Assembly: GCF_020483305.1 (NCBI RefSeq)
Contig: NZ_JACWAB010000005.1
Location: 1-64,000 of the forward strand
Length of the DNA: 64,000 nt
Origin: Arthrobacter sp. UM1
Lineage (GTDB): Bacteria > Actinomycetota > Actinomycetes > Actinomycetales > Micrococcaceae
Direction of reading: 5' to 3'
Part shown: positions 1-64,000 of the stretch, piece after piece
Position numbering within the stretch: the first letter of the stretch is position 1
Layout of the letters: the number at the start of each line of letters is the position of its first letter
Program-made: the position numbers and the translations under genes
The notes under the pieces: model-generated
The model's input: only the letters and a program-made list of their open reading frames with translations
The model's database searches: none
Told to the model about the DNA's origin: nothing

Positions 1-1
1 C

Positions 2-292
2 TCCGGCTTCACCCGCTGGGTCTACTCCAAGGCCTACGGCCGCGACGTCCTCGGCTCCGGCAGCGCCAAGACCCAGACCTACAAGGGCGCCATCACGAAC
101 AACCCGCAGCCGGGCGACCTCGTCTACTTCTCGCACGCCGGCCAGAGCGTCCACGCGGCTTACCACACGGCGATCTACCTCGGAAACGGCCGGATCGCCC
201 AGGAGTTCCACACGGGCACGGTCATGCAGTACAACACCATCACGATGAGCAAGCGCTCCACCGACAAGGTCTACTACATGCACATGCAGTAG
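2..292 (+). CDS. NlpC/P60 cell-wall hydrolase, C-terminal fragment
   Basis: The frame is open from the left edge and ends at TAG 290-292, giving 96 residues of the C-terminus. It begins with SGFTRWVY, the residues that follow the catalytic Cys in NlpC/P60 peptidases (DCSGF), so the Cys itself lies just outside the window. Further on are PGDLVYF and then HTAIYLGNGRI, which carries the catalytic His of the fold. Family members are secreted and cut D-Glu to diamino-acid bonds in peptidoglycan stem peptides. The N-terminal signal and any binding domains are not visible. Family call is firm; substrate is inferred. Confidence 0.8.
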   Translation, partial: SGFTRWVYSKAYGRDVLGSGSAKTQTYKGAITNNPQPGDLVYFSHAGQSVHAAYHTAIYLGNGRIAQEFHTGTVMQYNTITMSKRSTDKVYYMHMQ

Positions 293-363
293 CCGGCGTC
301 GGGGCGCCTGGCGCAGGCGGCCGCCGCCCGACAGCCGCCTGCGCCCCGTCCGCCTCACCCCGC

Positions 364-423
364 CAAGAATGGAGCGATCCGTGCAGTCCCAGCCTCGGGA
401 TTGCACGGATCGCTCCATTCTTG
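364..423. terminator. very long perfect hairpin, probable terminator
   Basis: A 22-bp perfect inverted repeat (364-385 with 402-423) extends inward through a G-T pair and four more pairs (387-390 with 397-400), making a 27-bp stem with a six-base loop. It lies 72 bases after the hydrolase stop. There is no T-tract, which is common for actinobacterial terminators. The length and perfection are unusual; it could also be a repeated extragenic palindrome. Confidence 0.6.
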
Positions 424-707
424 TGTGGCCGCCATGGCTGCGGGCAGACGATGGGGCCGCTGCGCTCGGCCTCGGTTGGGACCGCTTTGGATGCGAGGGG
501 AAGAGACTGGTCTCCGCAGGGACTCGGGCTCCGCGAAGCAAGTTTTCATTGACTGTCGTCGGGGCGCTCGCCCCGGTGTCCCCTTGGGCCGGGGAATGAC
601 CCCATCTGCGGCAGACAGTCCCCAGCGGCTCCCGAGGTGCCGTTGAACCCCTAGGGGCCCTGTCTTCAACTTGGGTTGAGGAATGAATTGGAGCAAGGAC
701 TCACCTC

Positions 708-736
708 TTGACAGCCCCTTCCCACCGGACTAGCCT
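708..736 (+). promoter_or_regulatory. sigma70-type promoter of the peptide/ligase operon
   Basis: TTGACA (708-713), a 17-base spacer and TAGCCT (731-736) match the -35 and -10 boxes of a housekeeping promoter. Transcription would start near 743, leaving about 38 bases before the small ORF at 781, so that ORF would be the first gene of the message. Confidence 0.65.
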
Positions 737-780
737 CACAGCAACAGACAAGACAAAACACTCGTTAGCAAGAGGCGCGC

Positions 781-954
781 ATGTCCATCACAGCCCCGCT
801 CCCGCCCCTCGCCTGGGCCAAAACCGACTACCCCAACCCGGGCGCGGTTCTGGATTGGGCCCCTCAGCACTCTCTTGAATTTGCTCAGCGGCTGCCGGCG
901 CTCCTTCGCTCCGAGTCCGCCCTCGTCGCAGAGAGGGATTCTCACCATGAGTGA
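781..954 (+). CDS. 57-aa small ORF, candidate precursor or leader peptide
   Basis: ATG at 781 follows AAGAGG (six bases upstream) and a strong promoter. The frame ends with TGA 952-954, overlapping the ligase start (ATG 947) by eight bases, so translation of the two is probably coupled. The peptide has a Pro-rich start (MSITAPLPPL), a Trp/Tyr/Pro middle (WAKTDYPNP then GAVLDWAPQ) and a charged tail ending DSHHE. I do not recognise a family. It could be the substrate of the ATP-grasp enzyme, a regulatory leader peptide or a small partner protein. Existence is inferred from promoter, position and overlap; function is unknown. Confidence 0.5.
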   Translation: MSITAPLPPLAWAKTDYPNPGAVLDWAPQHSLEFAQRLPALLRSESALVAERDSHHE

Positions 955-2176
955 CCCCATCGACGTCGTCCTCTTCCGCTATTCACCTCGACCGGTCGAG
1001 CTCTGGCACCTGAATGATCTCAACGTGCGCATCCTGACCCTGGAGTCTGGGCGGGATCGGTACTTCACCGAGCCCAAGGTCGATGAGGAAAAGGTCACCT
1101 TCCTCGAGGACTTCGAGGTCCACACGCTCTTCCGGACGATCCGCTCAATTCGGGAGGAAGGGCCGATCCGGTCGATCTCCACCCTCGGTGAGGATGACAT
1201 GGACATCGCGGGCCTGCTCCAGGAATTCTTTGTCTCCGGCCTGTCGGATTTCGCCGTGGGCACCCTGTTCAAGGACAAGCTGCTCATGCGCGCGGCGCTC
1301 GAAGGCGTCGTGCCTCAGCCCAGCTTCCGTGGGCTCAGCGAATTCACCGGCACCCGTACCGACCTCATCGACGCCGGTTTCGGGATCATCAAGCCGCGGC
1401 GCAGTGCGGGCGCCCAGGGCGTCGCCCGGCTCGAGGACCTGACCGACGAGGAGTTCACCGCCCTGAACCTTCGGGAGCTGCTGGCCGAGAGCTTCGTTGA
1501 CACCCCTCGCATGGTGACCGGCGATGGCTTCGCAGTGGGCCACGAGATGCAGCGTTTCTGCGTCCACGAGTACGATGCCGGCGTCCTGAGCTCCTTGAAG
1601 GAGCGTCGGCACGGTATCGCTCTGGGCACGTCGCGCCTCTACGACGAGTCGGTCGAGACGGTGAAAACCCTGTTCGACCTGTCTTCGCGGGTGATCGAGA
1701 CCATCGGGAGCAGCACAAGGGTCACTCCGTTCCACTTTGAGTGGTTCGTCCCGGCCGAGGGAGACCCCGTCTTCTGTGAGGTGGGGCTTCGCTTCGGCGG
1801 CATGTCCATCCCTCGCATGGTCAGCTATGCCTTCGACTGCCCCCTGATCGAGGAGTACTGGGCTGCGATGTTCTCGGGCCGCAAGGCCGAGCAGCCTCTC
1901 GATCGAGACCACCTGGACATGCCAGTCCGACGCGCCATCTGCTACGGCCGCTACCGCCGCAGCGGCACGGTGGTCTCGGCTCCTGCTCGCGAGGACTTCC
2001 CGATGGCGCACAACGTATGGATCTGGGTGAAGGCAGGCGACGAAGGCGGTCGCGACGCCTCCGTTGTCAGCGACAACGCCGGCATGGTGGAACTCATCGG
2101 TGACAGCCATGAGGATGTCCTCGCGAAGCTGGCGATGGTCGAGGCCATCATGGACGAGAAGCTGGTCGTCGAATGA
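947..2176 (+). CDS. ATP-grasp carboxylate-amine ligase (L-amino-acid-ligase type)
   Basis: 409 aa from ATG 947; an in-frame start at 875 would run back through the small ORF and has no better ribosome site. ATP-grasp features in order: DKLLMRAALEGVVPQP (about 110-125, entry helix), FGIIKPRRSAGAQGV (about 145-159, ATP-binding Lys and Gly-rich loop), HFEW (about 263-266) and EVGLRFGGMSIP (about 278-289, metal-binding Glu and R-x-GG). This family joins a carboxylate to an amine through an acyl phosphate; relatives make dipeptides or add amino acids to peptides. It does not look like biotin carboxylase or PurK. It overlaps small ORFs at both ends and precedes an exporter, which suggests a secreted peptide-like product. 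Substrate unknown. Confidence 0.8.
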   Translation: MSDPIDVVLFRYSPRPVELWHLNDLNVRILTLESGRDRYFTEPKVDEEKVTFLEDFEVHTLFRTIRSIREEGPIRSISTLGEDDMDIAGLLQEFFVSGLSDFAVGTLFKDKLLMRAALEGVVPQPSFRGLSEFTGTRTDLIDAGFGIIKPRRSAGAQGVARLEDLTDEEFTALNLRELLAESFVDTPRMVTGDGFAVGHEMQRFCVHEYDAGVLSSLKERRHGIALGTSRLYDESVETVKTLFDLSSRVIETIGSSTRVTPFHFEWFVPAEGDPVFCEVGLRFGGMSIPRMVSYAFDCPLIEEYWAAMFSGRKAEQPLDRDHLDMPVRRAICYGRYRRSGTVVSAPAREDFPMAHNVWIWVKAGDEGGRDASVVSDNAGMVELIGDSHEDVLAKLAMVEAIMDEKLVVE

Positions 2177-2313
2177 CCGGCTCCCGCCAGATCCGGTTCC
2201 CCATCGCGGCCCGAGCCTCCAACGCCACCCTGGCTTGCCGCTTCCGCGACGACGACGTCGGAGTCCGTCATACCGCCGATCACGCCATGCTCCACGGATC
2301 ACTGCCTGCATGA
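2173..2313 (+). CDS. 46-aa small ORF between ligase and exporter
   Basis: ATG 2173 overlaps the ligase stop as ATGA, and its own TGA (2311-2313) overlaps the exporter ATG (2310) as ATGA. The frame exactly fills the gap between the two genes, which is hard to explain unless it is translated. The peptide is basic and mixed, with one Cys near the middle (TLACRFRDDDVGV) and four His, and it has no membrane segment. I recognise no family. It may be a second precursor peptide, a small partner protein, or a frame kept open only to carry ribosomes to the exporter. Confidence 0.45.
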   Translation: MTGSRQIRFPIAARASNATLACRFRDDDVGVRHTADHAMLHGSLPA

Positions 2314-3551
2314 CGACGGCGCTGAGATCTTTTGGGCGTGCTCCCTGGCTGATCGCCGCCATCGCTTTGTCGAAGGCGGGCACGCTGGCATACACGACGG
2401 TCATGCTGTGGGCGGTCAACCAGTACGCCGGCGCCGGCGGGGTAGGTCTTGTCAACGCGTTGGGCGGCCTGACGTCGGTGCTCGCCGGGATCTCCGCGAC
2501 GGTCTGGATCGATCGGTTCGACCGCCGAATGATCCTGCTGGTCCTCGATGGGATCACTGCGGCGTTGACCTTCCTCGCCGTGGGGGTCCTCGTGCTCACG
2601 CCATGGAATAACGTGACCGTGATCGCGGCCACGATTGCGATGGTTACTGCGGCGGCCGCCAGTCTCTATTCGCCGGCCAGTCGGTCGTTGGTGCCGGCGC
2701 TGGTTCCTCAGAGTTCGTTGGAGCAGTACAACAGCTTCTACACCTCCTTCACAGAGCTGTCGCGCGCGATCGGGCCGGCGCTCGGAACGATTCTGCTGGC
2801 AGTGGGAGGCTCTGATGCTTTCGCGCTGAGTCTGCTCGTCAACGGGCTCTCCTTCGCTTTCTCGTTCCTGTTCACCATGAACCTTCCAAGGGTGGAAGGG
2901 CACCGCGTCGAGGATCGGCGGCATGACCGGGCCTTCTCTGCGTACGCCTACCTTGCCGGCCAGCCTCATCTGCTCGGCGACCTGGCTGGTGCAATGGGCA
3001 TCAACTTCGCCCTCTCCAGCCTCACGTATGTACTGCTGGGGCGACTCGCCGAGACGGGCTCACCCGCTTCGATGTTCGGTCTCGCCCACTCGATCGAGGC
3101 GATCGGGGTGGTCGTCTCCGCGCTGCTCGCGGCGAGACTGGGGGACTCTCTTCGGCTGATGCGAGCCCCCCAGCTGCTGGTGCCGGTCGCCCTCAGCCTT
3201 CTGATCGGGCTGTTGGCCGGCCCCTGGACCGTGACGGCCGCGATCACCGCAGCCGCGATCCTGGTGACGTTCTTCAACATCGTGCTGTTCAGCAGGCTTC
3301 AGCGCGAGATTCCTCGGGAGATCATCGGCCGCGTCGTCGCCGTGGTCACAACCAGTTCAGCGGCGCTCATCCCGCTCGGGAACCTCGTGTTCGCCTTCCT
3401 CGCCTCCCGGGTGACCAGCAACACGCTCATCCTCATCACCTGCGCTGGGCTGGTCGCGCTGCGGTTCATCGCCGCGCACTTGGGCCGCCGAACCCTCAAG
3501 GCAGGATCACCTAGCCTGCAGAATGGGAGCGCAGGGGCGTCGACGTCGTGA
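2310..3551 (+). CDS. MFS exporter
   Basis: 413 aa with about twelve hydrophobic segments and the MFS loop motif DRFDRR between helices 2 and 3. The start at ATG 2310 (MTTALRSFGRAPW) is chosen because it puts helix 1 near the N-terminus and overlaps the upstream stop as ATGA; the frame is open further upstream but reads as non-membrane, Arg-rich sequence. The overall pattern resembles the drug and siderophore exporter branch (EntS-like), which is inference. Its place in the overlapping operon suggests it exports, or gives immunity to, the product made with the ATP-grasp ligase. Confidence 0.8.
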   Translation: MTTALRSFGRAPWLIAAIALSKAGTLAYTTVMLWAVNQYAGAGGVGLVNALGGLTSVLAGISATVWIDRFDRRMILLVLDGITAALTFLAVGVLVLTPWNNVTVIAATIAMVTAAAASLYSPASRSLVPALVPQSSLEQYNSFYTSFTELSRAIGPALGTILLAVGGSDAFALSLLVNGLSFAFSFLFTMNLPRVEGHRVEDRRHDRAFSAYAYLAGQPHLLGDLAGAMGINFALSSLTYVLLGRLAETGSPASMFGLAHSIEAIGVVVSALLAARLGDSLRLMRAPQLLVPVALSLLIGLLAGPWTVTAAITAAAILVTFFNIVLFSRLQREIPREIIGRVVAVVTTSSAALIPLGNLVFAFLASRVTSNTLILITCAGLVALRFIAAHLGRRTLKAGSPSLQNGSAGASTS

Positions 3552-3587
3552 AGCGCCTTCAATCGGACATGGTCTGGAGTCTCTATC

Positions 3588-4694
3588 GTGTCGCGTGATC
3601 AAGACAGCTTCAGCTTCATCGAGGGCTGGGCTGAATGCGCGGGGGTCCACTGGGCGCCATCCCCGCCAACCCTGCGGGACGGATGGTTCTTGGGGTCGGC
3701 ACTGCAGTTGTACGACCTCAAGACGCTCGACGTCCCGAAGGGGATGTGCCGGTTCGTCGACACGATCTGGACCCGGCACATCGATCTCCTGCCGCCTAAC
3801 CTTTACTGGGAACTCCACAACGAGCTCTTCCACTCCATCTGGACGGGTCCCGCGCCGGCTTTCGCAGCGGTGGCCGAGTTCGTCGCCGGGCTTCGCTCGG
3901 CCTTCTCCATCGCCGCCGACGACCTGGTCCTCGTGAGCGAAGACGGTGATCTCTCCCGCATCCTCAATCCGGGGTCCGTCGTGCCTGCAAGCGTGCCGTT
4001 CGTCTTGAGCGGCGTGAAGGTGGGTGCCTACGCCAAGTTGTTCGTGCGTCGTCCAGACGGAACGTTTCCCCTGCTGGACCTGGTTGTCTTCGAATTCGGC
4101 GGCGGCGTCTGCACCGAGATTCACCTGAACGTGGCGCACGTCCGCGTGGCTGCGGGAGAGATCCCCACCATCTACTCGATGGCCTCCAAGCGGCCCACGA
4201 TGGTCGCGCTGCGCCTGTCCGAGCAGCAATCCGCCTTGGCACGCAGCTCGCGAACGGTGCGAATCATCGCCTTGGCCGATGCGCTCCGCCACGCATCCGC
4301 GGAGGGCGCCCAGTTCTCGGGCACCAGGGCCGGCCACATCTACAAGCGGATGGCCAAGTCGTTGGCGGAGGACCTCATCGTGACTGAGAACGAGGGTGCG
4401 CTCGACACGCTTGGGCTTGCTGCTGGGGCGACGGCCTTCGTCGGGCGGGAGATGGACCAGATCCTACGGCTCGATGTGAACAAGCTGCGGTCGATGGCCC
4501 CCGAATACCGACGCGAGACTCTCGGGGTCTCCGACGCTCGCCTGGACGTCGCGGCCGGTTCTGCTGCGGATCCTGCGATCCGCCTCCCCGCAGCCAGAGC
4601 CCGCTACTTCACCGACCTGCCTCTGCTCGGGGCACGGCCTCGGGATGAGATCGAAGCCAATCTCGCAGAGCTCGTCGCTGCCCGCACGAACTGA
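3588..4694 (+). CDS. unrecognised 368-aa protein of the ligase operon
   Basis: GTG 3588 has GGAG eight bases upstream; the gap to the exporter stop is 36 bases, so it is probably co-transcribed. The protein is soluble, with no signal or membrane segment. Notable stretches are WAECAGVHWAPSPPTLRDGW near the N-terminus, LLPPNLYWELHNELFHS (about 65-80), a strand-rich middle with DLVVFEFGGGVCTEIHLNV (about 165-183), and a helical C-terminal third. I recognise no family. The Cys, His and Glu around CTEIH could bind metal or be catalytic, but this is a guess. Position suggests a biosynthetic or self-protection role. Confidence 0.7.
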   Translation: MSRDQDSFSFIEGWAECAGVHWAPSPPTLRDGWFLGSALQLYDLKTLDVPKGMCRFVDTIWTRHIDLLPPNLYWELHNELFHSIWTGPAPAFAAVAEFVAGLRSAFSIAADDLVLVSEDGDLSRILNPGSVVPASVPFVLSGVKVGAYAKLFVRRPDGTFPLLDLVVFEFGGGVCTEIHLNVAHVRVAAGEIPTIYSMASKRPTMVALRLSEQQSALARSSRTVRIIALADALRHASAEGAQFSGTRAGHIYKRMAKSLAEDLIVTENEGALDTLGLAAGATAFVGREMDQILRLDVNKLRSMAPEYRRETLGVSDARLDVAAGSAADPAIRLPAARARYFTDLPLLGARPRDEIEANLAELVAARTN

Positions 4695-5220
4695 GGCAGG
4701 GAGTCATGAAGACCTGATGCTGGGCGGCGGCTTGATGGCGCCCGGCGTGGCGAACAGTCTCACCCGACGCCATGACGTCACGGCGCCCAGTCTATTTCTA
4801 GAGCCGGATGCCCGGGCGCTCGAGGTGATCCACGTTCTCGACTCAGTGGGAGAAGGTCCTCACGCGGCGGTCATGTCTTGCGTAGCGGGCGGTCCCCGTC
4901 GCCGCGAATTCCGGAGTGGTGAACACATGCGGAAGCTGAGCCAGTTGGACGGTGACACAGACACCCGCCTCGCTCAGATCCGTCAGGAGTATGAGCGCCG
5001 CATGGACGCTACGTCTGCCGCGCTGGACTTCTCAGCGGTCACTCGTGCGGGTCGGCCTGAACGCGGCTCTTGCACACGTGCGGTAGAGAATGAGGTCTCT
5101 CCGCGGTCCACCCCTCCCACAAGGCCAGGTTTCTGCCAAGACAAATCACTACACCGTCCCGGAGATACAGAGTTGGCGAAGTTCTTCGCACATCTGAAGT
5201 GAGAGTGAAATTGGAAACGC
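4695..5220 (+). other. gene-poor stretch, possible gene remnant
   Basis: A frame is open through 5202 (ATG options 4645, 4927), but most of it does not look like protein. The part from 4927 (MRKLSQLDGDTDTRLAQIR) is helical and has GGAG upstream, so a short real or decayed gene is possible. No terminator is obvious between the 368-aa gene and the second MFS gene. Confidence 0.3.
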
Positions 5221-6633
5221 GTGAATAAGCAAGAAAAACACCTCCCAGGGGTCCCCCGGGAAGCCAAGCTCGTCATCGCCATCGGCCTGCTCGAGGCATT
5301 CGCCGCGAACTTCTCCATGATGGCCTCCTTCATCTGGCTCACCACGCGCTTCCTTCCGCAGACCCAGTGGGACCCGGCCACCGCGTCCACCCTGTTTCTG
5401 GCGGTGACGGGGCTTTCGATCTTCCTTCTCATGAAACAGGTCGGCTCCCTTGTGGACCGCTTCAAACCGCATGGGCTGTTCCTCTCCGTCCAGGCCGCGA
5501 ATCTCATCATGCTGCCCTTGATGGCGCTGACCATCGCCCTGGCCGATCCTCAGCGCCCATGGCTCACCCTGGCCGAGCTGTTCGTGTTGGACCTGCTCAT
5601 CTCCGCCCGCGCCTCCACGTACAACAGCGCCGTGGATGTGCTCATCGCTCACGTCGTCCCCAAGGAGCACCGGGCCGACTACTACTCGCTGGACTTTCGC
5701 ATCGGCCTCATCGCCGTCTTCCTCGCACCGGCGGCCGCATCCTACGCCGTGGAGCAGTCTGTGTACCTGGGCCTGGGCATCGCCGCCGCAATCACCGGGC
5801 TCAGTCTCGCGCTGCTGCTCACCCCGCCGTACCGCGGCCTGGAGGCCCTCTCCTACGGGCGCCGGGTCTCCTGGACGCCGCGCCTGGCTTGGCGAGAACC
5901 GCTCACAGCCCTGCGCCGCGTCGTCGCGCTCTTGAGGATCACGCGCGGACGTTCGCCAGATCCATCCACCGCTCCCGCGCCCCCGGCCAAACCCCGCCGG
6001 GGCACCCAGCGCAGGGGTCTGCGGTCCCTGAGGTACGTGAAGCACATCGGGATCATCCTCACGCTGATGACCACCGAGGCCTTGGGCAACAGAGCCCGCG
6101 AGTCCTTTGACATCTACTTCGTCACGGACACTCTCGGACGGACCGCGGGCGACTTCGGCCTGCTCGCCGTCGCCCTCTCCGTTGGGCTGACGTTCGGGTC
6201 TTTCGCCGCCGGATGGACGCGGCGGAAGATCCGCTGGCGGCTCTGGCCGAGCGCCTGCTACATGGGATTCGGGCTGTGCTTTGCCGCGAAAGGGCTGGCC
6301 CCGACGTGGGAGCTGGTGCTGCTGACCACCGCCGGGGAAGGGCTCTGCCTGGGCCTGATGTCCGGGATCTTCCAGGCCGCCAAGGTCCAGTTCACGCCAC
6401 GCGCGCTCCTGGGCAGCACGTCGGCGGCTCTGGGGGCGGTGTTCCAGGGTGTGTCGACGGCGGGGCTGGCCTTGTGGGCCGCGTACGCCTGGGTCGGCTC
6501 CCGCCTCGGCGAGGAGTTCATGGGCGAGACGGGGTACAGGACGGCATTCGTCGTCGGCGGCGGACTCATCGCGTTGGCCGGCGCGCTCAGTCCGAGGTTC
6601 TACGCGGCGGCGCCGTGGAGGAAGGGGGCCTAG
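5221..6633 (+). CDS. MFS transporter, second exporter of the accessory block
   Basis: 470 aa from GTG 5221, with GGAAA about five bases upstream. The first six membrane helices are followed by a long basic, Pro-rich cytoplasmic loop (about residues 215-265, including DPSTAPAPPAKPRRG), then six more helices from YVKHIGIILTLMTTEALGN. The pattern is MFS; the substrate cannot be told. It ends at a strong hairpin, so it closes the block that starts at the 708 promoter. It is not closely similar to the exporter at 2310-3551. An export or immunity role with the ligase operon is inference. Confidence 0.75.
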   Translation: MNKQEKHLPGVPREAKLVIAIGLLEAFAANFSMMASFIWLTTRFLPQTQWDPATASTLFLAVTGLSIFLLMKQVGSLVDRFKPHGLFLSVQAANLIMLPLMALTIALADPQRPWLTLAELFVLDLLISARASTYNSAVDVLIAHVVPKEHRADYYSLDFRIGLIAVFLAPAAASYAVEQSVYLGLGIAAAITGLSLALLLTPPYRGLEALSYGRRVSWTPRLAWREPLTALRRVVALLRITRGRSPDPSTAPAPPAKPRRGTQRRGLRSLRYVKHIGIILTLMTTEALGNRARESFDIYFVTDTLGRTAGDFGLLAVALSVGLTFGSFAAGWTRRKIRWRLWPSACYMGFGLCFAAKGLAPTWELVLLTTAGEGLCLGLMSGIFQAAKVQFTPRALLGSTSAALGAVFQGVSTAGLALWAAYAWVGSRLGEEFMGETGYRTAFVVGGGLIALAGALSPRFYAAAPWRKGA

Positions 6634-6657
6634 CTTCCCGCCCCTCAGCACACAGAA

Positions 6658-6694
6658 CAGGCCCCGGAGGGACCCTCCGTCCCTCCGGGGCCTG
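6658..6694. terminator. bidirectional terminator
   Basis: A 15-bp perfect GC-rich stem (6658-6672 with 6680-6694) with a seven-base loop, between the convergent MFS gene and the secreted-protein gene. It can serve both strands. Confidence 0.8.
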
Positions 6695-6739
6695 CCCGTT
6701 CAGGCGGCTCCCCGCACGAGGCCGCCCGCTTCGGTCCCG

Positions 6740-7381
6740 CTACCGGATCGACTCGAGCGTGTCCGTCAGCGGGATGCCCTCCTCGGAGTTCTTCCACGCG
6801 TCGAGCATCTGCCGCTTCTCTGCGGGAGTCTTGCCCTGGAGCCCGTCGGCGGCCCTCGTGAACGTGGCCATCGCCCGCGTGCCGTCCGCCGTCGTGAAGG
6901 TCTGGCCGTCGCCGCTGCCGTCGGTCGCGAAGGCCGTGATCGCGCTCTCGCCCGAGCGGAGGGTCTCCCAGCCGAAGGCCATCCGAGTGCCGGGCACCGC
7001 GCTCTTCGGGAGCTCCGCGGTCCGGAAACCGGTCTCGTCCCACGTCACCGGGCGGTGGCCGCCCTCCTGCACGAGCGGCTGGTGCGTGGACACCGTCAGC
7101 GAATTGCCGCTCGGGGCCGTCAGGTAGAGCGTGTTCTCGTGCCGCTCCACGGTCCAGAGCCTCGGAACCTCCACGGAGAGGTGGCCGTCCTGCGTGCTGA
7201 CGCGCGTCGGCTCCTTCATCGGCGCCGAGGGCCCGGAGTCGTGCGCCGCCGGCTGGGCTGCGCTCCCCGTGTCCGCCGGTGCGGTCGGAGCCGCGCCCGC
7301 CGTCGGCGCGGCCAGAAGAGCCCCGCCGGCCAGGGCGAGCCCAGCGGCCGTCGTCGTCATGGTCTTCGTGAACTGTCGCAT
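6740..7381 (-). CDS. secreted protein with Sec signal peptide
   Basis: 213 aa; AGGAGG lies seven bases before the ATG. The N-terminus is a typical Sec signal: basic start, hydrophobic core (AAGLALAGGALLAAP), and likely cleavage after AGA near residue 30. A Pro/Ala-rich linker follows, then a beta-rich domain (about 60-150, including VEVPRLWTVERHENTLYLT) and a helical C-terminus. No Cys lipobox is present, so it is secreted rather than a lipoprotein. I recognise no enzymatic family; similar short proteins occur in actinobacterial secretomes. It is probably monocistronic. Confidence 0.75.
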   Translation of the reverse strand: MRQFTKTMTTTAAGLALAGGALLAAPTAGAAPTAPADTGSAAQPAAHDSGPSAPMKEPTRVSTQDGHLSVEVPRLWTVERHENTLYLTAPSGNSLTVSTHQPLVQEGGHRPVTWDETGFRTAELPKSAVPGTRMAFGWETLRSGESAITAFATDGSGDGQTFTTADGTRAMATFTRAADGLQGKTPAEKRQMLDAWKNSEEGIPLTDTLESIR

Positions 7382-7659
7382 CGTTGAGTCCTCCTGGGAG
7401 AATCGCGTGATGGAACGCGGTGAGACTTCCCCGTCACCGGGGCCTTCCGCGCCGCCTCAGCGAACGACGCCGCTCGACGGCGCTCGGGCCGGAAGCCGCT
7501 CGGCCGGTGGCCCGATGTTCTCCACGCTAAGAGGATTCACAGGAGATGCCGGTCACAATGCGGTTTCGATTCTGGGGCCGTCTCCCGGCTCGGACCTGCT
7601 CCCTCGGCTCGCGGCCGCCCGCAGCCCAGACCGCCCTTCAGCCCACACCGCCCTTCAGC

Positions 7660-8121
7660 TCAGTACTCGCCCTTGATGACGAAGTACGAGCCGCGGATCT
7701 CCCCCGCCAGCTTGGACTTCTGCCGCGCGAACTTGAACGCGGAGAGCTCCTCCGGGACCTCCATGCCCTGCGAGAGCTTGAAGCCGACGGCGCGCTTGCC
7801 GCCCTCCTCAAGCGTGTAGAGGACGTTGATGCTGAGGCCCGACTCGTAGAACACGTGCACCCACTTGATGCCGTCCACGTTGTTGAGGCTGATCTCGAGC
7901 GGCGTCGAGGCGATCTCCATGTCCCGCTCCTCCTTGAGGATGCGGTTGACCCAGGCGAGGAGCACGGGCTCCTCCTCTGCGGGCGAGACCTCGAACGGCT
8001 GCTTGTACTTGGTCCAGAAGTAGCGGGCCTCGTTGGCGCGCAGGCCCGCGAGCGCCTCTGAGACGGGCGAGGACTCGAGGCCCTCGGTGCTCACTTCGGC
8101 GAAATCGACTGGCTGGCCCAT
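7660..8121 (-). CDS. conserved-looking soluble protein, function unknown
   Basis: 153 aa. The start at 8121 (MGQPVDFAEVS) has AAGGAG about seven bases upstream; the longer frame to 8253 lacks this. The protein is soluble and begins with a helical part (EALAGLRANEARYFWTKYK), followed by a beta-rich core. I cannot assign a family. It is divergent from the MFS gene at 8376 across a 254-base spacer that must hold both promoters. Confidence 0.7.
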   Translation of the reverse strand: MGQPVDFAEVSTEGLESSPVSEALAGLRANEARYFWTKYKQPFEVSPAEEEPVLLAWVNRILKEERDMEIASTPLEISLNNVDGIKWVHVFYESGLSINVLYTLEEGGKRAVGFKLSQGMEVPEELSAFKFARQKSKLAGEIRGSYFVIKGEY

Positions 8122-8375
8122 GGCGGCTCCTTCGGTTGTGTGGCCGCGGTCCCGGGTCTGCCGGGCGACCGCGGCGGGGATGTTCTGGGGCCATCCTCTC
8201 AAACGCCCCTGCGGCCCTGTGGTGTCTCTCGGCCCACATTCCGGGCAGCGCACTCCCCCGCCGAGGGCCGCATGTGATGGTCTGGAGGGGATCAGACACT
8301 CGGGCCGCCGCGCCTCCCCCGGAGCGCGCCCTCAGCACACGCGGCCCCAACCGGACAGCCGGAAGCGGAGGTGGG

Positions 8376-9623
8376 ATGAAGAAGGACGTCAGGCACTGGC
8401 TGGCACCGGCCTACGGCATGTTCGCCGTGGCGTGGGGCGGCAACGAGTTCACGCCGCTGCTCCTCATGTACAAGGCGAACGACGGCCTCTCCCAGGTCGC
8501 CGTCAACGTCCTCCTCTTCGCGTACGTCCTCGGCATCGTCCCGGCGCTGCTGCTCGGCGGCCCGCTCTCGGACCGGTACGGCCGGCGCCGGCTCATGATT
8601 CCCGCCCCGGTCATCGCGGCGCTCGGCTCGCTCGTGCTCGCCGTGGCCCACGGCAGCGCGGGGGTCCTCTTCGCTGGGCGGGTGCTCTCCGGGATCGCGC
8701 TCGGGCTCGTCATGGCCGCGGGCAGCGCGTGGGTCAAGGAGCTCTCGGGGCCGCCCTATGAGGCCGCCCGCTCCGGGGACCAGGCCGTGGGCGCGCGGCG
8801 CGGCGCCATGTCCCTGACCGCCGGCTTCGGAGTCGGCGCGGGCGTCGCGGGAGCCCTCGCGGAGTGGGCTCCGCTGCCCGAGGTGCTCGCATTCCTCGTC
8901 AACGCGGCCGTCACCCTCCCGGCCGCCGTCCTGCTCCGGCGCACCCCCGAGACGGTGACGCTCAGCTCCTCCCGGCGCCTCGTCGACGACCTCAAGATCC
9001 CCGCTGTCGCCCACCGCCGCTTCCTCTTCGTCGTCCTCCCCGTGGCACCGTGGGTGTTCGGCACGGCCGCGTGCGCCTACGCGGTCTTCCCGTCCCTCCT
9101 CGCCTCGAAGGTGACCGCCGCGCCCGTCGCCTTCTCCGCACTGCTGTGCCTCGTGGGGCTCGGGTGCGGCTTCGCCATGCAGTCGATGGGCCGCCGGATC
9201 GACCGCCCGGGGACCGCCCGCGGCGTCGTCGTCGCCCTGGCCGCCGTGGCGGGAGGGATGGCGCTCGCCGCCGGCGTGGCGCTCGAGCGGAACGTCCTCC
9301 TCACGGTCCTCGGCGCGCTCGTGCTCGGCGGCGGGTTCGGCCTCTCGCTCGTGGGCGGGCTGACCGAGATCGAGCGGATCGCCCGGCCCTCGGATCTCGC
9401 GGGCCTCACGGCCGTGTACTACAGCGTGACGTACCTCGGCTTCGGCGTGCCGGCCGCGATGGCGGCCCTCGCCCAGGCCGCCGGGATCCGCTACTCCGCC
9501 ATGTTCCTCGCGGGGGCGGTCTTCGCGCTCCTCTGCCTCGCGGTGGTCCTTCTGCACGACCGCCGCTCCCGGATCACGACGACGGCGGACGGCCCTGCCG
9601 GAACCCCTGTCCGGCGGCGGTGA
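8376..9623 (+). CDS. MFS transporter
   Basis: 415 aa from ATG 8376, with GGAGG five bases upstream. There are twelve predicted membrane helices; the motif between helices 2 and 3 is GGPLSDRYGRRRLM, the canonical MFS G-x-L-(S/a)-D-R-x-G-R-(R/K) signature. It resembles the drug or metabolite exporter branch; substrate unknown. The next gene starts 27 bases later and may be co-transcribed. Confidence 0.85.
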   Translation: MKKDVRHWLAPAYGMFAVAWGGNEFTPLLLMYKANDGLSQVAVNVLLFAYVLGIVPALLLGGPLSDRYGRRRLMIPAPVIAALGSLVLAVAHGSAGVLFAGRVLSGIALGLVMAAGSAWVKELSGPPYEAARSGDQAVGARRGAMSLTAGFGVGAGVAGALAEWAPLPEVLAFLVNAAVTLPAAVLLRRTPETVTLSSSRRLVDDLKIPAVAHRRFLFVVLPVAPWVFGTAACAYAVFPSLLASKVTAAPVAFSALLCLVGLGCGFAMQSMGRRIDRPGTARGVVVALAAVAGGMALAAGVALERNVLLTVLGALVLGGGFGLSLVGGLTEIERIARPSDLAGLTAVYYSVTYLGFGVPAAMAALAQAAGIRYSAMFLAGAVFALLCLAVVLLHDRRSRITTTADGPAGTPVRRR

Positions 9624-9650
9624 GCGCCTCGCACGGTTAGGCTTCCTTCC

Positions 9651-10799
9651 ATGGCGCATCTCGGCGAACCGGCCTCCGACTTCCCCACCCCGGGCGAGCT
9701 CCGCCTGACCCGGGAGTTCGATCCCCGGCAGACGCCGATCCTCCAAGGGATAACTCCGCGCATCGCTCTGAAGCTCACAGTTTTCCTGATCTCCGAGGCC
9801 TTCGGGAAATACCTCCCAGGGATCTGGCGAGGCACACGGATCAGCACGAAAGCGCTCATCGCGGTCACATCCGTCTTCGTCCTCCTCTCCGTGCCGGTGG
9901 CCTTCGGCACGAAGAGCTGGATTCCCCTGCTCATCGCCCTCGTCCTCTTCCCGGCGCTCCGGGCGGCCCTCGCAGTCTTGACGGCCACGGCGCTGCTGCT
10001 CGCGGGCCTGGTGCCCCTCGTCCAGTGGCAGTGGAAGCCGCGCGCACTGACGCTCCCGCCCGGAACCGTGAGGATGGACGTCTATGACCGGGCTCTTGTC
10101 CTCTCACAGAAGGGCACCCGGTGCCTGTGGAGCGGCGTCACCCGTGTCCGCAGAGGATCGCGGGACCGAACGCTTCTGAAGATCAGGGACGAAGTCCCTC
10201 TCCTCTTTCCCGCCTCCCTTCTGGCCGTCACGGACATCGAGCATCTCGAGGGAGGGCCCGCCCCCGTCCTCTGGCCCTCCGATGGCGGCCCTGAGGCACT
10301 GAAGACTCCGGCATGGGGGCAAGCACAGGCCGAAAGCATGCCGGACGATGAGATCGGGCGGCTCCTTGCGGAAAGCCTCGGACGCTCCTTCGAAGGACCA
10401 TCGCCGAAGAGATGGGCCAGAGAACCCTCGGCTGCACGCTACGATCCCGCGCGATCAGTGCTGTGCGGCATTCGGGACAGGACCCGGATCGACATCGAAC
10501 GCGGCACCACGCTCCTCGGCCGGAGAAGCGTCGTCCGCATCAGCTCCCCGCATTCCGACATGAACTGGATGCTCAACGTGGGCGAGTTCGTCCCGGAGGA
10601 CCTGCGCCGCCTCGCCCGCGACCTCGGGCCGCACCGCTGCAATCTGGACATCGAGCTGGAGGGCGAGCGGTTCGTGTTCGGCGACAACCTCCCCAGCTTG
10701 CCGCCGTACTCGGACTACGAGGGAGGCAGGCCTCCGAGTCCGGCCCGCACGCATCTGGACGCGATGCGAGATCTGCGCGCCCGCCGCTGGAAGTTCTAG
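9651..10799 (+). CDS. membrane-anchored hypothetical protein
   Basis: 382 aa. After about 70 soluble residues come two or three hydrophobic segments (about 68-130, including LIAVTSVFVLLSVPVAFG), then a long soluble C-terminal region with beta-strand character (TVRMDVYDRALVLSQKGTR), reminiscent of membrane-anchored PH-like or YcxB-like proteins. That resemblance is loose. Its TAG (10797-10799) overlaps the dnaB stop on the other strand, with no terminator between the two convergent genes. Confidence 0.6.
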   Translation: MAHLGEPASDFPTPGELRLTREFDPRQTPILQGITPRIALKLTVFLISEAFGKYLPGIWRGTRISTKALIAVTSVFVLLSVPVAFGTKSWIPLLIALVLFPALRAALAVLTATALLLAGLVPLVQWQWKPRALTLPPGTVRMDVYDRALVLSQKGTRCLWSGVTRVRRGSRDRTLLKIRDEVPLLFPASLLAVTDIEHLEGGPAPVLWPSDGGPEALKTPAWGQAQAESMPDDEIGRLLAESLGRSFEGPSPKRWAREPSAARYDPARSVLCGIRDRTRIDIERGTTLLGRRSVVRISSPHSDMNWMLNVGEFVPEDLRRLARDLGPHRCNLDIELEGERFVFGDNLPSLPPYSDYEGGRPPSPARTHLDAMRDLRARRWKF

Positions 10800-13438
10800 A
10801 ACCCTCCGCTGTCCACGGCCGGGGACATGTTGTTGAACCGGGAGTAGTGGCCCTGGAACGCCACCGTGATGGTCTTCGTGGGGCCGTTCCGGTGCTTGGC
10901 CACGATCACGTCCGCCTCGCCGGCCCGCGGAGACTCCTTGTCATAGATGTCCTCGCGGTGGAGCAGGATGACCATGTCCGCATCCTGCTCGATGGAGTTG
11001 TGGACGGTGATGCCGTTGGCCACGAAGTTGTGGTGGCCGAGCACGGTGGCGTCGAACACCTCTTCCTCCCCCTCGTACTCGATGGAGGCCACGGAGTCCC
11101 AGAGGAGGTCATTCACGGCGAGCATCTCGAGCTCGGCGGATTCGAGCACCGTGGCGATCTTCGCCATCCGCTGCCGGGACGGAGCCCGCTTGAAGAGCGC
11201 GCTTTCGCAGTACTGCGTTCCCAGAGAGGCCTGAAACTGCCGATGGGTGACCTTCCGCTCCTGCAGGATCTCCTTGACGTCCTGCCAGACGTCCACGGGC
11301 ACGGTGTCCACGTTCGTGTTGGAGACCACCGATTCGAGCGCGTCCAGCAGGCGCTGGCACTGCTCCCCACGCATGCCGTGCACGCCGATCTCGCGCAGGA
11401 AGCGCAGCTGCTCATCCCGTCCGGAGACGTCCAGGGTGTAGCCGGCGCGGTACTCGCCCTTGGGGCTCGCGGTCCGCAGCCTGGTGCTGATGCCGAACCG
11501 CAGCAGCAGAAGGGAGAGCCCTTCGAGCATCTGCTTGGAGGTGGAGCCGAAGTACACGCGGCCCGCCCGACCGTTTCGGCTGACCGTCACGGAGCCGTCC
11601 GTGGCCCAGATGTGCCGGAGGAACAGGGCGATCTGCGCCTTGGGGAGGGCGAAGACCTCGTCAGGGATGAACTTCTCCCAGGAGCGGAGCCCGTACAGCC
11701 CCAGCCCGTCCAGCCACTCGGCGATCGGATTGCGCCGCCCGCGGGCAAGTCTCTCCGGCGCAGGAAGCCGCAGAGTGATGCGCCGCGCGGCGGGATGCTC
11801 GTCACGGATTGCGGTGATTCCGAAGTGACGGGCAGCGTCAGTCACCGCCTTGACGTTGAGCTCGTCCTGGGTGGCGTAGCGGATCGGCTGCCGTCTCACG
11901 TCGGACCCGTCTCCGAGCATGTGGGCGAGCAGGATGACCTCGGCGTCGTTCCAGCACGCCCGCCGAGACGGTCCGTTGACGTGACGCGGCACCCCGAGGC
12001 GATCCCCTGCAGAGAGCTCCCCGAGAGGCGTCCATCCGCCGTACGTGTAGAAGGGGTGATTGGCTGTGGCCCGGATGGACTTGCCGGAGGCCAGCGTCAG
12101 TCTGTAGACCGGCTTCACTCCGGTGGAGAAGACGTGAGTGAGGTGGCGCTCCACGAAGCGCCCGTCCTCGCCGAGGGACCACACGGGCACGTCCTCGGCT
12201 CCGCTCGCGAAGAGTTCGCCCATCGTCGTCTCCGCGCCGGTGTCCGCCCGCAGCACCCTCGCATCCGCCGTGAGGCAGCCCGACTCGCGGAGGTCGCTCA
12301 CCATCGGCTTCTTGTCCGTGCGCTGCTCCGAGCCGCGGTTCAGCTGCGAGAGCGCGATGAGCGGGACGTCCAGCTCCTTGGCCAGCAGCTTGAGCGAGCG
12401 GGAAAACTCCGAGACCTCCTGCTGACGGGACTCCACGCGCTTGCCGGAGCTCATGAGCTGGAGGTAGTCCAGCACGATCAGCTTGAGGTCGTGCTTCTGC
12501 TTCAGCCGGCGGCACTTGGCGCGGATCTCCATGAGGGACATGTTCGGGGAGTCGTCCACATACAGCGGCGCCCGGTCCAGCTCGCCCATGGTCTGCGCGA
12601 TCTTGGACCATCCGTCCTGGTCCACCGTGCCCTTGCGGAGGTCCTGCAGCGGAATCGAGGCCTCGGCGGAGAGCAGGCGCATCGCGATCTCGTTGCGCCC
12701 CATCTCGAGTGAGAAGAAGACCGTGGTCATGTTGTGCTTGATCGCCGCCGAGCGCGCGAAGTCCAGCGCGAACGTGGACTTGCCCACCGCCGGGCGGGCC
12801 GCGATGACGATCATCTGGCCGCCGTGGAGGCCGTGCGTCAGCTCGTCGAAGTCGTAGAACCCCGTGGGCACGCCCGAGACCTCTTCACCGCGCGAGCCGG
12901 CCGCCTCGATCTCGTCCACGGCGCCCTCCATGAACTCGCTGAGGCGCACATAGTCCTCCGAGGAGCGGCGCTCCGCCACCTGGTAGACCTCCGCCTGGGC
13001 GCGGTTGACGATCTCCTCGACCTCGCCGTCCGTGCTGTAGCCCATCTGCACGATCCGCGTGCCCGCCTCCGCGAGCTTCCTCAGCACGGAGCGCTCCCGC
13101 ACGATCTCCGCGTAGAAGTTGGCGTTCGCCGCCGTGGGCACGGACTGGATCAGCTGGTGCAGGTACGGCGCACCTCCCACCTTGGACAGCTCCCCCATCT
13201 TCTGGAGCTGGTCCGCCACGGTGACCGCGTCCGCGGGCATCCCGTGGCCGTAGAGGTCGATGATCGCGTCGAAGATCGCCTCGTGCTTCGGCAGGTAGAA
13301 GTCATTGCCGCGCAGCGTCTCCACCACGTCCGCGATGGCGTCCTGGGAGAGCAGCATGCCGCCGAGCACGGACTCCTCGGCATGGATGTCCTGCGGCGGC
13401 GTGCGCACCGCCTGGCTGCCGCCCTCGTACTCTGCCAT
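10796..13438 (-). CDS. dnaB: replicative DNA helicase DnaB with intein
   Basis: 880 aa as encoded; removing the 427-aa intein leaves 453 aa, the normal DnaB length. Start at ATG 13438 (MAEYEGG), preceded by GGAGGAGA; the longer open frame reads as non-coding. The N-terminal domain (PQDIHAEESVLGGMLL) is followed by the RecA-like core with Walker A ARPAVGKST, Walker B region LIVLDYLQLM, and SQLNRGSEQR. The intein sits between LRESG and SIEQDAD. DnaB is the ring helicase at the fork, loaded by DnaA and DciA, both encoded in this window. It stands downstream of the rpsF-ssb-rpsR-rplI block, as in many actinobacteria. Confidence 0.97.
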   Translation of the reverse strand: MAEYEGGSQAVRTPPQDIHAEESVLGGMLLSQDAIADVVETLRGNDFYLPKHEAIFDAIIDLYGHGMPADAVTVADQLQKMGELSKVGGAPYLHQLIQSVPTAANANFYAEIVRERSVLRKLAEAGTRIVQMGYSTDGEVEEIVNRAQAEVYQVAERRSSEDYVRLSEFMEGAVDEIEAAGSRGEEVSGVPTGFYDFDELTHGLHGGQMIVIAARPAVGKSTFALDFARSAAIKHNMTTVFFSLEMGRNEIAMRLLSAEASIPLQDLRKGTVDQDGWSKIAQTMGELDRAPLYVDDSPNMSLMEIRAKCRRLKQKHDLKLIVLDYLQLMSSGKRVESRQQEVSEFSRSLKLLAKELDVPLIALSQLNRGSEQRTDKKPMVSDLRESGCLTADARVLRADTGAETTMGELFASGAEDVPVWSLGEDGRFVERHLTHVFSTGVKPVYRLTLASGKSIRATANHPFYTYGGWTPLGELSAGDRLGVPRHVNGPSRRACWNDAEVILLAHMLGDGSDVRRQPIRYATQDELNVKAVTDAARHFGITAIRDEHPAARRITLRLPAPERLARGRRNPIAEWLDGLGLYGLRSWEKFIPDEVFALPKAQIALFLRHIWATDGSVTVSRNGRAGRVYFGSTSKQMLEGLSLLLLRFGISTRLRTASPKGEYRAGYTLDVSGRDEQLRFLREIGVHGMRGEQCQRLLDALESVVSNTNVDTVPVDVWQDVKEILQERKVTHRQFQASLGTQYCESALFKRAPSRQRMAKIATVLESAELEMLAVNDLLWDSVASIEYEGEEEVFDATVLGHHNFVANGITVHNSIEQDADMVILLHREDIYDKESPRAGEADVIVAKHRNGPTKTITVAFQGHYSRFNNMSPAVDSGGF
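10997..12277 (-). mobile_element. DnaB intein with LAGLIDADG homing endonuclease
   Basis: 427 residues (DnaB residues 388-814). Splicing blocks are visible: N-terminal Cys in CLTADARV (block A), TANHPFYTYGGWTPL with the TxxH motif (block B), VFDATVLGHHNFVANG (block F) and terminal VHN followed by Ser (block G). Two LAGLIDADG-type motifs, LLAHMLGDG and LFLRHIWATDG, mark an endonuclease domain, with both acidic residues present. The insertion point, between RESG and SIEQD, is the same as that of the Synechocystis DnaB intein. Cys1, penultimate His, terminal Asn and Ser+1 suggest it still splices. Endonuclease activity is inferred. Confidence 0.93.
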
Positions 13439-14096
13439 GGTCTCCTCCGCCTGCTCGCTGACTGCTCGCTCCCCTGCCGTGTGAGCCTTCTGACAGCTCA
13501 GCCGCCCGCCGGTTCGGCCGTCTTCCGGACGGCCTTCCGCCGGCGCTTCTCCGGGGTGCCCATCCAGTCTAGGGGTCGCTCCCGCCCTCCGCTTTGGGCC
13601 CCTGCACTGCCGACGACGACGGCGCCCGTGCGTCCGCCCAACCCGGTGCGCACAGCAGACAGCCCCGCTTGTCCACGGAGTTATCCACAATCGCCGCCGG
13701 GCGTGTGTGAACAACGCGGCGTGTCGTGTGCACAACGATGGTCACTGCGTGTGGACAACATGATCACTTCACACCTCTCCCCCGAAATCATGCGGATGCA
13801 CGCGCACGCCCACTGTGGACAACGCACGAGTTACCCACAGTTCGCTCTCGCCGCCGCTCGGTTGACAGCCGCTCTGTTCACCCACTACCCACCCGTAATT
13901 CACTCTGCTACAGAGTTATCCACAGGCCCTGTCCACAACTCTTCCCTTCGGCGGGGACAGCGGCTCCGAAGGAGGTCCTCCGAGCTCTGCGAGCGCGAAG
14001 GCCGGGGAGACAAACACCTTGTGGGTTGCGCCACGGCCGACGTCGTCGTCGCCCTCCCGAACGCCGCTCCCGAGATGAGCTCCATAAGATGGATGG
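13439..14096. promoter_or_regulatory. intergenic region upstream of dnaB with a DnaA-box cluster
   Basis: No coding sequence is evident. DnaA-box-like nonamers lie at 13669-13677, 13681-13689 (perfect TTATCCACA), 13706-13714, 13727-13735, 13750-13758, 13814-13822, 13831-13839, 13916-13924 (perfect TTATCCACA) and 13929-13937, in both orientations. Both perfect copies are in this region. The cluster should bind DnaA; whether it regulates dnaB, titrates DnaA or takes part in origin function is unknown. Confidence 0.7.
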
Positions 14097-14510
14097 ATGC
14101 GCCACCCCGTCCTCTTCCGCTCTCCCGTCCGGATCGCCTTCCTCCTCCTGGCGGCCTGGGCCACGGTGCAGCAGGGGATCTCCCTGTACGGGCCGCCGAG
14201 CGACACCTCGGGTGTTCCTGAGATTCCCGGCATTCCGCTGGACAAGGCGGGGCACGTGGCCCTCTTCCTCATCCCCGTCTTCCTCTTCCGGTGCGCCGGC
14301 ATCGGCTGGCGCCCCCTCGCGGCGGCCTTCGCCGTGCACGCCGTGGTCTCGGAGTTCGTTCAGGGCCTGTTCCTCCCCGATCGCAGCGGGGATCCGCTTG
14401 ACGCCGTCGCGGACGCCGTCGGCATCACCGCAGCCCTGCTGGCGGCCGTTCGGCTCCCTTCGGTGTGGCCGGCGCCGAGGCGCCGAGCGGACAAACCGAC
14501 CTCGCACTGA
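14097..14510 (+). CDS. VanZ-like membrane protein
   Basis: 137 aa with about four membrane helices. VanZ-family hallmarks are visible: DKAGHVALFLIPVFLF (helix 2 region) and VSEFVQGLFLPDRSGDPLD with the conserved E-x-x-Q and R-x-x-D/D-P residues. The role of most VanZ-like proteins is unknown; one is a teicoplanin resistance protein. The ribosome site is weak. A second VanZ-like gene follows 57 bases later. Confidence 0.8.
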   Translation: MRHPVLFRSPVRIAFLLLAAWATVQQGISLYGPPSDTSGVPEIPGIPLDKAGHVALFLIPVFLFRCAGIGWRPLAAAFAVHAVVSEFVQGLFLPDRSGDPLDAVADAVGITAALLAAVRLPSVWPAPRRRADKPTSH

Positions 14511-14567
14511 GCGTCCGTTCAGGAAGCAGTGAGATCCGACTGATCTCCTGTCCATATCGTGGGAGAC

Positions 14568-15122
14568 ATGACGCTCCGTGACGACTCCGCCAGCGCCAGC
14601 ATGCCCGCCGACCTCCAGAACGCACCCTCCACAGCTCCCGCACCGGCCGCCAGCTCCGCCGCCGATCCCTCCGCGACTCCCTCAGACTCCGCTCCCCGCC
14701 GCCGCCTCCGTCTTCCCTTCGCCCTCCTCGGCGTCGCCTCCCTCGCCGGCCAGGCGTACGGTCTCTTCGGCGTCGAGAGCGTTCCCGATTCCGTGGGCCG
14801 CCTCAACGCGGACAAGCTCGCCCACGCCGTCCTCTTCGCCCTGCCCGTGGCCCTGTTCATCCTCGCGGGGGTCCGGCGCAGCGTGACCGTGGCCCTCGCC
14901 CTGGTCTTCGCCGTCGCCTCGGAGTTCATCCAGGGCGTCTTCCTTCCGCACCGCAGCGGGGACCCGTGGGACGTCGTCGCGGACACCGCGGGCGTGGCGC
15001 TGGCCCTCCTCGTGACGGCGCTCCCCGCTCTCGTCACGCAGCTCTCGCGGTGGGCCTCCCGGCAGAATATGCGCGAAAGCTCCGCGCCCCGGGCCGCCCT
15101 CGAGCCCTGCACGGCCCGCTGA
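14568..15122 (+). CDS. VanZ-like membrane protein (tandem paralogue)
   Basis: 184 aa from ATG 14568; GTG 14559 is an alternative three codons earlier, and neither has an ideal ribosome site, so a leaderless message is possible. About 45 disordered Ala/Ser/Pro residues precede four membrane helices. DKLAHAVLFALPVALF and SEFIQGVFLPHRSGDPWD match the previous gene closely, indicating tandem duplication and divergence. It ends before a strong shared terminator. Confidence 0.75.
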   Translation: MTLRDDSASASMPADLQNAPSTAPAPAASSAADPSATPSDSAPRRRLRLPFALLGVASLAGQAYGLFGVESVPDSVGRLNADKLAHAVLFALPVALFILAGVRRSVTVALALVFAVASEFIQGVFLPHRSGDPWDVVADTAGVALALLVTALPALVTQLSRWASRQNMRESSAPRAALEPCTAR

Positions 15123-15204
15123 CCGAGTCAGCGGACCGCGTCGGCTCCGAGCCGCGCTCCGCGCCCGCTCCGCCGTCCTGCCCCACCGTCCTTCCCCCGG
15201 ACGC

Positions 15205-15244
15205 GAAGAGGCCCCCTCCCGCCGAAGCGGGAGGGGGCCTCTTC
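15205..15244. terminator. bidirectional terminator
   Basis: An 18-bp perfect stem (15205-15222 with 15227-15244) closed by the loop CGAA, between the VanZ pair and the convergent rplI. Confidence 0.85.
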
Positions 15245-15278
15245 TGCTCACCCGGCCTGCGCGGCCGGATGCCTCGCC

Positions 15279-15728
15279 TTACTTGGAGGCGATGACGTTG
15301 AGCTTGATCGTCGCGGAGACGTCCTCGTGGAGGCGGACGCTCGCCTGGTGGGCGCCGAGCGACTTCACATCGCCGAGCTCCACCTTGCGCTTGTCCAGCG
15401 TGCCGAGACCGGCGGCCTCGACAGCCTCGACGACGTCGGCCGGCTTGACCTTGCCGAACAGGCGGCCGGACTCGCCCGCCTTGACGGAGATGTTGACCGG
15501 AGCCTGCTGCAGCTTCTCAGCGAGAGCCTGGGCCTCCTCGAGGGAGGCGACGGCGCGGGCCTCACGGGCTGCGCGGATCGACTCGACCTGCTTCTCGCCG
15601 CCCTTGGTCCAGATCAGGGCGTAGCCGCGCGGGAGAAGGTAGTTACGGGCGTAACCGTTCTTCACCTCGACGACATCGCCCGGAGTGCCGAGACCGGTCA
15701 CTTCGTGGGTCAGAATGAGCTTTGCCAT
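15279..15728 (-). CDS. rplI: 50S ribosomal protein L9
   Basis: 149 aa, the usual length. It starts [18 protein letters not shown] and continues with [16 protein letters not shown], the L9 signature that binds 23S rRNA. AGGGAGAG precedes the ATG. It is the last gene of the rpsF-ssb-rpsR-rplI operon, with 20 bases between the rpsR stop and this start. Confidence 0.97.
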
Positions 15729-15748
15729 TGGTGTTCTCTCCCTTTCCC

Positions 15749-15988
15749 TTAGCCGCGGCCCGCACCGGAGTACGGAAGAAGCGCGACCTCGCGGGCGTTC
15801 TTGATCGCCGCAGCGATCTTCCGCTGCTCCTGGACGGACACGCCCGTGACGCGGCGTGCACGGATCTTTCCGCGCTCGGAGATGAACTTGCGCAGCAGCG
15901 CGACGTCCTTGTAGTCGATGACGGTGACGTCAGCGGCCTTCAAGGGGTTGGACTTTGGTTTGGGCTTACGGAGTTCAGCCTTAGCCAT
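15749..15988 (-). CDS. rpsR: 30S ribosomal protein S18
   Basis: 79 aa from ATG 15988 ([12 protein letters not shown]), with GAGGAG upstream; the frame open to 16033 has no better start. [18 protein letters not shown] and [12 protein letters not shown] are the S18 signature. S18 pairs with S6 on the platform of the small subunit, and its gene sits in the same operon as rpsF. No CxxC zinc motif is present, so this is the zinc-free (C-minus) form. Confidence 0.97.
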
Positions 15989-16075
15989 CGTGGTGCTCCT
16001 CAATCTGGTTGGAGCCCGTGGATCTGTGTCCACGGGATGGTGGAACGGGGCCTCGAGTGCCCCGGGTGGGTGTGT

Positions 16076-16621
16076 TTAGAAGGGAGGCTCGGAGACGTCC
16101 GGGCCGTTGCCCCAGCCGCCGGAGTTCCCGCCGGGCGTGGCCCACGGGTCGCTCTGCGGCTGCTGCTGGCCGCCGCCCCATCCTCCGCCGGAGTTGCCTC
16201 CGCCGAAGCCGCCGCCCTGCTGGCCTCCGCCTCCGAAGCCGCCACCGCCGCCGCCGCGCTGAGTGCGCTTGACGGACGCGGTCGCGTACCGGAGCGAGGG
16301 GCCGATCTCGTCGACATCGAGTTCCATCGACGTGCGGCGCTCGCCTTCCTTGGTCTCGTAGGAGCGGCTCCGGAGACGGCCCTGCGCGATGACGCGGGTT
16401 CCCTTGGTCAGGGACTCTGCGACGTTCTCGGCAGCGTCGCGCCACACCGACGCGCGGAGGAACAGGGTCTCCCCGTCCTTCCACTCATTGGTCTGGCGGT
16501 CGAACGTCCGGGGCGTCGAGGCGATCGTGAAGTTCGCGACGGCGGAGCCGGACGGGGTGAATCGGAGTTCCGGATCGGCGGTCAGGTTGCCGATGACGGT
16601 GATGACGGTTTCGCCTGCCAT
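16076..16621 (-). CDS. ssb: single-stranded DNA-binding protein
   Basis: 181 aa. The OB fold occupies about residues 1-115 ([36 protein letters not shown]). A long Gly-rich linker with GGGFGGG repeats follows, and the acidic tip ends SEPPF, the tail that recruits replication and repair proteins. It lies between rpsF and rpsR, the conserved location of ssb. Confidence 0.97.
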
Positions 16622-16656
16622 GGTCTGCTCCTACTGAGTGGTGGTCAGAAGACGTC

Positions 16657-16962
16657 CTACTTGGAGGAGATCTTCTGGTCCTCCGGGCGGATGATCTTGG
16701 TGCGCATGATCATCTCAGAGAGCGAGAGCTGACGGTCAAGCTCCTTCGCCTCCGCCGGCTCGGCGGTGAAGTTGACGACCACGTAGATGGCCTCGTTCTT
16801 CTTCTGGATGTCGTAGGCCAGGCGACGACGGCCCCACACGTCGATCTTCTCGACAGTGCCGTTGGCCTTCGTGACGACGTTGAGGAACTTCTCCATCGTC
16901 GGCTGGACAGTGCGCTCGTCGACCTCGGGGTCGATCAAGGCCATAAGCTCGTATGCACGCAT
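16657..16962 (-). CDS. rpsF: 30S ribosomal protein S6
   Basis: 101 aa from ATG 16962 ([17 protein letters not shown]), with GAAGGAGG upstream. The longer open frame to 17049 is not needed. S6 partners with S18 in the small subunit. It is the first gene of the leftward operon, so the promoter lies in the spacer before the divergent ppk2. Confidence 0.97.
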
Positions 16963-17167
16963 GTGAACCCACCTCCTTCGGGCTAAGCGGCCGCGGTCTC
17001 TCCGCGACAGGAGGTTCATGGTGTGCTGGCGCGACCGCCTCGGGGCCATGGGGCCTCAAGGCATGCGGACACGCCGGTCGTCCAGTCTATCAGCTGTCAG
17101 ACGTTCACGGCTCGTTCACGCGGCCCGCCTAGGATTGGAGGAGACGCAGAGAAGCGAGGGGTGCACC

Positions 17168-18103
17168 ATGAAGGACAAGGACCTGACCGCCGGCAGCCTG
17201 TCTGTGAACTCGAAGAAGGAGAACCTGCGCGAGTTCATCGACAAGCTCTTCAACGAGGGCTACTCCGTCCGCGAGGGCCACACCAACGACCCCGACCTCA
17301 TCGACCCGATGGGCCGCGCCGTCGAGACCTGGCAGGAGGGCTACCCCTACGACGAGCGCCTCAGCCGGGACGAGTACGAGCTGGAGAAGTACTACCTCCA
17401 GATCGAGCTCCTCAAGTTCCAGTACTGGGTGGAGGACACCGGCCAGAAGCACATCATCGTCTTCGAGGGGCGCGACGCCGCGGGCAAGGGCGGCACCATC
17501 AAGCGCTTCACCGAGCACATGAACCCGCGCACCTCCCGCGTCGTCGCCCTCAGCAAGCCGAGCGACCGCGAACAGGGCCAGTGGTACTTCCAGCGGTACA
17601 TCGACCACTTCCCCACCTCGGGCGAGATGGTCCTCTTCGACCGCTCCTGGTACAACCGCGCCGGCGTCGAGCGCGTCATGGGCTTCTGCTCCGACGACGA
17701 GTACGAGCGCTTCATGAACCAGGTCCCGAGCTTCGAGAAGATGCTCGTCGAGTCCGGCATCCACCTGACCAAGTTCTGGTTCTCCGTGACGCAGAAGGAG
17801 CAGCGCACGCGCTTCGCGATCCGCCAGCTGGACCCGGTGCGCCAGTGGAAGCTCTCTCCCATGGACCTCGAGTCCCTCGACCGCTGGGACGCCTACGGCG
17901 AGGCCAAGGAGGAGATGTTCAAGCGGACGGACACCGACTGGGCGCCGTGGACCACGGTCAAGTCCAATGACAAGAAGCGCGGCCGCCTCAACGCCATGCG
18001 CTTCTTCCTCAACCAGTTCGACTACCCGGGCAAGGACGAGAAGGTCGTCTACCCCGCGGATCCGCTCATCGTGCAGCGCGGCCGGGAGGCCGTCGGCGAC
18101 TGA
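17168..18103 (+). CDS. ppk2: polyphosphate kinase 2
   Basis: 311 aa from ATG 17168, with GAGGGG upstream. Walker A is FEGRDAAGKGGTIKRF (about 99-114), the lid and Walker B region is VLFDRSWYNRAGVERVMGF (about 157-175), and LSPMDLESLDRWDAY completes the family signature. PPK2 moves phosphate between polyphosphate and nucleoside di- or triphosphates. A single kinase domain suggests class I. Direction and nucleotide preference cannot be read from the sequence. It is divergent from rpsF. Confidence 0.93.
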   Translation: MKDKDLTAGSLSVNSKKENLREFIDKLFNEGYSVREGHTNDPDLIDPMGRAVETWQEGYPYDERLSRDEYELEKYYLQIELLKFQYWVEDTGQKHIIVFEGRDAAGKGGTIKRFTEHMNPRTSRVVALSKPSDREQGQWYFQRYIDHFPTSGEMVLFDRSWYNRAGVERVMGFCSDDEYERFMNQVPSFEKMLVESGIHLTKFWFSVTQKEQRTRFAIRQLDPVRQWKLSPMDLESLDRWDAYGEAKEEMFKRTDTDWAPWTTVKSNDKKRGRLNAMRFFLNQFDYPGKDEKVVYPADPLIVQRGREAVGD

Positions 18104-18421
18104 CGCGGCGCCCGCCGCCGTCGCCGTCGTCCCCGCTTCCGCGCACCGCCGGGCCCACTCGCACCCCCGTCGCCGTGGTCCCTGCCGGGTCGTTCGCACC
18201 CGGTTCCGAGCGCTCCGTCCCAGGCTCCAGCCCGTTCGCACCCGGTTCCGCACACCGCAGCGAACCGCACCCGATTCTGCTCAAAATCCTGCTCGAAAAC
18301 GGGTGTATTCACCCAAAACCGGGTGCGATGGCGAAAACGGGTGTCTCAGCCGCCGCCCGGATCCACTCCACCCCGAGTCCGGGCGCGCCAGCAGCGGTCA
18401 GGAGCCCAGCCGCCGCCCGGC
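18104..18421. other. spacer after ppk2, carrying a short-repeat cluster
   Basis: No gene seen. About half of it is occupied by repeats described separately (18191-18345). Confidence 0.5.
18191..18345. repeat. cluster of short GC repeats of the ACCCG(G/T)TT type
   Basis: An 18-base unit, CGTTCGCACCCGGTTCCG, occurs exactly at 18191-18208 and 18233-18250. Related shorter copies follow: GCACCCGATTC near 18268, and inverted forms GAAAACGGGTG near 18295 and 18333 and AAAACCGGGTGCGA near 18315. Six related copies in 155 bases, in both orientations, suggest a small dispersed repeat family. Confidence 0.55.
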
Positions 18422-18643
18422 TCAGCGCTCCGTCATCGTGCCGGGCTCGCCCATCTGACGGCCGCGGCTCTCCTCGTCCTCCGGGACGTCGCCGGGCTGG
18501 CCGAGCTGCGGGTCCGACGTCGCCGGCTGCCCCATGCTCCCCGGCTCGCCGAACTGGCCCTTGCCGAGCCCCATGCCCATGCCGCTGCCGTGGGTGCCGC
18601 GGCCCTCGTCGTCGAGCGATGCGTGCTTCGGATCCTCTGCCAT
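18422..18643 (-). CDS. small Gly/Met-rich hypothetical protein
   Basis: 73 aa, with AGGAGG just upstream of the ATG. It is acidic at both ends, with a GMGMGLGKGQFGEPGSMGQP middle and no hydrophobic segment, so probably cytoplasmic and disordered. The strong ribosome site makes it likely real. No family recognised. Confidence 0.6.
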   Translation of the reverse strand: MAEDPKHASLDDEGRGTHGSGMGMGLGKGQFGEPGSMGQPATSDPQLGQPGDVPEDEESRGRQMGEPGTMTER

Positions 18644-19036
18644 GACTCCTCCTGTGACGGTCTGCCGATGACGGCCTGCCTGTCACGGTCCGGCCGCGCG
18701 GCCTCAACGCCGCACCGTCAGGCTAGACCACCCGGCATCCCGTGGCCAGACTCTCCTCCGGGGAACGACGACGACGGCGCCGTCGGCCACTCCGCAATGA
18801 GGGACGGAGCCTCGCGCTGCTCAGGGGAAGGGACGCGAGCTGCGCCAGGGGGTTTGCTCGGGGCTGTCCTCGGGAGTGGCGGGACCGCGAACCGTGCCCC
18901 ACCCCCTTGAATGGGAAAGCGGCCGGGCAGCCCCCGCAGGGACCGCCCGGCCGCTTCACCGTGAAGACGTGCTGGCCGGAGAGCGCCGAGACCGAGAGGA
19001 CTCAGCGCTTCACTGGCTCCGAAGAGCCGCGCCGGA
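18644..19036. other. spacer with a terminator, no gene seen
   Basis: It holds the promoter region of the 73-aa gene and the terminator of the leftward PGQ-repeat gene at 18917-18956. I see nothing else. Confidence 0.4.
18917..18956 (-). terminator. terminator of the PGQ-repeat gene
   Basis: A 12-bp perfect stem (18917-18928 with 18945-18956) with a 16-base loop, 80 bases after the stop of the leftward gene. Confidence 0.6.
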
Positions 19037-20680
19037 TCAGTAGATCTTCGCCTCCTTGACGCTGCCGTCCGCGGCGAGGACCACCGAGGCGATGACGCTG
19101 AGATCCTCGTCGTCGCTCGTGGGCTGGCCGTCGAGCTTGGCGTCGTAGTGGATCGAGCCGTCCTTCGTCGTGTCAACGCTGTAGCTGTTCGGCGTCGTGT
19201 CGTTCTTGATGGACAGCTGCGGCATCTTGCCGATGCTCACCTTGAGGTCCGTCAGCTTGCCCTCCGTGGAGTAGGCGTTGAACTTGCCGGAGCCGCAGGT
19301 CTTGGTGTCCTTGTCGGCGGCGCACTTCTTGAGCATGCCCTCGATCGTGGACTGGACCTTGGAACGGGCCTTCTCGCTGGACTTCACGGTGATGTCGCTC
19401 GTCTGCGAGTTGCCCTCGTCCGTGCCGTCGACCCACACGGTCTTCGTCACCTTGTTGGAGGTGAAGTACTCGTTGCTCACGCTGGAGAACTCGTAGTCGC
19501 CCGGAAGCAGATCGGAGACCGACGACGACGAGGAGGACTTGAGCGTGGTGCCGTTCATGATGAGCGGGAAGCCCTCCGGGCTGCCGTCGATGTTCGGGGC
19601 CGTCATGTAGGCCGACTTCGGAGAGACCTTCCACTCTCCGCCGACCTTGCGGACCGTGTACTCGGCGTCGAGGTCCTTGTTCTTCTGCTTGACCTTGCCG
19701 GTGACCTTGACGTAGTCGTCGCTGATCTTGTCCACCGAGGACTTCTCAAAGCTCTGCGGACGGTTCTTGGCCTGCGAGTAGACCTTGTCCGAGTACTGCG
19801 GCGCAGCCTTGTCGAAGCCCGACATCGAGGACGTGTCCATCTTGCTGATGGCGTCCTGGGCCTTGCCGTCCTTGAGGGCGTTGATGTAGTCGTTGACCGC
19901 GTTCTCGGCCTCGCCCTCGGGGCCGCTCGCCGCGGAGCCTCCGCCCTTGCCTCCCTTGATGGCCATCGGGATGAAGATGAGGAGGAGGATGAGCGCGAGG
20001 ATGCCGGCGCCGATGCCGATCCACAGGCCCGTCTTCTTCTTTCCGCCCTGCTGCCCGTTCATGCCCGTGGCGCCGAACGCGCCCGGCTGACCGGGGCGGC
20101 CCTGGCCGAACTGGCCGTTCTGCGGCTGGCCGGGCTGGCCCGGACGGCCCTGCTGCCCTGCCCCGAAGGCGCCGGCCTGACCTGGCTGGCCCGGGCGGCC
20201 GTTCTGCTGACCGGGGAAACCCTGCCCCGGCTGGCCGTGGCCCTGCTGACCGGGCTGGCCCGGGCGGCCCTGGCCGAACTGGCCGTTCTGCTGACCCGGG
20301 AAGCCCTGGCCCTGCTGCGGCTGACCCTGACCCGGCTGACCCGGGCGGCCGTTCTGCTGTCCGAACTGGCCCGGCTGGCCCGGCTGCTGGCCCTGGCCCG
20401 CGCCCGGCTGCCCGGGACGCGCGTTCTGGCCCGGCTGGCCGTACTGGCCCCAGCCGCCCTGCGGCTGGCCCTGCTGCGGCTGACCCGGGCGGCCGTTCTG
20501 CTGACCGGGGAAGCCCTGACCCTGACCCGGCTGGCCGGAACCCGGCTGACCCTGACCCGGCCCCTGCTGGCCGAACTGGCCCGGCTTGTTCTGGCCCTCG
20601 CCCGGAACGCCCTGCTGGCCGTTCGGCGGGGTCACACCGTCACCGTTGTCTCCGCTGCCCGGAAAATCCTTGTGTGCCAT
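19037..20680 (-). CDS. membrane protein with long PGQ-repeat cytoplasmic tail
   Basis: 547 aa; ATG 20680 has GGGGGA about six bases upstream, better spaced than the ATG two codons earlier. Residues about 20-205 are Pro/Gly/Gln repeats ([18 protein letters not shown]). One membrane helix follows (about 213-235, [18 protein letters not shown]), then an outside domain of about 300 residues that starts with a DUF4878-like part ([20 protein letters not shown]) and includes a [13 protein letters not shown] strand pair. The single helix without a signal peptide suggests the repeats stay inside. I do not know its function; a stress or envelope role is a guess. Confidence 0.75.
20050..20640 (-). repeat. 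in-gene PGQ codon repeats
   Basis: Dense imperfect repeats encoding [12 protein letters not shown] and QFGQ units, giving long runs of CCGGGCCAG-like triplets. Such tracts can change length by slippage, so copy number may vary between strains. Confidence 0.8.
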
Positions 20681-20751
20681 CCTCATTCCCCCTGCCCCGC
20701 CACTGGTGTGGCCGATCTCTCACACGGTACTCAGACGACACTTAGGTTAGC

Positions 20752-22125
20752 TCAGGAAAGTGGCCGCCTGAAAAACTCTTTCACCATGTGAAGCAATTGC
20801 CAGAGGTCGTCCACAGCGGCCATTTCCCGAGCCGAGTGCATGGACAGCAGGGGAACGCCGACGTCCACGGTGCGAATGCCGAGCCGCGTCGCCGTGATCG
20901 GACCGATCGTGCTGCCGCACGGAATCGTGTTGTTGGAGACGAACTCCTGGTACGAGACACCGGCCTTCTGCGCCAGGTCCGCCACCTTCGCCGCGCCCTG
21001 CGCGTCCGTCGCGTAGCGCTGGTCCGCGTTGATCTTGAGGAGCGGCCCTCGCCCGAGCAGGGGCCGCACCGCCGGATCGTGGTGTCCGGGGTAGTTCGGG
21101 TGCACCGCGTGGCCCGCGTCCGAGGACAGGTGCCACGAGCGCGCCGTCGCCCGCGAGAACTCGGGCCCGCGCTCGCCGATGATCCGCACCAGAACGTCTT
21201 CGAGGAACGGACCGCCCGCGCCGGAGCGCGTCGAGGAGCCCACCTCCTCGTGGTCGAACGCCGCGAGCATCGGCACCCGGCCGACCCGCGCTCCTCCCCG
21301 GGAGCCCTCCTCCGCGGCGGCCGCAAGCGCGACGACGCCCGCGTGCACGCTTGAGAGGTTGTCCAGCCGGCCGGAGGCGAGCAGCTCCTCGGAGACGCCG
21401 AAGAGACGCGGACGCTGTCCGTCCGCGAAGGTCAGGTCATAGCCGCCCACCTCGGCGGGGTCCACGTCCGCGCGCTCGGCGAGCAGTCCGAGCAGGTCGG
21501 CGTCGTCGGCCGCCCCGAGGCCCCAGACCGGCTGGGTGTGCTGCTGCCGGTCCAGCCTGACGCCCTCGGCGTTGACGCCGCGGTCGAGGTGGATGGCGAG
21601 CTGGGGGATGCGGAAGAGCGGCTCGGTGGCCACGAGGTGCTCGCTGCCGTCGCGGAGCACGAGCCGCCCGGCGAGGCGCAGCTCGCGGTCCAGCCACGAG
21701 TTGAGCAGCGGCCCGCCGTAGACCTCCACGGCGGCCTGGAGGACGTTGGCGGAGCCGGTCGTGGACTGCGGCTTGAGCTTGAACCCGGGGGAATCGGTGT
21801 GGGCGCCGAGGATGTCGAACGCCTCGGCCCCGCCCTCCGGCTGGATCCACGCGATGAGGGCCCCGTCCCGGACCACGAGCTTCGGGCCAGGCGTCAGCTC
21901 CCAGGCGTCCTCCTCGCGCAGCCGCTCGAAGCCGGCGGCCTCGAGTCGCTCGGCCGCCGCGGCGGCCGCATGGAAGCTGGACGGCGAGTCCGCCGCGAAG
22001 TCCCCGAGGTCCAGCGCATGCCGCTGCTCGGGACTGAGACCCTCGGAGGTGAGATCGCGGCTCGGGCCACCAGACTGGCCGCTGCTCCGCTTCTGTGAAA
22101 GACCGGCTTCAGAACTCTGGCTCAT
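20752..22125 (-). CDS. apeB: M18 family aminopeptidase
   Basis: 457 aa, standard for M18 metallopeptidases. GAHTDSPGFKLKP carries the zinc-binding H-x-D, DHEEVGSST the catalytic and metal Glu pair, and the C-terminal metal His lies in MHSAREM. It removes N-terminal residues, often acidic ones, from peptides and works in the cytoplasm as a large assembly. Its ATG overlaps the upstream regulator stop as ATGA, so it is the last gene of the ABC/two-component operon running leftward from 26287. Confidence 0.93.
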   Translation of the reverse strand: MSQSSEAGLSQKRSSGQSGGPSRDLTSEGLSPEQRHALDLGDFAADSPSSFHAAAAAAERLEAAGFERLREEDAWELTPGPKLVVRDGALIAWIQPEGGAEAFDILGAHTDSPGFKLKPQSTTGSANVLQAAVEVYGGPLLNSWLDRELRLAGRLVLRDGSEHLVATEPLFRIPQLAIHLDRGVNAEGVRLDRQQHTQPVWGLGAADDADLLGLLAERADVDPAEVGGYDLTFADGQRPRLFGVSEELLASGRLDNLSSVHAGVVALAAAAEEGSRGGARVGRVPMLAAFDHEEVGSSTRSGAGGPFLEDVLVRIIGERGPEFSRATARSWHLSSDAGHAVHPNYPGHHDPAVRPLLGRGPLLKINADQRYATDAQGAAKVADLAQKAGVSYQEFVSNNTIPCGSTIGPITATRLGIRTVDVGVPLLSMHSAREMAAVDDLWQLLHMVKEFFRRPLS

Positions 22126-22853
22126 GGCTCCATCCTAGGCTCGCCCTGTCCGGGCGTCACGAGGCCGTGCTCGTAGGCGAAGATGACGGCGTGCACCCGG
22201 TCCCGCAGCCCCAGCTTGGAGAGCACGCGTCCCACGTGCGTCTTCACGGTGGCCTCGGACACGAACAGCTGCCTCGCGATCTCGGCGTTCGAGCATCCGG
22301 AGGCGATCGCCTGGAGCACCTCCGCCTCCCGCCGGGTCAGGTCCTCGAGCAGCGCCGGGTCCCGCTCCGGCGCGGCGCCCGCGTCCCCCGGCTTCCGCAC
22401 GAACTCCTCGAGCAGGCGCGCGGTGACCCGGGGCGCGACGACGGACTCCCCGCCCGCCACCACCCGGACCGCCCGGACGAGCTCCTCGGGGTCCACGTCT
22501 TTGAGGAGGAACGCGGACGCGCCCGCCTGGAGGCCCTCGAAGGCGTACTCGTCCAGGTCGAAGGTCGTGAGGATGATGACGTGCACGCCCGGCAGGTCCT
22601 CGCAGATCCGCCGCGTGGCCTCGATCCCGTCCATGGCCGGCATGCGGACGTCCATGAGCACGACGTCCGGCCGCAGCTGGGCCGCCATGGCCACGCCCTC
22701 GACGCCGTCGGACGCCTCGCCGACCACCTCCATCTCGTCCTCGCCCTCGAGGATGAGCCGGAAGCCGTAGCGCAGCAGGGGTTGGTCGTCCACGAGCATC
22801 ACCCGCGTGGGCGCACCGCTCGCCTTCGCCTCGGGTGCGGTCTGCTCTTCCAT
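22122..22853 (-). CDS. NarL/LuxR-type response regulator
   Basis: 243 aa from ATG 22853 (MEEQTAPEA); the longer frame to 23084 runs into the kinase gene. The receiver has VMLVDDQPLLRYG, the phospho-acceptor in VVLMDVRMPAMDG, and TTFDLDEY with LLKD. The LuxR helix-turn-helix is TRREAEVLQAIASGCSNAEI and SEATVKTHVGRVLSKLGLRDR. It pairs with the adjacent kinase and likely controls the ABC transporter genes in the same operon. Confidence 0.93.
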   Translation of the reverse strand: MEEQTAPEAKASGAPTRVMLVDDQPLLRYGFRLILEGEDEMEVVGEASDGVEGVAMAAQLRPDVVLMDVRMPAMDGIEATRRICEDLPGVHVIILTTFDLDEYAFEGLQAGASAFLLKDVDPEELVRAVRVVAGGESVVAPRVTARLLEEFVRKPGDAGAAPERDPALLEDLTRREAEVLQAIASGCSNAEIARQLFVSEATVKTHVGRVLSKLGLRDRVHAVIFAYEHGLVTPGQGEPRMEP

Positions 22854-22926
22854 GCCGGGTTTCCCTTCTGCTCGTCTCGCCGTCGTCGTCCCCGGACGCC
22901 CCGCCGGGTGTCCGCGCGGACGCGGC

Positions 22927-24276
22927 TCAGGCCTTCCTGCCGCCGCGGGACGCATCCACAGGCAGGACGGCTTCCACGAGCCATCCGCCCTGCGGGCACG
23001 GGCCCGCCGTGAGCGTGCCGCCGAACGCCTCGGCGCGCGTGACCAGGCCCTGGAGCCCGTTGCCGGTGCCGGGGATGGCCGCACCGGGCGCGTGGGGCGG
23101 ACTCGCAGCGCCGGAGACTGCGGGGCGCCGCCGCCCCGATGCCGTCTCCTGCCCGCTCAGACCATTGTCCCGGACGGAGACCCGAACCTCCCGCAGGTCC
23201 GCGGAGATGAGCACCTCCACCGAGCTCGCGCTGCGCGCGTACCGCAGCACGTTGGTCAAGGACTCCTGCACGATCCGGTAGACCGTCTGCGCCATCGCGG
23301 GATCGGAGGGAAGCCGCCGGCCCTCCTCCGTGAGGACCACCGGAACGCCGGCGCGCCTGAACCCCTCGACAAGCTCTCGGACGGCCTCCTTCGCCGCGAG
23401 CGGCGAGCGCGGAGCCTCCTCCTCGCCGCTCGACTTCAGGATGCCGAGCACGCGGCGCATGTCCGCGAGCGCCGCACGCCCCGTCGTCGAGACCTCGGAC
23501 ATGACCTCGGAGCCGCGCTCGGGGTTCTTGCGGTTGACCACCCTGGCCCCGTCCGCGAGCGCGATCATGACGGTGAGGGAGTGCGCGACGACGTCGTGCA
23601 TCTCCCGCGCGATCCGGGCCCTCTCCTCAAGCTGGGCCCGTGCGTTGTGGGCCTCCGCCCAGGCTTCGAGGTCCAGCTGGTGGAGGCGGTCACGGCGGAC
23701 GGAGAGGCCCAGGATGATGCAGATGACGTAGACCGCCACGGTGAGGATGGCCGTCACGATCATGAGGGAGGGAAAGTCTCGCGGCAGCGAGCGCCCCGGG
23801 AGCATGACCAGGCCCGAGCCCAGCACAAGCGTGACGGCCACCGCGCCGAGAGTCCACGTGGTCCGGGGCCGCTTCCACTTGGCCACGGAGTACATGGCCA
23901 CGAGCCCCGAGAAGGTGCCGGTCAGGTTCTCGCCGGGGCTCAGGAACTCGGTGTAGAGGACCAGCGAGCAGTCGATGGCGAGGATCGTGACGAAGATCCC
24001 GAGCGGAAACCGGTTCCGCCAGACGATGAGGAGGATCTGGAACGCCTCGAGCCCGAGGACGAGCAGCCACGGCCAGCCGCGCGGCTGGGTGGCGCTGACG
24101 TAGTCGAGGAAGGCGAAAAGGCCGCTCTGGAGGATGAGGAGGCCGAGCAGCACCGCGGTCCGGGCCGCGGGCCGCTCGACGAAGAACCGGGCAACGGGAT
24201 TGCGCCGCCGGTTGATGAGCTCGCGCAGGGGGGTCTCCGGAGAGACCCCCCTGCGCGGCTCGGGAGTGCGGGACAT
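22927..24276 (-). CDS. sensor histidine kinase (HisKA_3 type)
   Basis: 449 aa from ATG 24276 (MSRTPEPRRG), with AAAGGA upstream. It has five or six membrane segments (about 37-205) and no large outside domain. The H-box is IAREMHDVVAHSLTVMIALA and the C-terminal ATPase domain contains SLTNVLRYA and GNGLQGLVTRAEAFGG. A Pro/Ala-rich insertion of about 30 residues lies between the DNG motif and the last G-box. This is the intramembrane-sensing type typical of cell-envelope or antibiotic stress systems next to ABC transporters. It starts eight bases after the permease stop. Confidence 0.92.
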   Translation of the reverse strand: MSRTPEPRRGVSPETPLRELINRRRNPVARFFVERPAARTAVLLGLLILQSGLFAFLDYVSATQPRGWPWLLVLGLEAFQILLIVWRNRFPLGIFVTILAIDCSLVLYTEFLSPGENLTGTFSGLVAMYSVAKWKRPRTTWTLGAVAVTLVLGSGLVMLPGRSLPRDFPSLMIVTAILTVAVYVICIILGLSVRRDRLHQLDLEAWAEAHNARAQLEERARIAREMHDVVAHSLTVMIALADGARVVNRKNPERGSEVMSEVSTTGRAALADMRRVLGILKSSGEEEAPRSPLAAKEAVRELVEGFRRAGVPVVLTEEGRRLPSDPAMAQTVYRIVQESLTNVLRYARSASSVEVLISADLREVRVSVRDNGLSGQETASGRRRPAVSGAASPPHAPGAAIPGTGNGLQGLVTRAEAFGGTLTAGPCPQGGWLVEAVLPVDASRGGRKA

Positions 24277-24284
24277 CCCGTCCT

Positions 24285-25346
24285 TTAGACGTCGCGCTTC
24301 TTGGCGACGAGGAGGCCCGCGAGGAACACGACGAAGGACTCGATGCAGAGCCACATCGCGGCGATGTTCCAGGAGATATCCTTGGGACCGCCGTCTCCGC
24401 CCGGGGTGTCCAGTCCAATGGAGGAGTCTTCCACCGCACCCATGATGTTGCCGAGCCTGTTCGGCAGGAAGCGGGCGGCGTCGGCCACCCAGTCCAGCTG
24501 TCCGGCCATGAGCGCGACAATCGGCAGCGCGAAGAGAATGCCGATGATGGTGCAGATGCCGCCCGCGGAGTTCCGCAGAAGCAGGCCGAGCCCGAAGCCC
24601 ATGATGACGATGAGCATGACGTACACCGTGTTCATGAGGATCACGCGCATGACATTGCCCTCGCCGAGACCGTAGTGGAGCCGCGGATCGAGGAGAGCCT
24701 GCCCCACGAGATAGGAGACGAGCATCGCGGCAAAAGCGACCGCGCCCGCAAGAATCGTGGCGACGAGCAGCTTGGCCACAATGGCGCCGATGCGCTTCGG
24801 CGCCGCCGTCATGGTCGACCGGATCATGCCGGTGCCGTACTCGCCGGCGATGACGACGACGGAGAACGCCGCGAAGATGAGGATGCTGAAGAAGATGCCC
24901 CTCATCGGCACGCTGTAGGCGATTTCCTTGACGGACTGGATCAGCTCGGCCTGATTCGCCGAGGGAAGCTTGTCCAGGCCTTTCTCCTGAAGGATCTTGA
25001 CACTTTCATTGGGGACGAAAGCGAACAGCGCCGCCATGCCGACGGTCAGCACGAACGCGATGCCGAGCAGCCAGTACGTGCTCGCGAGCGAGAAGATCTT
25101 GATGACCTCACTGCGGACCAGCTTGAAGAAGCCGACCTTGTGGTCTGCGTACTTCGACCGGAACTCGCGGACGCCACCCTCTCGCGCGTGGCTTTCGCGG
25201 CCGGCAGGGCGGTTCTCCACTGCAGTGGCGCCGGCCGGCTCAGGGGCCGCTGCGCCGTGAGTGGTGTGAGCGGCCCGGCGCGGCTCGGCCTCGTGGCCTC
25301 GGCCGCCCGGGGTGCTGCCCTGGGGAGGAGTCATGGAGTGCGACAT
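24285..25346 (-). CDS. ABC-2 type transporter permease
   Basis: 353 aa. A hydrophilic N-terminus of about 75 residues (rich in Gly, Ala, His, Arg) precedes six membrane helices with the usual large loop after helix 1 (FVPNESVKILQEKGLDKLPS). GEYGTGMIRSTMTAAPKR is the cytoplasmic motif of the ABC-2 permease branch. It forms the transporter with the ATPase encoded immediately upstream, two bases away. Confidence 0.88.
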   Translation of the reverse strand: MSHSMTPPQGSTPGGRGHEAEPRRAAHTTHGAAAPEPAGATAVENRPAGRESHAREGGVREFRSKYADHKVGFFKLVRSEVIKIFSLASTYWLLGIAFVLTVGMAALFAFVPNESVKILQEKGLDKLPSANQAELIQSVKEIAYSVPMRGIFFSILIFAAFSVVVIAGEYGTGMIRSTMTAAPKRIGAIVAKLLVATILAGAVAFAAMLVSYLVGQALLDPRLHYGLGEGNVMRVILMNTVYVMLIVIMGFGLGLLLRNSAGGICTIIGILFALPIVALMAGQLDWVADAARFLPNRLGNIMGAVEDSSIGLDTPGGDGGPKDISWNIAAMWLCIESFVVFLAGLLVAKKRDV

Positions 25347-25348
25347 GG

Positions 25349-26287
25349 TTACTTGGCCTCCTGCGCGCCGTGGATCATGTTCGGATTGCCGGACTGGTAC
25401 TCGACGGTGTTCTGGGTGAGGCGCATGTAGGCCTCCTCGAGGGAGAGCTCGCGCGGCGTCAGCTCGTAGACGAAGACGCGGCTGTCGAAGGCCGCCCGGG
25501 CGACCTCGTGCCCCGTCACGCCGGCCACCTCGACCGTGTTGTGGTCAAGCTGCTTGATCTGTGCCCGGCTGCCCGCGAGGGCCTGGGAGAGCGCCTCGAC
25601 GTCGTCGGTGCGGACGAGCGTGCGGACCTCGCCCTGCCCGGAGATGATCTCGTTGATCGGGCCCTTGGCGATGATCTCGCCGCGGCCGATGATGACGAGG
25701 TCGTCCGCAGTCTGCGCCATCTCCGACATGAGGTGGGAGCTGAGGAACACCGTGCGGCCCTCGGAGGCGAGGAAGCGGCAGAGGTTGCGGACCCACGTGA
25801 CGCCCTCGGGGTCGAGGCCGTTGACGGGCTCGTCGAAGATGAGCGTCTTCGGGTCGCCGAGCAGTGCGGAGGCGATGCCGAGGCGCTGCCCCATGCCCAG
25901 CGAGAATCCGCCGACCTTGCGCTTGGCCACGCGGTCCAGGCCGGTCATGGAGATGACCTCGTCCACGCGGGAGTTCGGGATGCCGTGCGTCGCGGCCATG
26001 GCGCGGAGGTGGTTCCGCGCGCTGCGGCCCGTGTGGACGGCCTTCGCGTCGAGGAGCGCGCCCACGGTGGAGAGCGGGGAGGCGCTGTGGGTGTAGGGCT
26101 TGCCGTCGACGAGCGTGCGGCCCTCCGAGGGGGCGTCGAGCCCCAGGATCATGCGCATCGTGGTCGACTTGCCGGCGCCGTTCGGGCCGAGGAAGCCCGT
26201 GACGCGGCCGGGACGGGCCTCGAAGCTGGCGTTGTTCACCGCCAGCTTCGAGCCGTACCTCTTGGAGAGGTTCTCTACCTGGATCAT
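25349..26287 (-). CDS. ABC transporter ATP-binding protein (BcrA/DrrA type)
   Basis: 312 aa from ATG 26287, preceded by AGGGG. Walker A is GPNGAGKST (about 35-43), the signature SLGMGQR, and Walker B TLIFDEPVNGLDPEG. The extended C-terminus after the H-loop (FLSSHLMSEM) is typical of DrrA/BcrA exporters of drugs or peptides. First gene of a five-gene leftward operon: ATPase, permease, kinase, regulator, apeB. Confidence 0.93.
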   Translation of the reverse strand: MIQVENLSKRYGSKLAVNNASFEARPGRVTGFLGPNGAGKSTTMRMILGLDAPSEGRTLVDGKPYTHSASPLSTVGALLDAKAVHTGRSARNHLRAMAATHGIPNSRVDEVISMTGLDRVAKRKVGGFSLGMGQRLGIASALLGDPKTLIFDEPVNGLDPEGVTWVRNLCRFLASEGRTVFLSSHLMSEMAQTADDLVIIGRGEIIAKGPINEIISGQGEVRTLVRTDDVEALSQALAGSRAQIKQLDHNTVEVAGVTGHEVARAAFDSRVFVYELTPRELSLEEAYMRLTQNTVEYQSGNPNMIHGAQEAK

Positions 26288-26401
26288 GGTTCCCCTGTCC
26301 TTGCGTGGGTTGCGGATCGGGATGGTGCTTTCAGTCTAGGAAGGCGAGGAAACGCGTGCGATCGCCCGAGGGGCGGATATTTGCGGCTCTGCCTCGAGCC
26401 C

Positions 26402-26423
26402 GGGTCATCCTCAGGGATGACCC
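26402..26423 (-). terminator. terminator of the MFS gene
   Basis: A 9-bp perfect stem (26402-26410 with 26415-26423) with the loop TCAG, 15 bases beyond the leftward MFS stop and upstream of the next operon's promoter. Confidence 0.7.
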
Positions 26424-26438
26424 AGGGGCGCGCCGGCG

Positions 26439-27695
26439 TCAGCTCCGGGCCGCCGTCGTCGCCCTGCCCGAGGGCGGCCGCGTGACCGGAGCCAGAAGGA
26501 ACGCCGCGAGCACGGGGAGCGCGATGACGCCGAGCGCGGGGCGCACGCCCCACTGGTGGCCGAGCCAGCCGATGACCGGCGGCCCCAGGAAGAACGCCCC
26601 GTAGGCGATGAAGGAGACCGTGCTGACGCGCGCGGCGGCGCGGGCGGGCTCGTCCGAGGCCGTGGAGATGCTGAGCGGGAACCCGAGGGCCCCGCCCACG
26701 CCCCAGAGGAACGCGCCCGCGGAGAGGAGCGCCGCGTTCGGCGCGAGGACGAAGAGCACGAGGCCGGCGCAGCACACGGCCAGGCAGACGCGCAGGCTCG
26801 GCACGCGCCCCCATCGGTCCACGAGCCGCGTTCCGAACCAGCGCGTGAGGGTCATGGCGACGACGAACACGGAGAACACGAGCGCCGCCTCTGACTCGGA
26901 GGCCCCGAGGCCGTCCGCCGCTCCCTTGGCGACCCAGTCCATGGCGGCTCCCTCGGTCAGGGCGCAGGCGAAGGCCACCACGCCGATGAGGAGCGTTCGG
27001 CCCTCCCGCCAGGGGCTCTTCACAACGCCGGACTCCGCCTCGGACCGCACCCCCTGCTTCCCGCCGGCGGTCTCGGCCGGCACCGACGCCTCCGGCACGG
27101 GCTCCGCGGACTGGTGGGAGTCCAGGAACCGCGGCGTGACGGCTATGACAGCAATCAGGCATATAACGCCAATAGAAATCAACCCGACGGGGATCGGGAC
27201 GTCTGCCGCCGCGAGACCCGCTCCGAGGAGGCCACCCGCCACCGTTCCCAGGGAGAACCCGGCGTGGAAGCGAGGCATGACCGTCCGCCCCAGGCGGTGC
27301 TCCACGTCGGCCCCCTCGACGTTCATCGAGACGTCCCAGAAGCCCAGGCCGCAGCCGAGGACGAACAGGCCCGCCCCGGCGAGCGCCGGCGATGTCGCCC
27401 ACAGGGAGAACGAGAGCAGAACCGATCCCGCCAAGGCGGTGATCGAGCCGATCCGCGTGGCCCAGCCGGTCCCGAGCCGGGGAATGAGGCGGCCCGCCCG
27501 GGCCATGGAGACGAGCGACCCGAGAGCCAGGCAGAGAAGCAGGAGGCCGAGCTGGTCCGGGCTGAGCCCGAGCCGGCTCGAAACGCCTGGAATCCTCGCC
27601 GTCCACGAGGTCAGGACCAGCCCGTTGCAGACGAAATGGATGAAGACCGCGGGAAAGGCGCGCTCCGGGCTCGTCACACGCTCCGCACTTCTCAC
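26439..27695 (-). CDS. MFS transporter (YbjJ-like)
   Basis: 418 aa; GTG 27695 overlaps the regulator stop as GTGA. Twelve membrane helices. FIHFVCNGLVLTSWTARIPGV and LGLSPDQLGLLLLCLALGS at the start, and FWDVSMNVEGADVEHRLGRT in the middle, match the YbjJ branch of MFS, whose substrates are poorly known. It is the last gene of the kinase-regulator-MFS operon, so its expression is probably set by that two-component system. Confidence 0.85.
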   Translation of the reverse strand: MRSAERVTSPERAFPAVFIHFVCNGLVLTSWTARIPGVSSRLGLSPDQLGLLLLCLALGSLVSMARAGRLIPRLGTGWATRIGSITALAGSVLLSFSLWATSPALAGAGLFVLGCGLGFWDVSMNVEGADVEHRLGRTVMPRFHAGFSLGTVAGGLLGAGLAAADVPIPVGLISIGVICLIAVIAVTPRFLDSHQSAEPVPEASVPAETAGGKQGVRSEAESGVVKSPWREGRTLLIGVVAFACALTEGAAMDWVAKGAADGLGASESEAALVFSVFVVAMTLTRWFGTRLVDRWGRVPSLRVCLAVCCAGLVLFVLAPNAALLSAGAFLWGVGGALGFPLSISTASDEPARAAARVSTVSFIAYGAFFLGPPVIGWLGHQWGVRPALGVIALPVLAAFLLAPVTRPPSGRATTAARS

Positions 27696-28339
27696 ACGAC
27701 CCCCTCCTCCCGCAGGGCCGCGACCGCCGCCGTCCGGTTCGTCGCCCCGAGCTTGCGGTAGATGTGGATGAGATGGGTCTTCACCGTGGCCTCGGAGATG
27801 AACAGCTCCCGCGCGATCTGCCGATTGCCTGCGCCCGTCGCGAGCAGCCGTCCCACCTCGAGCTCCCGCTCAGAGAGCAGGGGCGCCGCTGTCTCCTGCG
27901 AGCGCACCGCCGTCGCCAGGGCCACCGCCGCCTTCGGCGCGTAGTACTGCCCGCCTGCCTGGACGGTCCGCAGGGCCTCCGCGATGACCGCCGGCTCCGA
28001 GTCCTTGAAGAGGTATCCGCGAGCGCCGGCGTCGATGGCCGCCACGACGTCCGCCTCAGCGTCGAAGGTGGTCAGGACGATCACCTTCTCCGGCGCCCCC
28101 GGCTTGGCGATGGCCCGCGTGGCCGCGATCCCGCCGAGCTCGGCGCTCGTGGAGGGCATGTTGAGGTCCATGAGGACGATGTCCGCCGGCTCGCCGGAGT
28201 CCCTGAGCCGAGCCGCCGCCTCGACGGCCTCCGCGGCGGTTCCGGCCTCGGCGGCGATCTCCACACCCGGAAGCGTGCCGAGCAGGGCGCGCACGCCCGC
28301 CCGGACGATGGGGTGGTCGTCTGCGAGCACGATCCTCAT
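27692..28339 (-). CDS. NarL/LuxR-type response regulator
   Basis: 215 aa. Receiver: MRIVLADDHPIVRAGVRALL, phospho-Asp in IVLMDLNMPS, TTFDAEADV and FKDSEP. LuxR helix-turn-helix: LSERELEVGRLLATGAGNRQ and SEATVKTHLIHIYRKLGATN. Its ATG overlaps the kinase stop and its TGA overlaps the MFS start, so all three genes are translated as one unit. Confidence 0.93.
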   Translation of the reverse strand: MRIVLADDHPIVRAGVRALLGTLPGVEIAAEAGTAAEAVEAAARLRDSGEPADIVLMDLNMPSTSAELGGIAATRAIAKPGAPEKVIVLTTFDAEADVVAAIDAGARGYLFKDSEPAVIAEALRTVQAGGQYYAPKAAVALATAVRSQETAAPLLSERELEVGRLLATGAGNRQIARELFISEATVKTHLIHIYRKLGATNRTAAVAALREEGVV

Positions 28340-29613
28340 GCCTCGAGTCCTTCCTGCTTGTGCGTCTCGGCGCCCACCGGGATCCGGACGTTGACGGCGG
28401 TTCCCTCGCCGGGCTCGCTCTCGACGACGAGCGCGCCTCCGAGCCGCTCCACCCTGTCCCTCAGCGAGGACAGCCCGAATCCGGGCACGACGGCGGAGGG
28501 GGTGAAGCCGCGGCCGTCGTCGACCACGTCCATCGCGAGGACTCCGGGGTCGGGGGACCCGAGGGTGATGACGGCGCGGCGGGCTTCCGCGTGGCGGACC
28601 ACGTTGGCCGCGAGGGAGGAGGCGGCCAGCACCACGAGGCGCCGGACGGCGGGGTCCAACGGGACGGCGGCCGCCTCGCGGGGGCGCTCGTCCCGGATGA
28701 GGAGGTCGAGCCGGCCCACGCCGACTCTCTCGATGGCGGCGCGGATGGCGTGCTCGAGCGAGTCGTCCTGAGCGCGCGGGCCGAGGGCCGCTGAGCCGCG
28801 GACGATGTCCCTGGCTTCGGCGAGATTGGCGGAGGCGAGCTCGAGGATGCGCTCGAGCGCCGCGCTCTGCGCCGAGGCGGAACCGCTTCCCGGCGAGGCC
28901 TCGGCCGCGAGCCCCGCGCGGGCGGTGAGCACGATCGCGTTGAGGCCCTGCGCGAGGGTGTCGTGGATCTCCCCGGAGAAGCGCTCCCGCTCTGCGGCCA
29001 CCCCCGCTGCGTGGTGGGCGGCGGCGAGCTCGGACCGCGCCGCCTCGAGCTCGGCGAGCGCGCGGCGCTGCTCGAGGGAGTCCCGCACCAGCGCCTCGTA
29101 GACGATGAACACCACGACAGCGAAGCCTGCGCCGATCGTGGGCCCCACGACGGCCCCCGAGGCAAGCTGGCCCGAGGCTCCGAACGCCGCCACGAGCAGC
29201 GCGAGCAGGCCGGCGATGCCGAGGACCCCAGCGCCGAGCGGCCTCACCAGGTGCAGCACCACGAAGAAGAGGGGGAACGCGCAGTACGCGAAGCCGGCGT
29301 CGTGGAAGACGAGGACCGCCCACAGCAGCACCACCGCCGCGAGCCAGCTGACCCAGTGCCGGGCCGGGATGACCGGCCGCGCGCCGTATCCCGCGCGCAC
29401 CGCGAGCCGCCGCTCCACGGCCGTCCCCGCCACGTACACCGCCGCGAGGACAGCGGAGACCGCCACGACGGTCCAGCGCTCAGCGGGGCCTCCGTGCGCG
29501 ACGACGAGGTGCTGCACCAGCGCGAACCCGAGCAGCACGGCGAACGCCACGTGCACGCCGACGCGCAGGCCGCGGACGAGCAGATCGGTGGCGGAGTCGG
29601 GCGAGGTCCTCAT
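28336..29613 (-). CDS. sensor histidine kinase (HisKA_3 type)
   Basis: 425 aa with five or six N-terminal membrane helices (about 15-175), then a coiled linker and FSGEIHDTLAQGLNAIVLTA, the HisKA_3 H-box. The ATPase region has VVDDGRGFTP and GFGLSSLRDRVERLGG. It senses through its membrane part. It is divergent from an ABC permease/ATPase pair 186 bases away, which may be its target along with the MFS gene. Confidence 0.92.
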   Translation of the reverse strand: MRTSPDSATDLLVRGLRVGVHVAFAVLLGFALVQHLVVAHGGPAERWTVVAVSAVLAAVYVAGTAVERRLAVRAGYGARPVIPARHWVSWLAAVVLLWAVLVFHDAGFAYCAFPLFFVVLHLVRPLGAGVLGIAGLLALLVAAFGASGQLASGAVVGPTIGAGFAVVVFIVYEALVRDSLEQRRALAELEAARSELAAAHHAAGVAAERERFSGEIHDTLAQGLNAIVLTARAGLAAEASPGSGSASAQSAALERILELASANLAEARDIVRGSAALGPRAQDDSLEHAIRAAIERVGVGRLDLLIRDERPREAAAVPLDPAVRRLVVLAASSLAANVVRHAEARRAVITLGSPDPGVLAMDVVDDGRGFTPSAVVPGFGLSSLRDRVERLGGALVVESEPGEGTAVNVRIPVGAETHKQEGLEA

Positions 29614-29799
29614 CCCTCCAGCCTAGGGGCCTCGGCTCTCGCGCGCGCCCGTCAGACCAGCCCCCGGACCTGTCCACGCCCCGAGGCTCCGCCCCGCTCA
29701 ACCGTTCGGTTGACCCAAGATCAACCCGCTGCGGGATCCCGCGGAACCGCCTGGAAGAGGAGTCTTGAAGAGTCACATCCCCTCGGTCCAGGAGGAATC

Positions 29800-30852
29800 A
29801 TGCTGCTCGCTCGCCGCGATGCCGCGTTCGCATGGGGGCGCTTCGCCCTCGTCGGAGGCGTGATCGCCCTGCTCACGCTGCTCGTCTCCCTGCTCTCCGG
29901 CCTCACGGCCGGGCTCGGCTCCCAGTCCACCTCCGCCCTCGAGGATGCCGGGAAGAACGGCGTCACCCGCGTGCTGACCTCGGGCGAGAACCTCGGCCTC
30001 TCGACCGTGACCGCAGACCAGGCCAAGGCCGCCGAGGCGGACGCCTCCCGGGACGGGAAGCAGGCTCTTCCGCTCACGGTCGGCATGACCCGCCTCGAGC
30101 GCAAGGGCGCCCCGTCCACCGAGACGCCGCACCAGGCGGCGGTCTTCGCCGCGCCGCGCACCTCCTCCTGGGCCGCGAGCGTCCCCGAGCAGGGGCTGGC
30201 CCTTCCGGGCGCGCTCGCCGGGGAGCTCGGCGTGAAGACCGGGGACACGGTCCTGGTCAACGGCACAGAGATGACCGTCTCGAAGACCGACGCCCCCGAG
30301 ACGAGCTACGCCCACGCCCCCGTCGTCGGCCTCCCCGAGGCGAAGGCGCGCGAGGTCCTCCACACGGAGAACGCGAACGCCCTCCTCACCGACAGCGACT
30401 CGCTCTCCGTCGACGGCCTCACGAGCCGAACCGTCAAGGACTCCTTCAACGCCATCCCGGGGTACCGCTCCGAGCACGGCTCGCTCCTCATGATCCAGGT
30501 GATCCTGTACGTCATCGCGGGGCTCGTGGTGGCCGCGTTCCTCACGATCTGGACCCTGCAGCGCACCCGCGACCTCTCGCTGCTGCGCGCCCTCGGCGCC
30601 TCGGAGGGCTTCCTCTTCCGGGACGGCCTCGCGCAGGCGGCCATCGTCCTCATCGGCGGCACGCTCGTCGGCGGCCTGGCGGGCTGGGGGCTCGGCGCCC
30701 TCGCCGCGAGCGCCGTGCCGTTCGCCCTCACGCTGCAGGCTCTCGCCCTGCCGGCCGTGCTGGTCCTCGCCGTCGGCTTCCTCGGCTCGCTCGGGGCAGT
30801 CTCCCGCGTCCGCACCGTCAACCCCCTCGCCGCTCTCGGAGGCAACGCATGA
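29800..30852 (+). CDS. FtsX/MacB-like ABC transporter permease
   Basis: 350 aa from ATG 29800, with AGGAGG eight bases upstream; the open frame upstream is antisense to the kinase. One N-terminal membrane helix (about 17-40), an outside domain of about 190 residues, then three membrane helices. The fold is that of FtsX-like permeases. LQRTRDLSLLRALGASEGFLFRD is the coupling loop seen in this family. These transporters export peptides or lipoproteins, or counter antibiotics. Pairs with the next gene by an ATGA overlap. Confidence 0.87.
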   Translation: MLLARRDAAFAWGRFALVGGVIALLTLLVSLLSGLTAGLGSQSTSALEDAGKNGVTRVLTSGENLGLSTVTADQAKAAEADASRDGKQALPLTVGMTRLERKGAPSTETPHQAAVFAAPRTSSWAASVPEQGLALPGALAGELGVKTGDTVLVNGTEMTVSKTDAPETSYAHAPVVGLPEAKAREVLHTENANALLTDSDSLSVDGLTSRTVKDSFNAIPGYRSEHGSLLMIQVILYVIAGLVVAAFLTIWTLQRTRDLSLLRALGASEGFLFRDGLAQAAIVLIGGTLVGGLAGWGLGALAASAVPFALTLQALALPAVLVLAVGFLGSLGAVSRVRTVNPLAALGGNA

Positions 30853-31589
30853 GCACCGCAGTCACCGCTCCCCAGAACCGCGCCTTCTCCGCCCCGGCCC
30901 TCGAGCTCGACGACGTCACGCTCGTCTACCCCGACGGCGCCTCCACCATCACGGCCGTGGACCACGCCTCGCTCACGATCGCCCGCGGCGAGTTCGTGGG
31001 CCTGACCGGCCCGTCCGGCTCCGGCAAGTCCTCGCTCCTCGCGCTGGCCTCGGCCCTCCAGAAGCCCTCGAGCGGGCGGGTCGTCGTCGACGGCGTGGAC
31101 CTCAGCACCCTGCGCACCAAGCGCCTCCTCGAGGTCCGCCGGGAGAAGATCGGCATCATCTTCCAGCAGCCGCAGCTCATCAACTCGCTCACGGCCCGCG
31201 AGCAGCTCCTCATCACGGACGCGGTCCGCGGGGCCAAGGGCCGCTCCGCCAAGGAGGCCGCGGCCCGCAAGGCGGCTGACCTCCTGGACCGCGTGGGCCT
31301 CTCCGCCCAGATGGACCGCCGCCCCGCAGAGCTCTCGGGCGGACAGCGCCAGCGCGTCAACATCGCCCGGGCCCTCATGGGCGAGCCGTCCGTCCTGCTC
31401 GTGGACGAGCCGACGAGCGCGCTGGACCAGGAGCGCTCGGCCGCCGTCGTCGCCCTCCTGGACGAGGTCACGCGGGAGTTCCGGACGGGCACGCTCATGG
31501 TCACCCATGAGACCGAGACCCTCGGCGCCGCGGACCGCGTCATGGAGATGCGCGACGGCGTGCTGCGCGGACCGATCACCCTGGGGTGA
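30849..31589 (+). CDS. ABC transporter ATP-binding protein (MacB/LolD type)
   Basis: 246 aa. Walker A GPSGSGKSSLL, Q-loop FQQPQLINSLTAREQLL, signature LSGGQRQRVNIARALM, Walker B VLLVDEPTSALD, and H-loop MVTHETE. The overlap with the permease shows they make one transporter. It probably responds to the divergent two-component system. Confidence 0.93.
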   Translation: MSTAVTAPQNRAFSAPALELDDVTLVYPDGASTITAVDHASLTIARGEFVGLTGPSGSGKSSLLALASALQKPSSGRVVVDGVDLSTLRTKRLLEVRREKIGIIFQQPQLINSLTAREQLLITDAVRGAKGRSAKEAAARKAADLLDRVGLSAQMDRRPAELSGGQRQRVNIARALMGEPSVLLVDEPTSALDQERSAAVVALLDEVTREFRTGTLMVTHETETLGAADRVMEMRDGVLRGPITLG

Positions 31590-31639
31590 TTCTGCGATAA
31601 CTTAAGACGGACGTTTGTCTCTTCTCGAATCGAGGCTTC

Positions 31640-32140
31640 ATGTCCGCCGCCCACATCGCGCCGCAGCGCAGCCCCCGCCCGCGAACAGCAGCCCGAGCGG
31701 TCCAGGTCTACTGGGCCTCGCTCGGGCTGCAGGCTCTCTCCTCCGTGCAGGACCTGCTCAACCTGCGCGAGCTCGCGCGGATCGAATTCGAGGCGGCGTC
31801 CAAGGATCCTGAGATCGCGCAGCTGGGGCTGACCCCGGACCTGGTGGAGGCGGTGCTCCTCGGCTCCTCCCTGTTCAACGCCGCACTGACGGCGGTCCTG
31901 CCCGTGCTGTTCGTATGGCTGTTCGGACGCGGACGGGCGTGGGCGCGGATCGTCCTCACGGTGTTCGCCGTGTTCGCCGTCGTCTCGATTCCGGTCCAGC
32001 TGCTCTCGCTTACACCCGCCTCCGCCCTGTCCACCGCGGTGTCGGCCCTCGGGTTCGGCCTCTTCGCCGGCGCCACGGCACTCGCCTGGAGCAGGGAGGC
32101 CTCCGCCTGGCTCAAGGACTCACAGGCCGGTTCGGCGTGA
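31640..32140 (+). CDS. four-helix membrane protein
   Basis: 166 aa; GAGG precedes the ATG. A short basic N-terminus is followed by about four membrane helices. FVWLFGRGRAWARIVLTVFAV is close to a segment in the next gene (KGHGWARIVLTVLAVFTFFG), and both end with a Trp/Leu/Lys amphipathic tail, so they are paralogues. No function assigned. Confidence 0.65.
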   Translation: MSAAHIAPQRSPRPRTAARAVQVYWASLGLQALSSVQDLLNLRELARIEFEAASKDPEIAQLGLTPDLVEAVLLGSSLFNAALTAVLPVLFVWLFGRGRAWARIVLTVFAVFAVVSIPVQLLSLTPASALSTAVSALGFGLFAGATALAWSREASAWLKDSQAGSA

Positions 32141-32328
32141 GTCATCCGGCGTGAGCCAGGAGACGGTGAACGCAGGGTATTTCAAAAATGAATTCTCTCG
32201 GCAGTGAGGCCCGGATCTCCCCCTTTGGTCGGATATTCGCGGCCCTGGTGGAATGCGGAATTCCATTGCCATAGGGTAGAAGACAGGCTTACCGCTTGTT
32301 TTCATCATCCACACTGAGAGGCACGACA

Positions 32329-32991
32329 ATGTCTGACTCCCTGAACAACCCGCGCAACGAGGACCTCAACGGTCGCCAGGAGGGCTTCCCGCAGGCTCCC
32401 AGCCATGAGGGCCAGGGCGGGTTCCCCAACGCTCCGCAGGGCGACATGAACCACCAGGGCGGCCAGTTCGCGGGCCAGCCGGGCTACGGCCAGGGCGGTT
32501 TCGAGAACGGCCAGCCCGGCTACGTTGATCCGGCCGTGGCGCCGAAGCAGCACCGCACGAGCGTCATGCTGTACGTGGCCTCGCTGGTGCTCAGCCTCAT
32601 CTCCGGCATCATCGGCTTCTCGATGCTGGGCGACCTCTCCCAGCAGGTGGCCCAGGATTCCGGCGGCCAGGTGACCACCGAGCAGGCTCGGGGTGTCATG
32701 ACCGCCGCCCTCGTCGGCGGTCTCCTTCTCGGCCTCGTGCTCAACGGCATCTTCATTCTGTTCTGGGCCAAGGGCCACGGTTGGGCGCGCATCGTCCTCA
32801 CCGTCCTGGCGGTTTTCACCTTCTTCGGCCTGTTCTCTCAGTTCGGCCAGCTCGGCAACCAGCCGGTCAGCTCCATCCTCTCCATTCTGAGCGGACTTGC
32901 ATTCCTCGCCGCCACGGTCATCGCCTGGCTCCGCCCCGTCTCGGAGTGGCTGAAGGCCAAGAAGGCCGCCAAGTTCCAGGCCATGCGCTGA
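32329..32991 (+). CDS. four-helix membrane protein with Gly/Gln-rich N-terminus
   Basis: 220 aa from ATG 32329, with GAGAGG upstream. The first 75 residues are hydrophilic (GGQFAGQPGYGQGGFENGQP), followed by four membrane helices similar to those of the preceding gene, and a Lys-rich end. The N-terminal repeat style resembles the PGQ tail of the protein at 19037-20680. Function unknown. Confidence 0.7.
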   Translation: MSDSLNNPRNEDLNGRQEGFPQAPSHEGQGGFPNAPQGDMNHQGGQFAGQPGYGQGGFENGQPGYVDPAVAPKQHRTSVMLYVASLVLSLISGIIGFSMLGDLSQQVAQDSGGQVTTEQARGVMTAALVGGLLLGLVLNGIFILFWAKGHGWARIVLTVLAVFTFFGLFSQFGQLGNQPVSSILSILSGLAFLAATVIAWLRPVSEWLKAKKAAKFQAMR

Positions 32992-33014
32992 TCTCCTGCT
33001 GAATCCAGCACCCG

Positions 33015-33054
33015 AGAGGGCCCCGCTCGTTTCCGAGCGGGGCCCTCTTTCCTT
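33015..33054. terminator. bidirectional terminator with T-tract
   Basis: A 15-bp perfect stem (33015-33029 with 33034-33048), loop TTTC, followed by TTTCCTT. It separates convergent genes. Confidence 0.85.
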
Positions 33055-33077
33055 GTCTCAGTCCGAGGCGTCCTGCC

Positions 33078-34475
33078 TCAGGCCGCCTTCGGAGCCGGCC
33101 GCGCCGCCTCCCAGACCACCACGTACGCACAGAGCGCCAGCACCGCGGCCACATGCGCCACCACCGCCAGCGAGTACACGCCGTCGGGAATCGCGTGCTG
33201 CGACTGAACGCCGGGAGTGCTCCACTTCGCAAGCGCCTCCCACACGGCCCACCAGTGGAGCAGCTCCACGACCTGCCAGGCGATGAGCCACCGCCACGGA
33301 ATGCCGGCGAGCGCCGCGAGCGGCACGAGCCAGATGACGAACTGCGGCGAGTAGACCTTGTTGGTCAGCACGAACGCCGCCACCACGAGGAAGGCGAGCG
33401 CGGCCGGCTGCACCCGCTGCGGAGCCTTCCACGCGAAGACCACGATCCCCGCGAGCGCCGCCAGGAGCAGCGCCATGCCCGCCGTGTTGATGGCGCCGGG
33501 GCTCATCTCGGGCAGGCCGCGAGCCCGCGCCGTGAGGTTGTAGACGAACCACACCGAGGAGAATCCGGCCTCCCGCTCCCGCGAGAAGGAGAGGAAGTAG
33601 GACCACGCCCCGAAGTCCCGCACCATCGCGGGCACGTTGACGGCGAGCCAGGCGAGGGCGGCCGCCGCCGTCGTGATCCCGAAGCCCTTCCAGTCCCGCC
33701 GGGGGCTGTCCGAGCGGAGCGCCCCGAGGAACACCACCCCGAGCAGCAGCAGCGGGTAGAGCTTGAACGCCGTGCCCAGGCCGATCATGACGCCCGCGAG
33801 CGCCCAGCGCCGCGCCACCACCGCCCACAGCGCAACCGCCGCGAACAGGACCGCATAGACGTCCCAGTTGATGTACACCGTGGCGATGACCGCGGGCGAG
33901 AGGGCGACGACGGCGCCGCGCTCGAGCCCCGATCCCCAGCGCGGCCGCTCCGCGGCGGTCCCGCGGAAGGCGCCCTGGGCCCGGAGCCGCTCCGCTGTCG
34001 CGGCGGTGACGAGCACGAGGGCTCCCCACGCGATGGCCGCGAGCACGGCGTTGATCTCGAAGAAGAAGAGGGTGCGGCCGGGTGAGTCGCCTCCGCCCGG
34101 CGTGAGGAAGGCGGTCAGCCCCGCGAACAGCCCGAGGAGCACCGGGTACTCGACCCGGGCGCCCGGGGTGATGAAGGGGAAGACTCCGTCGTCGAGACCG
34201 CGGCCCGTGAAGATGACGGGCCAGTCCGAGTAGCAGGCGCGGGAGAAGACGTCCGGCGAGCCCCAGTTGATCCCGAAGCAGGGCTGCTTGACCGCGTAGG
34301 CCAGCAGGGCGGCGAGTGCCGTGAGGAGGACGAGGACCCTCCGGTGCGTCAGCCAGGCGAGCGCGCCCGCCGTGCGCCCCGCGAACCGTCCGCGGGGGCC
34401 GCCGGCGAGCTCCGAGGCGTCCGTCCAGACGCCGTCCTCTGGCACCGGCTCGTGCGTCTCTGCTGTGCGCGCCAT
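33078..34475 (-). CDS. GT87-like polyprenol-phosphate-dependent glycosyltransferase
   Basis: 465 aa with ten or more membrane helices. The early loop has SRACYSDWPVIFTGRGL with an acidic residue, and EYPVLLGLFAGLTAF follows, features of DUF2029/GT87 mannosyltransferases that use polyprenol-phosphate sugars outside the membrane. VYINWDVYAVLFAAVALW and GTAFKLYPLLLLGV support the call. It starts two bases after the mshA stop, so both are in one operon. The acceptor glycan is unknown. Confidence 0.75.
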   Translation of the reverse strand: MARTAETHEPVPEDGVWTDASELAGGPRGRFAGRTAGALAWLTHRRVLVLLTALAALLAYAVKQPCFGINWGSPDVFSRACYSDWPVIFTGRGLDDGVFPFITPGARVEYPVLLGLFAGLTAFLTPGGGDSPGRTLFFFEINAVLAAIAWGALVLVTAATAERLRAQGAFRGTAAERPRWGSGLERGAVVALSPAVIATVYINWDVYAVLFAAVALWAVVARRWALAGVMIGLGTAFKLYPLLLLGVVFLGALRSDSPRRDWKGFGITTAAAALAWLAVNVPAMVRDFGAWSYFLSFSREREAGFSSVWFVYNLTARARGLPEMSPGAINTAGMALLLAALAGIVVFAWKAPQRVQPAALAFLVVAAFVLTNKVYSPQFVIWLVPLAALAGIPWRWLIAWQVVELLHWWAVWEALAKWSTPGVQSQHAIPDGVYSLAVVAHVAAVLALCAYVVVWEAARPAPKAA

Positions 34476-34477
34476 GC

Positions 34478-35677
34478 CTACAGCCCCGCCGCGACTCGAT
34501 AGGACTGCAGCGTGAACATGGCCGTCCGCTGCCACCCGAACGCGCGGGCGTGGATCGGGGCGGCGTGGGTGAGCTGCTCGCGGAGCGCGCCGTCGGCGGC
34601 GATGCGGACGATCGCGTCCGCCCACCTCTCCGGGTCGTGATCCGGCAGGAGGAGCCCGGTGCGGCCGTCGCTCACCGACTGCGGCAGGCCCCCGACCTCC
34701 GCCGCGATGACCGGCGTCCCGCAGGCCTGGGCCTCGAGGGCCACGAGACCGAAGGACTCCGCGTACGACGGCATGGCGACGACGTCCGCCGCGCGGTACC
34801 AGTCCGCGAGCCGGCGCGCCTCGACGGGCGCGTGCAGGCTGACGCGGTCCTCGAGGCCGAGCTCGGCGATGCGCCCGGCGAGATCCAGCTCGCCGGCGCC
34901 CGAGGCCGCTCCCACGATCGAGAGCCTGATCGGCGCGGTCTGCGGGATGCGGGACATCGCCTCGACGAGCACCTGCGGACCCTTGAGCCGCTGGATGCGG
35001 CCGGCGAAGAGAACGTGGAACTCCTCCTCCGCGACGCCGAGGCGGGCGCGGGCCTCGCGGCGGCCCTCCGGCGTGAAGACCCCCAGGTCCACGCCGGGCG
35101 CCACGATGTCCACGCGGTCGGGATCAGCCCCGTAGAGCTCCTCGACGTCCCGGGCTTCGGCCCGCGTGTTGACGATGAGGCGGGCAGCCCGCTCGATGAG
35201 TCCGCGCTCGGCGCTCGCACGGCCGTCCGGCTCCGAGGGCTCTCCGGAGCCTCTGCCTCGCTCCTTCGCGAGCGCGAGCGTGTGCATCGTGTGGAGGAGA
35301 GGCGCGCCCCAGGCCTCGGCAAGGCGCTCGCCCGCGAGCCCGGACAGCCAGTAGTGCGCATGCACCACGTCATACGGCCCGAATCCCTGCGCGAGCACGG
35401 CCTCCGCGAACTCGCCGGCGTGCGCCGCCAGCTCCGTCTTGGACGCCTCGGGGGCGACGTCGAGCGAGACCACCCTCGCTCCCGGGGCAAGCTCGGTCAC
35501 TCCCGGACCGGTCTGCGCGTCGGCTCGGGTGAAGATGTCGACGGCGACGCCGAGGGCCGCCAGCTCACGCGCGACGTGCGCCAGGTACACGTTCATGCCC
35601 CCCGCATCGCCGGATCCCGGCTGGTGGAGCGGGGACGTGTGCAGGGAGATGAGGGCTGCGCTCCTCACCGACGTCAT
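34478..35677 (-). CDS. mshA: D-inositol-3-phosphate glycosyltransferase MshA-like
   Basis: 399 aa from ATG 35677 (MTSVRSAALISLHTSPLHQP), with GAGGAAGGG upstream. GT4 fold: GSGDAGGMNVYL near the N-terminus, DVVHAHYWLSGLAGE, LFAGRIQRLKGPQVLVEA, and the donor-binding PSYAESFGLVALEAQACG. In actinobacteria this family adds GlcNAc to inositol phosphate, the first step of mycothiol synthesis. The SPLHQPGSGDAGGMN motif favours MshA over general GT4 enzymes. Substrate is inferred from family. Confidence 0.85.
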   Translation of the reverse strand: MTSVRSAALISLHTSPLHQPGSGDAGGMNVYLAHVARELAALGVAVDIFTRADAQTGPGVTELAPGARVVSLDVAPEASKTELAAHAGEFAEAVLAQGFGPYDVVHAHYWLSGLAGERLAEAWGAPLLHTMHTLALAKERGRGSGEPSEPDGRASAERGLIERAARLIVNTRAEARDVEELYGADPDRVDIVAPGVDLGVFTPEGRREARARLGVAEEEFHVLFAGRIQRLKGPQVLVEAMSRIPQTAPIRLSIVGAASGAGELDLAGRIAELGLEDRVSLHAPVEARRLADWYRAADVVAMPSYAESFGLVALEAQACGTPVIAAEVGGLPQSVSDGRTGLLLPDHDPERWADAIVRIAADGALREQLTHAAPIHARAFGWQRTAMFTLQSYRVAAGL

Positions 35678-35750
35678 CGATGCCCTTCCTCTCTGCGCCC
35701 GGCGCGGCCGGACGCGGGTGTCCGCCTCGGTTCCGGGCGGTCCGAACACG

Positions 35751-35791
35751 CAGAACCCCCACACCTTGACCTTACAGGCGTGGGGGTTCTG
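35751..35791 (-). terminator. hairpin between small genes and mshA
   Basis: A 12-bp perfect stem (35751-35762 with 35780-35791), extendable to 16 pairs with one mismatch. It lies 70 bases after the stop of the 50-aa gene and 74 bases before the mshA start, so it may end the small-gene transcript or act in the mshA leader. No T-tract. Confidence 0.5.
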
Positions 35792-35860
35792 TCTCCGGTG
35801 CCGCCGCACGGCCTCGCTGTCATGAGGTCCGCGTGCGGCGCTGTGCCGCGGGGCACGGGT

Positions 35861-36013
35861 CTACCGGAGGTTGAACGGAACGGCGCTGCCGTGTCCGTGC
35901 GAGCCGCGCGCCCAACGGGCGTGCTGCTCCCGGACCTCCTTCCGCTGGCGATCCCGCTCAAGGGCGGTCTCGGCAGAGGTCTCTCGGCGGCCGAAGCTGA
36001 AGAACGCGGGCAT
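35861..36013 (-). CDS. 50-aa basic small protein
   Basis: ATG 36013 with AAGGAG seven bases upstream; ends TAG 35861-35863. It begins MPAFFSFGRRETSAE, then has a highly charged helix (ALERDRQRKEVREQHARWAR), and ends in SAVPFNLR. The strong ribosome site, operon position and protein-like composition support a real gene. No family recognised. Confidence 0.5.
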   Translation of the reverse strand: MPAFFSFGRRETSAETALERDRQRKEVREQHARWARGSHGHGSAVPFNLR

Positions 36014-36040
36014 GGGGAACTCCTTCTCTGAATCGAGGTC

Positions 36041-36232
36041 TCATCGGATGGTCGAGGCGGGCGAGGTCAGCGAACCGGCCATGACGAACTCGCCTCGGCC
36101 GGGCTTGCTGGTGGCGCGCGAGGGCTCGGCGAAGCCGCAGTGCACTGCGGCGGAGTGGTTCGTCGAGGGGCGGGCGCCGTCTCGGGTGACGGGTGCGGGC
36201 TGGGGAGCAGTGTCCGTGTGATGGAGCTGCAC
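36041..36232 (-). CDS. 63-aa small protein
   Basis: GTG 36232 with GGAG seven bases upstream; ends TGA 36041-36043, 27 bases before the next small gene. A TTG at 36250 would add six residues but has no ribosome site. Pro/Thr-rich first half (HHTDTAPQPAPVTRDG), one Cys (AVHCGFAEPS), and a GRGEFVMAGSL motif. No family recognised; the order and spacing suggest co-translation with the 50-aa gene. Confidence 0.4.
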   Translation of the reverse strand: MQLHHTDTAPQPAPVTRDGARPSTNHSAAVHCGFAEPSRATSKPGRGEFVMAGSLTSPASTIR

Positions 36233-36350
36233 GAGTGTTCTCCGGTTCAAAAGTTCTGTACACAGGGCCCGTGTGGGCGGGAGGCGGATACCCCGTGATG
36301 ACGCCGGAGCTGGTCTCAGACCGGCGTGGAGGGGAGTCCGCTGGCTCGGA

Positions 36351-36373
36351 GCGCCGGACTGAAGAACCGGCGC
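36351..36373 (-). terminator. small hairpin after the 39-aa gene
   Basis: A 7-bp GC-only stem (36351-36357 with 36367-36373), 12 bases after the stop of the 39-aa ORF. A second 7-bp stem lies at 36301-36327. Together they may weaken transcription into the next small gene. Confidence 0.35.
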
Positions 36374-36385
36374 GGCGTGGCTCTG

Positions 36386-36505
36386 CTAGGAGGCCGTCCG
36401 AGCGGAGGCGAGGAGGTTGAGCGCATGGGCTGCGCCTGCGAACGACCGCGGGCGAATGCGCTGTCCTGTCCACTGCGTGTGCATGGTGAGGATTCCGGTG
36501 TTCAT
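36386..36505 (-). CDS. 39-aa small basic protein
   Basis: ATG 36505 with a near-ideal AAAGGAGG eight bases upstream; ends TAG 36386-36388. It starts MNTGILTMHTQWTGQRIRPR and ends in a helical LNLLASARTAS part. The ribosome site is among the best in the window, so translation is likely. It could be a leader peptide, but no amino acid is strongly over-represented. A TTGACA at 36574-36579 on the minus strand may be its -35 box; I see no matching -10. Confidence 0.45.
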   Translation of the reverse strand: MNTGILTMHTQWTGQRIRPRSFAGAAHALNLLASARTAS

Positions 36506-36668
36506 GTGTCTCGCCTCCTTTCCCTGTGAGCCCGGGCAGATTCCTCTGCCGGGGAGAGCTTTTGATTGAGAACTGTCAACCAATGCTTCGACTGTACCCG
36601 GCCAGGGCGAGGAAGTACAGCGAATTCAGAGAAATGTGGCGGATGTCAAGCCGGGTCGTCTGCCCGGA

Positions 36669-37145
36669 TCAGCTGTCCCTGACCACTGTGACGAAGTCTT
36701 CGCAGACCACCCGCCGGGTGTCCGCCCCGCCTGAGCTGGCCATGGTCTTGAACTGCACCTGCTCGTCCCCGCCGGCCTTGACGGCGAACAGGTGGGAGGC
36801 CGTGCCGAAGACGGCTCCGTTGTCTCGGTTGGCCACGGTCACGGAGACGCTGTAGTGGCTCGTGTAGCGGGTCTTGTTGCGCAGCGTTCCCGTGAAGGTC
36901 CAGGCGCCCGAGGAGTCCACCGTGCACTGGACGTCGTGGAGATCTTCATCCCCCACCTCGGCGGCATGCTGCTCCTGCTGGGCCTTCTTGTACTCGGCCG
37001 AGGTGCGGGCCGCGGAGCCCTGCGAATCGCCCGAGGACTGCACTGCAGAGCAGGCCGAGACGGAGAGCACGGAGACAAGGCAGACGAACGCCGCTCCGAT
37101 GCGTCTCGGAGCGGAGTGGAACGCAGTGTGCACGGCCGCTGACAC
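36669..37145 (-). CDS. secreted lipoprotein
   Basis: 158 aa from GTG 37145, with GGGAGGGA just upstream. The signal peptide ends in the lipobox SVSAC, so Cys32 would be lipidated. The outer part has a helical Gln/Ala/Glu-rich linker, then a small beta-sandwich-like domain (TVDSSGAWTFTGTLRNKTRY, YSVSVTVANRDNG) resembling FxLYD-type or DUF4352-type domains of actinobacterial lipoproteins. Function unknown. Confidence 0.75.
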   Translation of the reverse strand: MSAAVHTAFHSAPRRIGAAFVCLVSVLSVSACSAVQSSGDSQGSAARTSAEYKKAQQEQHAAEVGDEDLHDVQCTVDSSGAWTFTGTLRNKTRYTSHYSVSVTVANRDNGAVFGTASHLFAVKAGGDEQVQFKTMASSGGADTRRVVCEDFVTVVRDS

Positions 37146-37311
37146 GGATTCCCTCCCTGGTCTCCTCGAGGTGCGGCCCCGGGCGTTCACCCGGGAGTCA
37201 TCCCAAAGTATGACTCGGGAGGTTGGGATTTGCCTGCAAGCCAGCCGAGGCCCCCGTGTGCACCGGGAAGGAAGCGGACCGCGCAGGTCCGCCACCGCTT
37301 CAGTCCGCCCC

Positions 37312-37917
37312 TCAGAGCCCCCAGCCCTGGATCGCGGGATCTCGCTTGTCCCAGCCGAGGTGGCAGAGGCGCGCCGTCTCGAGGAGGAAGTTCCGGCCGT
37401 GGACCGGATCCAGTCCGATCCACCGCGCCGCGAGGATCCGGGAGAAGTGTCCGTGGGCCACGAGGACGGCGTTGCCGCCTTCCGGCACCTCCGCCCGGAC
37501 CCGCTCGATGATCCGGTCCGCCCGCGCGCCCACCTCTGCGAGCCTCTCCCCGTTCGGCACGCCCGAGTCCCAGAGGACGTAGGAGGGGTTCTGCTTGCGC
37601 AGATCCGCGCTGCGGAGGCCTTCGTAGTCTCCGTAGTCCCACTCGCGGGCGTCGTCGACGATCTCCGGCTCTCCGAGCCCCGCGAGCTCCGCCGTCCGCC
37701 GCGCGCGGGACATCGGAGAGGAGAGGACGAGGTCGAAGTGAAGGCCCATCGCGCGGATCCGCTCACCGGCCTCCTCGGCCTGGCGCACGCCGGTCTCCGT
37801 GAGATCGAGGTCCGTGCGACCCGTGTACTGGCCCGACTTGGACCATTCCGTCTGCCCGTGCCGCAGCAGCCAGAGGGAGGGGTAAGCGGGGATGCCGGGG
37901 TTGGGGTGGTCGTTCAT
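37312..37917 (-). CDS. histidine phosphatase (phosphoglycerate mutase-like)
   Basis: 201 aa. LRHGQTEWSKSGQYTGRTD carries the phospho-accepting His and the conserved Arg; SSPMSRARRTAEL, EWDYGDYEG and VAHGHFSRILAARW complete the family motifs. The EWDYGDYEG pattern suggests a small-molecule phosphatase rather than the glycolytic mutase. Its ATG immediately follows the CCA-enzyme stop (TAGATG), so the two are co-translated. Confidence 0.88.
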   Translation of the reverse strand: MNDHPNPGIPAYPSLWLLRHGQTEWSKSGQYTGRTDLDLTETGVRQAEEAGERIRAMGLHFDLVLSSPMSRARRTAELAGLGEPEIVDDAREWDYGDYEGLRSADLRKQNPSYVLWDSGVPNGERLAEVGARADRIIERVRAEVPEGGNAVLVAHGHFSRILAARWIGLDPVHGRNFLLETARLCHLGWDKRDPAIQGWGL

Positions 37918-39378
37918 CTAGGACTCCTTCTCCTGCCTGTCCTGCTCCTGCGCTTCCGGCTGCTCGGCCCACCAGGCCCGCAGGCGGCGCGTCGCCTCTT
38001 CTTCTCCGAGCGGGCCCTCGTCCAGGCGCAGCTCCAGCAGCCAGCGGTAGGCGCGCCCCACCAGGGGACCCGGCCGGAGGCCCAGCAGCGCCATGATCTG
38101 CTCGCCGTCCAGGTCCGGGCGGATGGCGGCGATCTCCTCCTGCTCGGCGAGCTCGGCGATCCGCCGTTCCAGGTCGTCATAGGCGGCCGCGAGGCGCGCC
38201 GCCTTGCGCTGATTGCGCGTGGTCACGTCCGAGCGCGTCAGCCGGTGCAGCCGCTCCAGCAGGGGCCCCGCATCCGTGACGTATCGGCGCACGGCGGAGT
38301 CCGTCCAGGACTGGTCCTTGTAGCCGAAGAACCGCATGTGCAGCTCCACGAGCCGAGCGGTGGCCTTGATGGTCTCGTTGTCGAAGCGCAGGGCCCGCAT
38401 CCGCTTCGTGACGAGCTTGGCCCCCACGACGTCGTGATTGCGGAACGTCACCGCCCCCGAGGGCTCGAACCGGCGGGTGGCCGGCTTGCCGACGTCGTGC
38501 ATGAGCGCCGCGAAGCGGAGCACGAAGTCCGGGCCCGGCACGGGGCCGTCCGCGTCCGTCTCGAGGTCCGCCGCCTGGCGGAGGACCGTCAGGGAGTGCT
38601 GGTAGACGTCCTTGTGGCTGTGGTGCTCGTCCGTCTCGAGCTTGAGGGCGGGGATCTCCGGGAGCACCTGGTCGGCGAGACCGGTGCGGACGAGGATGTC
38701 GATCCCCGTGGCCGGGTCCGCGCCCTTGACGAGCTTGACGAGCTCGTCTCGCACGCGCTCGGCGGAGATGATCGCCAGCCGCTGCGCCATGGCCGTCATG
38801 GCCGCCTCCACCTCCGGCGAGATCTCCACGCCCAACTGGGAGGCGAAGCGGGCGGCGCGCATCATCCGCAGCGGGTCGTCCGAGAAGGAGTCTTCCGGCG
38901 CTCCGGGCGTGCGCAGGGACTTCGCCGCGAGGTCCCGGACGCCGCCGAACGGGTCCACGAGCTCGAGGGAGGGCAGGCGCAGGGCCATCGCGTTCACGGT
39001 GAAGTCCCTCCGGAAGAGGTCGTCCTCCAGCGAGTCCCCGAACCGGACCTCCGGCTTCCGCGAGTCCTCCCGATAGGCCTCCGCCCGATACGTGGTCACC
39101 TCGATCTGAAGGCCGGACTTCGTCAGGCCGATGGTCCCGAACTCCCGGCCGATCTCCCAGACGGCGTCCGCCCAGCCGGAGACGACGTCGAGGATCGCAT
39201 CCGGCCTGGCGTCCGTGGTGAAGTCCATGTCTCCAGAACTCCGGCCCAGGAAGAGGTCCCGGACGGGCCCTCCCACGAGGGACAGGGCATGACCCGCGGA
39301 CTCGAACCGGCGGCCCAGCTCGTACACCACGGGCGGGAGAAGGTCTTCGTCCGCCGCCATCTGGAGAATGTTCGCCAT
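37918..39378 (-). CDS. cca: CCA tRNA nucleotidyltransferase
   Basis: 486 aa. The N-terminal nucleotidyltransferase has LVGGPVRDLFLGRSSGDMDF with the G-G-x-V-R-D and D-x-D motifs; RRDFTVNAMALRL follows. A C-terminal HD domain (RFAALMHDVGKPATRR) is present, as in the actinobacterial form. It adds or repairs the 3' CCA of tRNA. It is divergent from the NUDIX gene, the conserved arrangement near actinobacterial origins. Confidence 0.95.
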   Translation of the reverse strand: MANILQMAADEDLLPPVVYELGRRFESAGHALSLVGGPVRDLFLGRSSGDMDFTTDARPDAILDVVSGWADAVWEIGREFGTIGLTKSGLQIEVTTYRAEAYREDSRKPEVRFGDSLEDDLFRRDFTVNAMALRLPSLELVDPFGGVRDLAAKSLRTPGAPEDSFSDDPLRMMRAARFASQLGVEISPEVEAAMTAMAQRLAIISAERVRDELVKLVKGADPATGIDILVRTGLADQVLPEIPALKLETDEHHSHKDVYQHSLTVLRQAADLETDADGPVPGPDFVLRFAALMHDVGKPATRRFEPSGAVTFRNHDVVGAKLVTKRMRALRFDNETIKATARLVELHMRFFGYKDQSWTDSAVRRYVTDAGPLLERLHRLTRSDVTTRNQRKAARLAAAYDDLERRIAELAEQEEIAAIRPDLDGEQIMALLGLRPGPLVGRAYRWLLELRLDEGPLGEEEATRRLRAWWAEQPEAQEQDRQEKES

Positions 39379-39488
39379 AGTCCTCTCAGTCTTTCATCTC
39401 GCCCCCGGACCGCGTGCCCAGTCCGCACGGCTCCTGACTGTGCAGGCGCACAGAGGCGGCCTCCTGGCTCCCCGATAGAGTGGGACGC

Positions 39489-40016
39489 ATGCACAGGCCT
39501 CACTCGACACCCAAGCGCACGCCGCTCACGGTGTTCCGGGGGCTTTCCCTTCCCCAGCAGGCGCCGAACAGCTCCGGCGCGGTGGACGAGGTCTCGGCCG
39601 GGGGCATCGTCATGAACTTCGAGACGCCCACGCTGGACGTCGCCGTCATCGGACGCCTCAACCGGGCCCGGCGGCTCGAGTGGTGCCTCCCCAAGGGCCA
39701 CCCCGAGGGCCGCGAGGACCTCCAGGCCGCCGCCGTTCGCGAGATCGCGGAGGAGACGGGCATCCTCGGCGAGATCCTCCAGCCGCTCGGCAGCATCGAC
39801 TACTGGTTCTCCGCCTCGGGCCGGCGCATCCACAAGACCGTGCACCACTACCTGCTCCAGGCGGTGGGCGGGATCCTCACCACAGAGAATGACCCGGACC
39901 ACGAGGCCGTGGAGGTCGCCTGGATCCCCCTGAGGGACCTCGGCGCCCGGCTCTCGTTCCCCAATGAGCGGCGGATCGCAGACCACGCCCGCGCCGTCCT
40001 GCCCCAATACCTGTGA
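39489..40016 (+). CDS. NUDIX hydrolase
   Basis: 175 aa from ATG 39489. The NUDIX box is complete, running from GHPEGREDLQAA to VREIAEETGI (G-x5-E-x7-R-E-U-x-E-E-x-G-U). TAGAGT (39476-39481) would put a transcript start close to 39489, so the message may be leaderless; GTG 39480 is the alternative start. Substrate cannot be told; neighbours in mycobacteria place it in the same murJ cluster. Confidence 0.87.
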   Translation: MHRPHSTPKRTPLTVFRGLSLPQQAPNSSGAVDEVSAGGIVMNFETPTLDVAVIGRLNRARRLEWCLPKGHPEGREDLQAAAVREIAEETGILGEILQPLGSIDYWFSASGRRIHKTVHHYLLQAVGGILTTENDPDHEAVEVAWIPLRDLGARLSFPNERRIADHARAVLPQYL

Positions 40017-40076
40017 TGCCGTGCGCGCCGGACCCCCGGATGTCCGCACCCATCTCGATTTGATTGAATGCACGGT

Positions 40077-41966
40077 ATGACTGATCCCTATGCGCCGATC
40101 TCGGGCGGCCGCACTCTGACCGACTGGACGGGCGGCTCCGACTCCCGTTTCGGCCTGGACGAGGACGCCGCGGGAGAGACGCGCGGGCGCACCGGCTCCC
40201 GCCGCGCCGGATGGGTCGTCCCGGAGCAGGGGGAGAAGGCCGCGGGCGCCGCGGGAGAGGCGAGCGGCGAGACGGACGGCCAGACCGCCGGCAGCCCTGC
40301 CGAGGAGCCGTCCGGGGCCCGCGCCGTCCGGTCAACCCGTGCCGGACTCGTCATGGCCTCGGGCACAGTCGCCTCCCGCGTGCTCGGCCTGGTCCGCACC
40401 GTGGCCCTCGCAATGGCCATCGGCGCCACCGGACACATCTCGGACATCTGGGATCTCGCCAACGTCCTGCCGAACCAGATCTACGGCATGATCGCCGGCG
40501 GCGTGTTCAGCGCCATCCTCGTCCCGCTCATCATCCGCGCCTCCAAGGCGGCGGACCGGGGCGCGGACTACCTCTCCCGGCTCACCACGCTCCTCATCAC
40601 CTTCCTCGCGATCGCGACGACGCTGACCACGCTCGCCGCCCCCTGGATCATCAAGGCGATCGGGCAGGGGTACAGCCCCGCGCAGGCCGCCGTCGCCACC
40701 CAGCTCGCCTACTTCCTCCTGCCGCAGATCTTCTTCTACGGCATGTACGCGATCCTCGGGCAGATCCTCAACGCCCACGAGTCCTACGGCCCGTTCATGT
40801 GGTCCCCGGTGCTCAACAACCTGATCGCCCTCGCCACGCTCGTCTTCTTCATGGTCATGTTCGGCGCGGAGAAGAACGGGATGCACCACACGCTGGAGAA
40901 CTGGTCCTTCCAGAAGAGCCTCGTGATCGGCCTCGGCTCGACCCTCGGCATCGTGGCCCAGGCCGTGGTGCTGCTCATCCCGCTGCGCAAGCTGCGGCTC
41001 GGGCTGCGGCCCAACTTCAAGTTCCGGGGCGTGGGGCTCCGCCATGCCGCCAAGCTCGCCGGCTGGACCGCCGCCACAATGGTCATCGGCAATATTCCGT
41101 TCTTCGTATATAACCGAGTCGAAGCAACAGTCACGAGCTACCGCGACACGCTCCAGGACAAGTCGCAGGTCATCGCCGGCGCCACGGCGCTCAACAGCGC
41201 CTCGCTCCTGTACGTGCTTCCGCACGCCGTCATCGCCGTCTCGCTCGCCACGATCCTCGTGAACCGCCTCTCTCATGCGGCGGCCGACGGCGACCACGCC
41301 CGCCTGGCCAACACCCTCAACGCGGGCCTGCGGACCCTCGGCCTGCCCATGATCCTCTGCTCAGCCGCGATGATCACGGTGGCCGGCCCGCTCGGATTCG
41401 TCTTCGCCTCCGGCGTGCCCCGGGCGGGAGCGCTCATCGGCATCGCCACGATCATCCTGGTGTTCTCGGCGCCGGTGTACTCGGCCTCGATCTTTCTCGG
41501 CCGCACCTTCTACACGCTCAACGATGCGAGGACGCCGTTCTTCATCGCCCTCGGCGTCGCGATCTTCGCCATCGGGATGTCCTTCGCCGTGTACTTCGTG
41601 CATCCGGAGCACAGGATCTTCGCCATCGCCCTCGTCACGAGCGTGGGCAATGGCCTCGGCTTCCTCGCCAACCACTTCTTCCTGGTTCGGATGCTCGGCT
41701 CCTACCGCCTCCGGACGGTCTTCGACGCGTGGTGCAAGTACACCGTGGCCGCCCTGGTGGCCTCCGTCTTCGGCGTGGGCCTCATGTGGCTGCTCGGCGG
41801 CTACGGGGAGGGCGGCTTCGCCTGGAGCGGCATCCTTCCCGCCCTCGCGTCCTGCGCGCTCGTCACGGTGCTCATGGGGCTCGTCTACCTCGGCATCCTC
41901 AGGATCTGGAAGACGCCTGAGCTCAACGACGTGCTGAACCCTCTGCTCTCGAAGCTGCGCCGGTAG
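40077..41966 (+). CDS. murJ: lipid II flippase MurJ
   Basis: 629 aa from ATG 40077 (MTDPYAPISGG); an ATG at 40068 is also possible. The first 95 residues are disordered, then fourteen membrane helices of the MOP superfamily begin at GLVMASGTVASRVLGLVRTV. ANVLPNQIYGMIAGGVFSAI and PQIFFYGMYAILGQILNAH match MurJ/MviN. It moves lipid II across the membrane for wall synthesis. The next gene probably regulates it. Confidence 0.93.
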   Translation: MTDPYAPISGGRTLTDWTGGSDSRFGLDEDAAGETRGRTGSRRAGWVVPEQGEKAAGAAGEASGETDGQTAGSPAEEPSGARAVRSTRAGLVMASGTVASRVLGLVRTVALAMAIGATGHISDIWDLANVLPNQIYGMIAGGVFSAILVPLIIRASKAADRGADYLSRLTTLLITFLAIATTLTTLAAPWIIKAIGQGYSPAQAAVATQLAYFLLPQIFFYGMYAILGQILNAHESYGPFMWSPVLNNLIALATLVFFMVMFGAEKNGMHHTLENWSFQKSLVIGLGSTLGIVAQAVVLLIPLRKLRLGLRPNFKFRGVGLRHAAKLAGWTAATMVIGNIPFFVYNRVEATVTSYRDTLQDKSQVIAGATALNSASLLYVLPHAVIAVSLATILVNRLSHAAADGDHARLANTLNAGLRTLGLPMILCSAAMITVAGPLGFVFASGVPRAGALIGIATIILVFSAPVYSASIFLGRTFYTLNDARTPFFIALGVAIFAIGMSFAVYFVHPEHRIFAIALVTSVGNGLGFLANHFFLVRMLGSYRLRTVFDAWCKYTVAALVASVFGVGLMWLLGGYGEGGFAWSGILPALASCALVTVLMGLVYLGILRIWKTPELNDVLNPLLSKLRR

Positions 41967-42032
41967 CATAGGGGGAACAGCGTGCGCTCTCTTCCCCGTC
42001 ACGGGCGCCCGTCTCACGGAAAGGCTTGATCT

Positions 42033-43781
42033 GTGACCAACTCCCTCGAGGTCGGCTCAATCATCGGCGGCCGCTACAAGGTCACCGGGCTCATCACCTC
42101 CACGTCGGACGGCGATGACGTCCTCTCCGGTCTGGACCAGGTGCTCAACCGCAACGTGAGCATCCTCGTCGCCTCCAAGCGCAATGCCAGCCAGGCGTCC
42201 CAGTCTGGCCGCGAGCTCGCCACGGGAGAGCGCCACAGCCCCATCCAGGTGCTGGACATGGTCATCACGGACGGGCGCCCCGCTCTCGTGACCAACCGCG
42301 CACGGGCGGACGAGCTCCTGGAGCTCCTCGTCAGCCAGGATGCGCCGTACGTGGAGCCCTTCTTCACCGAGTCCCTGGGGTCGGAGATCTTCGGCCAGAA
42401 GCGGGAGGCCACCCCGCAGGAGGACGAGGAGTGGGACGAGCACTATTACGACGTCGAGAGCGAGCGCCCTCTCATCGACCTGTCCTCGATGTCGGAGCGG
42501 GCCCGCGCTCGCGCCGCGGAGCGCGCCGTCGCCCGTGATGCCGCCGCGGCGCAGAAGGCTGAGGCGGCCCGCGCCAAGGAGACGGAGCAGAGCCGCGCCC
42601 GCGAGGCGGAGAACGCCCGCTCGCGCGAGGCGGAGAGCGCCCGTGAAGCGGAGCGCCCTCGCGTTGATCAGACGGAGGACCGCCGCTCCGCAGGACGGGG
42701 ATACGACGACGAACGCCCGGCGCACCGGGACGCAGACCTCTCCAGCGCAGCGCCCGCAGCCGCCAAGCGCCCTTCGGTCCGCCCGCTCGGTCCCGAGGAC
42801 GGTTCCTTCACTGATCCGGACGCCACCCGCAGCCATCCTGTCGCTCGTCCGGAGAGGGACTCTCATGAGCCCTCCCGCGTGGAGGACGCTGCCTCGACTC
42901 GCAGCGGGGCCCAGGAGCGGGGACGCCCCGGTGCCGCGGCCATGGCAGGCACGGCTGGACTCGCCGGCGCCGGCGCGGCCGCTGCCTCGGCAGGACGCGG
43001 TGGCCGCACCGGCCGTGAAGACCGCTTCGAGCAGGACGGCCGCCGGGACCGCCGGGCGGAGGCTGAACGCAGGCGCCCCGTGGCTGAAGACGAGGCAGGA
43101 CGGCGGGGCCGCGGCTCCTACGCCGAAGACGGGGGCGAGGACAAGCGGGGACGCTTCTTCTCTCGCGCGCTCGTCGGCGTCCTGCTGGCCGCGCTGCTTC
43201 TGGGAGCGGTCTTCCTGGCCGTGACCCAGTTGAGCACGCTGTTCTCGAAGAACGGGGACACGTCCGCCAAGGACTCCGGTACCAGCGCCTCGCAGAGCGC
43301 CTCGCCGTCGCAGTCCGCGAAGCCGGGGCCGAAGCCGCAGATCTCCGAGATCCAGCGCCTGGTGCCCAGCAACCCCACCCTCGACGCGGGCTCGGACGGC
43401 ACGCTGGGCCGGATCATCGACGGCAACAAGCAGAGCTCCTGGGGATCGCTCGTCTACACGAACCCGCAGTTCGGCAACCTGACCCAGAACTTCGCCCTCG
43501 TGTTCAAGCTGAAGGACCCCGCCTCGGTGAAGTCGTTCAACCTGAGCCAGCAGTACGGCAGCGGCGGCGCGTTCCAGGTCTACGTGAACAGCCAGCCCAG
43601 CCTCGAAGGCGCCACGCAGGTGGGCCAGGGCGGCTTCACCTCGGACCAGGTCAAGGTGAACCTCAAGGACAACCAGAAGTCCCAGTACGTCATCATGAAC
43701 GTGACCGAGCTGCCCCGCCTCAACGGCGTCCAGGCGCAGTACCCGTGGGGCATGGTCATCTCCGAGGTGACGCTGGACTAG
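42033..43781 (+). CDS. pseudokinase-like membrane protein downstream of murJ
   Basis: 582 aa from GTG 42033, with GGAAAGG upstream. Residues about 1-110 look like a decayed kinase N-lobe (GSIIGGRYKVTGLITSTSDG) without catalytic residues. A highly charged middle (about 130-375, rich in Ala, Arg, Glu) follows, then one membrane helix (about 380-400) and an outside domain with discoidin/F5-F8-like strands (SNPTLDAGSDGTLGRIIDGN, SSWGSLVYTNPQFGNL). In M. tuberculosis the MurJ homologue carries a C-terminal pseudokinase and an outside sugar-binding-like domain; here the same modules form a separate protein. A role controlling MurJ is inference. Confidence 0.82.
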   Translation: MTNSLEVGSIIGGRYKVTGLITSTSDGDDVLSGLDQVLNRNVSILVASKRNASQASQSGRELATGERHSPIQVLDMVITDGRPALVTNRARADELLELLVSQDAPYVEPFFTESLGSEIFGQKREATPQEDEEWDEHYYDVESERPLIDLSSMSERARARAAERAVARDAAAAQKAEAARAKETEQSRAREAENARSREAESAREAERPRVDQTEDRRSAGRGYDDERPAHRDADLSSAAPAAAKRPSVRPLGPEDGSFTDPDATRSHPVARPERDSHEPSRVEDAASTRSGAQERGRPGAAAMAGTAGLAGAGAAAASAGRGGRTGREDRFEQDGRRDRRAEAERRRPVAEDEAGRRGRGSYAEDGGEDKRGRFFSRALVGVLLAALLLGAVFLAVTQLSTLFSKNGDTSAKDSGTSASQSASPSQSAKPGPKPQISEIQRLVPSNPTLDAGSDGTLGRIIDGNKQSSWGSLVYTNPQFGNLTQNFALVFKLKDPASVKSFNLSQQYGSGGAFQVYVNSQPSLEGATQVGQGGFTSDQVKVNLKDNQKSQYVIMNVTELPRLNGVQAQYPWGMVISEVTLD

Positions 43782-43908
43782 CCCGCCCGGCGTCGCGCCT
43801 GCCCGCGGGGGCGGGAGGGTGCGGCCGCGCTGACCGAGAGCCCGGGGAATACGGTTCCCCGCCTCGCTGTTGTGAGAACCTGACACGATCGAGAGAAAGG
43901 CTCATTGA

Positions 43909-44856
43909 GTGAGCGCTGAGACCACTGACAAGATCCACGATGTCGTCATCGTCGGCTCCGGTCCCGCCGGGTACACCGCCGGCATCTACACGGGCCGCGC
44001 CAACCTGAACCCCGTCATCCTCGCGTCCTCCGTCAAGGCGGGCGGCGAGCTCATGAACACCACGGACGTGGAGAACTTCCCGGGCTTCCCGGAAGGCATC
44101 ATGGGTCCGGATCTCATGGCCAACCTGGAGCAGCAGGCTGAGCGTTTCGGCGCGCAGATCGAGTTCGAGGATGTGGTCGAAGCCGAGCTCGAGGGCGAGG
44201 TCAAGACGCTCACCACCGGCTCCGGGGACGTCTACAAGGCGCGCGCCGTCATCATCTCCACGGGGTCCGCCTACCGCGAGCTCGGCCTGCCGCGCGAGAA
44301 GGAGCTCAGCGGCTACGGCGTCTCCTGGTGCGCCACGTGCGACGGCTTCTTCTTCAAGGACCAGGACATCGCCGTCATCGGCGGCGGCGACTCGGCGATG
44401 GAGGAGGCACTCTTCCTCACGAAGTTCGCCCGTTCCGTCACTCTGGTCCACCGCCGCAACGAGTTCCGCGCTTCCCGTGTCATGGTGGACCGCGCCACGG
44501 CCAACGAGAAGATCCGCTTCGAGCTCGACGCCGAGGTCGCGGAGATCCTCGGCGAGAACAAGGTCGAGGGCCTCGTTCTGCGCAGCACGGTGGACGGCTC
44601 CACGCGCGAGCTGAACGTCACCGGCATGTTCGTGGCCATCGGCGCGGACCCCCGCACGGATCTCGTCAAGGGCGTTCTCGACCTCACCCCGGAGGGCACC
44701 ATCGCCACCCAGGGCCGCTCGTCCAAGACGAACGTCTCGGGCGTCTTCGCTGCGGGCGACGTTGTCGATCCCACCTATCGTCAGGCCATCACCTCCGCCG
44801 GCTCTGGCTGTGTGGCCGCGATCGACGTGGAGCACTTCCTGGCAGACCAGAGCTGA
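43909..44856 (+). CDS. trxB: thioredoxin reductase
   Basis: 315 aa from GTG 43909. FAD motif VGSGPAGYTAGIYTGRAN, redox-active WCATCDGFFF (CxxC), NADPH motif GGGDSAMEEA, and GVFAAGDVVDPTYRQAIT near the end. It reduces the thioredoxin encoded next with NADPH. Standard position near the origin in actinobacteria. Confidence 0.96.
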   Translation: MSAETTDKIHDVVIVGSGPAGYTAGIYTGRANLNPVILASSVKAGGELMNTTDVENFPGFPEGIMGPDLMANLEQQAERFGAQIEFEDVVEAELEGEVKTLTTGSGDVYKARAVIISTGSAYRELGLPREKELSGYGVSWCATCDGFFFKDQDIAVIGGGDSAMEEALFLTKFARSVTLVHRRNEFRASRVMVDRATANEKIRFELDAEVAEILGENKVEGLVLRSTVDGSTRELNVTGMFVAIGADPRTDLVKGVLDLTPEGTIATQGRSSKTNVSGVFAAGDVVDPTYRQAITSAGSGCVAAIDVEHFLADQS

Positions 44857-45021
44857 TCTCCCTCCGCTGTGCGCGGAGGAGAGTTGAGCCTCGGGGAGGG
44901 GTCCGGAAGACTCGTGGAATCCGTCGGACCCGTTCCCTCCGAACCTACGACGACGGCGCACGCAGAACCGGGCCGTCCGAACAGATGTTTTATGAATACT
45001 TTTGAGGATAAGGAGCAGACG

Positions 45022-45348
45022 ATGAGCGCAGCACGCGACGTCACGGATGCAGATTTCAAGGCCGAAGTCCTTGAGAACGCGAAGCCCGTCATTGTGGACT
45101 TCTGGGCCGAATGGTGTGGCCCGTGCCGCAAGGTCGGACCGATTCTCGATCAGATCGCAGAAGAGCATGCGGAAAAGGTTGATGTTGTGAAGGTCAACGT
45201 CGACGACAACCCGGCAACCGCCGCTCAGTTCGGGATCACGTCCATCCCTGCAATGTTCGCCTTCAAGGACGGAGAGGTCGTGGCCCGTGCCCTCGGCGCC
45301 AAGCCGAAGCAGGCTCTCGAGCAGGAGTTCGCGGCAGTTCTCTCCTGA
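45022..45348 (+). CDS. trxA: thioredoxin
   Basis: 108 aa, the usual size, from ATG 45022 with AAGGAG upstream; the longer open frame from 44869 is not needed. Active site DFWAEWCGPCRKVGP and cis-Pro loop GITSIPAMFAFKDG are complete. It is the substrate of TrxB encoded just upstream. A classic terminator follows. Confidence 0.97.
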   Translation: MSAARDVTDADFKAEVLENAKPVIVDFWAEWCGPCRKVGPILDQIAEEHAEKVDVVKVNVDDNPATAAQFGITSIPAMFAFKDGEVVARALGAKPKQALEQEFAAVLS

Positions 45349-45378
45349 CTCTGATGCTCTGACACGAGCACACCCAGG

Positions 45379-45416
45379 GGACGGGTCGAGGTTTAAGCCT
45401 CGGCCCGTCCCTTTTT
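45379..45416 (+). terminator. rho-independent terminator of trxA
   Basis: A 13-bp stem with one G-T pair (45379-45391 with 45398-45410), loop TTTAAG, followed by CTTTTT. Confidence 0.92.
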
Positions 45417-45447
45417 GTTCTCAAGACCTGGCCTCGCGTGATCTGGC

Positions 45448-45461
45448 GTTTCACGTGAAAC
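45448..45461. promoter_or_regulatory. parS site 1
   Basis: GTTTCACGTGAAAC, the 14-base core of the ParB-binding palindrome, perfectly symmetric. Confidence 0.9.
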
Positions 45462-45855
45462 GGGCCCTCGAAACGAGGGCGGGCAGCTGTCTAATGTCTA
45501 GTGGCTCCTGGCAGCTGTCACTCTCTGGCCGATGATGTACACGCGCCCGGACACCCAAACATGCGTGGGCCCGACAAGATGACCACCCAGGCACTCGATG
45601 GCCATGCTCTCCCCACAGAGAGGGCAAACGCGGACGAGGTGTGCGCAACAGCGGAGACATGAACAAGGTCCACACTTCTCACGCCGTGGGGAACTTCGCG
45701 ACTTGTCGTGTAGCGGCACCCTGAGCGCCATCCGAGGGCTAGCGGATTTACAGCATCGCAACCTCCCACTTTTCAAGTGCACGAAGATGAAACAGATCTG
45801 CGCGATGGTACGTACGTGAGCCCAGCGATCTTCTCGCCGCACAAGCCACTGCCCG

Positions 45856-45869
45856 GTTTCACGTGAAAC
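45856..45869. promoter_or_regulatory. parS site 2
   Basis: GTTTCACGTGAAAC, perfect core. Confidence 0.9.
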
Positions 45870-46188
45870 GGTGGTGACCCCGCGCAGATCGAAGGTCGTC
45901 TATGAGCGGTGACAGTTTGCCGTGCCCCTCGAGACGTCGTCACGCTGGCACATACGCCCAAAGAGGCGGGACCTGGCTTCACCAGAGTGTGTTCACTCTG
46001 CAACCCCGCGCGCCAGTAGACGGGGGGGGTGAGCTGCCCAGAAGCACCGCGCCATCATGTGAGCGAACGACTTCCATCCGGATGCAGGCTCCCCTCTCAG
46101 CCAAAGCCGCAGCTCCCGATGACCGCAGAGGGGAAGAGGACCAAGACCTGCTCCGATTCATCGAGAACAGTGCTAGTTACCGCAGGCG

Positions 46189-46202
46189 CTTTCACGTGGA
46201 AC
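46189..46202. promoter_or_regulatory. parS-like site 3 (degenerate)
   Basis: CTTTCACGTGGAAC; two bases differ from the core, one in each arm, so binding may be weaker. Confidence 0.6.
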
Positions 46203-46350
46203 GCACCCCTGTCATCTCAGCGCTACCGAACGCGATGATGGGGCACGTTGGATCACATCCAGCGCTAGGCCGAGTTCTACACAGCGCTATCCACACTGTT
46301 GACAACTGAAATAATGCGTACTCTCGATGGGCTTTATGGATAATGGTGAT

Positions 46351-46364
46351 GTTCTACGTGAAAC
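46351..46364. promoter_or_regulatory. parS-like site 4 (degenerate)
   Basis: GTTCTACGTGAAAC; right arm perfect, left arm changed at two positions, flanked by T and A as in the 16-base consensus. Confidence 0.55.
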
Positions 46365-46713
46365 ACATGACGCGGCCATGCTTCGAACAACGGATAAGCA
46401 ATAGCGTCCGGCATCGAGGCAGCAGACGAGGGCAACGGAGGACTCGACCGAGTCCCGACCAGGAGTCCAGTGTCCGCCACTAGAGCGACACAGGTGACTC
46501 TGGACATGCACAAGCTGCATGAGGCAGACAAGGCAAAGCACGCACGGCACTCACATACGCCGATTCGATGCCCGCCTTGCCTGCCGACAAAAACCCTGAG
46601 ACAGAGAGGTCAACGCCAGAACTCAGAGCGGCACTGGGGCGTTGCCCCATCGATGCACACCAGCGGTCCTTTTGTCCTCAAGCCCTTGATGACAGCGAAC
46701 CTACGAGACACGC

Positions 46714-46727
46714 GTTCCACGTGAAAC
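46714..46727. promoter_or_regulatory. parS site 5
   Basis: GTTCCACGTGAAAC; one change, at a position known to vary in bacterial parS sites. Confidence 0.8.
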
Positions 46728-46750
46728 ACAGTCACGGGCAGCTACACATA

Positions 46751-46786
46751 GAGAAAGGGCGACGCCTCCACAGAGAGGCGCCGCCC
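46751..46786 (-). terminator. terminator of parB
   Basis: A 12-bp stem with one G-T pair (46757-46768 with 46775-46786), loop of six, and TTTCTC on the minus strand, 17 bases after the parB stop. Confidence 0.85.
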
Positions 46787-46802
46787 AAGAGCGAAACCAG
46801 GA

Positions 46803-48479
46803 TCACTCGTGACTGATGATGTCCATGATTCGGTTCAGATCTTCGACCGATGCAAAGTCGATCTGGACCTTGCCCTTCCGCGCCCCCAGCGTGATTTTCA
46901 CATTGGTATCAAGGCGATCCGACAGCGAGTTCGCCAGGTAGTCGAGACGCTCGTGCCTCGGCGTCTCTCGCTTTGGCTTCTTGTTGGGATCCGGCTGACG
47001 CAACGCGTCCTGTTGTGCAACCAGTTCCTCTGTCGCGCGTACAGACAGTCCCTCGTTGACAATCCTCTGGGCCAGCTCAACAACCTGGGACGGATCGCGG
47101 ACACCGAGAAGGGCACGCGCGTGGCCGGCTGAGATGCTTCCAGCAGCAACCTTCAGCTGCACAATGGGCGGAAGCTTCATCAGCCGAATCGTGTTCGAAA
47201 TCTGAGGACGGGAACGGCCAATCCGCTGTGAAAGCTCCTCCTGCGTACATCCAAACTCGTTGAGCAACTGCTGGTATGCCGCGGCTTCTTCCAACGGGTT
47301 CAGCTGGCTCCTGTGAAGGTTTTCAAGGAGAGCATCACGGAGGAGATTGTCATCCGTCGTCCGGCGGATGATCGCGGGAATACGCTCCAGTCCTGCCTGC
47401 TGCGTCGCTCGCCAACGACGCTCACCCATCACCAGCTCGAAGTCGGCAGACCCCGATTCGTCAGGGCGGACGACGACAGGCTGAAGGATTCCAATCTCGC
47501 GAATCGAGTGGACGAGCTCGTCCATCTCCTCTTCATCGAAGTTCGAACGCGGCTGCTTGCTGTTCGGCCGGATCGAGGCAACTGGAATCTCTGCAAACGT
47601 CGTGCCCGGCACCGGCATCAGTTGCTCGTCTGTCCCCAGGTCAGCGTCTCCCGCCCCAGGAGCATGTTGCGCACTGTCCGATGCAGGCTTCGTCGTCTTG
47701 GACCGCTCACCGGCCACAGACGCTCCGTGAGCGTCCTCGGAGGACTGAGAGGACCCACGGGCGGGTCGTGCCTCTTGGGAGCTGTCCTGAGGGCCCTGAG
47801 AGGTCTGAGTAGTCGACCCGTCCGTCCGAGTCGACTCCGGCGCTAGCGTCTCCTCAGTTGCTCCCGCCTCCTGCGGACTACGCTGATTCTTCTTCCGTGC
47901 TGTAGGCGTCTGCTTGGAGACGCGTAGCCGGTCCAGATTGATTCCGCTAGAGCTAACCTCTTCGGCGGCCTCAATCTCCTCTTCGGAGCGGCCGGGTGTG
48001 AAGAAGAAGTCAACCGGTCGGCCAGCCCTGGAACGAGGGGTTCGCCCGCGCGTTTCACGTGAAACGGAACCGCCCCCTCGAGCGGCGTCCCGGCCCTCGG
48101 AGGTGGCCTGTTCATCCTTTTTCAGGTCAACAGCAGACATGGATTTGGTGGCCCCAACGTCGTCCATGGCCTTCTCGCCTTCACTAGGACTCGAGGAGTT
48201 CCCTTCGCCGCTCCTGCGAGACGGCTTCTTGGCCCGATTCGCCTGGCCCTTCGTCTTCGAGCCAGCTTCCGGCGATTCGTCTGAGCCGACGGAGGAAGCC
48301 GGTGACTGTCCTGCGGAGGCTGCCTTGGCCTTTTCGGCAGCTGCTCTGGAGATCCGATCCGCGGCAGCCATGGTCGATTCGCTTGGTGTGACTGTCTCTT
48401 CGTCACCAGCGACGCTTGCGCTGCTGGGGATCAGGGCCCCGAGCCCCCGTCCGAGACCACTACGACGGCGTTCACTCAT
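46803..48479 (-). CDS. parB: chromosome partitioning protein ParB, enlarged
   Basis: 558 aa from ATG 48479 ([18 protein letters not shown]), with GGAG upstream; the ORF to 48515 would read through a parS site. GRGLGALI is the ParA-contacting N-terminal motif. Residues about 25-270 are a low-complexity Ser/Glu/Ala/Lys-rich insertion. The ParB/Srx CTPase domain follows ([53 protein letters not shown]), then the helix-turn-helix ([20 protein letters not shown]) and the C-terminal dimer domain. Most ParB proteins are near 300-400 aa. It loads on parS as a CTP-driven clamp. A parS site lies within the insertion and another just before the ribosome site. Confidence 0.95.
48052..48065. promoter_or_regulatory. 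parS site 6 (inside parB)
   Basis: GTTTCACGTGAAAC, perfect core, in the parB coding region, where it encodes Val-Ser-Arg-Glu-Thr. Confidence 0.9.
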
Positions 48480-48495
48480 GAAGATCACTCCAGCT

Positions 48496-48509
48496 GTTTC
48501 ACGTGAAAC
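48496..48509. promoter_or_regulatory. parS site 7 (parB leader)
   Basis: Perfect core, 17 bases before the parB start. ParB binding here could repress parB. Confidence 0.9.
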
Positions 48510-48938
48510 GGACACACGTGTCCGTGAAGGAAGTCGTTAATCATTTTAGGGCCTCTTTGGGCGACGTGGGCGCGAAGCGAACGCTCTGTGGACAACCTAG
48601 GGCAGGCGTCTCTCCGGATTGCAACCTAAGTGACTAGCTGCGTGCTTATTCATCCACCTGGAAATTTGTAGGGGGTCAATGCCCAGCTCAACGTCATGCT
48701 CCTTTCGCTCGGAGAAGGTCCACTTCAGGTGCGGCAGCGCATCTACTGCAAGGGCCGTTCAGACTCCGCTCCTCTGGCGACACAGCTATGAGGTCGGGAC
48801 TCGGGCGACGATGACGGATTCCTACGCTACGCAGGCTCGAGGTATGGATGCTATCCAGATCTCCTACTTCACTGCACTGTGCCGGCATCCTCCTGGTTCC
48901 TGTCCTCATGGGCTACTCGACCTGGCAGTACAGCGCGT

Positions 48939-48952
48939 GTTTCACGTGAAAC
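48939..48952. promoter_or_regulatory. parS site 8
   Basis: Perfect core, preceded by T. Confidence 0.9.
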
Positions 48953-49572
48953 GTCGTCCTGCACCTCAGCCCCCTGCTCGTATGAACTCTCTTCTGCCGA
49001 TCCCCAGTAGGTGCGACACCTCCTGGGCATGCGAGAGACCGCTCTCGGGTTCGACAAGTTCCCTCCCAGTCGCCGCGACAACGATTCCCTACGTTGTAGC
49101 TTCAGCAATTTGAGCTGTCGTAGAGACTCGACACAGCGGATTCAGTAAGAGGACCGCGCTTCTAAGGGTGATTGTCGCTCACTGCGTGCGCCTGAGTGCT
49201 GCACTCAGAAACTCCTATCTTCAAGCGCCTTTGGCCGGCGGCCAGAGGGTCGTTTGCTCCTCAGCTGCGGCTTTGAACTGAGAACGTGCCTTCGGGTGGG
49301 CATAGCTTTGGCATCGGTGAGTGAATGTCTTCCGGACCCTCTCCTCTTGTCCAGCTGGAGGGCCGGGTTTTCTATCCGTCACCAGAGCGGCGCGATGACC
49401 CGGCATGAGTTCCTCCGGACCTATACGCGCCTCCGCCTGCTATCCAGGCTCAGCCACGTTGCCGCGGTTCTCAGGACCGAGCTGACGTATGCCTCTACTC
49501 GACACTGTCGCGCTAGAGCGCGAAGGGGAATAGTCGCCGCCCACCTTCGGCACCCGTTGTGATCACTTCGGC

Positions 49573-49586
49573 GTTTCACGTGGAAC
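49573..49586. promoter_or_regulatory. parS-like site 9
   Basis: GTTTCACGTGGAAC; one change from the core. Confidence 0.8.
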
Positions 49587-49607
49587 GCCGTCCTCGGTCC
49601 AGGCAAC

Positions 49608-49621
49608 GTTTCACGTGAAAC
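49608..49621. promoter_or_regulatory. parS site 10
   Basis: Perfect core, only 21 bases from site 9, making a close pair. Confidence 0.9.
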
Positions 49622-49993
49622 GCTGCCAGTGAAGCAGAAGATTGGTTCGTTCAGTGGCACAGTCTGGAGAAGACCAACTTAGTTGGGTTGCCAATCATCC
49701 CGGGATGCCCCGAAATTGAGCAAACAGACCTCCTACCCAGCCACTGAGGAGTCACATCAGATCGACGAAGCCTCTCCAAGACCCTCGCGGACAGCTATGA
49801 CGACCGGGCTACGCTCCACACGACGCCAGCACGCTCGATGCGCCGCACACTGTTCTCGCACAAGCGGAGTCAACCGCGGGCTCACACATGCAACCCTGCA
49901 GACCTGGGCAACGTGGAAAGGGACTCGTATATGTGTTTGCCTGCTCGTCGCCTGTTGGCCGGCCCCCACCTCCCCCAGGGGAGAACGAGCATT

Positions 49994-50896
49994 CTAAGCC
50001 GGCCGCTTCGCGCCCTTCTTGGCGATTTCCGCGGCGGCCTCCTGGTAGGAGAGAGCACCCGTAGAGCTGGGGTCATACGAGATCACCGTCTGCTGATAGC
50101 TCGGCGCCTCTGAGATGCGTACGGAGCGAGGCACAACAGCCTGCAAGACCTCATTAGGGAAGTGTTCACGCACTTCTTGCGCCACCTGGGCCGCCAGGTT
50201 GGTTCGGCCGTCGTACATCGTCAGCAGAATCGTAGACACGACGAGCTCTGCATTCAGATGCTTTTGGATCATGGCGATGTTGTTGAGCAGCTGGCTCAGT
50301 CCCTCGAGGGCGTAGTACTCGCACTGAATGGGGATGAGCACCTCTCGTGCGGCCACGAAGGCGTTCACCGTGAGAAGGCCAAGGCTCGGGGGGCAGTCGA
50401 TGAAGATGTAGTCAAGCCGCGGGAGCCCCTGCTCTTCCCGGTACTCGGCATACTGATCGATTGCTCGCCGAAGACGCTGCTCTCGTGCCACGAGGGACAC
50501 CAGTTCGATCTCCGCTCCCGCAAGATGGATCGTTGCCGGGGCGCACACGAGCGACTCGAGATCCGGGCACTGTTGGACCACGTCGGCCAATGGCATGTCG
50601 TCAATCAGAACGTCGTAGATGCTGTCCACGTCGGCATGGTGCTCGATGCCCAAGGCCGTCGATGCGTTGCCCTGCGGGTCAATGTCCACCACCATGACGT
50701 TCATGCCGGCCTTGGCCAGGGCAGCCGCGATGTTCACGGTCGTCGTCGTCTTGCCGACACCGCCCTTCTGGTTGCTGATGGTGAAGACACGGGTGTTCTC
50801 CGGCTTGGGCACCGGCTGCCCCATGAGCTTCTTCCTCCGCTTGTTCTCACTGGCGAGCTGCCGTGCAAGGGGAGTCGAATCGTCCATCGCTTCCAT
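49994..50896 (-). CDS. parA: chromosome partitioning ATPase ParA
   Basis: 300 aa. Deviant Walker A in SNQKGGVGKTTTTVNIAAAL (about 42-61), VVDIDPQGNASTALGI and YIFIDCPPSLGLLTVNA, and SYDPSSTGALSYQEAA at the C-terminus. It forms ATP-dependent gradients that move ParB-parS complexes. The first ATG (MEAMDDSTPL) is used; an internal ATG three codons on is possible. It stands about 1.5 kb from parB. Confidence 0.95.
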   Translation of the reverse strand: MEAMDDSTPLARQLASENKRRKKLMGQPVPKPENTRVFTISNQKGGVGKTTTTVNIAAALAKAGMNVMVVDIDPQGNASTALGIEHHADVDSIYDVLIDDMPLADVVQQCPDLESLVCAPATIHLAGAEIELVSLVAREQRLRRAIDQYAEYREEQGLPRLDYIFIDCPPSLGLLTVNAFVAAREVLIPIQCEYYALEGLSQLLNNIAMIQKHLNAELVVSTILLTMYDGRTNLAAQVAQEVREHFPNEVLQAVVPRSVRISEAPSYQQTVISYDPSSTGALSYQEAAAEIAKKGAKRPA

Positions 50897-51198
50897 GAAT
50901 TCCTATGCCTTCCATTCAGGCGTGAGAGCAGAGTCGTCGTCGCCCACCCATGTTTCACGTGAAACATGCGATGTACGACGGCGCCTCAACTCCCTTTGGT
51001 TGATAAAGCCGCAATGCACCCACACAAGGGGATGCACGGCTCAATGCGCTCCTTCAAGCCTAACGTGTCGGGTGCATGCGCTCCGCTTCGCGCTTCCAGC
51101 TGTGGACAGCTGGGGCGGACCGCGTCCAGCGTGCACCATCCGACCGACCCGCCGCCCACCGAAGCGGCCCTCCAATGAGGCCCCTTCCGCCGAAGAGG
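50897..51198. other. spacer between rsmG and parA with parS site 11
   Basis: No gene seen. Contains the parA leader and a perfect extended parS palindrome. Confidence 0.5.
50952..50965. promoter_or_regulatory. parS site 11 (best match)
   Basis: Perfect core inside a 20-base palindrome (50949-50968), and it matches the full TGTTTCACGTGAAACA consensus. It lies 55 bases before the parA start. Confidence 0.93.
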
Positions 51199-51876
51199 CT
51201 ACTCCGCCGGAGCGCTGTCCTCCGCTGCGGCGGTCCCGAGGTCGATCTGCACGATCGTCGTCGGCTCGGCGAGGAGCTCGTCTCCCACCGTGTAGACGCG
51301 TGGGTTCCGGCCCTTGAGCTTCTTGATGTTCTTCCGCGCCTTCTCGATCTCCTCGGCGGCGCTGCGCCCCTTGAGCGCCAGGAGCGATCCGTTCCCGTGC
51401 AGGAGAGGCAGAGTCAGATTCACGAGGTTGGCCAGGGCGGAGACGGCCCGCGCTGTCACGATGTCCGCGTTCACGGATTCGAAGAACTGCTCGCTCCGGC
51501 CCCGCATCACGGTGACGTTCTCCAGCCCGAGATCGTCGATGACCTCCTGCAGCCAGATGCAGCGGCGCTCCAGAGGTTCGATGAGGACAAAGGAGACGTC
51601 CGGCCGGGCGATCGCCAGAGCCAGTCCCGGAAGGCCCGCCCCGGAGCCGACGTCCGCCACGGTCTTCCCCGCGGGCAGACACGGCCCGAGCGCCGCGCAG
51701 TTGAGGACGTGGCGCTCCCACAGACGGGGAACCTCGCGCGGGCCGATGAGACCCCGCTCGATCCCGGACGTCGCCAGGTGCTCCACATACACACGCGCCA
51801 GGTCCAGCTGTTCGCCGAAAAGCGCCTCGGCGGCGGCGGTCAGCTCCTCCGGAAGCGGTGCGTGCTCCGCGTTCAC
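51199..51876 (-). CDS. rsmG: 16S rRNA (guanine527-N7)-methyltransferase
   Basis: 225 aa from GTG 51876, eight bases after the khpB stop; the long upstream frame is antisense-like. VADVGSGAGLPGLALAIARP is the SAM-binding motif, and ERHVLNCAAL and TARAVSALANLVNLTLPLL are RsmG signatures. Conserved position between khpB and parA. Confidence 0.94.
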   Translation of the reverse strand: MNAEHAPLPEELTAAAEALFGEQLDLARVYVEHLATSGIERGLIGPREVPRLWERHVLNCAALGPCLPAGKTVADVGSGAGLPGLALAIARPDVSFVLIEPLERRCIWLQEVIDDLGLENVTVMRGRSEQFFESVNADIVTARAVSALANLVNLTLPLLHGNGSLLALKGRSAAEEIEKARKNIKKLKGRNPRVYTVGDELLAEPTTIVQIDLGTAAAEDSAPAE

Positions 51877-51884
51877 GCCAGGCC

Positions 51885-52427
51885 TCAGCTCGGCAGGACG
51901 ACGACGTGGCGCTTGGAGCCCTCGCCCTCGGACTCGCTCGTCAGGCCGGCTTCGGCCACGACGTCGTGCACCTGCTTGCGCTCGTAGGGGGACATCGGGT
52001 CCAGAGCCACGGACTCGCCGGACTCCTTGACCTCGGCGATCGCCTTCTCTGCGAGCTTCTTGAGCCGTCCGCCCTGCTCCGCGCGGTGTCCGGCGATGTC
52101 CAGGATGAGGCGCGATCGCTCGCCCGTCTCGGCCAGGACGGCCAGTCGGGTCAGCTCCTGGAGCGCGTCGAGCACCTCGCCGTCCCGGCCCACGAGGGAA
52201 TCCAGGGCGTGGTCCTCCTCCGCCACCACGGAGAGATAGGTGCGGCCGTTGCGGACCTCGATGTCGATGTCGCCGTCGAAATCGCCGATGTCGAGGAGCT
52301 CCTCGAGGTAGTCCGCGGCGATCTCGCCCTCGTCGACCGCCTCTTCCTCGGCCTCGAACTCCACGGCGTCCTGGGCCTCGGGGGCCTCGTCGTCGAGCAC
52401 TTCGTTCGGAGTGGAGGTCTCGCTCAC
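51885..52427 (-). CDS. khpB: RNA-binding protein KhpB (Jag), KH and R3H domains
   Basis: 180 aa from GTG 52427, whose GTGA overlaps the yidC stop. An acidic N-terminus of about 35 residues is followed by a KH domain (LVGRDGEVLDALQELTRLAV) and an R3H domain (LDPMSPYERKQVHDVV). Jag family proteins bind RNA and affect cell division or wall growth; the location after yidC is conserved. Confidence 0.92.
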   Translation of the reverse strand: MSETSTPNEVLDDEAPEAQDAVEFEAEEEAVDEGEIAADYLEELLDIGDFDGDIDIEVRNGRTYLSVVAEEDHALDSLVGRDGEVLDALQELTRLAVLAETGERSRLILDIAGHRAEQGGRLKKLAEKAIAEVKESGESVALDPMSPYERKQVHDVVAEAGLTSESEGEGSKRHVVVLPS

Positions 52428-53401
52428 TTCTTCTTCCTGTTCTTTCGGACCGGCTGGTTGCGCACGGGCTTCGGCGCCGGCTCCTCGGCGCCGGCCGCAG
52501 CCTCGCCGTCGCGGTTCTTCGGCGTGCCGAGCAGGACCTTCTCCGGAAGGCCCTTGCGCTTGCGGCGCTCGGCCAGCTCACGGGCCGCCTGGGAGCCCGG
52601 GGTGGGCATCCGGCGGATGACGTACCACTGCTGCACCATGGTCCAGAGGTTGGTCACGGTCCAGTAGATGAGGAGCGCGATGGGGAAGTTGATGCCGCCC
52701 ACGCCGAACACGACCGGGAGCACGTACAGAAGCATCTGCTGCTGCCGCATGAAGGGGCTGTTGAGCGCCTCCGCCGTCATGTTCTTCGACATGATCTGCT
52801 TCTGCGTGTAGAACTGCGTCGCGATCATCGCGAGGATCATGAGGATCGAGAGGACGACGACGGACACGCGGTTGTCGCCCGGCTGCGGGTGCAGCAGCGC
52901 GGAGGAGAGGAACGCGTCGAAGATCTTGGAGTCGTCGAACTGGCGGACCTGCTCCGGGTTGAGCAGGAAGATGGCGTGGCCCGCGTCGCGGCTCTTCGAG
53001 ACAGAGTTGAGCACCTGGAACAGGGCGAAGAAGAACGGCATCTGGATGATGAGGGGCAGGCACGCCGCGAAGGGGTTGGTGCCGTGCTCCTTGTAGAGCG
53101 CCATCTGCTCCTCCGCCATGCGCTGGCGGGAGACCTGGTCCGTCTTGCCCTTGTACTTGGCCTGGAGCTTGACGATGTCCGGCTGCATCGCCTGCATGCC
53201 GCGCTGGGCCTTGATCTGGTAGAAGAACACCGGGATCAGCAGCGCGCGGATGACCAGCACGAGGCCGATGACGGCCAGCGCCCACGTCCATCCGTTCGAG
53301 GGATCCATCCCCAGCTTGGTCAGCCCCTCGTGGAACACCCACAGGATGGCCGACACAAGCCACTTGAACGGGGCCAGGATCGTGTCGAAGAAGTTGCCCA
53401 T
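52424..53401 (-). CDS. yidC: membrane protein insertase YidC
   Basis: 325 aa, the short Gram-positive form. WLVSAILWVFHEGLTKLG begins the first helix region; AQRGMQAMQPDIVKLQAKYK is the cytoplasmic hairpin, NPFAACLPLIIQMPFFFALF the conserved core, and the tail is basic (RNQPVRKNRKKK). It inserts membrane proteins alone or with SecYEG. Confidence 0.96.
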   Translation of the reverse strand: MGNFFDTILAPFKWLVSAILWVFHEGLTKLGMDPSNGWTWALAVIGLVLVIRALLIPVFFYQIKAQRGMQAMQPDIVKLQAKYKGKTDQVSRQRMAEEQMALYKEHGTNPFAACLPLIIQMPFFFALFQVLNSVSKSRDAGHAIFLLNPEQVRQFDDSKIFDAFLSSALLHPQPGDNRVSVVVLSILMILAMIATQFYTQKQIMSKNMTAEALNSPFMRQQQMLLYVLPVVFGVGGINFPIALLIYWTVTNLWTMVQQWYVIRRMPTPGSQAARELAERRKRKGLPEKVLLGTPKNRDGEAAAGAEEPAPKPVRNQPVRKNRKKK

Positions 53402-53767
53402 TTATTGCTCCTTGGCGGCCGCAGGGCCGTCGATGTAGTCATCAGTCCGCGCGTGATTGAGGACCAGAATGCGGGGAAGATTCTCGGGGGACCACCGGCG
53501 CGAGCCCGGCGGAACGTGGTCCACGCCGCCGGAGTTGAAGGGATTGCACCGCAGCACCCGCCAGACGGACATCCCGGTTCCCTTGACCGCGCCGTGGACG
53601 GTCACTGCCTCCAAAGCATAGGCGGTGCAGCTGGGATAGAAGCGGCAGACCTGGCCGTAGAGGGGTGAGATGAGCAGCCGGTAGAGCTTGAGCGCTCCGA
53701 TGAGCACGAGGCGCGGGATGTCGACGACGAACGCCGCGGCCCGGCGCACAGCCTGCCCGGCCGTCAT
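53402..53767 (-). CDS. yidD: membrane protein insertion efficiency factor YidD
   Basis: 121 aa. LYRLLISPLYGQVCRFYPSC and YALEAVTVHGAVKG are the YidD motif with two conserved Cys; RVLRCNPFNSGGVDHVP follows. It lies in the fixed rpmH-rnpA-yidD-yidC order. Its ATG overlaps the rnpA stop as ATGA. It assists YidC-dependent insertion. Confidence 0.95.
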   Translation of the reverse strand: MTAGQAVRRAAAFVVDIPRLVLIGALKLYRLLISPLYGQVCRFYPSCTAYALEAVTVHGAVKGTGMSVWRVLRCNPFNSGGVDHVPPGSRRWSPENLPRILVLNHARTDDYIDGPAAAKEQ

Positions 53768-54129
53768 CGCCGCCCCCGGCGGCGCTCCGCCTTGGAGACA
53801 GCGCCGCGGAGCATCCGCTCGAAGTCTGCGGCGAGCTCCTCGAAGGTGAGCCCGGCGGCCGGCGGCAGGGCCCGCACCACGAGGCTCGCCCCCGCGGGGC
53901 GCTCCGCCACGAAACCGGCGGCCTTCTCCCGGAGGCGCCGCTTGACGCGGTTCCGGGTGACGGCGTTGCCCACCTTCTTGGAGACGAGGAAGCCGACGGT
54001 GCTCGGGGCCTCGCCGTCCGGGAGATCGGCCAGAAAAACGACTAAGTTCCGGCCCCCGAAGCGGGCGCCGGAACGTAGTGCGAAGCCGAACTCTGACGAG
54101 GTCCGGACTCGGTGCTGCCGCGGAAGCAC
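53764..54129 (-). CDS. rnpA: ribonuclease P protein component
   Basis: 121 aa. LPRQHRVRTSSEFGFALRSG at the start, then FLVSKKVGNAVTRNRVKRRL, the RNR signature that contacts RNase P RNA. It is needed for tRNA 5' processing. Downstream of rpmH as expected. Confidence 0.95.
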   Translation of the reverse strand: MLPRQHRVRTSSEFGFALRSGARFGGRNLVVFLADLPDGEAPSTVGFLVSKKVGNAVTRNRVKRRLREKAAGFVAERPAGASLVVRALPPAAGLTFEELAADFERMLRGAVSKAERRRGRR

Positions 54130-54186
54130 GTCAGAGCCGCGCTGTGCCCGATTGGCTCACGCTGTCCCCGACTGGCTCAGCAGGGC

Positions 54187-54324
54187 TCAGGCAGAGAGGG
54201 CTGCGCGGCCCTTGCTGCGGCGGCCGGCGAGGATGGCGCGGCCTGCACGGGTGCGCATGCGAAGACGGAAGCCGTGCTTCTTGGCACGACGGCGGTTGTT
54301 CGGCTGAAAAGTCCGCTTGCTCAC
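54187..54324 (-). CDS. rpmH: 50S ribosomal protein L34
   Basis: 45 aa from GTG 54324 to TGA 54187-54189. The protein starts [20 protein letters not shown] and contains [17 protein letters not shown], an unmistakable L34. It opens the leftward operon through rsmG and is divergent from dnaA. Confidence 0.97.
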
Positions 54325-54510
54325 GGTGATTCTCCAAAGACTGGTGGAATGGGGCCACTCGCCCGCCAGACGGGGGAAGGGCGCTCATTGCTCGGCCTTC
54401 AGCACACGGCAGACGCGACGGTGCGCAAAAGACACATAGGACTGAACAACATTAGGCGGGACGGGTCGGGCCGGTCAAATCCGCCACGCCGTCGGCAGGC
54501 ATGATGCCAC

Positions 54511-54561
54511 TTGCCCACAAGTGGGGACAACTGTGCACAACCCTGTGGACAGCCCTATACT
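54511..54561 (+). promoter_or_regulatory. dnaA promoter with DnaA boxes
   Basis: A good -10 box, TATACT (54556-54561), with DnaA-like boxes at 54511-54519, 54532-54540 and 54544-54552 directly upstream. The boxes would cover the -35 region, which fits dnaA autoregulation. Confidence 0.65.
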
Positions 54562-54606
54562 GGGAAGTCCGACCCCGGCCCGATCCCGACGCTCCAAGGA
54601 CTGCCC

Positions 54607-56085
54607 GTGACTGAAGAACTCGTCGATGATCTCGGCAACCAGTGGCGCACCACAGTGCACTCCCTGGAGCATCACGTCACCCCTCGCCAGTACGGCTTCC
54701 TCATCCTGACCAAGGCCCAGGGCCTCATGGGGAACACGATCCTCGTCGCCGTGGCCAATGAGCTGACGCGGGAAGTCCTCCAGTCCCAGCTGCGGGACAT
54801 CCTCGCGGAGAAGATCAGGGACGTCTTCGGCCAGGACCTCCAGTGCGCCTACGTCATCGACCCGTCGATCGAGCCGATCCAGCGCGAGGCCCCCGCCCGC
54901 CCTGCCGCGGAGGAGCCCGCGCAGCCGCCGTCGTCGTCGGAGCCTGCGGACGCGGAAGCGGGCGGCGAGCCCGAGGCGGAGGAGCACCCGGCGCCGGAGT
55001 CCTCGGCGGCCTCCCCGGTGCCGGCGCCCCCGAGCACCAGCCAGGAGTTCGGCCGGCTCAATCCGCGGTACATCTTCGACTCGTTCGTCATCGGAGCGTC
55101 CAACCGATTCGCGCACGCGGCGGCGTTCGCCGTCGCTGAGGCTCCCGCCAAGGCATATAACCCGTTGTTCATCTACGGTGACTCCGGCCTCGGCAAGACG
55201 CACCTCCTCCACGCGATCGGCCACTACGCCCGAAGCCTCTACAGCGGCATCCGCGTGCGGTATGTGAACAGCGAGGAATTCACCAACGACTTCATCAACT
55301 CCATCAAGGACGACGAGGGCTCGAGCTTCAAGCAGCTCTACCGCAACGTGGACATCCTCCTCATCGACGACATCCAGTTCCTCGCCAACAAGGAGGGAAC
55401 GCAGGAGGAGTTCTTCCACACGTTCAACGCGCTGCACAACCACAACAAGCAGATCGTCATCACGTCCGACCTCCCGCCGAAGCAGCTCTCCGGCTTCGAG
55501 GACCGCCTGCGCTCGCGCTTCGAGTGGGGCCTGCTCACCGACGTGCAGCCGCCGGAGCTGGAGACACGCATCGCGATCCTCCGCAAGAAGGCCATCCTCG
55601 AGGGCCTCAAGGTGCCGGAGGAGGTGCTCGAGTACATCGCCTCCCGCATCTCCACCAACATCCGCGAGCTCGAGGGCGCGCTCATCCGCGTCACGGCCTA
55701 CGCCTCCCTCACGCGGCAGCCGGTGGACGTGGCCCTCGCGGACCAAGTGCTCAAGGACCTCATCACCGACTCGGACGCCGAGAAGATCACGGTCCAGCAG
55801 ATCCTCACGACGACGGCGGAGTACTTCGGCCTCACCGTGGAGCAGCTGTGCGCCAAGTCCAGGAAGAAGAACCTCGTGGACGCGCGGCAGATCTCGATGT
55901 ACCTGTGCCGCGAGCTGACGGACAAGTCGCTCCCGGACATCGGTGCGGCGGTCGGCGGCCGAGACCACACCACGGTCATCCACGCCACCCGCAAGATCGG
56001 CTCCCTCATGGCCGAGCGGCGGCAGATCTTCGACCAGGTCACAGAGCTGACCAACCGCATCAAGCAGCAGCAGCGCGAGTCCTGA
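54607..56085 (+). CDS. dnaA: chromosomal replication initiator DnaA
   Basis: 492 aa from GTG 54607, with AAGGA upstream. Domain I spans about residues 1-90, an acidic Pro/Glu-rich linker about 95-145, then the AAA+ domain with Walker [16 protein letters not shown], Walker [10 protein letters not shown], and sensor regions. The C-terminal box-binding domain includes [14 protein letters not shown]. It binds the DnaA boxes here and opens oriC. Confidence 0.97.
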
Positions 56086-56113
56086 CGCCCGCCGGAGGAC
56101 CCCCGTCGGCCGC

Positions 56114-56158
56114 GCATGGCAGGGCACGAGGGCAGATCCCTGTCATGCCGGGCTTTTT
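56114..56158 (+). terminator. terminator of dnaA
   Basis: An 11-bp stem with one G-T pair (56114-56124 with 56138-56148) followed by CTTTTT, 29 bases after the stop. Confidence 0.85.
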
Positions 56159-56626
56159 AACAGCTGTGCACAAGGCTGTGGACAACTCGTCTTAAAACCG
56201 GCCTCGATCGGTGGACAACTCGAGCCGCGCTGTGCACGGCGTTCAAGGGCCCGAATCCTGTCCACACCGCTGAACACCGCTCAACGGGAGCTGCACACAT
56301 CCTCGCTCACAGGCTCACGGGCCCCGGATCCCAGGCTCCACGCCGAGAGAGGCCAGTTGTCCACAGATTCAACAGGGGTTGTTAACACTCCCCTTCCTTG
56401 AATCCTTCGAATCCAAATAACATGTCACTCCCTCGGACGAACCGGCTGACGAGCCTTGCGAACCGCACTCCTCTCGGACAAACGTCGGACAGACGGGGGT
56501 CTGAGAACCTTGTCCACGTTCTCCGATCTCCGCCCTGCACGGTGTTCTGCAAGCGGGATAAGCTGTCACCTGGTAACTCTCGAACCACAGACCGCGGTCC
56601 CACCGCGCTCGAAAGGCGGAACGCGC
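56159..56626. other. oriC: oriC region between dnaA and dnaN
   Basis: DnaA boxes of the TTGTCCACA type lie at 56165-56173, 56177-56185, 56210-56218 and 56357-56365, with weaker ones near 56258. Short AT-rich patches (CTTAAAACC near 56190; GGTTGTTAAC near 56378; the stretch to 56420) may serve in unwinding. Location between dnaA and dnaN is the standard actinobacterial origin. No coding sequence. Confidence 0.8.
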
Positions 56627-57754
56627 GTGAAATTCACTGTCCAACGCGATGTCCTCAACGACGCCGTGTCCTGGGTGGCCAAGTCCCTGTCGCCCCGTCC
56701 GCCTGCGCCGGTGCTCTCCGGAATCCTCATCAAGGGCGAAGCGGGAGTGCTCACGCTCTCGAGCTTCGACTATGAGACGAGCGCCCGTCTCGAGATCGAG
56801 GCGGACATCCAGGAAGAGGGCACCATCCTGGTTCCCGGCCGCCTTCTCGCAGAGGTCATCCGCAGCTTCCCGGCCTCCGCCACCATCACGGCAGAGACCG
56901 AGGGCTCCAAGGTGCAGCTCACGTGCCGCTCCAGCCGCTTCGCCCTGGCCACCATGCCGGACGCCGAATACCCGGAGCTTCCCGCTCTCCCGGATGTCAG
57001 CGGAACCGTGGACGGAGCGGACTTCGCCACCGCCGTGTCCCAGATGACCGTGGCGGCCAGCAAGGATGACACGCTGCCGATTCTCACGGCCGTGCGCCTG
57101 GAGTTCGAGGCGGACAAGATCACCTTCCTCGCCACGGACCGCTACCGCCTCGCGATGCGCGAGCTGCCGTGGCGCCCCAACGCCACAGACATCAGCACCT
57201 CGGCGCTCGTCAAGGCCCGCACCCTGGACTCCGTGGCCAAGAGCCTTGCGAGCGGCGGAGACCTCTCGATCGCCCTCAAGGACGACGCGGACCTCATCGG
57301 CTTCGAGTCCTCCTCCCGCCGCCAGACGAGCCTGCTCGTGGACGGGGACTATCCCAAGATCCGCTCTCTGTTCCCCGAGTCCACGCCGATCCACGCCGTG
57401 GTCAACACCGCGGAGCTCGTCGGCGCCGTCAACCGCGTCAAGGTCGTCGCCGAGCGGAACACGCCCATCCGCCTCGCCTTCACGGACGGCGCCGTCACCC
57501 TGGACGCCGGCACGGGCGAGGACGCACAGGCCTCCGAGTCCATCAGCGCGCAGCTGGAGGGCGAGGAGATCACCGTGGCCTTCAACCCGCTGTACCTCAG
57601 CGAGGGCCTCGGCGCCTTCTCATCGGAGTACGTGCGCTTCTCCTTCACCTCGGCTCCGAAGCCCGCCATGATCACGGCGCAGCACGAGCTCGAGGGCGAG
57701 GACGAGGGAGACTACCGGTACCTCGTCATGCCGGTCCGCCTCCCGAACTACTGA
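56627..57754 (+). CDS. dnaN: DNA polymerase III beta sliding clamp
   Basis: 375 aa from GTG 56627, preceded by GAAAGG. MKFTVQRDVLNDAVSWVAKS at the start, TDRYRLAMRELPW in domain 2, and YLVMPVRLPNY at the end are clamp signatures. It forms the ring that tethers polymerase to DNA. Confidence 0.97.
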   Translation: MKFTVQRDVLNDAVSWVAKSLSPRPPAPVLSGILIKGEAGVLTLSSFDYETSARLEIEADIQEEGTILVPGRLLAEVIRSFPASATITAETEGSKVQLTCRSSRFALATMPDAEYPELPALPDVSGTVDGADFATAVSQMTVAASKDDTLPILTAVRLEFEADKITFLATDRYRLAMRELPWRPNATDISTSALVKARTLDSVAKSLASGGDLSIALKDDADLIGFESSSRRQTSLLVDGDYPKIRSLFPESTPIHAVVNTAELVGAVNRVKVVAERNTPIRLAFTDGAVTLDAGTGEDAQASESISAQLEGEEITVAFNPLYLSEGLGAFSSEYVRFSFTSAPKPAMITAQHELEGEDEGDYRYLVMPVRLPNY

Positions 57755-57759
57755 CCGCG

Positions 57760-57777
57760 GCCCCTCTGACGAGGGGC
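57760..57777 (+). terminator. weak hairpin between dnaN and gnd
   Basis: A 7-bp stem (57760-57766 with 57771-57777) with loop TGAC and no T-tract; may only attenuate. Confidence 0.35.
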
Positions 57778-57787
57778 TGATCCCCCA

Positions 57788-58690
57788 ATGAAGAAAAGTG
57801 GTTCCACAGTGCAACTCGGACTCATCGGCCTCGGAAAGATGGGCAACAACATGCGGGAGCGGCTGCGCCGCGCCGGCATCGAGGTGGTCGGGTACGACCG
57901 CAACCCGGAGGTCTCGGACGTCGCCTCTGTCGACGAGATGATCCAGAGGCTGCAGTCCCCGCGCAGCGTGTGGGTCATGGTTCCGGCCGGCCCCGTGACG
58001 GACTCGGTCATCACCGAGCTCGGCGAGAAGCTGGAGAGCGGGGACATCGTCGTCGACGGCGGAAACTCCCGATTCTCCGACGACCAGAAGCATGCCGGCC
58101 ACCTCGGCAAGAAGGGCATCGCCTTCGTGGACTGCGGCGTCTCCGGCGGCGTCTGGGGCCTCGAGAACGGCTACGGCCTCATGGCCGGCGGCCGGGACGA
58201 GGACATCGAGCGCCTCATGCCGGTCTTCGACGCGCTCCGCCCGGAGGGCGAGCGCTCGGACAGCTTCGTCCACGTGGGCGAGGTCGGCGCCGGCCACTAC
58301 GCCAAGATGGTCCACAACGGCATCGAGTACGGCATGATGCAGTCCCTCGCGGAGGGCTACGAGCTCCTCGAGTCGAAGGACATCATCAAGGACGTCACGG
58401 GCACGTTCAAGGCCTGGCAGCAGGGCACCGTGGTGCGCTCGTGGCTGCTCGACCTGCTGGTCCGCGCGCTCGAGGAAGACCCGCACCTCGACGCGATCAA
58501 GGGCTATGTGGAGGACTCCGGCGAGGGCCGCTGGACCGTCGAGGAGGCCCTGGCCCAGGCGGTGCCGCTGCCGGCCATCACGGCCTCGATCTTCGCGCGC
58601 TTCGAGTCCCGCCAGGAGGACTCCCAGGCCATGAAGGCCGTGGCGGCGCTGCGCAACCAGTTCGGCGGCCACGCGGTCAAGAAGGCCTAG
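57788..58690 (+). CDS. gnd: 6-phosphogluconate dehydrogenase, decarboxylating (short form)
   Basis: 300 aa. LGLIGLGKMGNNMRERL is the dinucleotide fold; VVDGGNSRFSDDQKHAGHL and GHYAKMVHNGIEYGMMQSLAEG are substrate motifs. This short form (GntZ type) is often NAD-dependent. ATG 57788 is used; GTG 57809 would match the usual N-terminus better. It makes ribulose 5-phosphate in the pentose phosphate path; its place between dnaN and recF is conserved in actinobacteria. Confidence 0.92.
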   Translation: MKKSGSTVQLGLIGLGKMGNNMRERLRRAGIEVVGYDRNPEVSDVASVDEMIQRLQSPRSVWVMVPAGPVTDSVITELGEKLESGDIVVDGGNSRFSDDQKHAGHLGKKGIAFVDCGVSGGVWGLENGYGLMAGGRDEDIERLMPVFDALRPEGERSDSFVHVGEVGAGHYAKMVHNGIEYGMMQSLAEGYELLESKDIIKDVTGTFKAWQQGTVVRSWLLDLLVRALEEDPHLDAIKGYVEDSGEGRWTVEEALAQAVPLPAITASIFARFESRQEDSQAMKAVAALRNQFGGHAVKKA

Positions 58691-58711
58691 CAGGCATATA
58701 CGCGGCGGGGC

Positions 58712-59896
58712 ATGTACATTGACCGACTCTCCCTGACGGACTTCCGGACCTACGCGCAGACGGATCTGCAGCTGGGTCCGGGAGTCAACGTCTTCGTGGG
58801 CTCGAACGGGGTCGGCAAGACGAACATCGTCGAGGCGATCGGCTACCTCGCCACGCTGGCCTCGCACCGGGTCACGAGCGATGCGCCCCTCGTCCGCTTC
58901 GGGGCGGAGCGGGCCATCGTCCGGGCCCGGATCGTCCGCGGGGGCCAGCAGAGCGTCCTCGAGCTTGAGATCGCCCCGGGCCGCTCGAACAGGGCCCGGA
59001 TCAACCGCTCCGCGCCGATGCGCTCCCGGGAGATCGCGGGGATCGCACGCACGGTGCTCTTCGCCCCCGAGGACCTGGCCCTCGTCAAGGGGGAGCCCAG
59101 CCACCGGCGGCGGTTCGCGGACGACCTCATTGTGACGCTCTTCCCCTACCTGGCCAAGGCGCGCGGGGACTACGAGAAGGTCCTGAAGCAGCGCAACGCC
59201 CTCCTCAAGTCCGGCCGCCGCCAGTGGAGCGAGGGCCACGAGTCCACCATCGCGGTCTGGGACCAGCAGCTCGCCCGCGCGGCCGCGGCCCTGACCAAGG
59301 CGCGCCTGACCGTGCTGGCCGGCCTCGCTCCGCATGTGGAGGACGCCTACCACCGGCTCGCGGACGGCCAGAAGGCCACCGGCCTCGTCTACCTCAGCTC
59401 GCTCGCCGGGGACGTGGAGCAGCAGCGCTCCGCCCCGGATCCCGCGCACGCCGAGCGGCTCCGGGAGCTCGACGCGGCCGGCCTCTACGAGGCGTACCTC
59501 CGTGCGTTCGAGTCCTCCCGCCAGAAGGACCGCGAGCGGGCCACGACCACCGTGGGCCCGCACCGGGACGACATCGCCCTCATCCTCGGCACCGCCCCCG
59601 CCAAGGGGTTCGCGTCCCACGGCGAGACCTGGTCCTTCGCGCTGGCCCTGCGGCTCGCGTCCTTCCGCCTCATGCGGGAGGACGATTCGTCCGAGGCCGC
59701 CTGCCCCATCCTGGTGCTCGACGACGTCTTCGCAGAGCTGGACGCCCAGCGCCGGGCCCGTCTCAGCCGGCTGGTGCTCGAGGCGGAGCAGGTGCTCATC
59801 ACGGCCGCCGTCGGCAATGACGTCCCGGAGGGGCTCGAGGGGCGGGCGTTCACGGTCACGCCCGGCGAGGTCGCGCTCGAGGGCGAGGCGGCATGA
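58712..59896 (+). CDS. recF: DNA replication and repair protein RecF
   Basis: 394 aa. DRLSLTDFRTYAQTDLQLGP, Walker A GSNGVGKTN, signature region TVGPHRDDIALIL, and Walker B ILVLDDVFAELDAQRR. It loads RecA at gaps with RecO and RecR. Its stop overlaps the next start as ATGA. Confidence 0.96.
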   Translation: MYIDRLSLTDFRTYAQTDLQLGPGVNVFVGSNGVGKTNIVEAIGYLATLASHRVTSDAPLVRFGAERAIVRARIVRGGQQSVLELEIAPGRSNRARINRSAPMRSREIAGIARTVLFAPEDLALVKGEPSHRRRFADDLIVTLFPYLAKARGDYEKVLKQRNALLKSGRRQWSEGHESTIAVWDQQLARAAAALTKARLTVLAGLAPHVEDAYHRLADGQKATGLVYLSSLAGDVEQQRSAPDPAHAERLRELDAAGLYEAYLRAFESSRQKDRERATTTVGPHRDDIALILGTAPAKGFASHGETWSFALALRLASFRLMREDDSSEAACPILVLDDVFAELDAQRRARLSRLVLEAEQVLITAAVGNDVPEGLEGRAFTVTPGEVALEGEAA

Positions 59897-60489
59897 GCCA
59901 CGCCGCCCCCGAGCAGCCGGCCCCCGAGCCGGATCAGTCCGGCGAGCCCGACGACGTCGACGCCGCCTGGGCCCTCCTCAACCGCGTGCGCTCCAACGCC
60001 GCCGAGCGCGGAGACCGCAGGGTGGACGCCCGCCAGGTGGCGCGCTCCCGCGCGAAGGTCAAGGACAGGGACCTCACCCGCGAGGCCCGGGCCAAGGACC
60101 GCGCGCGGCGCGGGGAGCACGACTCCTACTTCGGCCGGGATCCGCAGGGCATCGGCCGGATCTTCGGCCGCTTCCTCAAGGAGCGGGGGTGGAGCCAGCC
60201 GGTCGCCGTCGGAGGCGTCATCGCGCGGTGGCGGGAGCTCGTGGGAGCGGAGATCGCGGACCACTGCGAGGCGGTGGCGTTCGAGGACTCCACGGTCCGG
60301 GTCCGCTGCGACTCGACGGCCTGGGCCACAAACCTCAAGCTCATGGCTCCTCACGTGGTGCGGCAGCTCAACGAGCGGCTGGGCGACGGCGTGGTCACCC
60401 GCCTGGACATCACCGGGCCCGCGGCGCCGAGCTGGCGCAAGGGCTACCGCACCGTCCGCGGCCGCGGCCCCCGGGACACCTACGGGTAG
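59893..60489 (+). CDS. dciA: DUF721 protein, DciA-like helicase loader
   Basis: 198 aa. A charged N-terminus with RSRAKVKDRDLTREARAKDR is followed by the DUF721 domain (RFLKERGWSQPVAVGGVIAR and WRELVGAEIADHCEAVAF), a KH-like fold, ending in GRGPRDTYG. DciA proteins help load DnaB in bacteria that lack DnaC; the same gene lies between recF and gyrB in mycobacteria. Partner DnaB is at 10796-13438. Confidence 0.9.
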   Translation: MSHAAPEQPAPEPDQSGEPDDVDAAWALLNRVRSNAAERGDRRVDARQVARSRAKVKDRDLTREARAKDRARRGEHDSYFGRDPQGIGRIFGRFLKERGWSQPVAVGGVIARWRELVGAEIADHCEAVAFEDSTVRVRCDSTAWATNLKLMAPHVVRQLNERLGDGVVTRLDITGPAAPSWRKGYRTVRGRGPRDTYG

Positions 60490-60651
60490 GCCCCGGGGTA
60501 CGGGACTCGGGACGCCGGGCGCGCAGAAGGCTCTCTGAGCGCCTCGACCCCCGTGGCGGACTCCCTCCCGCCGGGTGCCCCCTCAATCGCTTCCAGGTGA
60601 GGAATCCGGACGCTCAGGGCATGGACGGCCCCCATCCGAGGCGTCAGTTGG

Positions 60652-60657
60652 TAGAAT
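60652..60657 (+). promoter_or_regulatory. likely -10 box of gyrB
   Basis: TAGAAT preceded by TTGG, 66 bases before the gyrB start; no clear -35. Confidence 0.45.
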
Positions 60658-60723
60658 TGCAGGGATTGACCGGGCGTCGTCTGAGCGGCGTTCGCCGAGA
60701 CTTTTCAGGAGTTTGAGCCGGCA

Positions 60724-62745
60724 GTGGCAGAGAACAAGAACGAGGCCCCGTCCAACGCGGTCCAGAACGACTACGGCGCAAGCGCCATCACGGTCCTCGA
60801 GGGACTGGAGGCGGTCCGGAAGCGTCCTGGCATGTACATCGGCTCCACGGGTCCCCGGGGCCTCCACCACCTCGTGTACGAGGTCGTGGACAACTCGGTG
60901 GACGAGGCCCTGGCCGGCTACGCGGACATGATCGACGTGGTCCTCCAGGCCGACGGCGGCGTGAGCGTCAAGGACAACGGCCGCGGCATCCCGGTGGACA
61001 TCCACCCCACGGAGGGCAAGCCCACGGTCGAGGTGGTCATGACCATCCTCCACGCCGGCGGCAAGTTCGGCGGCGGCGGATACGCGGTCTCCGGCGGCCT
61101 GCACGGCGTGGGCATCTCCGTGGTCAACGCCCTCTCCCGCCGGGTCCGCACCGAGGTGCGCCGGCAGGGCTACGCGTGGCGCATGGAGTTCGCGGACGGC
61201 GGCCGCCCCCAGGGCGAGCTCGAGAAGGGCGAGGCCACCGAGGAGACCGGCACCACGCAGACGTTCTACGCGGACCCGGAGATCTTCGAGTCCGTGGAGT
61301 ACGACTTCGAGACGCTGCGCGCCCGCTTCCAGCAGATGGCGTTCCTCAACAAGGGCCTGCGGATCCGCCTCACGGACGAGCGGCAGCTCGAGGAGCAGGG
61401 CGAGGAGATCGCGGACGACTCCGAGGCGGAGGAGAAGGGCCCCCGCGTCGTCGAGTACTGCTACAAGGACGGCCTGCTGGACTACGTCAAGCACCTCAAC
61501 GCGTCCAAGAAGGCGGAGATGGTCCACGAGGACGTCATCGCGTTCGAGACGGAGGACGAGGAGCGCAAGATCTCCGCGGAGATCGCGATGCAGTGGACCA
61601 CGGCCTTCTCCGAGTCGGTCCACACTTACGCCAACACCATCAACACGCACGAGGGCGGCACCCACGAGGAGGGCTTCCGCACCGCGATGACGTCTCTCAT
61701 CAACCGCTACGGGCGGGAGAAGGGCCTCATCAAGGAGAAGGAGGACAACCTCACGGGCGACGACATCCGCGAGGGCCTGACCGCCGTCATCTCCGTGAAG
61801 CTCTCCGAGCCGCAGTTCGAGGGCCAGACGAAGACCAAGCTCGGCAACTCCGAGGCCAAGGGGTTCGTGCAGCGCGTCGTCTCGGACCAGCTGGGCGACT
61901 GGCTGGACCGCAACCCGGTCTCCGCCAAGAGCATCATCCGCAAGGCGCAGCTCGCCGCCCAGGCGCGCATGGCGGCCCGCAAGGCCCGGGACCACGCGCG
62001 GCGGAAGTCCCCGCTCGAGTCGTTCGGCATGCCGGGCAAGCTCTCGGACTGCTCCTCGAAGAACCCGGTGGAGTGCGAGGTCTACCTCGTGGAGGGAGAC
62101 TCGGCCGGCGGCTCGGCCAAGCGCGGCCGTGACCCGCGGACGCAGGCGATCCTCCCGCTGCGCGGCAAGATCCTCAACGTGGAGCGCGCCCGCCTGGACC
62201 GGGCGCTCGGCAACGCCGAGGTCCAGTCCATGATCACGGCGTTCGGCACGGGCATCGGCGAGGACTTCGACATGTCCAAGCTCCGCTACCACAAGATCAT
62301 CCTCATGGCGGATGCGGACGTGGACGGCCAGCACATCACCACGCTGCTCATGACGCTGCTCTTCCGGTACATGCGCCCGCTCATCGAGCAGGGCCACGTG
62401 TTCCTGGCCCAGCCGCCGCTCTATCGCATCAAGTGGTCCAACGCCCAGCACGACTACGTCTACACGGACGCCGAGCGGGACGCCGCGCTCACGGCCGGCC
62501 GCGCCGCCAACAAGCGCCTGCCGAAGGACAACGGCATCCAGCGCTACAAGGGCCTGGGCGAGATGGACTACCACGAGCTGTGGGACACCACCATGGACCC
62601 TGCGCGCCGCACGCTGCGCCAGGTGACCATGGAGGACGCCGCCGCAGCAGACCAGATCTTCTCGGTTCTCATGGGGGACGACGTGGACTCGCGCCGCACC
62701 TTCATTCAGCAGAACGCGAAGGACGTGAGGTTCCTGGACATCTGA
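60724..62745 (+). CDS. gyrB: DNA gyrase subunit B
   Basis: 673 aa from GTG 60724. [23 protein letters not shown]-lid region [15 protein letters not shown], and [19 protein letters not shown] with DADVDGQHI (Toprim metal site) are all present. It supplies ATP hydrolysis and strand passage with GyrA. The drug-binding [10 protein letters not shown] motif looks normal. Confidence 0.97.
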
Positions 62746-62783
62746 TCCACCGGATGCCCTAGAACCCGCCGCGAAAGGAAGCC

Positions 62784-64000
62784 ATGAGCGACAACACCCC
62801 CGAGAACCCGGAGAACGAGAACCCGGAGAACGGGACTCCCGAGAACGAGACCCCGGAGACCGAAGACCGGGAGCGCGAGCTCCCCGCGGACGCCGAGGAG
62901 GCGGGCCTCGAGGACGAGGCCCGGGAGATCAAGCCCGAGCCCGTCGTCGTGCCGGAGGGGCATGACAAGATCGAGCAGATCGACCTCCAGGAGGAGATGC
63001 AGCGCTCCTACCTGGACTACGCGATGGCTGTCATCGTGGGCCGCGCGCTCCCGGACGTCCGGGACGGCTTGAAGCCCGTCCACCGCCGCGTGCTCTACGC
63101 GATGTACGACGGCGGCTACCGCCCGGACCGCGCGTTCAACAAGTGCGCCCGCGTGGTGGGCGACGTGATGGGCACGTACCACCCGCACGGCGACCTCGCG
63201 ATCTACGACGCCCTCGTGCGCCTCATCCAGGACTGGACGATGCGCTATCCGCTCGCGCTCGGCCAGGGCAACTTCGGCTCCCCGGGCAACGACGGCGCGG
63301 CGGCTCCCCGTTACACCGAGACCAAGATGGCGCCGCTCGCCATGGAGATGGTCCGGGACATCGACGAAGAGACGGTCGACTTCAAGGACAACTACGACGG
63401 CAAGAACCAGGAGCCCGTCGTCCTGCCGTCCCGCTTCCCGAACCTGCTGGTCAACGGCTCGTCCGGCATCGCCGTCGGCATGGCCACGAACATCCCGCCG
63501 CACAACCTCCGCGAGGTGGCGGACGGCGTGCAGTGGGCCCTCAAGAACCCCGAGGCGAGCCGCGAGGAGCTGCTGGACGCGCTCCTCGAGCGGATCAAGG
63601 GGCCGGACTTCCCCACGGGCGCCACGATCCTGGGCCACAAGGGCATCGAGGACGCGTACCGGACGGGCCGCGGCTCCATCACGATGCGCGCCGTGGTCAA
63701 CGTGGAGGAGATCCAGGGCCGCACGTGCCTCGTGGTGACGGAGCTGCCGTACCAGGCCAACCCGGACAACCTCGCCATCAAGATCGCCGAGCTCGTCAAG
63801 GACGGCAAGATCAAGGGCATCGCGGACCTCCGCGACGAGACCTCGGGCCGCACCGGTCAGCGCCTCGTGATCGTCCTCAAGCGGGACGCCGTGGCCAAGG
63901 TGGTCCTCAACAACCTCTACAAGCACACGCAGCTGCAGGAGAACTTCTCCGCGAACATGCTCGCGATCGTGGACGGCGTGCCGCGCACGCTCTCCCTCGA
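62784..64000 (+). CDS. gyrA: DNA gyrase subunit A, 3' end outside window
   Basis: ATG 62784 with GAAAGGAA upstream; open to the window edge (405 codons seen). The first 60 residues are an acidic PEN-rich extension absent from most GyrA. The core starts [20 protein letters not shown]; the active-site Tyr is in [13 protein letters not shown]. The quinolone-determining segment reads [16 protein letters not shown], with Leu138 where E. coli has Ser83 and M. tuberculosis Ala90. Asp142 (E. coli Asp87) is kept. Confidence 0.97.

Follow-up and report, generated by a model that had tools for sequence, protein, structure and literature searches.

The window analysed here comprises positions 1-64,000 of the forward strand of contig NZ_JACWAB010000005.1 of Arthrobacter sp. 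UM1 (GCF_020483305.1). Near its start lies a compact operon with five open reading frames, whose coordinates and junctions were re-checked:

708-4694, + strand: the operon as a whole
708..736, + strand: promoter-like TTGACA-N17-TAGCCT, found by pattern match
781..954, + strand: putative 57-aa ORF, with AGAGG upstream and an 8-base overlap with the ligase start
947 (ATG)..2176, + strand: ATP-grasp ligase of 409 aa, assigned to the L-amino-acid-ligase type by Foldseek, PDB profile search and relatives
2173..2313, + strand: putative 46-aa ORF between the ligase and MFS genes, with 4-base overlaps on both sides
2310..3551, + strand: predicted MFS exporter of 413 aa, by Pfam MFS_1
3588..4694, + strand: truncated, divergent AlaRS-like protein of 368 aa, with a GTG start and GGAG upstream, identified through intermediate sequences

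The chain of 4-8-base overlaps, followed by 36 bases between the end of the MFS gene and the start of the 368-aa ORF, is as described in an earlier note on this DNA. The same note called the promoter clear and found lower GC in sampled lines than in the housekeeping part; the lower GC is borne out. The pattern TTGACA-N17-TANNNT occurs in the 64 kb only at 708-736 (expectation 0.05; 5 of 100 shuffled sequences contain one), but the site is absent from the output of a strict sigma-70 scan, and TAGCCT is identical to TATAAT at three of six positions. The GC content of the operon (0.648) is below that of the window (0.681), but the flank at 1-1000 is also low (0.653). With codon log-odds trained on 30 genes of the window chosen by GC3, the ligase, MFS and 368-aa genes score 0.43, 0.21 and 0.22 per codon, respectively, in their own frames, and all other frames are negative.

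Judged from sequence and fold comparison, the ligase has the ATP-grasp fold and its nearest relatives are among L-amino-acid ligases, RizA and BL00235 being the nearest. The top Foldseek matches were RizA (4wd3, E 1.2e-12) and 3vot (E 4.2e-11), with BacD (3vmm) ranking fifth, and RizA was the one PDB sequence recovered by a profile of the ligase family (A1) with the threshold set to E 0.01 (E 4.4e-8, 35.5 bits). In a single-sequence phmmer search of the PDB, human TAB1 (E 1e-4) ranked above RizA (E 0.024); we consider the TAB1 match a chance one because the profile search returns only RizA. VIA-align on the ligase model, which is poor, gave other ATP-grasp-fold enzymes in all of its best 50 rows (Z 11.8 and below). 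No macrocyclase of the MdnB/MdnC group appeared among the best 50 rows of Foldseek or VIA-align, though a family's absence from these rows does not count against it. L-amino-acid ligases were among the systems listed in the earlier note, and its description of a carboxylate-amine ligase adjoining an exporter is borne out. The MFS protein exceeds the cut-off of Pfam MFS_1 (E 7.4e-19), matches two NCBIfam models below their cut-offs, TIGR00900 (E 1e-27) and EntS (E 8.4e-15), and resembles an MFS protein of Streptococcus merionis (E 4e-12) encoded next to a relative of the ligase. Ligase relatives are also present in Atopobacter. In a tree that did not include RizA and BacD, the window ligase falls within a Lactobacillales-type group, apart from the actinobacterial sequences found. 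This grouping makes it likely that the operon was acquired by transfer across phyla, and the earlier suggestion of transfer is supported. Scans of viral contigs for the ligase and the 368-aa protein yielded no relatives, nor did tblastn searches of plasmids in which the 368-aa protein and its Atopobacter homologue served as queries.

The 368-aa protein, previously left unrecognised, is best described as a divergent, truncated AlaRS-like protein. Pfam and other direct comparisons with AlaRS gave no match, and the identification runs through intermediate sequences. The Atopobacter homologue (23% identity, E 4e-28) is encoded in the cluster that contains the Atopobacter ligase relative. A profile of nine AlaRS-like proteins, from which the window and Atopobacter proteins were excluded, matches the 368-aa protein with E 2.4e-9 (33.7 bits), and in profile-profile comparison the match has a probability of 98.1%. 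The same nine-protein profile matches housekeeping AlaRS with 99.5% (E 2.9e-22). Because only this transitive route works, controls were run with shuffled sequences, a reversed profile and an unrelated ATP-grasp profile; the best of 2000 shuffles reached 0.6 bits and the reversed control 0.4%. An earlier route via two relatives was weaker (83.4%, E 8.5e-6), and an earlier five-relative profile gave the 368-aa protein just 6.2 bits. Four proteins of the set (L144, L145, L146 and L148) exceed the Pfam AlaRS cut-off unaided (E 1.9e-27 to 1.9e-14). A profile built from the window protein and seven relatives (A7) matched 15 PDB sequences, all of them AlaRS (best E 1.9e-21), and found matches in 86 of the 98 genomes of Actinomycetes, most of them within open frames as long as AlaRS (about 880-1124 aa); one of its matches overlaps the AlaRS of the Arthrobacter genome itself, a 913-aa open frame on contig 9.

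Structural comparison points the same way within the limits of the AlphaFold models, which are poor (mean pLDDT 46 and 52). In VIA-align of the poor 368-aa model, AlaRS comes top (Z 8.5 over 197-228 aligned residues), and the best 50 rows (Z 6.3-8.5, rmsd up to 9) are, judging from their titles, all of the class II synthetase fold, which we take as supporting evidence. Foldseek returned nothing for this model at E 0.001 or better; its leading rows were AlaRS and the synthetase-like PolG2 accessory subunit.

The pairing of AlaRS-like and ATP-grasp genes recurs. ATP-grasp genes are present at 11 of the 13 AlaRS-like loci examined, a figure inflated by the seven loci, the window's included, that were found via the ligase; among the six found without it, the count is four. 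The stretches examined at the other two loci, L143 and L147 (the latter broken), contain no recognised ATP-grasp gene. MFS genes were recognised at 7 of the 13 loci. From the ligase side, no AlaRS-like gene was detected at 29 of 36 loci examined, and this partner is thus dispensable for the ligase family. The AlaRS-like set occurs in the order and class of Atopobacter and in this actinobacterium, mostly adjoining ATP-grasp ligases, and the operon of the window is the smallest form seen of the scheme of ATP-grasp ligase, AlaRS-like protein and MFS protein. The L050 AlaRS-like protein escapes profile A7 at E 0.001 but is counted because of its match to that of L051 (E 4e-25). The counts leave out three of 29 genomes (G777, G690 and G751) and another site in G877; the hits H1, H3 and H6 on plasmids; L047, with no recognised ligase ORF; two weak 288-aa frames (G1221 and G1054); L165-L167, a different short group that is more AlaRS-like; and L055, L140-L142 and L149, which are not ligase loci. 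Within the phylum, a narrow profile of the 368-aa protein matched only its own genome among 396, and the ligase profile found just distant relatives in ten other genomes, of which G135 and G372 were included together with their flanking DNA and eight left out.

The 368-aa protein aligns with the N-terminal part of AlaRS and, compared with the 913-aa frame, is too short for the editing and C-terminal domains. In the alignment, the arginines of motifs 2 and 3 are replaced by Tyr73 and His184, and an asparagine and an aspartate by D164 and E177, 13 residues apart. The motif 2 arginine is missing in all 11 AlaRS-like rows. That of motif 3 is gone from the window protein and from its closest relative, that of Atopobacter, but present in the remaining nine rows, and ATP binding may therefore persist in most relatives. 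Of the tRNA-recognition segment, eight of the 11 rows, including the window protein, retain the glycine of GYVLRR, and all 11 have a basic residue. The residues that read G3:U70 in tRNA-Ala are not retained in the window protein, and the tRNA of the 368-aa protein is therefore not predicted. A canonical AlaRS was rejected, since the motif 2 and 3 arginines and the Asn/Asp pair are lost, the protein has only 368 residues and the genome has its own AlaRS. These residues also bear on the alternative of an enzyme that has kept the ATP-dependent activation of free amino acids and acts as a ligase without tRNA or as a carrier loader. The class II synthetase fold and the motif 3 arginine of most relatives speak for such an enzyme, and amino acid:carrier protein ligases are among the AlaRS paralogue functions named in the available text of PMC9437257. 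We nevertheless regard it as unlikely, given the arginines lost and the tRNA-recognition segment retained; the carrier-ligase form was rejected on the loss of the arginines and because Pfam and NCBIfam searches revealed no carrier protein among the five ORFs.

On balance, we favour the reading that this minimal, probably horizontally acquired operon makes and exports a short peptide by combining ATP-grasp ligation with aminoacyl-tRNA-dependent acylation. The ATP-grasp enzyme would use ATP to link one amino acid to a second one or to a different carboxylate. The 368-aa protein would be a degenerate AlaRS reduced to the aminoacylation and tRNA-recognition parts that no longer makes the aminoacyl-adenylate. 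With charged tRNA as the most likely donor, it would acylate the amine of either the ligase product or a building block of it. The MFS protein would then carry the product out.

The closest characterised analogue of the 368-aa protein, compared here by its description, is AcmF, a truncated AlaRS-like enzyme of ascamycin biosynthesis in Streptomyces sp. 80H647 that takes alanine from Ala-tRNA (PMC12945691). As far as that description extends, AcmF likewise retains only the aminoacylation and tRNA-recognition domains, has lost ATP-site residues and belongs to a biosynthetic cluster. Its substitutions N219Q and D232E also replace the Asn and turn the active-site Asp into Glu, and D164 and E177 would correspond to positions 219 and 232 by their common 13-residue spacing. 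The two differ in setting: the 368-aa protein is accompanied by an ATP-grasp ligase and an MFS protein, whereas the acceptor of AcmF is a nucleoside sulfamate and a full AlaRS is present in the ascamycin cluster. In the literature covered, partly as excerpts, AcmF is the sole case of a truncated AlaRS-like enzyme using charged tRNA in a natural-product pathway.

It is improbable that the 57-aa ORF, the 46-aa ORF or both encode a precursor or scaffold that is modified by the ligase, possibly extended from aminoacyl-tRNA, and exported. The overlaps throughout, the common promoter and the ribosome-binding-site-like sequence before the 57-aa ORF fit such a pathway, and PEARL enzymes add amino acids from aminoacyl-tRNA onto peptides, according to the available part of PMC11962472. 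The two ORFs score -0.05 and 0.15 per codon, each the highest of its own six frames, and lie between the means of 41 chance small ORFs (-0.30, 95% point 0.27) and of coding 50-codon chunks (0.54, 5% point -0.14). The 57-aa ORF has no match in Pfam or NCBIfam. Neither peptide has a relative among 7748 ORFs of 20-120 aa from 41 loci (35 taken for the ligase and six for the AlaRS-like gene; best E 1.1), in a search in which each recovers itself in the window (E <= 1e-29). The ligase and MFS genes overlap at L046, L050, L051 and L052 and are 54 bases apart at L048; the larger gaps at L009 (240 bases), L045 (228) and L053 (424) contain ORFs of 37 aa, 21 aa, and 25 and 48 aa, respectively, all unrelated to the window peptides. 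The recurrence of the small ORFs beside homologues, proposed in the earlier note as a check, was thus not observed, and the graspetide reading, among those listed there, has no recurring precursor. The small ORFs were also rejected as the defining feature of the operon. The ligase, moreover, is nearest to enzymes that act on free amino acids.

Synthetase paralogues often lose catalysis, and the AlaRS-like protein could be a self-protection decoy or regulator against an AlaRS-inhibiting product made by the ligase alone. A precedent of a kind is the second AlaRS of the ascamycin producer, AcmD, which resists the product better than the canonical enzyme; AcmD, however, charges tRNA (available text of PMC12945691), whereas the 368-aa protein, lacking the catalytic arginines, should be unable to replace AlaRS. 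The location of related genes mostly with ligase genes fits a biosynthetic role at least equally well, and we give self-protection little credence. Housekeeping or salvage of dipeptides or amino acids with no secreted metabolite is the least probable alternative, for while the sequence does not reveal the substrate or direction of the MFS protein, the genes are very patchy in occurrence and their neighbours vary among related loci.

The favoured ligation and acylation scheme has counterparts in several known systems. L-amino-acid ligases provide the nearest solved sequence and the top Foldseek matches, and BacD works with the MFS gene bacE. The window ligase differs in its low score against RizA and its Lactobacillales-type grouping, and the literature matches listed, some available in part, include no AlaRS-like partner for these enzymes. 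PEARLs, GNAT-fold transferases and SbzA use charged tRNA as an extra-ribosomal amino-acid donor (available text of PMC12945691), as proposed here, but have LanB-like, GNAT and IleRS-like folds rather than an AlaRS-derived one. Graspetide systems share the ATP-grasp ligase, small ORFs and MFS proteins among the exporters mentioned in the available text of PMC8939145; the window has no recurring precursor, and its ligase is nearest to dipeptide ligases.

The literature matches listed, mostly outside subscription journals, contain no description of an ATP-grasp/AlaRS-like pairing, and none naming "AlaRS" together with "ATP-grasp" was found, which agrees with the earlier impression that the gene set matches no known system. 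Iyer et al. 2009, on amidoligases, may mention such neighbourhoods. Class I synthetase-like proteins have been described with ATP-grasp genes (available text of PMC2922099). More tentatively, and with somewhat less confidence than in the favoured reading, we suggest that the loci represent an undescribed NRPS-free peptide assembly spread between Bacillota and Actinomycetota, in which an ATP-grasp enzyme forms one bond from free amino acids and an ATP-free, AlaRS-derived enzyme forms another from charged tRNA, alongside an MFS exporter. If charged tRNA is used, the AlaRS-like set could guide searches for small peptide pathways that have gone unrecognised, and its members would be candidates for testing how a synthetase is converted into a peptide-bond-forming enzyme. 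Many members may lie unannotated, as the Pfam AlaRS model passes four of 12, scores three below its cut-off and misses five, the window protein among them.

The operon at 708–4694 comprises five ORFs, whose overlaps and 36-base gap proved to be as the earlier note had claimed:

781–954, 57-aa ORF, overlapping the ligase ORF by 8 bases
947–2176, ligase ORF (409 aa), overlapping the 46-aa ORF by 4 bases
2173–2313, 46-aa ORF, overlapping the MFS ORF by 4 bases
2310–3551, MFS ORF (413 aa), 36 bases before the 368-aa ORF
3588–4694, 368-aa ORF

The proposed lower GC content was also borne out (0.648 in the operon vs 0.681 in the window). The proposed promoter at 708–736 is the single TTGACA-N17-TANNNT match in the window (0.05 expected), but is not among the calls of a strict sigma-70 scan. 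The operon is real and was probably acquired horizontally as a natural-product operon. Its new element is the pairing of a degenerate relative of alanyl-tRNA synthetase (AlaRS) with an L-amino-acid-ligase-type enzyme, not the small ORFs. This pairing is undescribed among the matches listed in a search for both enzyme kinds together, made in literature mostly outside the subscription journals.

The 368-aa protein has no match of its own in Pfam, NCBIfam or PDB. A homologue (23% identity, E 4e-28) is encoded in an Atopobacter ligase cluster (locus L008), where two genes separate it from the ligase, and both proteins are related to a set of 360–430-aa proteins mostly adjoining ATP-grasp ligases. 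Within this set, the proteins of L144, L145, L146 and L148 pass the Pfam AlaRS cut-off (E 1.9e-27 to 1.9e-14), those of L048, L053 and L143 match below it, and those of L050, L051 and L052 have no Pfam AlaRS match. The L144 protein also matches AlaRS directly in a tblastn search of plasmid records (best E 2e-19, 88% of length, among the best 20 of 50 matched records). In a search of 2240 sequences, a nine-protein AlaRS-like profile built without the window and Atopobacter proteins detected the window protein (E 2.4e-9, 33.7 bits); among 2000 shuffled controls, the top score was 0.6 bits. In hhalign, the window–Atopobacter pair matched this profile at 98.1% (E 8e-14; controls, 0.4% for a reversed profile and 0.1% for an unrelated ATP-grasp profile), and the profile matched AlaRS at 99.5% (E 2.9e-22); the pair compared with AlaRS directly gave nothing. 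Profile A7, whose eight rows include the window protein and whose signal is driven mainly by its seven relatives, matched 15 PDB sequences, AlaRS without exception (best 1.9e-21). It had matches in 86 of 98 Actinomycetes genomes, mostly housekeeping AlaRS as judged by open-frame length, and its matches on contig 9 of the window's own genome overlap PF01411 AlaRS; at E 0.01, the similar profile A6 had matches in 136 of the 398 genomes from Atopobacter's class, mostly in frames of AlaRS length. VIA-align of the 368-aa model (pLDDT 46) ranked AlaRS first (Z 8.5, rmsd about 9, 197–228 residues). The AlaRS-like assignment is firm because the profile, hhalign, Pfam, PDB and structure results combine, none sufficing singly.

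Active-site residues were called from an alignment of 11 AlaRS-like rows with housekeeping AlaRS. The motif 2 Arg, Tyr73 in the window protein, occurs in its column in none of the 11 rows, although L053 and L143 have, by eye, an Arg one residue earlier. The motif 3 Arg is replaced by His184 in the window protein and by Leu in the Atopobacter protein, and is kept in the other nine rows. The Asn of EIWNLV is Asp164 in the window protein, and the Asp of IDTGLG is Glu177, a change found in two of 11 rows, window and Atopobacter. Within the tRNA-recognition segment, 8/11 rows retain the glycine of GYVLRR and 11/11 a basic residue; the Asn and the later Asp, which we take to be the G3:U70 reader positions of AlaRS, are Gly245 and Glu310 in the window protein.

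A comparison is offered by AcmF, the AlaRS-like alanyltransferase of ascamycin biosynthesis. AcmF is described as a truncated AlaRS-like protein left with aminoacylation and tRNA-recognition domains; it lacks the majority of ATP and alanine-activation residues and the Asp-plus-Asn G3:U70 reader, carries the changes N219Q and D232E with Glu232 being essential, and takes alanine from Ala-tRNA-Ala (PMC12945691). The window protein is likewise truncated, with ATP residues lost and one Asp-to-Glu change, and the two changed sites are 13 residues apart in each protein. By analogy, we infer that these sites correspond to AcmF 219 and 232 and that the window protein would work like AcmF.

Against Pfam, the ligase has a sub-threshold ATP-grasp_4 match alone. 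RizA, an L-amino-acid ligase, is the one PDB sequence matched by a three-member ligase profile (E 4.4e-8), and Foldseek, run with a poor model (mean pLDDT 52), placed the L-amino-acid ligases RizA (1.2e-12) and BL00235 (4.2e-11) first and second and BacD fifth. Because VIA-align of this model puts other ATP-grasp enzymes in the top places among the matches listed (Z 11.8), we regard the ATP-grasp fold as firm and base the subgroup on sequence and Foldseek. Two relatives were found in the species collection, one in Atopobacter sp. AH10 (36%, best segment), the other in Streptococcus merionis (31%). In a tree of 25 rows, the window ligase falls within a group of nine (support 100/100); the eight other members come from these two named Bacillota and from genomes belonging to Atopobacter's order. 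The window ligase carries a long-branch flag, and within-group support is weaker (81–92 except for one pair). The six actinobacterial rows fall outside the group, and matches in the window's own phylum occur in 10 other genomes among 396, all distant (best 49 bits). The tree grouping and these sparse matches therefore suggest transfer between phyla, in either direction.

The pairing recurs. At 11 of 13 loci with AlaRS-like genes (window, L008, L048, L050–L053, L143–L148; exceptions L143 and L147), the stretch also contains ATP-grasp genes, and MFS genes were recognised at seven (window, L048, L050–L053, L147), in stretches of about 8 to 19.5 kb with farther genes out of view; the Atopobacter contig ends 1.3 kb past the ligase. 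Of the six loci found from the AlaRS-like side (L143–L148), four carry ATP-grasp genes. Among 36 loci examined from the ligase side, an AlaRS-like gene is present at seven, and in the window's own ligase group at six of eight, the S. merionis locus L009 and L049 having none. Neighbours include an NAD-binding dehydrogenase and a nucleotidyltransferase (L008), a HAD hydrolase and a hexapeptide transferase (L009), GSCFA (L051) and CYTH (L053); such differences fit one core with different products.

The L049 ligase relative, without an AlaRS-like gene, lies by eye amid two dCTP-deaminase-like and two carbamoyltransferase-like genes (8755–17670), and its product is perhaps nucleoside-type. At L136 (6856–10602), from the window's own family, two distant ATP-grasp genes overlap an MFS gene, with no AlaRS-like gene recognised. 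L147 (8458–9724) and L143 (8592–11263) are decaying loci; the AlaRS-like gene is broken in L147, and in both a radical-SAM-like neighbour is, by eye, reduced to fragments. L148 (5679–17603) is a larger cluster in which two ATP-grasp genes accompany an AlaRS-like gene; by eye, it also contains sugar-nucleotide and nucleotidyltransferase genes. Three stand-alone actinobacterial AlaRS-like proteins of 388–404 aa (L165 2129–3313, L166 8542–9708, L167 3227–4441) have a motif 3 that is near-canonical by eye; neither ligase nor MFS gene was recognised in their stretches.

The small ORFs are the weakest part of the operon case. Coding statistics of the 57-aa and 46-aa ORFs are intermediate between real genes and chance ORFs, and domain searches gave no match. 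Their recurrence beside homologues, which the earlier note had named as a supporting result, was not found: no relative appeared among 7748 small ORFs at 41 related loci (best E 1.1). The MFS gene start has, by eye, no obvious Shine-Dalgarno sequence, and the 46-aa ORF may couple translation of this gene.

The genome is 2.39 Mb in 17 contigs, and the window begins at the edge of contig 13. Upstream of the operon, a 20-pair inverted repeat at 370–417 is probably the terminator of a preceding gene, cell-wall-hydrolase-like by eye; terminator-like sites in the window are at chance level (4 vs 3.4 expected). Downstream, the approximately 500 bases that separate the 368-aa gene from the next MFS gene (4695–5220) are covered by ORF 4645–5202; its GC3 is 0.65 vs 0.82–0.88 in surrounding genes, and it is possibly a remnant. 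That second MFS-type gene (5221–6633) seems to belong to the resident content of the genus and not to the operon, because the two other genomes of the genus both contain relatives, with 84% over residues 261–470 in one and 44% over most of the length in the other.
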